Shown here: positions 1 to 33,926 of the stretch, piece by piece | Position numbering within the stretch: position 1 is the stretch's first letter | How the letters are laid out: every line of letters begins with the position of its first letter | Origin: Actinomycetota bacterium | Lineage (GTDB): Bacteria > Actinomycetota > Actinomycetes > Actinomycetales > Kineosporiaceae | NCBI GenBank assembly: GCA_016213575.1 | Contig: JACRAB010000282.1 | Coordinates: 1-33,926 of the forward strand | Direction of reading: 5' to 3' | Length of the DNA: 33,926 nucleotides | The notes under the pieces: generated by a model | What the model saw: only the letters and a program-made list of their open reading frames with translations | Databases searched by the model: none | Told to the model about the DNA's origin: nothing | Made by a program: the position numbers and the translations under genes

Positions 1-1071
1 GACGACGCAGCCGACCGCGCGCCGCAGCAGGTCCGCGTCGCCGAGGACGAGGACGGCCGGCGCCCCGGGCGGCACCCGGACCTCGCACCCGGCACCGGCG
101 ACCCGGGCGACGTCCGCGGCGAGCGCCCCGAGGTCGACCGGACGCCGGGCCGGCTCCGGGACGGCGTCGGTGCGGGCGAGCACGAGGAGGTCGTCGACGA
201 GGCGGCTCATCCGGTCGGCCTCGGCCCGGACGTCGGCGACGGCCTCGGCGCGGTCGGCGGGTTCGGCGTCGGGCCGCTCGGCGAGGAAGCCGGCGTTGCT
301 CCGGATCGTCGTGAGCGGGGTCCGCAGCTCGTGCGAGGCGTCCGCGACGAAGCGCTTCTGCTCCTCCAGCGCGGCGGCGAGCCGGGCCCGGCCGTCGGCG
401 ATCCGGTCCATCATCGCGTTGAACTCGCGGGCCAGCCGCCCGACCTCGTCGCTGCGGCGGGGGACGTCGAGGCGGCGGCCGAGGTCGCCGGTCCTCGCCA
501 CCTCCCCGACGGTCGTCGCCAGGTCCCGCAGCGGCCGCAGCGCCCGGCCGCTCACGACCCACGAGGCGACCGCGCCGGCCAGGGCCGTGAAGAGCGCCGC
601 GAGCAGCACCGCGCCCCAGAGCCCTTGCCGCTGACCGGTGACGTACGCCGTCTGCTGGACGGCGACCGCGACGCCGTCCGCCCGGGCCCGCCCGACCATC
701 CGGACCTCGACCCCGGCCAGGCTCACGGTGGCCTTCGAGACCTGCCGGGCGAGGGCGTCCTCGACGAGCGAGACCGGCACCTGGGGCGGCCGGCCGCCGA
801 TCCGCGCCTGGCTGTAGACGACCTCCCCGGTCCGGTCGGTGACGACGACCGCGGGGTCCAGGGACGTCCCGAGGTCGGTGACGATCGCCGGCGACGCCGA
901 GCCGCCGGGCTCGAACCCGGCGGCGGCCGCCGTGGCGAGCGCGTCGAGGGCGTCGTCCTGGTCCTGCGGGCCGGCCGCGGTCGCGAGCGCCACGAGGAGC
1001 AGCGCGAAGAGCAGGACCGTCCCCGCGGCGAGCACCGTGCCGAGCGCCGCGAGCCGCCAGCGCGCGCTCAC
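1..1071 (-). CDS. Two-component sensor histidine kinase, HAMP + HisKA (C-terminus beyond window start)
   Basis: Reverse-strand reading frame from GTG at 1071 encodes VSARWRLAALGTVLAAGTVLLFALLLVALAT (TM), ALRPLRDLATTVGEVARTGDLGRRL (HAMP-like) and RFVADASHELRTPLTTIRSNAGFL (HisKA H-box); open to base 1; GTGA overlap with the response regulator stop. Confidence 0.9.
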   Translation of the reverse strand, partial: MSARWRLAALGTVLAAGTVLLFALLLVALATAAGPQDQDDALDALATAAAAGFEPGGSASPAIVTDLGTSLDPAVVVTDRTGEVVYSQARIGGRPPQVPVSLVEDALARQVSKATVSLAGVEVRMVGRARADGVAVAVQQTAYVTGQRQGLWGAVLLAALFTALAGAVASWVVSGRALRPLRDLATTVGEVARTGDLGRRLDVPRRSDEVGRLAREFNAMMDRIADGRARLAAALEEQKRFVADASHELRTPLTTIRSNAGFLAERPDAEPADRAEAVADVRAEADRMSRLVDDLLVLARTDAVPEPARRPVDLGALAADVARVAGAGCEVRVPPGAPAVLVLGDADLLRRAVGCVV

Positions 1072-1781
1072 CCGCCCTCCCGCAGCACGTAGCCGGCCCC
1101 GCGGACGGTGTGCAGCAGCCGCACCGGGCGCCCGTCGTCGATCTTGCGGCGCAGGTAGCCGACGTACACGTCGACGACGTTGGACGCCGTCCGGGCGTCC
1201 AGGCCCCACACGGCGTCGAGCAGGCGCTCGCGGGAGAGCACGACCCGCGGGTGCCGGACGAAGTGCTCGAGGAGGCGGAACTCCTGCGTCGTGAGGTCGA
1301 CGGGCTCACCGGCCCGCAGCACCGTCATCGCGGCCGGGTCGAGCTCGAGGTCGGCCAGCCGCAGAACGACGGCGCCCGCGGCGTCCGGGGCGTCCGTCGC
1401 GGCGGACGCCGTCCTGCGGCGCAGCAGCGCCCGCACCCGGGCGAGCAGCTCGTCGTGGTCGAACGGCTTGACGAGGTAGTCGTCGGCGCCGGCGTCGAGC
1501 CCGGTGACCCGGTCCCGGACGGCGTCCCGGGCGGTGACCATGAGGATCGCGACGTCGTCGCCCGCCGCGCGGACCCGCCGGCAGATCTCCACGCCGTCGA
1601 CGCCCGGGAGCATGACGTCGAGGACGACGAGGTCGGGCGGGTCGTCCCGGATCGCGGCGAGGCCCGCCGGGCCGTCCGCGGCCACCCGGACCCGGTGCCC
1701 GTCGTAGGTGAGGGCACGCCGGATCGACGCGGCGAGCCGCGTGTCGTCCTCGACGACGAGGACACTCCCCCGGCGGGTCAT
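1068..1781 (-). CDS. OmpR/PhoB-family response regulator
   Basis: MTRRGSVLVVEDDTRLAASIRRAL...LVVLDVMLPGVDG...LVKPFDHDELLARVRALLRR receiver plus C-terminal winged helix (LTTQEFRLLEHFVRHPRVVLSRERLLDAVWG...VVDVYVGYLRRKID...VRGAGYVLR). Confidence 0.95.
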   Translation of the reverse strand: MTRRGSVLVVEDDTRLAASIRRALTYDGHRVRVAADGPAGLAAIRDDPPDLVVLDVMLPGVDGVEICRRVRAAGDDVAILMVTARDAVRDRVTGLDAGADDYLVKPFDHDELLARVRALLRRRTASAATDAPDAAGAVVLRLADLELDPAAMTVLRAGEPVDLTTQEFRLLEHFVRHPRVVLSRERLLDAVWGLDARTASNVVDVYVGYLRRKIDDGRPVRLLHTVRGAGYVLREGG

Positions 1782-1814
1782 GGTCACGGACGCTAGCCGA
1801 CCTACGCTGTCCGG

Positions 1815-2753
1815 GTGGGCGGTCAGGGACATGGGCACGGCGGGCACGCGCACGGCCACACCCACCTGCCGCCGGACGGCGCGCGCGGCCGGCTGGTCGC
1901 CGTCCTCGCGGTCTCGGTGACGATCCTCGCGGTCGAGGTCGTCGGGGCCGTCGTGTCGGGCAGCCTCGCGCTGCTCGCCGACGCCGGGCACGTGCTCACC
2001 GATGTCGCCGGGCTCGCGCTCGCCGTCGCCGCGGCGACGCTGGCCCGCCGGCCGGCGACCGACCGGCGGACGTGGGGGTTCCGCCGCGCGGAGGTGCTCG
2101 CGGCCGCCGCGCAGGCGGCCGTCCTGCTCGCCGTCGGCGTCTACGTCGTCGTCGAGGCGCTGCGGCGGCTCGTCGACCCGCCGCCCGTCGACGCCCCGCT
2201 CATGCTCGCCTTCGGCGGCGTCGGGCTGCTCGGCAACCTCGTCGGGCTCGCACTGCTCGTCGGCCGCCGCGGGGAGAACCTCAACACCCGGGCCGCGTTC
2301 CTCGAGGTGCTCAACGACGCCCTGGGCTCGGTCGCGGTCGTCCTCGCGGCGCTCGCCGTCCTCGCCGGGGGCTGGCTGCGGGCGGACGGCGCCGCCTCCC
2401 TCGTCATCGGCCTGCTCATCCTGCCCCGCACGTGGAAGCTCCTGCGCGAGACCGTCGACGTGCTCCTGGAGACGACCCCGAGGGGCGTGGACCTCGCCGA
2501 GGTGCGCAGCCACGTGCTCGGCCTGCCGCACGTGCTCGGCGTCCACGACCTGCACGCCTCGACGGTCGCCACCGGGCTGCCGGTGCTCTCCGCCCACGTC
2601 GTCGTCGACGACGCCTGCTTCCACGACGGTCACGTGCCCCAACTGCTCGACGAGGTGCAGGCGTGCCTCGCCGGGCACTTCGACGTCGAGCACTCGACGT
2701 TCCAGTTCGAGTCCACCGCCCACGCCGACCACGAGCACGCCGCGCACCACTGA
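1815..2753 (+). CDS. Cation diffusion facilitator (CDF, zinc/cobalt-type) efflux transporter
   Basis: His-rich N-terminus GGQGHGHGGHAHGHTHLPP, SLALLADAGHVLTDVAGLALA (HxxxD metal site), NTRAAFLEVLNDALGSVAVV, C-terminal cytoplasmic domain and His-rich tail HADHEHAAHH. Confidence 0.95.
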   Translation: MGGQGHGHGGHAHGHTHLPPDGARGRLVAVLAVSVTILAVEVVGAVVSGSLALLADAGHVLTDVAGLALAVAAATLARRPATDRRTWGFRRAEVLAAAAQAAVLLAVGVYVVVEALRRLVDPPPVDAPLMLAFGGVGLLGNLVGLALLVGRRGENLNTRAAFLEVLNDALGSVAVVLAALAVLAGGWLRADGAASLVIGLLILPRTWKLLRETVDVLLETTPRGVDLAEVRSHVLGLPHVLGVHDLHASTVATGLPVLSAHVVVDDACFHDGHVPQLLDEVQACLAGHFDVEHSTFQFESTAHADHEHAAHH

Positions 2754-2787
2754 GCGGCCGTCACCCGGTGCGGCCGGGGCGCGCGGT

Positions 2788-2808
2788 GTCACCCGGCCGC
2801 CGGGTGAC
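2788..2808 (+). terminator. Terminator-like hairpin downstream of the CDF gene
   Basis: GTCACCCGGC-c-GCCGGGTGAC, perfect 10-bp arms, 35 nt after the CDF stop; no U-tract (common for actinobacterial hairpins). Confidence 0.45.
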
Positions 2809-2876
2809 GCGGCGACGCTGCGCGACCGCCGCACGGTGCGCGTTGGGCCGGTCAGGGGTCCCCCGCCAGGCTGCTG

Positions 2877-2908
2877 TCACATCGGCGCGGCGGCGACCGA
2901 CGATGTGA
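2877..2908. promoter_or_regulatory. Dyad upstream of the 171-aa membrane protein gene
   Basis: TCACATCG-N16-CGATGTGA perfect 8-bp inverted arms ending 3 nt before the GTG at 2912. Confidence 0.3.
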
Positions 2909-2911
2909 GAC

Positions 2912-3427
2912 GTGAGCACCCCCGCCGAGATCGAGTCGACCGTCACGGTGATGCCGCCCGACGTCCTCGACGACCTCACCCGGGCGCAGCTCCAGGACGC
3001 CGTCCAGCGGCACGACCCGGTCGTCGACGCGCGCCGGTGGTCGAGGGTCGCCTTCTTCGTCATGACCCTCGTCGTGTGGTTCCCGACGGTGTGGTCGGGC
3101 ACCAAGGGCGCCGAGATCGCCGTCCAGCAGTGGGGCGCCGTCATCGCGCTGACGATCGGGCTGCACCTCGTCCTCGCGACGGCGAACCGCTTCGCCAAGG
3201 AGAACGCCCGCGCGGTCCTGCGGCGGGACTCGATCGCCCGCTCGATCATCGGCGCCGAGCAGCTGGCCGAGCAGCAGGCCAAGCTCGAGGCGGCGCAGGC
3301 CAAGCTCAAGGCCGACATCGACCGCAAGGCCGCGGCCCAGAAGGAGGCCGACGCCAAGGCGAAGGCCGAGCGCGAGGCCGTCGAGGCGCTCGCCGACGCG
3401 ATGGCCCAGGTCGCCAAGCAGCCGTGA
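2912..3427 (+). CDS. Hypothetical membrane protein with C-terminal Lys/Ala/Glu-rich coiled-coil
   Basis: Two hydrophobic segments (VAFFVMTLVVWFPTVWS, WGAVIALTIGLHLVLATA) followed by AEQLAEQQAKLEAAQAKLKADIDRKAAAQKEADAKAKAEREAVEAL. Confidence 0.7.
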   Translation: MSTPAEIESTVTVMPPDVLDDLTRAQLQDAVQRHDPVVDARRWSRVAFFVMTLVVWFPTVWSGTKGAEIAVQQWGAVIALTIGLHLVLATANRFAKENARAVLRRDSIARSIIGAEQLAEQQAKLEAAQAKLKADIDRKAAAQKEADAKAKAEREAVEALADAMAQVAKQP

Positions 3428-3429
3428 CG

Positions 3430-3450
3430 CCGCCCGGCCCGGCCGGGCGG
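3430..3450. terminator. Host hairpin between the 171-aa gene and the displaced dehydrogenase 3' end
   Basis: CCGCCCGGCC-c-GGCCGGGCGG, 10-bp perfect arms, immediately before the displaced hbd stop (tca 3452-3454, reverse strand). Confidence 0.5.
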
Positions 3451-3457
3451 GTCAGCC

Positions 3458-3470
3458 GTACGCGTAGAAC
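3458..3470. repeat. Prophage attachment core, left end (attL)
   Basis: GTACGCGTAGAAC identical to 21909-21921; reverse strand of 3452-3469 reads TTC TAC GCG TAC GGC TGA (FYAYG*), matching the C-terminal frame of the dehydrogenase at the other end. Confidence 0.9.
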
Positions 3471-3474
3471 GGCG

Positions 3475-3507
3475 CGAGGCATCGCCGCGACCTGCGGCGA
3501 TGCCTCG
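3475..3507. terminator. Phage hairpin, candidate bidirectional terminator between lysis genes and int in the circular form
   Basis: CGAGGCATCGCCGC-gacct-GCGGCGATGCCTCG, perfect 14-bp stem, 5-nt loop, 5 nt inside the attL core. Confidence 0.6.
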
Positions 3508-3563
3508 AACCGTGCCCTGACCTGCGACGACGTGCCTGCACTGTTCGTCACTGATCGGCGGCG

Positions 3564-3773
3564 CTAGTTGCTCTCGTGTGCCCCGGATGTGCCCCGGACG
3601 GGTGTGACCCGCGACCGGGCGACGAGGGCGAGCCCGGCGCCGGTGACGCCGAGGACGGCCGCGGCCTGCGCGTCGGTGAGGTCCAGGCCGAACGCGACGC
3701 CGGCGACGAGCAGCGCCTGGACGAGGGCGACGACGAGGACCGGCTCCCGGCGGATCCGCTCGACGACGCTCAC
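3564..3773 (-). CDS. Small two-TM protein, holin-like
   Basis: GTG start at 3773, VSVVERIRREPVLVVALVQALLVAGVAFGLDLTDAQAAAVLGVTGAGLALVARSRVTP; two hydrophobic segments, overlaps the endolysin stop (GTGA). Confidence 0.65.
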   Translation of the reverse strand: MSVVERIRREPVLVVALVQALLVAGVAFGLDLTDAQAAAVLGVTGAGLALVARSRVTPVRGTSGAHESN

Positions 3774-4195
3774 GCTGCGGCCTTGAGCTGGAAGTGCATC
3801 GGGTCGGGGCGGGTGAAGTCGGCGCCCCACTCCATGCGGCGGCCGTGCGCGGACGTCTTGAGGTACCACCGGATCACCCGGACCTGGTCTGCGGTCCACC
3901 CGGCGTAGCGTGCGCCGCCCATCGGGTGCTGGGAGGCGTTGGTGTCGATGGCGGTGCCGGCGGCGTGCTCGCTCCACTTCGTCGACGAGCCGCGCTGCAG
4001 GCGGTGCGCGTACCCGCCGTCCCAGCCGGGCTCGGCGAACGGCTCGACGGAGTCGAGGAACGTGAGCAGGGCCTTGAAGCTGGCGGCGTGGGCCGTCGCG
4101 ACCCGGAAGGCGGCGCCGCCGACCTTGAGGACGGTCGTGAGGTCGTCGACGTCGTCCGGGGCGATGACGGCGTACCCGTTGGGGGTCTTGGGCAT
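3770..4195 (-). CDS. Endolysin, peptidase M15 (D-Ala-D-Ala carboxypeptidase / L-Ala-D-Glu peptidase-like)
   Basis: SEHAAGTAIDTNASQ ... MEWGADFTRPDPMHFQL (H-x6-D ... W-G-x-DF ... D-P-M-H-F zinc-peptidase pattern). Confidence 0.85.
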   Translation of the reverse strand: MPKTPNGYAVIAPDDVDDLTTVLKVGGAAFRVATAHAASFKALLTFLDSVEPFAEPGWDGGYAHRLQRGSSTKWSEHAAGTAIDTNASQHPMGGARYAGWTADQVRVIRWYLKTSAHGRRMEWGADFTRPDPMHFQLKAAA

Positions 4196-4216
4196 GGTGC
4201 TCCTTCGGTGGGCGGG

Positions 4217-4396
4217 TCAGAGGAGGCCGGCGAGGCGGCCGGCGGCGCCACCGGCGGCGGCCGCGGCGCCGATGGCGAGCCACTTCGTGCGTTCGAGGGC
4301 GCGGATCCGGGTCTCGTGGTCGCCCTGCTGGGTGAGGGCGATCTCGAGCTTCGTCTTGATCTCGATGAGCAGGTCGCGGATCGACTCTTCGGTCAT
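4217..4396 (-). CDS. Small XhlA/holin-like membrane protein
   Basis: MTEESIRDLLIEIKTKLEIALTQQGDHETRIRALERTKWLAIGAAAAAGGAAGRLAGLL: coiled-coil N-terminus and one C-terminal TM; ATGA overlap with the upstream gene. Confidence 0.6.
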   Translation of the reverse strand: MTEESIRDLLIEIKTKLEIALTQQGDHETRIRALERTKWLAIGAAAAAGGAAGRLAGLL

Positions 4397-4923
4397 CAGG
4401 ACACCCGCGTGTAGACCATGTACGAGGCGGAGTTGACGATCGCGGACTCGGCGGCGGCGGTCTCGGTGTTCTGCGCCCAGCGCCACCGGAAGGTGCCGCC
4501 CGTGGCGGACTCGACCCAGCCCCACTCGCGGATCATCGAGTCGGACGACGCGGACGCCATCGTGTAGTCGATGTCGGTCGCGGTGCCGTGGAACCCGAAC
4601 CGGCCGTTCGCGTCGTCGCGAGCCACCACGCCGCCGCTGGTCGTCGCTGCGGGACCGAGCGCCCACTTGCCGCCGGTCATGTCGACGGGGCCGTCCCAGT
4701 CGCTCTTGAAGTCGGCGGTGGCGGTGGCCTTGGCAGCGACGATGACGTCGACGACGTACCGGGCGCCCGGGACCATCGTGAAGAACAGGGCGTCGTCGTT
4801 CTGGATCGTGGCCGAGTCGGTGACGGTCTCGGCGGCGCCCTTGAAGACGTAGGCGGGGATGCCGATGGAGACGCCGGGCACGAAGTCCCCGGCGTCGACC
4901 TTGCCGCCTGCTGCGAGTGTCAT
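4396..4923 (-). CDS. Phage structural/tail-associated hypothetical protein
   Basis: 175-aa ORF between minor tail and lysis genes, ATGA overlaps on both sides. Confidence 0.6.
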   Translation of the reverse strand: MTLAAGGKVDAGDFVPGVSIGIPAYVFKGAAETVTDSATIQNDDALFFTMVPGARYVVDVIVAAKATATADFKSDWDGPVDMTGGKWALGPAATTSGGVVARDDANGRFGFHGTATDIDYTMASASSDSMIREWGWVESATGGTFRWRWAQNTETAAAESAIVNSASYMVYTRVS

Positions 4924-7070
4924 GGCTGCCTCTCACCGAGTCCGTAGAAGACGGGGTCGGCGAGCACCACGGCCGACCCGGTCAGGTGTGTCTTGCTGAC
5001 GCCGTTGACGGCTCGGATGACGGTGAACACGCTGCCGGTCACGTCCGTCACGGTCATGAGCTCGCCGTTGATGAGCACGCCGTAGGACCCGTCCGCGGAC
5101 GTCCAGGCCACCCCGGCCGGCGGGGTGACTGTGAACGTCGTCTGGCTCGTCGTGGTGATGCCGGGCGCCGCGACAGTCGTCCCGTCGCCCGAGTAGCGGT
5201 CGCCGGCGGTCCCCCACTTGCCGACCCGCAGCGGCCGCGCCGGCGTGCACCGGTACTCGACCTTCCAGGCGTGCGGGGTGATGGTCTCCTCGTAGCCCTG
5301 GACGATGGCCTCGACGGACTGCGGGGGCAGCCACGCGGGCAGCTGCGTGACCCGCAGAAGGTCGCCGAGGTCGAGGGCGAGGACGGCGTCCCGCAGGCCG
5401 GTGTTCCCGAGGAACGTCGGATGCGCCAGGTTGACGCCGATCGACGGCCACCGGGCCTCGTCGTGGGTGCCCATGTGCGCCCGCCACGACGCCTGCGGGG
5501 CGCACTGCGCGTCCGTCGACAGGGACAGGGTCTGCTCGTCGTCGTAGACACCGACAGCGGCCGTCCCGAGGGGCCCCGTCGTCTCGGTCCACGTCGACGA
5601 CGTGCCGCCGGCCCGGGTGGCGGTGACGACGTTGCGGGTGGCCTGGTCGTCGTCGACGGGCTCGAAGGGCAGCAGCAGGTTGTCGGTGTAGGGGATCGTC
5701 GCGGTCGGGGCCTGCGAGTACATCGACTCCAGCGACCGGTACGCGAGGTCGTCGGACGACCGGGGCTCGTAGAGGATCCCGCCGTCCGCGTCGGCGGCCT
5801 CGCGCATGAGGGCGACGAGGTCGTCGACACCCTGCGCCCCGACCGGCGTGACGTCGGTGGCGGTGAGCACCTCGGGGGTCGCCACGATCCCGTTCTCGGT
5901 GGCGAGCCGAGAGATCCGGTCGTGGGCGCGCTCGCCCCGCCAGCCGGCGAGCTGCTGCGCCGACACGGTGAACAGCGACGTGATCGCCCGCTCGACGCTC
6001 ACGTGGCCGATCGCGACGTCGCCGACCGCGGCGGACGTCGGGTTGAAGTCGAGCTCGGTGATGACGCCGAGGGTCGCCGTCGCGAACGACCCGGTGACCG
6101 TGACGCCGGCGTCGGCGCCGACCTCGTACCGGGACAGGGTCACGGAGATGTTCGCCCCGGACTGCGTCATCTCCAGGGACACGCGCTGCTTCTTGCCGCC
6201 GGAGTTGCCGAGCCACCCGGACGCCGACCCGGCCGAGGTCCCGTCGTCGCGGATCCCGTTGATGAAGAACGACCCGGTGCCGGACCCCTCGTACTGGAGC
6301 TCGACGTAGTTCAGGGTGCCCGAGCACTTCGCCCGCAGCAGGACCGTCCCGGCGGCGGTCGCGGCCGGGATGTAGCCGATCCACCGGACCTGCGCGACCG
6401 GGGTCGCCGCCGGGGTGTAGCGCGGGACCCTCGCGACGAGCCGGCCGTCCTGCAGGGTGGGGATCGGCTGGGACGCCTGGAACCCGGAGTAGGCGGCCAG
6501 GGACGGCGTGCCGGTCGGGGTGATGGGCCGGCCGCCGACCGCGGCCGCGAGGGTGGAGGAGTCGGCGCCGTCCTCGAGCGGCCAGTACGCGACGAGGTCC
6601 GTCCCGATCGTCGTGATCGCCCGGTACAGCACGGACCGCAGCGGCGTCGCGCCCTGGACGAGGCGGCGCAGGACCCCGGAGCACTCGAGGTTGACGGTGA
6701 CGGACGGCTCGCCCTTCTTCGTCCACGACTGCGGCCACTGCGTGACCTCGCCCCAGAACCGGTAGAACACCGGGCCGCCGGCGGTCGGCTGCGTCGACAC
6801 CCGCACCGGCGTGTTCCGGCCGATGAGCCCGAAGAACGGGCTCGCGGGGTTGCGCGGCGAGTACTTCCCGAGCACCGACCGCAGGCGCAGCGTCATCCGC
6901 GACGGGCCCGGCTGCCCGCCGGCGTCCTCGCGGCCCCGGACGATGCTGACGCCGTCGTCGCCCAGGTCCGCGGTGACGTCCTTCCAGGCGCCTGCGATGA
7001 AGAGCTCGACCTTGAGGAACCCGGTCCGGAACGGCGACAGGTCCCCGGGGAACTCGGTGGCCCTGCTCAC
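4920..7070 (-). CDS. Minor tail protein (baseplate-like N-terminus with LamG/concanavalin-like insert)
   Basis: GTG start at 7070 (GTGA overlap with TMP stop). FRTGFLKVELFIAGAWKDVTADLGDDGVSIVRGRED...PSRMTLRLRSVLGKYSPRNPASPFFGLIGRNTPVRVS; central LVAYWPLEDGADSSTLAAAV...VELQYEGSGTGSFFINGI beta-sandwich-like segment. Confidence 0.8.
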   Translation of the reverse strand: MSRATEFPGDLSPFRTGFLKVELFIAGAWKDVTADLGDDGVSIVRGREDAGGQPGPSRMTLRLRSVLGKYSPRNPASPFFGLIGRNTPVRVSTQPTAGGPVFYRFWGEVTQWPQSWTKKGEPSVTVNLECSGVLRRLVQGATPLRSVLYRAITTIGTDLVAYWPLEDGADSSTLAAAVGGRPITPTGTPSLAAYSGFQASQPIPTLQDGRLVARVPRYTPAATPVAQVRWIGYIPAATAAGTVLLRAKCSGTLNYVELQYEGSGTGSFFINGIRDDGTSAGSASGWLGNSGGKKQRVSLEMTQSGANISVTLSRYEVGADAGVTVTGSFATATLGVITELDFNPTSAAVGDVAIGHVSVERAITSLFTVSAQQLAGWRGERAHDRISRLATENGIVATPEVLTATDVTPVGAQGVDDLVALMREAADADGGILYEPRSSDDLAYRSLESMYSQAPTATIPYTDNLLLPFEPVDDDQATRNVVTATRAGGTSSTWTETTGPLGTAAVGVYDDEQTLSLSTDAQCAPQASWRAHMGTHDEARWPSIGVNLAHPTFLGNTGLRDAVLALDLGDLLRVTQLPAWLPPQSVEAIVQGYEETITPHAWKVEYRCTPARPLRVGKWGTAGDRYSGDGTTVAAPGITTTSQTTFTVTPPAGVAWTSADGSYGVLINGELMTVTDVTGSVFTVIRAVNGVSKTHLTGSAVVLADPVFYGLGERQP

Positions 7071-8296
7071 GTGGCCAGCCGGATCTTGAGGCCGCCGCGC
7101 TTGCGGGACTCCTCCTCGAGGAGCGCGACGAGGAACGCGCCGGCGCCGCCGGTCGACCCGTCGGCGACGAGCCGCATCGTGCCGCCCTGCCCGGACGCCG
7201 TCCCGCTCGAGCTCGTCGACGAGCCCGCCGGCCGGGCGACCGTCGCGGCCGCGAGGTTCGACGCGGCCCGCCGCACGCGGGACTCCTCGTCGCCCAGGCC
7301 AAGGCCGAGGCCCTGACCGAAGTAGCCGCCGATCTGCCGGGCGACCTTCGACGGCGAGTTGATGCCGAGGGCGGACCGGATCGGGCCGGGGACGGTGTTC
7401 GCGATGAACGACCGGACCTTGCCCACGAGCCACCCCGTGAGCCCGGAGATGCCGTTCCACAGGCCCTGCACGATGTTCCGGCCCGCCGAGCTCAGCATCG
7501 TCTTGGCGCCGGACAGGGCGTTGCGGACGGCCTTGGGGATGCCCTTGAACTTCCGCTGGATGGTGTCGATGTGGCGGGTCACGAAGCGGACGGCGAGCCC
7601 GATCGGGCCGGTGATGATGGCGAGGAGCAGCGGCCAGCTCCGCTTGAGCCAGCCCCACACCGCGGACGCCGCGGCGAGCACGCCCCGGAACGCGCCCTGC
7701 ACGATCCGCCGGAACGTCTCGGACTTCTTGTAGGCGATGACGACCGCGGCCACCAGGGCGACGACGGCGACGATGACGATCCCGATCGGGTTCGCGGTCA
7801 TCGCCGCGTTGAGTAGCCACTGCGCGGCCGTCATCGCGCCGGTGGCGACGGTGCCGGCGACCATCGCGACCTTCTGCCCGGCCGTGGCGATGGTGGCGCG
7901 TGCGGACGCGATGGACAGGCCGTTCGTCGAGGACACGACGGCGGCCATCGGGACGAGGAAGTTCGCGAACCCGGACGCGAGGTCACCGACCCCGGTCCCG
8001 ACGAGCAGCAGCTTGTCGCCGAACGACGCGCTCGCGGCCTCCCCCTGCCCCATGAACGCCTTCACGCCCTTGAGGCCGTCCTGGACGCCGGTGATGGTGT
8101 CCCGGAAGCCCATCGCCCGCTGCTCGGCGACGTCGAACCCCTCCTGCACCTTCCCGAACCCGCCCTGCAGCTTCGAGTCGCCGAGGGTCGTCACGACGCG
8201 CTTCGTCTCCGAGTCCACGATGTCGGAGAACTTCGTGACGTTCTTGATCGCCTGCCCGGCGTCAGCCAGGATCGAGATCTTGATCGGGCCGGCCAT
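7067..8296 (-). CDS. Short tape measure protein (409 aa)
   Basis: MAGPIKISILADAGQAIKNVTKFSDIVDSETKRV... hydrophobic AMTANPIGIVIVAVVALVAAVVIAYKKSETFRRIVQGAF...GPIRSALGINSPSKVARQIGGYFGQGLGLGL, typical siphophage TMP signatures. Confidence 0.9.
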   Translation of the reverse strand: MAGPIKISILADAGQAIKNVTKFSDIVDSETKRVVTTLGDSKLQGGFGKVQEGFDVAEQRAMGFRDTITGVQDGLKGVKAFMGQGEAASASFGDKLLLVGTGVGDLASGFANFLVPMAAVVSSTNGLSIASARATIATAGQKVAMVAGTVATGAMTAAQWLLNAAMTANPIGIVIVAVVALVAAVVIAYKKSETFRRIVQGAFRGVLAAASAVWGWLKRSWPLLLAIITGPIGLAVRFVTRHIDTIQRKFKGIPKAVRNALSGAKTMLSSAGRNIVQGLWNGISGLTGWLVGKVRSFIANTVPGPIRSALGINSPSKVARQIGGYFGQGLGLGLGDEESRVRRAASNLAAATVARPAGSSTSSSGTASGQGGTMRLVADGSTGGAGAFLVALLEEESRKRGGLKIRLAT

Positions 8297-8299
8297 CGG

Positions 8300-8716
8300 T
8301 CAGCCCCGCAGCCGGTCGGCCGCGTCGAGCAGCGCCGCCCGCTGCCCGATCGTCAGCTGCATGTACTGCTCGACGGTGAACGACAGCCGGCACGCGGTCA
8401 CGAAGTCCGCGTACTGCCGGTCCCGCTCGGCGACCGCGTCCTCGTCGTCCTCGTCGGGCTCGTCGTCGCCCTTGAACCGGGCGACGACGTCCTCGAGCGG
8501 CAGCAGCATCACGTTCCGGTAGGCGTCCCCTGAGTGCATGCCGCCGCGCTTCTCCAGGACGAACAGCAGCGCACGCATGAACATCGTGCCGTCGTTCGCG
8601 AGCGAGTCGAGGCGCTCGCGGAAGGTCTGCCGGATATCGATCTGCTCGAAGCCGGTGATGCTCTTCGAGAGCACGTCCGCGTCGATGAGCTCGGGCGTCT
8701 CGGTCGTCTCGCTCAC
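8300..8716 (-). CDS. Tail assembly chaperone-like protein
   Basis: GTG start 8716, VSETTETPELIDADVLSKSITGFEQIDIRQTF...; position directly upstream of TMP, acidic DDEPDEDDEDAVAE. Confidence 0.65.
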   Translation of the reverse strand: MSETTETPELIDADVLSKSITGFEQIDIRQTFRERLDSLANDGTMFMRALLFVLEKRGGMHSGDAYRNVMLLPLEDVVARFKGDDEPDEDDEDAVAERDRQYADFVTACRLSFTVEQYMQLTIGQRAALLDAADRLRG

Positions 8717-9102
8717 TGCAGTCCCACCTTCGCGATGGCCTCGTCGAGGCCGTGCTCCAACATCTCGACGGCCCTCGGGGCGAGGGCCGCGTCTGCGCGC
8801 TGCATGAACAGTGCCGGGGCGATCCCGCGGTTCGGCCACCCGTAGTTGATGGCGCCGGCGTAGGGCGTCCGGGCCCGCCCGGCGATCACGATCGCCTTCG
8901 CCTTCGCCTTGTTGCCCCGCACGGTGGCCGCCAGGCGCCCGGACCGCTTCGGCGCGAACCCGGACGCGAGCCGGGCGCCCTGGTCGGCAATCTCGGCCAT
9001 GACGTCCTTCAGGTCGGCGGCCTCGACGCCGAACCGCTGCAGCGCGGTCAGCGTCTGGTTGAGGCCCTCGACCTTCCCGTGGATGCCGGCCGCGCTGCCC
9101 AC
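8713..9102 (-). CDS. HK97 gp10-like head-tail/neck protein
   Basis: GLNQTLTALQRFGVEAADLKDVMAEIADQGARLASGFAPKRSGRLAATVRGNK...YAGAINYGWPNRGIAPALFMQRA. Confidence 0.8.
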   Translation of the reverse strand: MGSAAGIHGKVEGLNQTLTALQRFGVEAADLKDVMAEIADQGARLASGFAPKRSGRLAATVRGNKAKAKAIVIAGRARTPYAGAINYGWPNRGIAPALFMQRADAALAPRAVEMLEHGLDEAIAKVGLQ

Positions 9103-9106
9103 GCCG

Positions 9107-9451
9107 TCAGCCCAGCGGGACCTGGACGAGCGCGCACGTGACGGTCGCCGTGACGGAGTGCTGCACGGTGATGAGCCCCGTCACCGGGTCCGCCATCGTC
9201 GACAGCAGCGGGCCGATCATCCGGTCCCCGGTCGTCGCCGGCACGACGACGGTCGGGTTCGTCGCGGACGACCCGGCCGGCGTCTTCCCTGCGTCGACGA
9301 GGGTGACCGTGTCCGCGGCCGCGTTGCCGTTCTTCACCTGGAGGAACAGCAGCGACCCGACGACGGGCGCGATGGTGTCGGACGCCGCGACGGCGCCGTA
9401 GGCCGGGGCGAGCCCAGCTCGGGACATGGTCTGCGGGTTGAGGAGTGCCAT
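9107..9451 (-). CDS. Phage structural hypothetical protein (114 aa)
   Basis: MALLNPQTMSRAGLAPAYGAVAASDTIAPVVGSLLFLQVKNGNAAADTVTLVDAG...; in the tail/neck operon. Confidence 0.65.
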   Translation of the reverse strand: MALLNPQTMSRAGLAPAYGAVAASDTIAPVVGSLLFLQVKNGNAAADTVTLVDAGKTPAGSSATNPTVVVPATTGDRMIGPLLSTMADPVTGLITVQHSVTATVTCALVQVPLG

Positions 9452-9464
9452 CGGTGCTCGCCTC

Positions 9465-9893
9465 TCAGGAGATCGTGCGGGTCGGCTTGGCGGTGCAGAC
9501 CCACTCGAACTCGGACTGGAACACCTTCGTCGTCGACGGGTCGGCGTCGCCGCCGATGAAGTCGCCGTCCGGCTCCATGACGACGACGTTCCCGGAGAAC
9601 TTGGGCTGCGTCGGCGACGCGACGCCGGTCCCGGGGCGGCCGTTCGGCCACAGCTCGTAGGCCACCGTCTGGCCGGCCTGCGACCACGCGTAGAACCACA
9701 GCGCCGCAGCACCGTCGTCCTGCTTCACGTTCATGACGAGGGTGTACTTGCGGGTGCCACCGTTGGCCGCGTCGAGGAACGACACGAAGTCGCTGTCCGT
9801 CGCCGCCGACTTCACGCGGGCCTTGTTGACCGCCCCGCTGTAGTCGGTGCCGCCGATGCGCAGCACGAGAGACCGGGTGCCGTACTCGGCCAT
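9465..9893 (-). CDS. Major tail (tube) protein candidate
   Basis: MAEYGTRSLVLRIGGTDYSGAVNKARVKSAATDSDFVSFLDAANGGTRKYTLVMN...KFSGNVVVMEPDGDFIGGDADPSTTKVFQSEFEWVCTAKPTR; size, position and composition. Confidence 0.65.
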   Translation of the reverse strand: MAEYGTRSLVLRIGGTDYSGAVNKARVKSAATDSDFVSFLDAANGGTRKYTLVMNVKQDDGAAALWFYAWSQAGQTVAYELWPNGRPGTGVASPTQPKFSGNVVVMEPDGDFIGGDADPSTTKVFQSEFEWVCTAKPTRTIS

Positions 9894-10267
9894 CAGGAAT
9901 CGACCTCCAAGGTCAGGGTGAGGATCAGGGCGTACAGCGATCCCGGGGCGACGTCTCCCGCGGGCAACTCGGCCGGCTCGACGGTGACGCCGTCCGGGTG
10001 GAACGGGCCGGTCGTCACCGCGTCGATCAGCGCGACGGGCAGGGTGCGGATCTGCTCGGCGGCCCGGGCCGCGTCGCTGCCCAGGACGAGGACGGCCACG
10101 AAGGTGCAGTCGCAGGTCGTGACCCTCGACCCGGGGGCCACCCGGGCGATGTTCACCCAGCCGTCACCCGCCCGTGGCGACGTCGCCGGCAGGGTGCGGA
10201 CGGCGCCGCCCGTCACGGCCGTCAGGGCCGCCGCGAGGTCGACCTGTGTCTGCGTGATGCTGGCCAT
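9893..10267 (-). CDS. Tail terminator/completion-like protein
   Basis: 124-aa ORF between adaptor and tail tube; ATGA overlaps both sides. Confidence 0.55.
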   Translation of the reverse strand: MASITQTQVDLAAALTAVTGGAVRTLPATSPRAGDGWVNIARVAPGSRVTTCDCTFVAVLVLGSDAARAAEQIRTLPVALIDAVTTGPFHPDGVTVEPAELPAGDVAPGSLYALILTLTLEVDS

Positions 10268-10845
10268 CAGCCGACCACCATCCGCAGGTACGGGCCCTCG
10301 AGTCGGGAGATCTCCGGATCCTTCGTCGGGACCCGGGTCGACGTCGCGCCGCCCTCGAAGCTGGTGAACGACGCGACGGGCACGGCCCGGGCCGCGAGGT
10401 TGCGGGCGACCCGCCGGCACAGGGCCTCGCGCAGGTCGTGCCCGTAGTCGTCGACCCGGCACCGCCGGCGCTGCGCGGCCCGCTCGGCGTCCAGGGCCTG
10501 CTGGATCTCCGGGCCGGTCCACGACACGTCGCCCAGGTACGCCTGGACGTCGGCGAGCGTGACGACCGACAGGCCGGCGGCGAGCACGTCGAAGACGTCG
10601 ACGGCGACGCCGGCGTTGGCCCCGGTGAAGGTGGCGACCGCGACGTACCGGCCGACCTGCGCCGGGGTGTAGTCCAGCTGGTAGCGGCCGGTCTCGGGGT
10701 TCGTCAGCGTCAGGGACTCTCCGGTGCTCACGCCGTCGCGGGTCATCGCGAGGGCGTGCGCGCCGGCGTTCGCGGGCAGCCCGTCGGCGTCGCACACCTC
10801 GACGGTGAGGGGGACGACGCCGCCCAGGACGTACTGGTCAGCCAC
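10267..10845 (-). CDS. Head-tail adaptor with N-terminal Ig-like domain
   Basis: N-terminus LTVEVCDADGLPANAGAHALAMTRDG...PETGRYQLDYTPAQVGRYVAVATFTGAN (beta-sandwich-like) followed by VVTLADVQAYLGDVSWTGPEIQQALDAERAAQRRRCR (gp6-like adaptor). Confidence 0.6.
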   Translation of the reverse strand: MADQYVLGGVVPLTVEVCDADGLPANAGAHALAMTRDGVSTGESLTLTNPETGRYQLDYTPAQVGRYVAVATFTGANAGVAVDVFDVLAAGLSVVTLADVQAYLGDVSWTGPEIQQALDAERAAQRRRCRVDDYGHDLREALCRRVARNLAARAVPVASFTSFEGGATSTRVPTKDPEISRLEGPYLRMVVG

Positions 10846-11731
10846 GGTCGGCCCTCCTGACGCGCTCGCGGCGGGCGCCCACCCGCACGTGCTCGACGCC
10901 GGTCCCGACAGCCGCAGCCGTCGCCCGGGCGCCGACCTGAACGGTCACGGCGCGCTCGCCGAGCGCCGGCCCGCCGAGCTCGCGGGAGGCAACGGTCACC
11001 CGGGCGTAGGTGCCGGGCGGGCCGCCGGCGAGCAGCTCGACGACGAGGGTGTCGGTGAGGCCGCCGGCGTCGTCGAGGGTCCGGGTGCGGGACAGGACGA
11101 CGACGAGCCCGTCGGCCAGGCCCACGACGTCGGTCTGCGTCCTCGAGGCGGCCAGCGCCGCCGTCACGCCGTCGGTCAGCCCGGCGGCGTCGGTGGCCGG
11201 TCGCACCCAGCCGGCGGCCGGGCTCGTCGTGTCCGAGGTAACGGCCGGGTCGGTCAGGGCCCGGGCGTAGGCGAGCACCGCGGCCGCGGCGTCGACGAGC
11301 CCGGCCGGGTCGTCGAGGGTGAGCAGCTTGCCCAGCTGCGTGGCGAGCGCGTCGGCCAGCCCGGCAGCGTCGTCCAGCGTCCGTGCCGCGGCCAGGGCGG
11401 CGCTCACGGCGTCGGTCAGGCCGCTCGGGTCGTCCAGCGTCCGCGAGGCCGCCACAGCGACGCTCAGCGCGTCGACGAGCCCCGCCGGGTCGTCGAGGGT
11501 CCGGCCGTACCCGGTCGACGAGGCGAGCGCGTCGACGAGGCCGGCGGCGTCGTCCAGGTCGACGGTGATGTCCGGCGGCGGCGGGCCGCCCGGGTCCTCG
11601 GCCGGGACGATCCAGGACCCGGGCGGGGTGAACCGCCGACGGTAGGGCGTGACGTAGGTCCGGAAGTCGAACCGGCCGTTGGAGGTGTCCCGGACGTACC
11701 TCGGCGGCGGGACCTGGACGGGCCTGGCCAC
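10838..11731 (-). CDS. Repeat-containing phage structural protein
   Basis: GTG start at 11731 (VARPVQVPPPRYVRDTSNGRFDFRTYVTPYRRRFTPPGSWIVPAEDPGGPP); nine 20-aa repeats R-T-L-D-D-x-A-G-L-x-D-A-L... Confidence 0.75.
   Translation of the reverse strand: MARPVQVPPPRYVRDTSNGRFDFRTYVTPYRRRFTPPGSWIVPAEDPGGPPPPDITVDLDDAAGLVDALASSTGYGRTLDDPAGLVDALSVAVAASRTLDDPSGLTDAVSAALAAARTLDDAAGLADALATQLGKLLTLDDPAGLVDAAAAVLAYARALTDPAVTSDTTSPAAGWVRPATDAAGLTDGVTAALAASRTQTDVVGLADGLVVVLSRTRTLDDAGGLTDTLVVELLAGGPPGTYARVTVASRELGGPALGERAVTVQVGARATAAAVGTGVEHVRVGARRERVRRADRG
11034..11573 (-). repeat. In-frame tandem array: 9 copies x 60 bp (20 aa)
   Basis: Equivalent GTCGTC/GTCGG-type repeat positions at 11069, 11129, 11189, 11249, 11309, 11369, 11429, 11489, 11549 (exactly 60 bp apart); consensus RTLDDxAGLxDALxxxLAxx. 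Confidence 0.9.
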
Positions 11732-12186
11732 TACTCGTCCCAGACGACGTAGGAGACGAAGGTCCCGAGGGTGGCGCCGGTGGCGACCGTGTTGACGATG
11801 GCCAGGCCGGCGGTCGCGCTCGCCGGCACGATCAGCGGCTCGTCGTAGAACGTCCAGAAGGTCTGGCCGCCGGCGGTCGTGGTCATCGTCGTCTCGCGGA
11901 ACGCGCCGGTGCCGAGCGTCGGGTTCACCGACCACGCACTGTCGAGCGTGCCGAGCGCGGTCGGGTCGCCGGCGTCGTAGGGGTTCCCGGCGGCCGTCGT
12001 GCTCGAGGTGCCGACAGCGGTCGTGCGGATGAGCTGGAAGGCCGGCGCGGTCGTCGGTGCGGTCTTGACGCCCAGGCCGATCTCCAAGATCTTCAGCCGC
12101 TCGCTGGTGCCGCCCCGCAGCTGCCACATGATCGTGTTGGCTGCGTTGACGCCGGCCTTGGAGTTGCTCGCCGAGTAGCGGCCCAC
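11731..12186 (-). CDS. Phage structural hypothetical protein (decoration-like)
   Basis: MGRYSASNSKAGVNAANTIMWQLRGGTSERLKILEIGLGVKTAPTTAPAFQLIRT...; located just after the capsid region. Confidence 0.6.
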   Translation of the reverse strand: MGRYSASNSKAGVNAANTIMWQLRGGTSERLKILEIGLGVKTAPTTAPAFQLIRTTAVGTSSTTAAGNPYDAGDPTALGTLDSAWSVNPTLGTGAFRETTMTTTAGGQTFWTFYDEPLIVPASATAGLAIVNTVATGATLGTFVSYVVWDE

Positions 12187-12187
12187 G

Positions 12188-12712
12188 TCAGGCCCCCAGC
12201 GCCTTGTGGTTCCACGTCACGACGAGCGAGTCGGACGCCGTCTTGTTGATGACGGACCCGAACACGGCCCGGGCCGCGGTGTTACCGGCAGTGCTCGTGG
12301 CGTTCGTCCCGGAGTCGTTCACGATGACGATCTCGTTGATCGTCGCCGAGGTCGCCACGCCGGCGCCCCACGTCGAGCGGTAGACGGCGTTCACGCCGAG
12401 CCCGGCGCCCAGGTTCGCGGTCTGCGGGTAGGTCGCGTCGAACGCGACGTTGCTGCCCGTGAGGTACGTGACCAGCGCCGCGCCGGCACCCGACTTCGCC
12501 GCCGCCGTCGAGCCGGTGCCCAGCTTCATGCCGGTCATCGCCGTCGGTGCCGCCGGCGACGCCGGGGCGATCGCGGCGATCATCTTCTGCGCGTAGTACA
12601 GGTCGCCGGCGTCGGTGATGAGGTTGTGGAACTCGACGAGCTCGAGCACCTGGCCGTCCTCGTCGAGCAGGACAGCCGTGCCGTACCCCTCGAGGTAGAC
12701 GCGGTCGCGCAT
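12188..12712 (-). CDS. Phage structural hypothetical protein
   Basis: MRDRVYLEGYGTAVLLDEDGQVLELVEFHNLITDAGDLYYAQKMIAAIAP...INEIVIVNDSG; 174 aa. Confidence 0.6.
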   Translation of the reverse strand: MRDRVYLEGYGTAVLLDEDGQVLELVEFHNLITDAGDLYYAQKMIAAIAPASPAAPTAMTGMKLGTGSTAAAKSGAGAALVTYLTGSNVAFDATYPQTANLGAGLGVNAVYRSTWGAGVATSATINEIVIVNDSGTNATSTAGNTAARAVFGSVINKTASDSLVVTWNHKALGA

Positions 12713-12714
12713 CG

Positions 12715-12921
12715 TCAGGCCTCGTCCCGGGGCCCGTTGACGGCGTCCATGTAGGCCGCGTCGGCGGCGGCCAGCTCCATCTCGCGCTGGGCGCGCGCGA
12801 CGTGGACGGCGTCGACGGCGGCGGCGAGCCGGGCGTCCGCCTCGTCGCGGGCGGTGTTGCGTGCGACGAGCGCAGCGGAGACGCGCTCGGCGTAGGTCTC
12901 GGGTGCCTTCTTGGCGGCCAT
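12715..12921 (-). CDS. Small hypothetical helical protein
   Basis: MAAKKAPETYAERVSAALVARNTARDEADARLAAAVDAVHVARAQREMELAAADAAYMDAVNGPRDEA, 68 aa. Confidence 0.55.
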   Translation of the reverse strand: MAAKKAPETYAERVSAALVARNTARDEADARLAAAVDAVHVARAQREMELAAADAAYMDAVNGPRDEA

Positions 12922-12953
12922 GCCTGTCCTTCCGGTCTGAGGGTCGGGTCCGG

Positions 12954-12991
12954 CCCCGCCCGCCGCGTGTCGGGGCACGCGGCGGGCGGGG
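12954..12991. terminator. Strong hairpin immediately after the capsid-encoding ORF
   Basis: CCCCGCCCGCCGCGTG-tcgggg-CACGCGGCGGGCGGGG, perfect 16-bp stem, 6-nt loop, 9 nt downstream of the ORF end at 13001. Confidence 0.65.
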
Positions 12992-13000
12992 AGCTGCGGA

Positions 13001-15958
13001 TCAGACCGGGTCGTAGATGACCTCGCGGGCGAACGTGACGTCGGTGCAGGCGAAGGCCTTGTAGCCCCAGACGCCGATCTCGACGGTGGCGACCTTGATC
13101 GCGTCCATCGTCAGCTTCTGCGGGGCGGACGCCCAGCCGCACATGACCTCGCGGTCGAACAGCCACGAGGACGCCGCGACCGAGCCGGACGCGGCCAGCG
13201 CCCAGGCCGGGCGGGCCTTGAGGCCGCCGACGTTGATCGCCTCGTAGAACGCCGTCGACTCACCCGTGGCGTTCTGCGGCGCGATGATCGGGAAGAGCTT
13301 GCGGCCGTTGCTGTCCTTCGCCGCGGCGAGCGCCTTGTAGAGGTCGACCTGGACGAAGAAGTCCCGCATCCGGTTGCCGCCCCGGATGTACTGGAGCGAG
13401 GCGAGCGCCGAGGTGATGGCGGCCTCGAGGGCGGCGTCGACGACGGCGATGCCGAGGTTGATGTCCGTGATCGTGCCGGCGATCGCGGCGATCTGCGCCG
13501 CGGCGTAGGACTCCAGGCCCTCGTAGTAGGCCCGCATGATCTGCCGCCACAGGATCGTGTCCAGCTGCGGGTTCCCGCCCTGGTCCCAGACCTCACGGTT
13601 GATGATCGTCTTCCCGGACAGCGGGGTCGGGGTGATCGTCTGCGAGGTCGTGGTGAGCGCGCCCGTGCCGGTCGGCTCGATGCCCTCGGTGTGGTCGCCG
13701 ACGAGCCCGGACGACGTGCCGAACTTGGGCAGGACGAACGGCGTGTTGTCGCTGAGCGTGCCCTTGTTGATCGTGTCCCAGATCGGGTAGAGGAACTCGG
13801 CCTGGTCGACGTACATGTCGGGCCGCTGCCGGTTCGGGTTGAGGGTGGCGGCGTTGGCCACGGTCACCGCGAACTGCTCGTCCATGAAGGTCTGGATGCG
13901 GCCGGCGGCCTCGCCGTCGCCCTTGCCCAGGCCGTTGATCAGGTCGCTGCTGAAGCACTGCTGGCCGCGCCCACCGTCGAACCGGTAGAGCGGCTGCTCG
14001 ACGACGGTGAGGGTGCCGCCCGGGACGCGGCCGGCGGGGATGACCTCGCGGCCGGTCGGGGCGAGCGCGGCGAAGCCCTCGCGCAGCGCGGTGGCGATGG
14101 TCTCGCCGAGGCCGGGCGCCGGCTGCACCTGGACGGTGCTCGTGTTCGGGGCGGTGAAGGTCTGGCTCGGCGCGCACGGCGTGCCCGCCGCGTGGACCTG
14201 GCCGCAGGACGTGCACTCCATGTCGGGCCTTTCTGCGGTGAGAGCGACGCCCGACACCCGGGCGTCGTCGAACGAGGGGACTGCGGTGAGCGACGCCTCG
14301 CGCCAGGCCGCGGACGAGACGTCGACGACGCCGTCGTCGGCCAGGACGAGGCCGTCGTCCTGGAAGTCGACGCCGACGCTGAAGCCGTCCAGGACGCCGT
14401 CCTCGGCCAGGGCCAGCGCGGCGTCACCGTCGGGGCCGCGGGCGATCCGGAACGTGGCGACCATGCCGGCCGGCGTCTCGGTGGCCTTCACGGCGACGCC
14501 GAGCGCTTTCGTGTGGTCGTGGTCGCGGAGCAGCTTGACCCGGCCGACGTCGGAGTACTTCAGGGAGCCCTTGGCGAACCGGAAGCGCCGGCCGCCCTTC
14601 ACGGAGGACGCCGCGCCGTAGGGGACGACGAGCCCGGTGACGGTCCGCTGGCCGCCGTCGACGGCGAAGGCGGCACCGGCTGGCGCCTCGAAGGTGAGGC
14701 CGGTCTCGCGGGCGAACGTCACGGACGCCGGCACGGACTGCTGGGCGGACTGGTCCACGGGCTGCTCCTGCGGCTGGGCGGGCGGCGCCGGCGGGGCAGC
14801 CGGCTTGGGCTTGGCGCGCTGCGGCTGCTCCTCGCGCCGCTGGACCTCGGCGAGGTCGTACACGCCCAGCTCGGTGGCGGCCTTGTAGGTGGCCATCCGG
14901 TCGGCCTCGCTGGAGCGGGTGAAGCCGCCGAAGTCGAGCCGCACCCGGGTGCCGCGCGGCGTGACGTCGCCCATGCTGAGCCGGTCCTGGATGGCCGTGA
15001 CGAACGGGCCGAGCGTGAAGTCCTGCAGGCTCATGCGCCGGTCGACGGCGTTCGCGTAGGTCCGGGACGTCGTGCTCACGCCCAGGTCCTCGGGGTCGAT
15101 GCCGGTCAGCCGAGCGATCTCCAGCACGGCGTAGTCCCGGGCCTCGGCCAGCTGCATGTCCTTCGGGGCCATGACGGTGGCCTGGTGGTACTCCAGGCTG
15201 TCCGGGACGTAGCCGGTGACGCGAGCGATCCGCGCGGCCTGCCAGTCGTCGAGCATCTTCTGGACCTCGTCGGTGTCGCCCGGGTCGGCGCCCTCCCGCG
15301 ACGTGAACCACCCGATCATGCCGGGCGCGTCGGCGTACCGGGACGCCGCGGCGTCGAGCGTGAGGTAGGTCCGGATCGCGCGGGCGCCGGCGACGAGCAG
15401 CGGATCGGACGGCGCGTCGAACCGGATGAGCTGGGCGTCGGGTACGTGCTCCCAGGCGTTGCCCTGGACGGAGCCGTCGGGGCGGACGTAGACGCGCTGG
15501 TCACCGCGGACGTCGACGGTCGTCGCGTCGAGCCGGCGCACCCGGACCGGGTACCCGTCCCAGCCGAGCTCGAGGACCCTCCACCATGCGTAGCCCTCGA
15601 ACAGCATGTCCTCGACGGTCCGGGTCATCGTCACCGAGCGCGGGACGTCCTGCTCGGGCTGGTCGAACAGGGCCCTGGTCCGACGCTCATTGCTCGGCGT
15701 GAGGATGTACGCCGGCAGCGCGCCGATCGTCCCGCAGATCAGGTCGCGGGCCCGCTTGACCGCTGGCACCTGCATGGCCGCCTCGCGGCGGATGCGCGGG
15801 ACGACGGCCGAGGTGCCGAGCGCCCGCCAGTCTGGCAGCCCGAACAGCTCCGGGCCGATGCTCGCCTGGTCGACGACGAACCGGCCGGCGGGCACGTCGA
15901 CGGCGCTCGCCTGCTCGGCCACCGCCGAGACGAACCGCCACCGGTCCAGCCACCCCAC
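13001..15958 (-). CDS. Triple-fusion head protein: portal + HK97-type (S78) prohead protease + major capsid protein, 985 aa
   Basis: Uninterrupted ORF. Portal: RARDLICGTIGALPAYI...RTVEDMLFEGYAWWRVLELGWDGYPV...ARLTGIDPEDLGV. Linker: QPQRAKPKPAAPPAPPAQPQEQPVDQSAQQ. Protease: KLLRDHDHTKALGVAV...DGVLDGFSVGVDF...WREASLTAVPSFDDA. Capsid: PLYRFDGGRGQQCFSSDLINGL...YVDQAEFLYPIWDTINKGTL...YEGLESYAAAQIA...GGNRMRDFFVQVDLYKALAAAKDSNGRKLFP. Confidence 0.9.
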   Translation of the reverse strand: MGWLDRWRFVSAVAEQASAVDVPAGRFVVDQASIGPELFGLPDWRALGTSAVVPRIRREAAMQVPAVKRARDLICGTIGALPAYILTPSNERRTRALFDQPEQDVPRSVTMTRTVEDMLFEGYAWWRVLELGWDGYPVRVRRLDATTVDVRGDQRVYVRPDGSVQGNAWEHVPDAQLIRFDAPSDPLLVAGARAIRTYLTLDAAASRYADAPGMIGWFTSREGADPGDTDEVQKMLDDWQAARIARVTGYVPDSLEYHQATVMAPKDMQLAEARDYAVLEIARLTGIDPEDLGVSTTSRTYANAVDRRMSLQDFTLGPFVTAIQDRLSMGDVTPRGTRVRLDFGGFTRSSEADRMATYKAATELGVYDLAEVQRREEQPQRAKPKPAAPPAPPAQPQEQPVDQSAQQSVPASVTFARETGLTFEAPAGAAFAVDGGQRTVTGLVVPYGAASSVKGGRRFRFAKGSLKYSDVGRVKLLRDHDHTKALGVAVKATETPAGMVATFRIARGPDGDAALALAEDGVLDGFSVGVDFQDDGLVLADDGVVDVSSAAWREASLTAVPSFDDARVSGVALTAERPDMECTSCGQVHAAGTPCAPSQTFTAPNTSTVQVQPAPGLGETIATALREGFAALAPTGREVIPAGRVPGGTLTVVEQPLYRFDGGRGQQCFSSDLINGLGKGDGEAAGRIQTFMDEQFAVTVANAATLNPNRQRPDMYVDQAEFLYPIWDTINKGTLSDNTPFVLPKFGTSSGLVGDHTEGIEPTGTGALTTTSQTITPTPLSGKTIINREVWDQGGNPQLDTILWRQIMRAYYEGLESYAAAQIAAIAGTITDINLGIAVVDAALEAAITSALASLQYIRGGNRMRDFFVQVDLYKALAAAKDSNGRKLFPIIAPQNATGESTAFYEAINVGGLKARPAWALAASGSVAASSWLFDREVMCGWASAPQKLTMDAIKVATVEIGVWGYKAFACTDVTFAREVIYDPV

Positions 15959-16022
15959 GCGCTCATGGTACGGCCCGACCTTGTCGGATCCCTACAAGCC
16001 GACACGCCGACCGTTGGCAGAT

Positions 16023-17846
16023 TTACACAGCCGAAGGCAGCAGGATGCGCTGTGGGCCCCGGCGAGCCACCCGCGCCGACCGCGCCGCCCAGACCACGGC
16101 CTTCACGGCGTCCGCCCGGCCGGTCGAGCGCATGCGGGGACCGTCCGCGCCCGGGGTCGTGCGCAGACCGAGCACCTGCTCCGTGAGGAAGTCCCCGCCG
16201 TCATGCCGGACCGCGTCGTCCCGCAGCAGCCCGGACAGCTCGGCCACCGACGACCGCACGGGCCCGGTCTCCGGCGTCGCTCGCCGCGCCCACACCGGGT
16301 CCTCGGCCAGCGACGCCCCCACCACCGGCCGCCGGCGACACCGGTACCCGGCCACCAGGGCGGCCGCCTCCGGCGCGTCCAGGGCGTCGGCCACCGACAC
16401 CACGGCCCGCTCCCCGACCCTCCACGCCCGGGCGACGGCTACGCCCTCACCCGGCCAGCCCTCCACCGCGACGGCGTCCGGAGGCCGCGCCGGCGGGACG
16501 ACCGCGAGGGCCCGCCAGTCCTGCTCGTCGACCACCGGGGAACCCGCCAGTGCCAGCACCGGCCGCAGCTGCCACCGGTTCAGGTACTGCGCCTCGAACC
16601 CCGCCATCGGGTCCAGGTCGTCGGCCTCCGGGTCGACCTCGCCAGCGAGCGCGGCCGCGTACTTCGTGGCGATCATCCGGCCGCGAGCCTCCGTCCAGTG
16701 CGGCGACGCGGCCCGCCACGTCTCCGGGTCGCCCGCGTCCGCGCCCGGCGCAGCGGCCCACAGCAGCAGCAGCGTGTCCGGGTCGGCGCCGGACAGGGCG
16801 GCGGAGATCCGGCGGCGCATCAGCGACGTCGCCTGCCGGTGCGCCGTGCTCGTGAGGTGCAGCTGCGGGCTCGGCCGCTCGAGCGTCGCCGGCTCCATGC
16901 CCTCATCGACCGCGGCGGGGTCGACGCCCCAGCCCTCATCGACCATGCCGAGCGACACGTCGTAGCCGTAGACCGAGTGCATGGCCCGGGCCAGCCACCG
17001 ATCGCCGTTGGGGGTCTCCAGGGCCTCCTTCCCGTTTCCCTTGGTCACCGTCCACCCCGCGACGTCCTCGGCCCAGCGCCACGCGGCCCGCTGGATCTCC
17101 CGGACGATCGCGACGTCCTTGCCGCAGTGCATGACCAGCTGCGGCTCACCGAACAGCGCGGCCCCGTGCTCGAGGCGCCACAGCGCCACGCCCCGCAGAC
17201 GCACCGACTTCCCCGCCCGCCGCGGCGCCGACTCGACGACGACCCGCCACACCAGCCGGCCCGCCTCGTCGTGCTCGAGCTGCCGCGTGATCGCGAGCCG
17301 CTGCCACCACCGCAGCGTGATCCGCTGCGTCGACTCGATCCACGCGCACGCCTGCTCGCCGTAGGACCCCGTGGCGGACGGGTGCGGGCGCGTCATCGCC
17401 AGGGGCGGAGCAGCATCCCCGTAAGGGTCCAGGACGCCCCGGAGCCACCTGGACGACTTCAGGGCGTCCCGGTCCCAGACGAGGCCATCCGGGACGACCA
17501 CGGCCCCGTCAGGCCGACCGGAGAGAGAGACGGGACGAGCCGGGGGCTGCCCGTCGGGGCCCTGGCGGGGAAGAACGCCGGCTGCGCGGAGTGCGTCGGC
17601 TGCGGCCCGTTCCTGGACTGCGGCTTGTGCGGATGCGTTGCTGCAGCGGCGGTGTTCGTGTCGCCAGTTGGTCGGCTCCCAGGTGAGTTCGGGGTAGGCG
17701 GCGCGGCTCTTGATGTGGCCGATGACCCAGGTGTCGGTGGGTTCGACGGTGACGCCGCATCGTGCGCAGGGTGTGGGCAGGTAGCCCGCCATGTGTCGGC
17801 GGGCTTCCTGTACGGCGCGGCCGGACCACGCCTTCACCTTGGCCAT
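16023..17846 (-). CDS. HNH endonuclease - large terminase fusion, 607 aa
   Basis: N-terminus PCARCGVTVEPTDTWVIGHIKSRAAYPELTWEPTNWRHEHRRCSNASAQ (CxxC ... H ... N ... HxxC HNH). C-terminal 500 aa: VVVESAPRRAGKSVRLRG (Walker A-like), DVSLGMVDEGWG (Walker B), nuclease end DGGDFLTEQVLGLRTT...GRADAVKAVVWAA. Confidence 0.9.
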   Translation of the reverse strand: MAKVKAWSGRAVQEARRHMAGYLPTPCARCGVTVEPTDTWVIGHIKSRAAYPELTWEPTNWRHEHRRCSNASAQAAVQERAAADALRAAGVLPRQGPDGQPPARPVSLSGRPDGAVVVPDGLVWDRDALKSSRWLRGVLDPYGDAAPPLAMTRPHPSATGSYGEQACAWIESTQRITLRWWQRLAITRQLEHDEAGRLVWRVVVESAPRRAGKSVRLRGVALWRLEHGAALFGEPQLVMHCGKDVAIVREIQRAAWRWAEDVAGWTVTKGNGKEALETPNGDRWLARAMHSVYGYDVSLGMVDEGWGVDPAAVDEGMEPATLERPSPQLHLTSTAHRQATSLMRRRISAALSGADPDTLLLLWAAAPGADAGDPETWRAASPHWTEARGRMIATKYAAALAGEVDPEADDLDPMAGFEAQYLNRWQLRPVLALAGSPVVDEQDWRALAVVPPARPPDAVAVEGWPGEGVAVARAWRVGERAVVSVADALDAPEAAALVAGYRCRRRPVVGASLAEDPVWARRATPETGPVRSSVAELSGLLRDDAVRHDGGDFLTEQVLGLRTTPGADGPRMRSTGRADAVKAVVWAARSARVARRGPQRILLPSAV

Positions 17847-17852
17847 GCGTGG

Positions 17853-18068
17853 TCAGCCGAGGATGAGGCCGAGGGTGATCCCTGCGCCGAGGATGAAGCC
17901 GGCGATGAGGCCTGCGAGGGCGAGGGTGGCGTGTGTGGTGCGGGTCGGGGGTGTGGTGATGAACCCGTGGTGGTTCTGGTCTGCGTCGGGGTGGGTGGCT
18001 GCGTGTGCGCGCTTGGCGGGCCGGTTGTTGTCGACGACGGCGCGGCAGTAGGTGCACGTGGTGCTCAT
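17853..18068 (-). CDS. Small C2H2 zinc-finger-like protein with C-terminal transmembrane segment
   Basis: MSTTCTYCRAVVDNNRPAKRAHAATHPDADQNHHG (C-x2-C-x13-H-x3-H) then LALAGLIAGFILGAGITLGLILG. Confidence 0.65.
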   Translation of the reverse strand: MSTTCTYCRAVVDNNRPAKRAHAATHPDADQNHHGFITTPPTRTTHATLALAGLIAGFILGAGITLGLILG

Positions 18069-18490
18069 CGGGAAGCCTCCTGCGTCTCGGTGGTGCGGGT
18101 GATGGCCCTCGGGGGCCGGCGGAACACGCCTGGGAGTGCGGCGACGAGCCGGGCGTCCTGCGGGCCCTCGATGGCGGCGGGGACGTCGACTTCGCCGTCG
18201 GCGACGCGGCGGATGAGCTCGCGCCACTCCTCCGGGGTGTCGGCGAGGTGCCGGATCCGGTCGACGCCGTCGAGGCGGCGAGCGCGGAGCGTCTTGACCT
18301 CGGCGATGATGTCGGCCGGTGCGACGAACGACTGTCTGCGGGCGAGCTGCTTCACGGCCTCGAGCGCGTCGGCCAGGCGGACGTCGACGAGGATCCCTTG
18401 CCACAGCGCCGGGGTGTGCTCGTCGAAGGCCTGCGCCGGCGCGATGCCAGCGATGGTTCGGCAGAGGCGCACGGTCTCGTCGTGGTTCAC
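18065..18490 (-). CDS. Phage early/replication-associated hypothetical protein
   Basis: GTG start 18490, VNHDETVRLCRTIAGIAPAQAFDEHTPALWQGILVDVRLADALEAVKQLARRQSFVAPADIIAEVKTLRARRLD; GTGA/ATGA overlaps with neighbours. Confidence 0.6.
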   Translation of the reverse strand: MNHDETVRLCRTIAGIAPAQAFDEHTPALWQGILVDVRLADALEAVKQLARRQSFVAPADIIAEVKTLRARRLDGVDRIRHLADTPEEWRELIRRVADGEVDVPAAIEGPQDARLVAALPGVFRRPPRAITRTTETQEASR

Positions 18491-19287
18491 GACCGCCTCC
18501 CATCGAATCGGGCAGCGTGCTGCTCCCACGCCGTGAACATCGCCTTCCGGACCGCCTCTCGGCCGGAGTAGGACGCCTGGACTTCGCCGAGGAACGGGTC
18601 GATGACCCGGGCGCGCTTGGCGCCGGCGATCTGGACGGCGCGCAGGATCACCGGGAGCTCGATGTTGGGGTCGTCGCGGAGGAGACGCTTCACGTTCGCG
18701 CCGATCGCGCCGCGCATCGACTTCGTGGGGATCCCGCCGCCGTCCTTGAGGGCGTCGACGTAGGCGGCGACGAGCATCCCAGCGTGGTCCTGCGGGCCGG
18801 CCGGGGCGATGCCGAGGTCGAGCTCCTCCGCGCCATCCGCGCCGGTCGGCGCGGGATCTATATCTCCCCTATCTCTCCTATCCTTCCTAGGGCGCGCCAA
18901 CCGTGTCCCGTTTCCGGGGCGCCCGTGTCCCGTTTCGGGGGCGCCCGTGTCCCGTTCCTTGGATCCCGACGCGCCAGATATGGCGCGTGCCTGGTCGTTG
19001 AGCAACGTCTCCCAGACGTTCGTCTGGCCGATGCGTCGCCGGGTGATCCACCCGGCCGCGACGAGCTCGGAGAGCGCCCGACTCACGCTGCGCTCGGACA
19101 TGTCGAGGTCCGCCGCGAGCTTGCCCCGAGAGGGCATCGCGCTGCCGTCCTGGCCCCTCCCGGCGTACTTGTCGAGCCGGATCCACACCCGCACGGCGTT
19201 CGAGGACAGACGCTTGTCCGTCACGAGGTCGTCCGGGACCTGAGCGAACCACCTCTTGCGGCTGATCTTCCCCTCCTGAGTGCTCAT
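18487..19287 (-). CDS. Phage replication initiator / replisome organizer-like protein with N-terminal winged HTH
   Basis: MSTQEGKISRKRWFAQVPDDLVTDKRLSSNAVRVWIRLDKYAGRGQDGSAMPSRGKLAADLDMSERSVSRALSELVAAGWITRRRIGQTNVW; contains iterons. Confidence 0.7.
   Translation of the reverse strand: MSTQEGKISRKRWFAQVPDDLVTDKRLSSNAVRVWIRLDKYAGRGQDGSAMPSRGKLAADLDMSERSVSRALSELVAAGWITRRRIGQTNVWETLLNDQARAISGASGSKERDTGAPETGHGRPGNGTRLARPRKDRRDRGDIDPAPTGADGAEELDLGIAPAGPQDHAGMLVAAYVDALKDGGGIPTKSMRGAIGANVKRLLRDDPNIELPVILRAVQIAGAKRARVIDPFLGEVQASYSGREAVRKAMFTAWEQHAARFDGRRS
18902..18957. repeat. 22-bp iterons (2.5 copies), candidate replication origin
   Basis: CGTGTCCCGTTTCCGGGGCGCC (18902), CGTGTCCCGTTTCGGGGGCGCC (18924), CGTGTCCCGTTC (18946); spacing exactly 22 bp. 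Confidence 0.75.
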
Positions 19288-19829
19288 TGGACGGCCTCGA
19301 GGTCGTCGGCGGCGTCCTCCAGCGCGAACGCGAGCGTCCGGACGGCGGCCGGGGTGGTGAGGTCGATCTCCCCGCCGACGTGGAGGACGACGTCCCCGTC
19401 GGGACCCTCGTCGGGGTGGTTCTGCAAGAGGATCAGTCGGATGTCGAGGCCCTTCGCCGCGGGGGGCGCGAGCTGCACACCCTCGTGGGTCGTGGACATG
19501 TCCCACGGGGTGATGAGGTCCCCGCGGAGCTCGCCGTGGTTGCCCTCGCACCACGGCGGGCAGGCGAGCGGGACGGCGCGGGCGGTCTGCTCGGCGTGCC
19601 AGAGCGGCATGACGTGCTGGTCGGCCCAGGCGACGAACGCCCGGAGCTGCTCCCACGGGTCGAGGGCCGGGTCGTAGCCGGGCACGGTGTCGAGGGCGAC
19701 GCGGTCCTCGGCGAGCGCCCAGCGGACGGCGTGCCGCTCGACGAGGTCGATCGGGAGCCACGCGAGGCGCTCAGACTGCGCGAGCATGTGCTGCTTGTCG
19801 TCGTTCGTGGGTACGGTGTTCTCGGACAC
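19284..19829 (-). CDS. Phage hypothetical protein with PPWCEGNH motif (DUF6907-like pattern)
   Basis: MSENTVPTNDDKQHMLAQSERLAWLPIDLVERHAV...VPLACPPWCEGNHGELRGDL...VVLHVGGEIDLTTPAAVRTLAFALEDAADDLEAV. Confidence 0.6.
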   Translation of the reverse strand: MSENTVPTNDDKQHMLAQSERLAWLPIDLVERHAVRWALAEDRVALDTVPGYDPALDPWEQLRAFVAWADQHVMPLWHAEQTARAVPLACPPWCEGNHGELRGDLITPWDMSTTHEGVQLAPPAAKGLDIRLILLQNHPDEGPDGDVVLHVGGEIDLTTPAAVRTLAFALEDAADDLEAVQ

Positions 19830-19857
19830 TTCGAGCTCCTAACTCGGGGTGATCCTG

Positions 19858-19886
19858 CGACCCGGCGGGGCGAATCCGCCGGGTCG
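19858..19886 (-). terminator. Hairpin downstream of the excisionase-like gene
   Basis: CGACCCGGCGG-ggcgaat-CCGCCGGGTCG, perfect 11-bp stem, 14 nt after the 19901 gene end. Confidence 0.5.
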
Positions 19887-19900
19887 CTCGGCTTTGTGGG

Positions 19901-20107
19901 TCAGACCGCTCGGCGGTCCTGCTGGTCGAGCAGCCACTGCTCGACGTCGGCGGACCTCCAGCGGAGGTGCCGGCCGACCTTGATGGCGAGGGGGCCCTTG
20001 CTGCGGACCCGCCAGGTGTAGAGCGTCTGGACGGGGACCTGCAGGTACGCAGCGACCTCATCGATCGTCATCAGCGCGGTCTTGCCCTGTTCGTTCAGCG
20101 AACGCAT
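19901..20107 (-). CDS. Excisionase/AlpA-like helix-turn-helix DNA-binding protein
   Basis: MRSLNEQGKTALMTIDEVAAYLQVPVQTLYTWRVRSKGPLAIKVGRHLRWRSADVEQWLLDQQDRRAV (MerR/HTH_17 excisionase signature). Confidence 0.85.
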   Translation of the reverse strand: MRSLNEQGKTALMTIDEVAAYLQVPVQTLYTWRVRSKGPLAIKVGRHLRWRSADVEQWLLDQQDRRAV

Positions 20108-20113
20108 GGCTCG

Positions 20114-20142
20114 ATATTCCACCGATTGGTTGGCTCTGTCAA
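20114..20142 (-). promoter_or_regulatory. Leftward early promoter candidate (leaderless)
   Basis: Reverse strand TTGACA (20142-20137) N17 GAATAT (20119-20114); ATG begins 7 nt after the -10 (20107). Confidence 0.5.
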
Positions 20143-20173
20143 ACCTATGTTGTGTCAGCCAACAGTTCGGTGG
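20119..20173. promoter_or_regulatory. Operator region between divergent excisionase-like and repressor genes
   Basis: CCACCGAttgGTTGGCT (20119-20135) and AGCCAACagtTCGGTGG (20157-20173) form a 14/17 inverted repeat; each arm is itself a CCAnC-N5-GnTGG imperfect dyad. Confidence 0.6.
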
Positions 20174-20185
20174 CAGTGTGGACTC

Positions 20186-20809
20186 ATGCAAGACGACGAA
20201 AGCCACGACGGAGCGATAAGCGCGCTCGTCGGGCGCAACGTGAGCCTTCGCCGCAGAGCGATGGGCTTCAGTGCGTCCTACATCTCGAGCAGCGTCACCG
20301 CGTCTGGCGTCCCGTTGTCGCGGAGCGCTCTCTCGCAGGTCGAGAACGGCAAGCGTCGCGTCACCGTCGACGAGCTCGTCGCACTCGCCGGCGCGCTGCT
20401 GTGCCACCCAGCCGCACTACTTGGCCCGGAGCCGCCTTACCCCGGAACTCGGCTCGACTCCGGCGCCGCGGTCACCACGGTTACCGAGCAAGCGATGCCC
20501 ATCGGACGCACGAAGCGCAGGACGATCGGCACAGCGCACGAGTCGCCCTCGGTCGACGACGCAGCCGACCCCGACAACGAAGCGCTCGCCAGAGCGATCA
20601 CTGACGCGTGGGCCGCGTACAACGACTTGAGCGTGAGGATCGACTCCGCCATGTCCGCCATGACCCGCGCCAAGGAGGGGCCGCCCCGCAAGTACGGGCC
20701 GACGGCTGAGGAGTTCGCAGCGGAGGTCGTCCAGCTCCACTCCGAGCGCGAGGCCGTTCGGCGGCGCCTGGACGAGCTGTCGAGGCAGGGGGAGGCCGAC
20801 CGTGGCTGA
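20186..20809 (+). CDS. Phage repressor-like XRE-family HTH protein
   Basis: MQDDESHDGAISALVGRNVSLRRRAMGFSASYISSSVTASGVPLSRSALSQVENGKRRVTVDELVALAGALLCHPAALLGPEPP; divergent from the excisionase-like gene, upstream of int. Confidence 0.8.
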   Translation: MQDDESHDGAISALVGRNVSLRRRAMGFSASYISSSVTASGVPLSRSALSQVENGKRRVTVDELVALAGALLCHPAALLGPEPPYPGTRLDSGAAVTTVTEQAMPIGRTKRRTIGTAHESPSVDDAADPDNEALARAITDAWAAYNDLSVRIDSAMSAMTRAKEGPPRKYGPTAEEFAAEVVQLHSEREAVRRRLDELSRQGEADRG

Positions 20810-21893
20810 CGTCGACCGGTTGCCGTCGGGGAAGTGGCAGGCGCGGACGCGGGTCGACGGCCGGCAGCTGAAGCGGTCGTTCGCCCGGAAGGCGGATGCG
20901 CAGGCGTGGCTCGCCGAGGTCACGACGGACCGGGCCCGCGGGCAGTACGTCGACCACCGGGCCGGGCGGGTCACAGTCAGCGAGTACGCACGGTCGTGGG
21001 CGGATGCGCGGCCGCACCGTCCGTCGACGGCCCGGCGGGTCACGGGGATGCTCACGCACCACGTCGACGCGACGCCGCTCGGGGCGATGCGGCTCGGCGA
21101 CGTCCGGCCGTCCGATGTGCAGGCGTGGGCGACGGGCCGCGCCCAGGTCCTCGCGCCGGGGACGGCGCGGCTCGTCCTCGGGCTCGTCCGGTCGGTGTTC
21201 GCGAGCGCGGTCCTCGACCGGCTCATCGGGTCGACGCCCGTCGTCCGGGTCGCGCTGCCTCGAGCGGAGCGGCCCCGGGTCGTCCCGCTGTCCGTCGAGC
21301 AGGTCCGGGCGCTCGCGGCCGCGGCGCCGGCGCGGTACCGGCGGATGGTGATCGTGCAGGCCGCGCTCGGGCTGCGGATGGGCGAGCTGCGGGCGCTGCG
21401 CGTCGACGACGTCGAGCACCTGCGCCGGGTCGCGCACGTCCGGACTCAGTTCCCGAACGGGTCCCGCGAGCGCTCGGAGCCCAAGACGCCGCGCTCGCGG
21501 CGGGACATCCCGCTGCCGGCCGTCGCGGGCGAGGCGATCGCCGAGCAGCTGCGCGAGTTCGGGCCGGCGGAGGACGGGTCGATCTTCGCGAACGAGGCCG
21601 GGCGGCCGGTCCGGTCGGACCACCTGCAGCGGATGATCGCGAGCGCCGTCGTCGCGGCCGGGCTGCCGGCGGGCACGAGCTCGCACGACCTGCGGCACCA
21701 CTACGCGTCGGTGCTGCTCGCGGCGGGTGAGTCGGTGGTCGCGGTCGCGGAGCGGCTCGGGCACGAGAGCGCGACGCTCGTCCTCACGACCTACGGGCAC
21801 CTGCTGCCGGACTCGGAGGAGCGGACGCGGCGGGCTGTCGACGAGGCATGGTGTGCCCCGGATGTGCCCGCGAGCGCCGGAACCGTGCTCTGA
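20802..21893 (+). CDS. int: Tyrosine recombinase / phage integrase
   Basis: AP2-like N-terminus (SGKWQARTRVDGRQLKRSFARKADAQAWL), catalytic GLRMGELRALRVDD, SSHDLRHHYASVLLAAG, AERLGHESATLVLTTYGHL. Confidence 0.97.
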   Translation: MADVDRLPSGKWQARTRVDGRQLKRSFARKADAQAWLAEVTTDRARGQYVDHRAGRVTVSEYARSWADARPHRPSTARRVTGMLTHHVDATPLGAMRLGDVRPSDVQAWATGRAQVLAPGTARLVLGLVRSVFASAVLDRLIGSTPVVRVALPRAERPRVVPLSVEQVRALAAAAPARYRRMVIVQAALGLRMGELRALRVDDVEHLRRVAHVRTQFPNGSRERSEPKTPRSRRDIPLPAVAGEAIAEQLREFGPAEDGSIFANEAGRPVRSDHLQRMIASAVVAAGLPAGTSSHDLRHHYASVLLAAGESVVAVAERLGHESATLVLTTYGHLLPDSEERTRRAVDEAWCAPDVPASAGTVL

Positions 21894-21902
21894 CCTGCGC
21901 GT

Positions 21903-22817
21903 TCACGTGTACGCGTAGAACCCGCGGCCGCTCTTCTTGCCGAGCAGCCCGGCCTCGACCATCCGGCTCAGCAGCGGCGGCGGCGCGTAGAGCGGCTCCT
22001 TGAACTCCTCGTAGAGGGACTCGGCGATCGCCTTCGTCGTGTCGAGGCCGATGAGGTCGGTGAGCGCGAGCGGGCCCATCGGGTGCGCGCAGCCCTGGAC
22101 CATCCCGGTGTCGATGTCCTCCGCCGTCGCGTAGCCGGACTCGAGCATCCGGACCGCCGAGAGCAGGTACGGCACGAGGAGCGCGTTGACGACGAAGCCG
22201 GCCCGGTCGCGGCAGTGGATGACCTTCTTGGCGAGCACCTGCTCGGCGAAGGACTGCGTCCGCCGGACGGTCTCGCCCGAGGTGAGCAGCGACGGCACGA
22301 GCTCGACGAGCTTGAGCACGGGGACCGGGTTGAAGTAGTGCATGCCGACGACGTGCTCGGCGCGGCCGGTCGCCATCGCGACCTTCATGATCGGGATCGA
22401 GGAGGTGTTCGACGCGAGCAGCGCGTCGGGGCGCTCGACGACGGCGTCCAGGGTGCGGAAGACGGCCACCTTCGCGGCCTCGTCCTCGACGACCGCCTCG
22501 ACGACGAGGTCGCGGTCGGCGAGCGCGTCGAGCCCGACGACGACGCGCAGCCGCGAGAGCGTCTCGGCGGCGGCGTCCGCGGTGATCTTCCCGCGGGTGA
22601 CGCCGCGCTCGACGGAGGCGCTGACCCGCTTGAGGGCGCGGGCCGCGGCGGCCTCGTCCGCCTCGGCGACGACGACGTCGCAGCCCGCGGCGGCGCAGAC
22701 CTCGGCGATGCCGGAGCCCATGAGCCCGCCGCCGACGACCCCGACCCGGCGGATGTCGTCCCGGGGGTCGGGAGGGGCGGCGGACGTGGCGGCGGACGTG
22801 TCGGCGTCGACGGTCAT
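21903..22817 (-). CDS. 3-hydroxyacyl-CoA (3-hydroxybutyryl-CoA) dehydrogenase; prophage integration target
   Basis: RVGVVGGGLMGSGIAEVCAAAGCDVVVAE...LLASNTSSIPIMKVA...RAEHVVGMHYFNPVPVLKLVELVPSLLTS...DRAGFVVNALLVPYLL...GCAHPMGPLALTDLIGLDT...KKSGRGFYAYT. Confidence 0.95.
   Translation of the reverse strand: MTVDADTSAATSAAPPDPRDDIRRVGVVGGGLMGSGIAEVCAAAGCDVVVAEADEAAAARALKRVSASVERGVTRGKITADAAAETLSRLRVVVGLDALADRDLVVEAVVEDEAAKVAVFRTLDAVVERPDALLASNTSSIPIMKVAMATGRAEHVVGMHYFNPVPVLKLVELVPSLLTSGETVRRTQSFAEQVLAKKVIHCRDRAGFVVNALLVPYLLSAVRMLESGYATAEDIDTGMVQGCAHPMGPLALTDLIGLDTTKAIAESLYEEFKEPLYAPPPLLSRMVEAGLLGKKSGRGFYAYT
21909..21921. repeat. Prophage attachment core, right end (attR)
   Basis: GTACGCGTAGAAC identical to 3458-3470; lies in the last codons of the dehydrogenase gene. 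Confidence 0.9.
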
Positions 22818-22828
22818 GGTGCCTGACG

Positions 22829-24328
22829 CTAGCCGAACCGGACGCCCTCGTCGTCCACCCGTCCCCGCCGGAACATGACGCGGTCCCGGACGTAGTTCTG
22901 GTGCACCCGCCATGGCGCCCGGGGCCCCTGCTTGGGCAGCGCGTCGAGACCGCGGCGGACGTACCCGGAGCGCAGGTCGAGCAGCGGCAACCGCTCGTCG
23001 GTCGGCGGCGGCACGGGGACGACGCTGCGCAGCCCCCTGCGGTCCATGTGGGTGAGCAGGCGGCACACGTACTCGGCGACGAGGTCGGCCTTGAGCGTCC
23101 ACGAGGCGTTCGTGTACCCGACGGTGAAGGCCAGGTTCGGCACCCCGGTGAGCATCATCGCCTTGTACGCCACCGTCTGCGCCACGTCGACGGGCTCGCC
23201 GTCGACGCTCAGCGCGATCCCGCCGACGGGCAGCAGCACGAGCCCGGTCGCGGTGACGACGACGTCCGCGGGCAGCACCTCGCCGGACGACGTGCGCACC
23301 CCCTCGGGCACGAACGCGTCGACGGTGTCGGTGACGACCGACGCGCGGCCGGAGGCGACGGCGCGGAACAGGTCGCCGTCCGGCACGAAGCACAGCCGCT
23401 CGTCCCAGGGCGCGTACCGCGGCGTGAAGTGGGTGGCGACGTCGTACCCCTCGGGCAGCTGGGCGCGCACCCCCTTGAGCAGCAACGACTTCATGAGCTC
23501 CGGACGGCGCCGGCTCACCGCGTACTGGAGCTGGGCGGCGAGGATGTTCTTCCACCGGATCGCCGGGTCGGCGGCCCGCTGCGGCAGGGCCCGCCGCAGC
23601 AGGCCCGCGACCGGGTCCCGGCCCGGCAGCGAGAGCACCCACGTCGGCGAGCGCTGGAGCATCGTCACGTGCGCCGCGGCGCCGGCGAGCGCCGGCACGA
23701 GGGTCACGGCGGTCGCACCGCTGCCGAGGACGACGACCTGCTTGCCGGTGCAGTCGAGCCCGGCCGGCCAGGCCTGCGGGTGGACGACGGTGCCGGTGAA
23801 GGTCCCCACGCCCGGCAGGTCCGGGGTGTAGCCGGCCGCGTAGTCGTAGTAGCCGGAGCAGATGTAGAGGAACGTGCAGGTGAGCACGGCCTCGCCGTCG
23901 GGCCGGTGCACCCGCACGGTCCACCGGGCGTCGGCGCCCGACCAGGACGCGCCCACCACCCGGTGCCCGAACCGGACGAGCCGGTCGACGCCGTACGCGC
24001 GGGCGGTCTCGACGACGTACTCCCGGATCGAGTCGCCGTCCGCGAGCGCCTTGTCGCCGCGCCACGGCCGGAACGCGTAGCCCAGGGTGTGCATGTCGGA
24101 GTCGGAGCGGACGCCGGGGTAGCGGAAGAGGTCCCAGGTGCCGCCGATCGCGTCGCGGGCCTCGAGGACGGCGAGCGAACGGCCCGGGTGCGCCGTCCTC
24201 AGCCGGCAGGCGGCACCGACACCGGAGAGCCCGGCGCCGACGACGAGGACGTCGAGGTGCTCGGGCCGCTGCCCGGGCCCGGGTCCTCCGGGCACGGCGG
24301 CGTCGGATCCTGTTGCGGCGTCGGCCAT
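22829..24328 (-). CDS. Flavin-containing / Baeyer-Villiger-type monooxygenase
   Basis: DVLVVGAGLSGVGAACRL (FAD GxGxxG), AIGGTWDLFRYPGVRSDSDMHTLGY, BVMO fingerprint FTGTVVHPQAWP (FxGxxxHxxxWP), VVVLGSGATAVTLVPAL (NADPH site). Confidence 0.95.
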   Translation of the reverse strand: MADAATGSDAAVPGGPGPGQRPEHLDVLVVGAGLSGVGAACRLRTAHPGRSLAVLEARDAIGGTWDLFRYPGVRSDSDMHTLGYAFRPWRGDKALADGDSIREYVVETARAYGVDRLVRFGHRVVGASWSGADARWTVRVHRPDGEAVLTCTFLYICSGYYDYAAGYTPDLPGVGTFTGTVVHPQAWPAGLDCTGKQVVVLGSGATAVTLVPALAGAAAHVTMLQRSPTWVLSLPGRDPVAGLLRRALPQRAADPAIRWKNILAAQLQYAVSRRRPELMKSLLLKGVRAQLPEGYDVATHFTPRYAPWDERLCFVPDGDLFRAVASGRASVVTDTVDAFVPEGVRTSSGEVLPADVVVTATGLVLLPVGGIALSVDGEPVDVAQTVAYKAMMLTGVPNLAFTVGYTNASWTLKADLVAEYVCRLLTHMDRRGLRSVVPVPPPTDERLPLLDLRSGYVRRGLDALPKQGPRAPWRVHQNYVRDRVMFRRGRVDDEGVRFG

Positions 24329-24395
24329 TGCGCCACCTTACGTCCCGGCCGGGGCGACCGGGCAGCCCCGAGGGGCGCGGGCAGGTCCGGGCCGG

Positions 24396-25394
24396 CTACC
24401 CGACGAGCCCGTCGACGTCCGGGGCCTTCTGCAGGGTGCCGTAGCGCCGCGCGGCCTTGCCGACGGCCACGAGGGACTCCTCGTCGAGGCCGACGGGCCA
24501 GTCCGGGAGGTTGACCGAGACGGCGACCTCGCGCGGGATCTTCGTGTACGTCGTGACGATCTCGCGGACCTGCACCTGGTGGTCGCGCGCGTAGGCGAGG
24601 GAGTCGTTGAGCGCGGAGACGAAGCGGTCGAGGACGACCGGCTGCTTCTCCCGGAACGACGCGGTCGTGAAGTACGCGGCGATCTGCACCTTGGAGTAGG
24701 TCTCGGTGAGGTTGTTGAAGAGGATCCGGCCGCCGCCGGCGACGACCGAGCTGACGAACGGCTCGCTGAGCCAGGCCGCGTCGACGGTGCCCGCCTTGAC
24801 CGCGGCGGGCATGTCGGGGAACGGCATCGGGACGAAGGTGACCTTCGACGGGTCGCCGCCCGCCTTGTCGACGGCGGCGCTCACCGTCGTGTCGCCGATG
24901 TTGTTCAGGGCGTTGACAGCGACCTTCTTGCCCTCGAGGTCCTTCGCCGTCCTGAGCGGCGACCCCTTGCCGACGACGACGCCGTTGACGTCCTTCTTCG
25001 GGTCGCCCGTGGAGCTGACGCCGGCCGCGACGGCGATCACGTCCGCGCCCTTCTCCCGGGCCGCCAGGAGGGACACGACGTTGCTGAACCCGATGTCCAC
25101 CTGCCCGGCGAGCACCTTCTCGGCGATCTCGCCGCCGGTCTGCGCGATGACGGGCCGGACGTCGAGGCCGCGCTGGGCGAAGTAGCCCTTCTGGATCCCC
25201 AGGTAGATCGGCGCGACGTCGATGATCGGGATGATCCCGACGGAGATCTTGGTGAGCGGCAGCCCGGTCGACGCGCCCGCGCCGATGGTGAGGCCGGGGT
25301 CCGGCTCCGCGCACGACGTGAGCAGCCCGACGAGCAGGGCCAGCACGGCACCGGCACCCGCGAGCGCGCGCGGGCGACGGGAGGGTCGAGGCAT
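24396..25394 (-). CDS. ABC transporter substrate-binding lipoprotein (NMT1/SsuA-like), paralogue 1
   Basis: Signal peptide and lipobox ALLVGLLTSC; KISVGIIPIIDVAPIYLGIQKGYFAQRGLDVRP...DVNGVVVGKGSPLRTAKDLEGKKVAVNALNNIGDTT. Confidence 0.92.
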   Translation of the reverse strand: MPRPSRRPRALAGAGAVLALLVGLLTSCAEPDPGLTIGAGASTGLPLTKISVGIIPIIDVAPIYLGIQKGYFAQRGLDVRPVIAQTGGEIAEKVLAGQVDIGFSNVVSLLAAREKGADVIAVAAGVSSTGDPKKDVNGVVVGKGSPLRTAKDLEGKKVAVNALNNIGDTTVSAAVDKAGGDPSKVTFVPMPFPDMPAAVKAGTVDAAWLSEPFVSSVVAGGGRILFNNLTETYSKVQIAAYFTTASFREKQPVVLDRFVSALNDSLAYARDHQVQVREIVTTYTKIPREVAVSVNLPDWPVGLDEESLVAVGKAARRYGTLQKAPDVDGLVG

Positions 25395-25427
25395 GGCGGG
25401 CCTCCAGGAGGAGCGGGCGATCAAGCG

Positions 25428-25456
25428 AACGTAGGGCGGCCCCAGGGCCTCGTCAA
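25428..25456 (-). promoter_or_regulatory. Promoter candidate for binding-protein paralogue 1
   Basis: Reverse strand TTGACG (25456-25451) N17 TACGTT (25433-25428). Confidence 0.5.
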
Positions 25457-25540
25457 CGCGAATGCCCAGGTCAGGGCCGAGAGAGTGGCAATCCCGGCAG
25501 CAATCTCACGCAGCGCTGCGGGTCGCCTACGATCAGCATC

Positions 25541-26419
25541 GTGTCGACGTCCGCCGGGCCGGTCGCGGCCCGTGACCCGGTCGTCGGGTCCCTCGGCGCC
25601 GCGGCCGCCGTCCGGCCCCAGATCGTCCTCTACACCGTCTTCGGGGACCACCTCGTCGACAGCGGGCTGGCCGTCGCGACGAGCAGCCTGCTCGACGTCG
25701 CGGCCCGGGTCGGGATCGGCGAGCACGCGATGCGGACGACGCTGGCCCGGCTGACCGCCCGGGGCACGCTGACCCGGGTGCGGCGCGGCCGCCAGGCCTG
25801 GATCGGGCTCAGCGAGCAGGGCCGGCGGACCGTCCTCGACGGCCGGGCCCGGGCGCACTCGGACGTCGTCACGACGGACTGGGACGGGACGTGGACGCTC
25901 GTCGCCTTCTCGCTGCCGGACAGCCTGCGCCGGCGTCGCTACGACCTGCGGGTCCGTCTCGAGTGGGCCGGCTTCGGGGTCGCCCAGGGCGGGCTATGGG
26001 TGTGCCCGCGCGACGTCGACGTCGAGGCGGTGCTCGGCGAGGTGGACCTCGAGGGTCTCGACCTGCACGACCGGGTCCGGGCCTTCCGCGCGACGACCCT
26101 GTCGCCGACCCGGGTCTCCCGGATGGTCGCCGAGGCCTACCCGCTGGCGTCGCTCGCCGCCGGGTACACGGCCTTCGAGCAGCGCTGGGCGGGCACCCTC
26201 GACGACCCCGGGCCGGTGGACCCGTTGGCCCGCAGGGCGCTGCTGGCGGCCGACTGGTCCCGCGTCGTGCGGCGCGACCCGCGGCTGCCCCTGGAGCTGC
26301 TGCCGGCGGACTGGCCGGCCGCGCGGGCGCAGACCCTCTTCCGCGAGCTCGTCGGCCGGCTCACCGAGCCGTCACGGCGGCAGGCGCAGGTCGACATGGA
26401 CACCGTCCGACTGCCGTGA
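25541..26419 (+). CDS. PaaX-family transcriptional regulator
   Basis: GTG start; PQIVLYTVFGDHLVDSGLAVATSSLLDVAARVGIGEHAMRTTLARLTARGTLTRVRRGRQAWIGLSEQGRRTV...WDGTWTLVAFSLPDSLRRRRYDLRVRLEWAGFGVAQGGLWVCPRD. Confidence 0.88.
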   Translation: MSTSAGPVAARDPVVGSLGAAAAVRPQIVLYTVFGDHLVDSGLAVATSSLLDVAARVGIGEHAMRTTLARLTARGTLTRVRRGRQAWIGLSEQGRRTVLDGRARAHSDVVTTDWDGTWTLVAFSLPDSLRRRRYDLRVRLEWAGFGVAQGGLWVCPRDVDVEAVLGEVDLEGLDLHDRVRAFRATTLSPTRVSRMVAEAYPLASLAAGYTAFEQRWAGTLDDPGPVDPLARRALLAADWSRVVRRDPRLPLELLPADWPAARAQTLFRELVGRLTEPSRRQAQVDMDTVRLP

Positions 26420-26464
26420 GTCAGCGTGAGCCTGCCGTGAGCCGCCCCCGCGTCAACCCCCGCG

Positions 26465-27262
26465 TCAGCCGCCGCTGCGGTGCGCCGACCGGATGCCCTC
26501 GTACCAGCGCAGCACCCGCGTCTCGACGGCCCGGAACACCCAGGCGAGGGTGACGCCGAGCAGCCCGAGCACGATGATGCCGGTCCACATCTGCGGGACG
26601 GCGAACGTCCGCTGGAACTGCACGACCGTGAACCCGATCCCGTTGCTCGCCGCGAACATCTCGCTGATGACCATGAGGATGATCCCCACCGACAGCGCCT
26701 GCCGCAGGCCCGTCATGATCTGCGGGCTCGCGGACCGCAGGACGAGCGAGCGCACCCGCCCGGGACCGCGGATGCCGTAGCTGCGGCACGTGTCGGCCAG
26801 GACGGGGTCGACCGCGCGGACCCCCTCGACCGTGTTGAGCAGGATCGGCCAGAGGCAGCCGAAGACGATGACGAGCACCTTCATGCGGTCGTCGATCCCG
26901 GCGACGGCGACGAGGAGCGGCACGGTCGCCGGCGGCGGGACGGCCCGGAACACCTCGAGCACCGGTTCGACGAGGGCCCGCAGCGTGGGCGACGACCCGA
27001 TGAGCAGCCCGGCGCCGACGCCGACGACGGCGGCCAGCCCGTAGCCCGTGAGCAGCCGGGCCAGGCTCGGCAGCACGTCGGAGACGATCCGTGCGTCGGC
27101 GCCGCCCGCGAACCACGTCTCGGGCAGGACGCCGACCACCTCGCGCAGAGGCGGGAAGTAGAAGCTCTCGCTCCCGTCGCTGGTGACCCACCAGGCCGCG
27201 AGGAGGACGGCGGGCAGCGCGACGAGCTCCGCCGCGCGGCGCAGCCGGCCGCCGAGGCTCAC
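26465..27262 (-). CDS. ABC transporter permease (SsuC/TauC-type) 2
   Basis: VSLGGRLRRAAELVALPAVLLAAWW...EVFRAVPPPATVPLLVAVAGIDDRMKVLVIVFGCLWPILLNTVEGVRAVDPVLADTCRSYGI; GTGA overlap. Confidence 0.9.
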   Translation of the reverse strand: MSLGGRLRRAAELVALPAVLLAAWWVTSDGSESFYFPPLREVVGVLPETWFAGGADARIVSDVLPSLARLLTGYGLAAVVGVGAGLLIGSSPTLRALVEPVLEVFRAVPPPATVPLLVAVAGIDDRMKVLVIVFGCLWPILLNTVEGVRAVDPVLADTCRSYGIRGPGRVRSLVLRSASPQIMTGLRQALSVGIILMVISEMFAASNGIGFTVVQFQRTFAVPQMWTGIIVLGLLGVTLAWVFRAVETRVLRWYEGIRSAHRSGG

Positions 27263-28056
27263 GGCGCCACCTCCCCGCGGACGGAGACGTGCCAGCGCAG
27301 CAGGCGCCGTTCGAGCGCGCGGACGCCGACGTTGACGACGAGCCCGAGCAGCCCGGTCACCAGGACGAGACCGTAGACGAGCGCCGTGGCGCCCCCGCTC
27401 TGCGCCGCGGCGATCTCCCGGCCGAGGCCGGGGCTGCCGATGACGAGCTCGGCGGTGATCGCGAGGATGAGGGCCACGGCCGCGGCGAGCCGGACGCCGG
27501 TCGCGACGTAGGGCTGCGCCGTCGGCCAGAGCACGTGACGGACGCGCGCCCAGCGGCCCAGCCCGTAGGACCGCGCCGTCTGCTCGGCCACCGGGTCGAC
27601 GTCCGCGACGCCGTACATCGTCTGCACGAGCACCTGCCAGAACGACGCGTAGACGATGAGCAGGAGCGCCGACCGCAGCTGGGTGCCGAGCACGAGCACG
27701 GCGAGCGGGACGAGAGCCACGGAAGGGATCGGCCGCAGGAACTCCACGGTCGAGGCCGTGAGCCGGCGCAGCCAGGGCACCGAGCCGAGGACGACCCCGA
27801 CGCTCACGCCGAGGACGACCGCGATGGCGAGCCCGAGCCCCCACTGGACCACGGTCGCGCCGAGCGCTGCCCGGAACTGCGGCGTCGGCAGCTCGGCGGC
27901 GAGCGCGCCGAGGATGACCGACAGCGGCGGCAGCACGTCGCCGGGGATGCCGAGCGCGCGGGGCAGGACCTCCGCGGCGAGGGCGGTCAGGGCCAGCCCG
28001 GTCGCGCCCAGCACGACGGTGCGCGGGACCTGCGGCCCGGCCGGCCGGGCGCTCAC
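27259..28056 (-). CDS. ABC transporter permease (SsuC/TauC-type) 1
   Basis: VSARPAGPQVPRTVVLGATGLALTALAAEVLPRALG...EFLRPIPSVALVPLAVLVLGTQLRSALLLIVYASFWQVLVQTMYGVADVDPVAEQTARSYGL; GTGA overlap with ATPase stop. Confidence 0.9.
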   Translation of the reverse strand: MSARPAGPQVPRTVVLGATGLALTALAAEVLPRALGIPGDVLPPLSVILGALAAELPTPQFRAALGATVVQWGLGLAIAVVLGVSVGVVLGSVPWLRRLTASTVEFLRPIPSVALVPLAVLVLGTQLRSALLLIVYASFWQVLVQTMYGVADVDPVAEQTARSYGLGRWARVRHVLWPTAQPYVATGVRLAAAVALILAITAELVIGSPGLGREIAAAQSGGATALVYGLVLVTGLLGLVVNVGVRALERRLLRWHVSVRGEVAP

Positions 28057-28841
28057 GCGCCGTCCGCGCGGCTCGCGGCCCGCTGGGCGGACCGGATCTC
28101 GCCGTACACCCGGCTGCGCAGCTCCGTGAAGCGGGGCAGCGCCCGGGTGTCGAGCTGGTCGCGCTCGCGGGGCAGGTCGACCGGCAGGTCGTCCTGGACC
28201 ACGGTCGGCGACGACGAGAGGACGACGACGCGCTCGCCGAGGTAGACGGCCTCGTCGATGTCGTGGGTGACGAACAGGGTGGTCACCCCGGTGCGGTCCC
28301 ACAGCGTCCGGATGAGGTCCTCGAGGTCGGCGCGGGTCTGCGCGTCGACCGCCGCGAACGGCTCGTCCATGAGCATGACGTGCGGTTCGTAGGCGAGCGC
28401 GCGGGCGATGGCCACCCGCTGCTGCATCCCGCCGGACAGCTGCCAGGGGTAGGCGTCCGGGGTGTGCGATAGACCGACGTCCGCGAGCGCGGCGGTGACG
28501 AGACGGCGCCGCTCGGCCCGGCCGCGCCCCTTGTGCCGCAACGGCAGCTCGACGTTCTGGGCGACGGTCATCCAGGGGAACAGCGACCGGCCGTACACCT
28601 GGAAGACCACGGCCATGCCGGGGGGCGGCCCGCTCACGGGCCGCCCCTCGACACTGACCTCGCCGCCCGTCGGGCCGAGCAGGCCCGCCAGGCACTTCAG
28701 CAGCGTCGTCTTGCCGCACCCGGAGGGCCCGACCAGGCACACGAGCTCGCCGGCGGCCACCGAGAAGGTGATGTCGCGCAACGCCTCCACGGTCCGGTCC
28801 CGCGACGTGTAGACCTTGCGCAACCCACGGACCTCGAGCAT
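28053..28841 (-). CDS. ABC transporter ATP-binding protein
   Basis: LVGPSGCGKTTLLKCLAGL (Walker A), LSGGMQQRVAIARALAYEPHVMLMDEPFAAVDAQTR (signature, Walker B), TTLFVTHDIDEAVYLGERVVVLSS. Confidence 0.97.
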   Translation of the reverse strand: MLEVRGLRKVYTSRDRTVEALRDITFSVAAGELVCLVGPSGCGKTTLLKCLAGLLGPTGGEVSVEGRPVSGPPPGMAVVFQVYGRSLFPWMTVAQNVELPLRHKGRGRAERRRLVTAALADVGLSHTPDAYPWQLSGGMQQRVAIARALAYEPHVMLMDEPFAAVDAQTRADLEDLIRTLWDRTGVTTLFVTHDIDEAVYLGERVVVLSSSPTVVQDDLPVDLPRERDQLDTRALPRFTELRSRVYGEIRSAQRAASRADGA

Positions 28842-28892
28842 CTGCTCCCTCTCCTGGCGGACGGACGACGGTCCGGCGGCCTGGCCGGCCGG

Positions 28893-29903
28893 TCAGGCTC
28901 CGGCGAACAGACCCGCGACGTCCGGGGCCTTCGTGAGCGTGCCGAACGAGCGGGCCGCCTCGCCGACGGCGGTCGCCGACTGCGCGTCGAGCTCGGCGGG
29001 CCAGGCGGGCAGGACCACCTTCGCCGCGACCTCCGGCGGGATCTTCGTGTAGGTCGAGAGGACGGCCCGGGCCTCGTCCGGGTGGGCGACCGCGTACGCC
29101 AGCGACTCCTTCATGCCCTCGGTGAACGCCGTCACCGTCGCCGGGTCCTCGGCCTTGAGCTTCTCGCTCGTGAAGTACGTGGCGATCTGGAGCTTCGGGT
29201 AGGTCTCGGTGAGGTTGTCGAAGAGGATCGAGCCGCCGGCCGCGAGGATCTGGCTGCGGAACGGCTCGCTCTCCCAGGCCGCGTCGACCTTGCCGGCCGC
29301 GAGCTGCGCGGGCATGTCCGGGAACTGCATCTCGACGAACGTGACCTTCGAGGGGTCGCCGCCCGCCTTCTTCACGGCGGTCTTGATCGTCGTGTCGCCG
29401 ATGTTGTTCAGGGCGTTGATGGCGACCTTCTTGCCCTCGAGGTCCTTCGCGGTCTTCAGCGGGGACCCCTTGGCGACGAGGACGGCGTTGACGTCCTTCG
29501 CCGGGTCGCCGGTCGAGCTGGCCCCGCCGACGACGGCGACGAGCGGCACGCCCTTCTCGCGCGCGGTGAGCAGCGAGACGACGTTGCTGAAGCCGAACTG
29601 GTTCTCCCCGGCGAGGACGGCGGGCACGATCGCGGACCCGCCCTGCGCCGGCGCCGGGGTGATCTCGAGGCCGCGGGAGGTGAAGAACCCCTTCTGGATG
29701 CCCAGGTAGAGCGGCGCGACGTCGATGATCGGGATCACCCCGACGGTGATCTTCTTCGTTCCGGCGGCGGACGACGCCGCGCCCCCGGTGCCGGTCCCGG
29801 CGGCGGGCTCGGACGCGGAGCCGCCGCAGGCGGCGAGGACGGCGGTGAGGACGGCGGCCGCGAGGGCTGCGGCGCCCCGGCGGGCCGTGGTGGACGAGTG
29901 CAT
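28893..29903 (-). CDS. ABC transporter substrate-binding lipoprotein (NMT1/SsuA-like), paralogue 2
   Basis: MHSSTTARRGAAALAAAVLTAVLAACGGS lipobox; KITVGVIPIIDVAPLYLGIQKGFFTSRGLEITP...KGSPLKTAKDLEGKKVAINALNNIGDTT, near-parallel to 24396-25394. Confidence 0.93.
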   Translation of the reverse strand: MHSSTTARRGAAALAAAVLTAVLAACGGSASEPAAGTGTGGAASSAAGTKKITVGVIPIIDVAPLYLGIQKGFFTSRGLEITPAPAQGGSAIVPAVLAGENQFGFSNVVSLLTAREKGVPLVAVVGGASSTGDPAKDVNAVLVAKGSPLKTAKDLEGKKVAINALNNIGDTTIKTAVKKAGGDPSKVTFVEMQFPDMPAQLAAGKVDAAWESEPFRSQILAAGGSILFDNLTETYPKLQIATYFTSEKLKAEDPATVTAFTEGMKESLAYAVAHPDEARAVLSTYTKIPPEVAAKVVLPAWPAELDAQSATAVGEAARSFGTLTKAPDVAGLFAGA

Positions 29904-30009
29904 CTGGCTTCTCCTCCTGGGAGGTGGTGCGTCGACGGCGTGGACGAGCAGGGGCCATGCGCACCGCCGCGGGGCCGGCGCGTCCCCGGCCGGGGCCGGG
30001 AGGTGTCGG

Positions 30010-30038
30010 ACGTTAGGCGTTCCATTCACGGTCGTCAA
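30010..30038 (-). promoter_or_regulatory. Promoter candidate for binding-protein paralogue 2 / ABC operon
   Basis: Reverse strand TTGACG (30038-30033) N17 TAACGT (30015-30010). Confidence 0.5.
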
Positions 30039-30141
30039 CAAAATGCCTAAGGTTGTTCCACGATCCGCCGAACCCTGACGATCAGTGCATCTCCCCCCAC
30101 GAAAAGTCACCATTTGGGTCGGTACGACTCCGCCGCGCGGG

Positions 30142-30180
30142 GGCTCCGCGGGGTAAGGCGCTCCGTGGTGCCGCGGAGCC
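30142..30180. promoter_or_regulatory. Inverted repeat in the HSP90-family gene leader
   Basis: GGCTCCGCGG-N19-CCGCGGAGCC, 10-bp perfect arms, ending 14 nt before GTG 30195. Confidence 0.35.
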
Positions 30181-30194
30181 GTCATGATCTGGGC

Positions 30195-32111
30195 GTGGCC
30201 GAGATGACCCAGGGGGTGGGCGGGGGCGTGCCCGCCGACGAGCCGGTCGACCGCACGTTCCGCGTCGACCTGCGCGGCGTCGTCGACCTCCTGAGCCACC
30301 ACCTCTACTCGAGCCCGCAGGTGTACCTCCGCGAGCTCGTCCAGAACGCCGTCGACGCCGTGACGGCACGCCGCGCCGAGGACCCGGCCGCGCCGGGCCG
30401 GGTGCTCGTCGTCCCCTCCGACGTCGCCGCCGACGGCCGGCTGCACTGCGTCGACACCGGCTGCGGCCTGTCCCCGGACGACGTCGAGCGGTTCCTCGCG
30501 ACGATCGGGTCGTCGTCCAAGCGGGACGAGCTGGGCCTGGCCCGCGCGGACCTGCTCGGTCAGTTCGGCATCGGTCTGCTGTCGTGCTTCCTCGTGGCGG
30601 ACGGGATCGAGCTCGTGACGACGCCCGCGGGCGGCGGCCCGACGACGCGCTGGGTCGGCCGCAGCGACGGCGGGTACACCGTGACGGTGCTCGACGCGGC
30701 CGCCGCGGCCCGGGAGCGGGCGGCCCTGGCCGGCCTCGTCGCGGCGGCCGGCGCCCCTGACCTGCCGACCGACGCCGGCACCTGGGTGCGGCTGCTGCCG
30801 CGCCGGGACAGCCGGGACACCACGGCCGCGGGCGAGGTCGAGCGGCTGGCCCGGCGGTTCGCGCAGATGCTCGCGGTCGAGGTGTCCGTCGCCCGCCCCG
30901 ACGGGCGCACCGAGCGGGTCACCCGCGACGTCCGCCCGTGGGACGGCGACGCCCGCTCCGCGGCGCAGATGCGCGAGGAGGCCGCCGACCTGCTCGGCGT
31001 GCCGGTCCTCGCCGTGCTCCCGGTGACCGTCCGGACCGCCGGCCTGCGCGGCGTCGTGGCGATCCTCGGGCGGCCGACGGCCCCGTCGTCCCGGCAGTCG
31101 CACCACGTGTACGCCAAGGGGATGCTCGTCGGCACGGGCGTCGAGGGCCTGCTGCCCGGGTGGGCCTTCTTCGCCCGGGCGATCGTCGACGCCGACGGCC
31201 TGCGGCTCACGGCGTCCCGCGAGTCGCTCTACGACGACGACCTGCTCGCCGAGGTGCGGACGGCGCTCGGCGAGCACCTGCGCCGCTGGCTGCTGCGCAC
31301 CGCCGACGTCGCCCCGCAGCGGTTCGGCGAGGTGCTCGCGCTCCACGAGTCCGGGATGCGGGCGCTCGCCGTCCACGACGACGACCTCTACCGGGCCTAC
31401 GCCCCGCTCATGACCGTCGAGACGTCGGTCGGCACGACGACCCTCGGCGACGCCGTGCGCCGCTTCGACGTCGTCCGCTGGACCGCGACGACCGACGAGT
31501 TCCGCCAGGTCCTGCCCGTCGCGAGCGCCCAGGGCCTCGGGGTCGTCAACGCCGGGTACTCGTTCCAGGGCGAGCTCATGGAGCGGCTGCCCCTGCTCGA
31601 CCCGGACGTGCGGGCGATGCAGGTGGTGCCCGGCGACCTCGACGCCCACGTCGACCTGCTCGACGACGACGTCCTCGCCGGCTACGCGACGTTCCTCGAG
31701 GTCGCCCGGGAGACGCTCGGCCGCCTCGACGTCGACGTCGAGGTCCGCTCGTTCACCCCGTCGAGCCTGCCCGCGCTCGTCCTCGACGACCGGGAGAGCG
31801 CGCACCGGCGCAGCGCCCGGGCCGCGGCGGACGACGCGGACGACGCGTGGGCCGGGCTGCTCGCCGCCCTCGACGACGGCGGCCGCAGCGAGATCCGGCT
31901 GCTGCTCAACCACGAGCACCCCGTGGTCCGCCGGCTCGCGACGCCGATGCCGGCGCGGGTGCTCGCGCTCACCGCCGAGGCGCTGTGGTGCCAGGCCCTC
32001 CTGCTCGGCCAGCGCCCGCTGCGCCCGGCGGACCAGGCCGTCATGAACCGGTCCTTCGTCGGGCTGCTCGAGCTCGCGACGGGCACCGCCGAGGAGGGCG
32101 ACCAGCTGTGA
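30195..32111 (+). CDS. HSP90-family (GHKL ATPase) protein
   Basis: YLRELVQNAVDAVTARR (N-box), VDTGCGLSPDDVERFLATIGSSSKRDE (DxGxG), LLGQFGIGLLSCFLVAD (GxxGxG), FFARAIVDADGLRLTASRESLYDD (HSP90 middle-domain Arg motif). Confidence 0.92.
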   Translation: MAEMTQGVGGGVPADEPVDRTFRVDLRGVVDLLSHHLYSSPQVYLRELVQNAVDAVTARRAEDPAAPGRVLVVPSDVAADGRLHCVDTGCGLSPDDVERFLATIGSSSKRDELGLARADLLGQFGIGLLSCFLVADGIELVTTPAGGGPTTRWVGRSDGGYTVTVLDAAAAARERAALAGLVAAAGAPDLPTDAGTWVRLLPRRDSRDTTAAGEVERLARRFAQMLAVEVSVARPDGRTERVTRDVRPWDGDARSAAQMREEAADLLGVPVLAVLPVTVRTAGLRGVVAILGRPTAPSSRQSHHVYAKGMLVGTGVEGLLPGWAFFARAIVDADGLRLTASRESLYDDDLLAEVRTALGEHLRRWLLRTADVAPQRFGEVLALHESGMRALAVHDDDLYRAYAPLMTVETSVGTTTLGDAVRRFDVVRWTATTDEFRQVLPVASAQGLGVVNAGYSFQGELMERLPLLDPDVRAMQVVPGDLDAHVDLLDDDVLAGYATFLEVARETLGRLDVDVEVRSFTPSSLPALVLDDRESAHRRSARAAADDADDAWAGLLAALDDGGRSEIRLLLNHEHPVVRRLATPMPARVLALTAEALWCQALLLGQRPLRPADQAVMNRSFVGLLELATGTAEEGDQL

Positions 32112-33926
32112 CGACGACCGATCTGGCCGACCGCATCGAGGCCTGCGACGAGCTGCCGAACGGGCGGGAGCGGACGTTGCTCGCCGAGCGGCTCGTCGCC
32201 GAGGCCGACGCGGCGGGCGACGTCGCCCTCGGCGTCGGCGCCCGGCACGTCCTCATCCCCTCGTACTTCTACGGTCCGGCCGCGGAGCCGCAGAAGATCT
32301 TCGCGGCGTTCGCGTGGAACCTGGCCCGCTGGGACGAGAAGCCCGAGGCCTTCGAGCCCGTCGACCGGCACTCCCTCCTCTGGTACTTCAAGTGGGTCAC
32401 CGGCGAGGTGCTCAACTACCCGCAGGTGCCGTTCGCGCAGGCGGAGGCGACCCTCGCCGACATGCGGGACCGCTACGAGCGCGCCGGCGAGGGCCTGGCG
32501 CCCTACGAGGGCTCGCGGTATGTCCAGGCGTCGCACCGCTACGGCGAGGCCGACCCGCGCACGGCCGAGGCCTTCGAGGCCTGGGTCACCCTGCCGCGGA
32601 CGGGCCGGTCCGCCGGCCGCGCCTGCGAGCCGTCGCCCCGGGTCGAGCGGCTCGCGGCGCTGGGCCGGCACGAGGACGCCGTCGCGGCCGCGGCCCCGGT
32701 GCTCACCGACGGCGGCTGCGAGGAGCAGCCGCAGCGGATGATCGACGCCGTCCTCGGCTCGCTGCTGGCGACCGGCGAGGTCGCGCGGGCCGCCCAGGAG
32801 CACGCCCGGGCCACGCGGCTGCACCGCCGCAACGGCCCGCAGGCCGACCTCGCGGCCCAGGTCCACGCGTGCGCCCTCGTCGGCCGCCTCGGCCGTGGCC
32901 TCGACCTCCTCGAGGACGTCCTGCACCCGGTGGAGACCTCGACGGTCCCGTGGTCGCGGATGATGCTCGCCGCCGCCGGGGCCCGGCTGCTCGTCGGCCT
33001 CGTGGCGGCCGGCCACGGCGACGAGCCGGTCGCGGCGACCCGGCCGGGCAGCAGGTTCTCGACCCCGCGCCCCGCGGCCGAAGCCGCCGCCGACCTGCGG
33101 GAGACCGCGCTCGGGCTCGCCGCCGCCTTCGACGAGCGCAACGGGACGACGGCGGTCTCGGAGCGGGTGACGGCGCGCCTGGCGGCCGCCGACCTCCCCG
33201 ACGTGCCGGCCTGGCCGCGCACCAGACGGCCGCGGCTGGACCGTGGCGCGGCACCGGCCGCGACGACCGGCGCCACCGACGCCGCGGCCGCCGCGCTCGG
33301 GTCGCTGCCGCCCGCACAGGCCCTCGACGACCTCCTGCGGCTGCGTGACGAGGTCTCCGCCACCGGTTCCGCCGACGGCTGGGACCGCCTCGTCACCGGC
33401 TGGGCCGCGCTCCGGCCGCGGGTCGCCGAGCAGGCTCCCGAGCTGCTCGACGCGCGGGCCGCGGACGTCGCCCGGCTCGACGTGGCCGCCGTCCGCCACG
33501 AGCTGACCGCCGTCCCGGACGGCGGCCGGCCCGACCCCGCGCTGCGGGCCCGGCTCGACGCGGTCGGGGCGGCACTGCGGGCCGCCGGCCAGGAGGCCGA
33601 AGGGCTGCTCGTCGCCCTGCAGGCGCACGGGATCGAGGCGCTGGCCCGCGCCGACGCCGGGCCCGGCTCCGTGGAGGCCGACCTCACCGAGGCCACCCGG
33701 CTGGCGGACGCCGTCGCCGCCGCGGGGGACGCCGCCGCCGCGGCCCAGGCCACCGCGGAGCTGGCGCTGCTCGCCGTCCGCCTCGGCCAGACCGTCGCCG
33801 ACCCCGCGGTGGCCCGCTCCGCGCACGACGGCGGTCTGCGCGCGGCCGCCGCCGCGGCCGAGGCCTTCGCCGTCCTCGACCCCGCCGGCCTCGACGGTGC
33901 GCAGCGCGGCCGGTACGCGCTCGCGC
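32108..33926 (+). CDS. Ala/Leu/Arg-rich helical-repeat (TPR-like) protein, partner of HSP90-family protein (C-terminus beyond window end)
   Basis: GTG at 32108 overlaps the HSP90 stop (GTGA); reads VTTTDLADRIEACDELPNGRERTLLAERLVAEADAAGDVALGVGARHVLIPSYFYGPAAEPQKIFAAFAWNLARWDEKPEAFEPVDRHSLLWYFKWVTGEVLNYPQVPFAQAEATLADMRDRYERAGEGL... open to the window end. Confidence 0.75.
   Translation, partial: MTTTDLADRIEACDELPNGRERTLLAERLVAEADAAGDVALGVGARHVLIPSYFYGPAAEPQKIFAAFAWNLARWDEKPEAFEPVDRHSLLWYFKWVTGEVLNYPQVPFAQAEATLADMRDRYERAGEGLAPYEGSRYVQASHRYGEADPRTAEAFEAWVTLPRTGRSAGRACEPSPRVERLAALGRHEDAVAAAAPVLTDGGCEEQPQRMIDAVLGSLLATGEVARAAQEHARATRLHRRNGPQADLAAQVHACALVGRLGRGLDLLEDVLHPVETSTVPWSRMMLAAAGARLLVGLVAAGHGDEPVAATRPGSRFSTPRPAAEAAADLRETALGLAAAFDERNGTTAVSERVTARLAAADLPDVPAWPRTRRPRLDRGAAPAATTGATDAAAAALGSLPPAQALDDLLRLRDEVSATGSADGWDRLVTGWAALRPRVAEQAPELLDARAADVARLDVAAVRHELTAVPDGGRPDPALRARLDAVGAALRAAGQEAEGLLVALQAHGIEALARADAGPGSVEADLTEATRLADAVAAAGDAAAAAQATAELALLAVRLGQTVADPAVARSAHDGGLRAAAAAAEAFAVLDPAGLDGAQRGRYALA

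Follow-up and report, generated by a model that had tools for sequence, protein, structure and literature searches.

We describe a single open reading frame (ORF) in an actinobacterial prophage that carries an HK97-type portal, an S78 prohead protease and an HK97-fold capsid protein, in that order. The ORF lies at 13001-15958 on the reverse strand of the window (the whole 33,926-nucleotide stretch of DNA that was analysed, from an Actinomycetota bacterium of the family Kineosporiaceae), begins with GTG and runs for 985 amino acids without an internal stop. The same three domains share one ORF in 21 of 44 non-redundant family members, gathered from IMG/VR and GTDB genome scans and an ORF-by-domain survey; these are the window and 20 other loci, two of which run off their contigs. 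Comparison across the family suggests that the ORF is likely to be a set of nested, in-frame, 3′-coterminal head genes of 985, about 585 and 406 amino acids, probably with proteolysis acting as well. The features to which we refer are listed here by window position.

3458-21921, no strand: prophage of about 18.45 kb with the 13-bp repeat GTACGCGTAGAAC at either end (3458-3470 and 21909-21921)
20802-21893, forward: tyrosine integrase, within the prophage
16023-17846, reverse: large terminase with an HNH-like N-terminus, upstream neighbour of the fused ORF (phrog_9 and phrog_338)
13001-15958, reverse: portal-protease-capsid ORF of 985 aa, starting at a GTG whose Shine-Dalgarno site is poor (-2.5 kcal/mol)
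14831-15766, reverse: HK97-type portal domain, residues 65-376 (PF04860, phrog_12, Foldseek 3kdr and 8fql)
14756-14758, reverse: candidate internal start GTG401, with CAGGAG at 14765-14770, weak in the window and strong in most relatives
14702-14815, reverse: disordered Pro/Gln-rich linker, residues 382-419 (pLDDT below 50)
14252-14650, reverse: S78 prohead protease domain, residues 437-569 (PF04586 above cut-off, conservation in 44 of 44 members, fold)
14519-14521, reverse: protease His480, invariant in 44 of 44 members
14378-14380, reverse: protease Ser527, invariant in 44 of 44 members
14228-14233, reverse: internal Shine-Dalgarno site GAAAGG, codons 576-577
14219-14221, reverse: internal start ATG580 of the predicted 406-aa capsid precursor; start and Shine-Dalgarno site kept in 44 of 44 members
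13004-14221, reverse: predicted capsid precursor read from ATG580 (PF25209, phrog_2263, Foldseek HK97 heads)
13061-13828, reverse: HK97-fold capsid core, inside the capsid precursor

That portal, protease and capsid are fused in one ORF had been proposed in an initial annotation of this DNA, and the proposal is borne out by the open frame together with Pfam, PHROGs, AlphaFold2 and Foldseek. Phage_portal (PF04860) matches residues 65-376 (E 2e-28, 99.9 bits against a cut-off of 39.1, profile positions 1-320 of 321), Peptidase_S78 (PF04586) matches residues ~437-569 when the middle domain is scanned alone (28.1 bits against a cut-off of 21), and Phage_capsid_4 (PF25209) matches residues ~711-966 when the C-terminal part is scanned separately (32.6 bits against 27). 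The PHROGs assignments run in the order portal, head maturation protease and major head protein, in agreement with Pfam. An AlphaFold2 model of the whole chain, for which the relatives collected in this analysis served as the alignment input, is of modest confidence (mean pLDDT only 65) and has three folded regions with disordered stretches at residues 382-419 and 564-654. Foldseek matched this model to the HK97-type portals 3kdr and 8fql and to the HK97 capsids 2fte and 2ft1.

A separate model of the protease domain (mean pLDDT 88) matched herpesvirus assemblins and T4 gp21 in Foldseek, which places the invariant His480 and Ser527 on an assemblin-like fold; Asp524 is likewise invariant among members. 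Three protease motifs had originally been read from the sequence, and those of His480 and Ser527 hold throughout the family, but the glutamate of EASLTAVP does not, position 555 being occupied by Lys, Ala, Gly and other residues in other members.

The ORF belongs to a prophage whose boundaries are given by an empty site: in the same-genus genome G002 both flanks are contiguous and joined at one 13-bp GTACGCGTAGAAC, and we therefore take the prophage to be ~18.45 kb. It is also absent from that site in G001, another genome of the genus. The attachment site coincides with the 3′ end of a 3-hydroxyacyl-CoA dehydrogenase gene. A 19-bp repeat (3576 and 21851) was considered as the attachment site and rejected, since it is the 13-bp repeat that appears at the empty site. 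Tail and endolysin genes lie downstream of the fused ORF. Between the capsid and the connector and tail genes, at 10838-11731 on the reverse strand, is a repetitive protein in which a unit resembling TLDDPAGLVDAL occurs about ten times; a Pfam scan gave no match to it. The large terminase ORF (607 aa) is itself a fusion, with an HNH-endonuclease-like segment at residues 6-68 (phrog_338, E 3e-4) joined to the terminase; a strong internal start was looked for in this ORF and none was seen.

The principal evidence for nested expression is the start that follows the protease. In all 44 members an in-frame start codon (ATG in 42, GTG in two) stands directly after the protease domain with a strong, purine-rich Shine-Dalgarno site ahead of it, and the same element, a conserved internal ribosome-binding site with an in-frame start, is carried by nine of nine published protease-capsid fusion genes, the records of which annotate a single product. 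Across the 43 ORFs in which the capsid start is internal, the median Shine-Dalgarno energy, computed on the assumption of a standard anti-Shine-Dalgarno sequence, is -9.6 kcal/mol, while 350 other ATGs within these ORFs give -2.8 kcal/mol, and sites at or below -7.5 kcal/mol precede 98% of capsid starts against 6% of other ATGs (Mann-Whitney p 4e-24 for the energies, a descriptive value given that the members are related). Redrawing synonymous codons with the protein kept weakens the capsid-start site (combined p 1e-8, descriptive for the same reason).

Codon usage in the window points the same way. The site reads GCA GAA AGG CCC GAC ATG, and its GAA is the only one among the 46 glutamate codons of the ORF (the other 45 are GAG), while its AGG is one of three in an ORF where 69 of 72 arginine codons are CGN. 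The residues that flank the capsid start vary freely among members, and it is therefore the start rather than a protein motif that is conserved. In L040 the element appears as TGA GAAAGG CTCACCTG ATG; a stop comes shortly before the start, and this ATG opens a capsid gene of its own. Taken together these signals lend strong comparative support to internal starts as the route of expression, one of two suggested in the initial annotation. A zinc-knuckle-like motif with the spacing C-x2-C-x4-H-x4-C lies right after the capsid methionine in six of the 44 members, scattered on the tree (the window, L035, L037, L038, L040 and L047); it reads CTSCGQVHAAGTPC in the window (14174-14215, reverse strand) and CQICGSHDHTAQAC in L035.

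A second internal start may lie at the portal-protease junction, which is where split relatives begin their protease-capsid gene. Of the 21 fused ORFs, 18 keep a start codon there whose Shine-Dalgarno site scores -6.5 or stronger (combined p 9e-17, again descriptive, the members being related). A 21-row alignment proved too diverse for a pattern scan, and clade alignments were used instead. GTG401 of the window is not significant taken alone (p 0.12), and three members (L034, L035 and L037) have no good junction start; the middle product may therefore not be general.

We accordingly picture head expression as follows. The weak GTG at 15958 would yield the 985-aa portal-protease-capsid protein in small amounts, the junction start (GTG401 in the window) may yield a protease-capsid protein of about 585 aa, and the strong GAAAGG-N6-ATG580 would yield the 406-aa capsid precursor in the large numbers that a shell takes. 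The longer products would carry the protease into the procapsid, where it should shorten the capsid protein at its N-terminus and probably cleave the linkers as well. As the frame has no stop after the portal, any portal made would start out joined to protease and capsid, and the protease, flanked by its disordered linkers, probably releases it. Which proteins are made and in what proportions, how they are cleaved and what becomes of the full-length chain are what we infer from comparative sequence data. The initial annotation was right to raise the stoichiometry of a three-way fusion as a problem, which nested starts would remove; cleavage alone would produce portal and capsid in equal numbers.

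The full-length protein might also be a working part in its own right, that is, a portal subunit with tethered protease and capsid whose ring seeds the shell covalently at the portal vertex and brings the maturation enzyme, some chains staying joined and the bulk of the shell coming from the internal start. We regard this as a tentative extension that is probably wrong; if true, it would help to guarantee one portal and some protease per head. For HK97, current thinking has assembly nucleated by the portal, with a domain of the capsid protein acting as scaffold (PMC10275583).

It is plausible that the fused protein cleaves itself, and the invariant His480 and Ser527, the assemblin-like fold and the disordered linkers predicted on either side of the protease are all consistent with this. 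That self-cleavage is the whole explanation, with the S78 protease cutting the full-length product into three and the surplus portal discarded, is unlikely, because portal and capsid would then come in equal numbers and because the Shine-Dalgarno site and start after the protease, conserved in all members whether split or fused, would be left unexplained. We give slightly less credence still to an internal promoter from which a shorter, separate mRNA would use the real internal start, with no initiation on the long transcript. Such a promoter would give the same capsid product and has a precedent in UL26.5 of herpesviruses, but the conserved signal that we found is a ribosome-binding site. Nested translation starts remain our preferred reading.

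An accidental joining of separate genes by sequencing error or prophage decay, which the fragmented host assembly (566 contigs, 88.6% complete) might suggest, is highly improbable here and effectively refuted for the family as a whole, in which the 20 other fused loci include named isolate genomes and environmental virus contigs and the domains are all intact, with the catalytic His and Ser invariant. Recurring in so many non-redundant loci, the fusion is neither chance nor sequencing error, and it characterises a group of viruses, not a single prophage. Fused members include Amycolatopsis roodepoortensis, Labedaea rhizosphaerae and genome G758; the capsid precursor is predicted to begin MTTAEQQ in the first (strain DSM 46661) and MTAPVTE in the second (DSM 45361), and, among the phages, at M160 of Maggie gp7 and M166 of PaoPu gp5. 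The other 23 members are split at one junction, 22 of them into a separate portal gene followed by protease-capsid; L040 (48% identity over portal-protease, 61% over capsid) is the only one of the 44 in which the capsid gene stands apart, after a portal-protease gene. On a portal and protease tree one well-supported clade of ten members is wholly fused, and the fused and split states require at least six changes, as expected if the downstream starts would work in either state, so that stops between domains can come and go. In L066 (3289-3291), L075 (685-687) and L081 (2708-2710) portal and protease-capsid share a frame with a stop between them (TAG, TGA and TGA, respectively), and a single point change or stop readthrough would yield the three-way fusion.

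Several other long frames were considered as three-way fusions and rejected: a 1018-aa frame in G440 reads as portal-MuF, the long portal ORFs of G254, G269 and G488 end in different C-terminal regions, and none of the portal, protease and capsid models matches a 1068-aa frame in G075. Another capsid ORF (L004; L030 at 6554-7750 in the same-genus genome G001) is an open frame of 399 aa with 39% identity to residues 648-982, and the 20 kb that was read contains no portal or protease of the fused-ORF family. BFVD lists portal-like proteins of 884-1201 aa, some of which may be unrecognised family members.

The logic of a protease gene with an abundant nested, in-frame, 3′-coterminal partner is that of lambda C/Nu3 and herpesvirus UL26/UL26.5. 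In those systems the nested product is the scaffold, whereas in the window it would be the major capsid protein, with the portal added in front. HK97 shares the three folds and the order of their genes, and its capsid core too is preceded by an N-terminal extension, but its portal, protease gp4 and capsid gp5 are three separate genes. Portal-MuF fusions (Microbacterium phage clusters EA and EB, PMC7302621; also G440) resemble the window ORF in joining the portal to another head protein, but that frame holds neither protease nor capsid.

The closest comparison is with small actinobacteriophages, for which a "protease-scaffold-capsid fusion" has been described (PMC7302621, PMC5513430) in clusters EE, AN, AX, FE, CW and DM and in Rhodococcus phage RRH1. 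These phages share with the window the gene order, the joining of protease to capsid, small siphophage-type genomes, related portal and protease domains and the internal capsid start. They differ in that the portal is a separate gene, nine of nine annotated small phages having the portal apart and protease and capsid together, while the window ORF carries the portal in frame with the other two. Like that group, the window joins protease to capsid behind the portal, here with the portal fused as well, and its head module belongs by ancestry with theirs. Small actinobacterial siphophages were the right place to look for precedents, as had been suggested, although the published relatives there fuse protease and capsid only.

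The three-way portal-protease-capsid fusion is absent from the annotated phages examined. No record in INPHARED or PLSDB matched P0001 over 80%, and none in INPHARED matched the Labedaea protein over 80%. The literature on head-gene fusions and internal starts yielded neither a three-way fusion nor an internal capsid start, in a search that covered few subscription papers and does not prove priority. PMC7302621 does not mention an internal capsid start, nor do the phage records compared annotate one. Nested starts would offer a simple way for proteins needed in 12 and in several hundred copies to be encoded in one frame. They also suggest that genes annotated in small actinobacteriophages as "major capsid and protease fusion proteins" give one further product missing from the annotation, the free capsid precursor, which bears on how heads are built in the smallest tailed phages.
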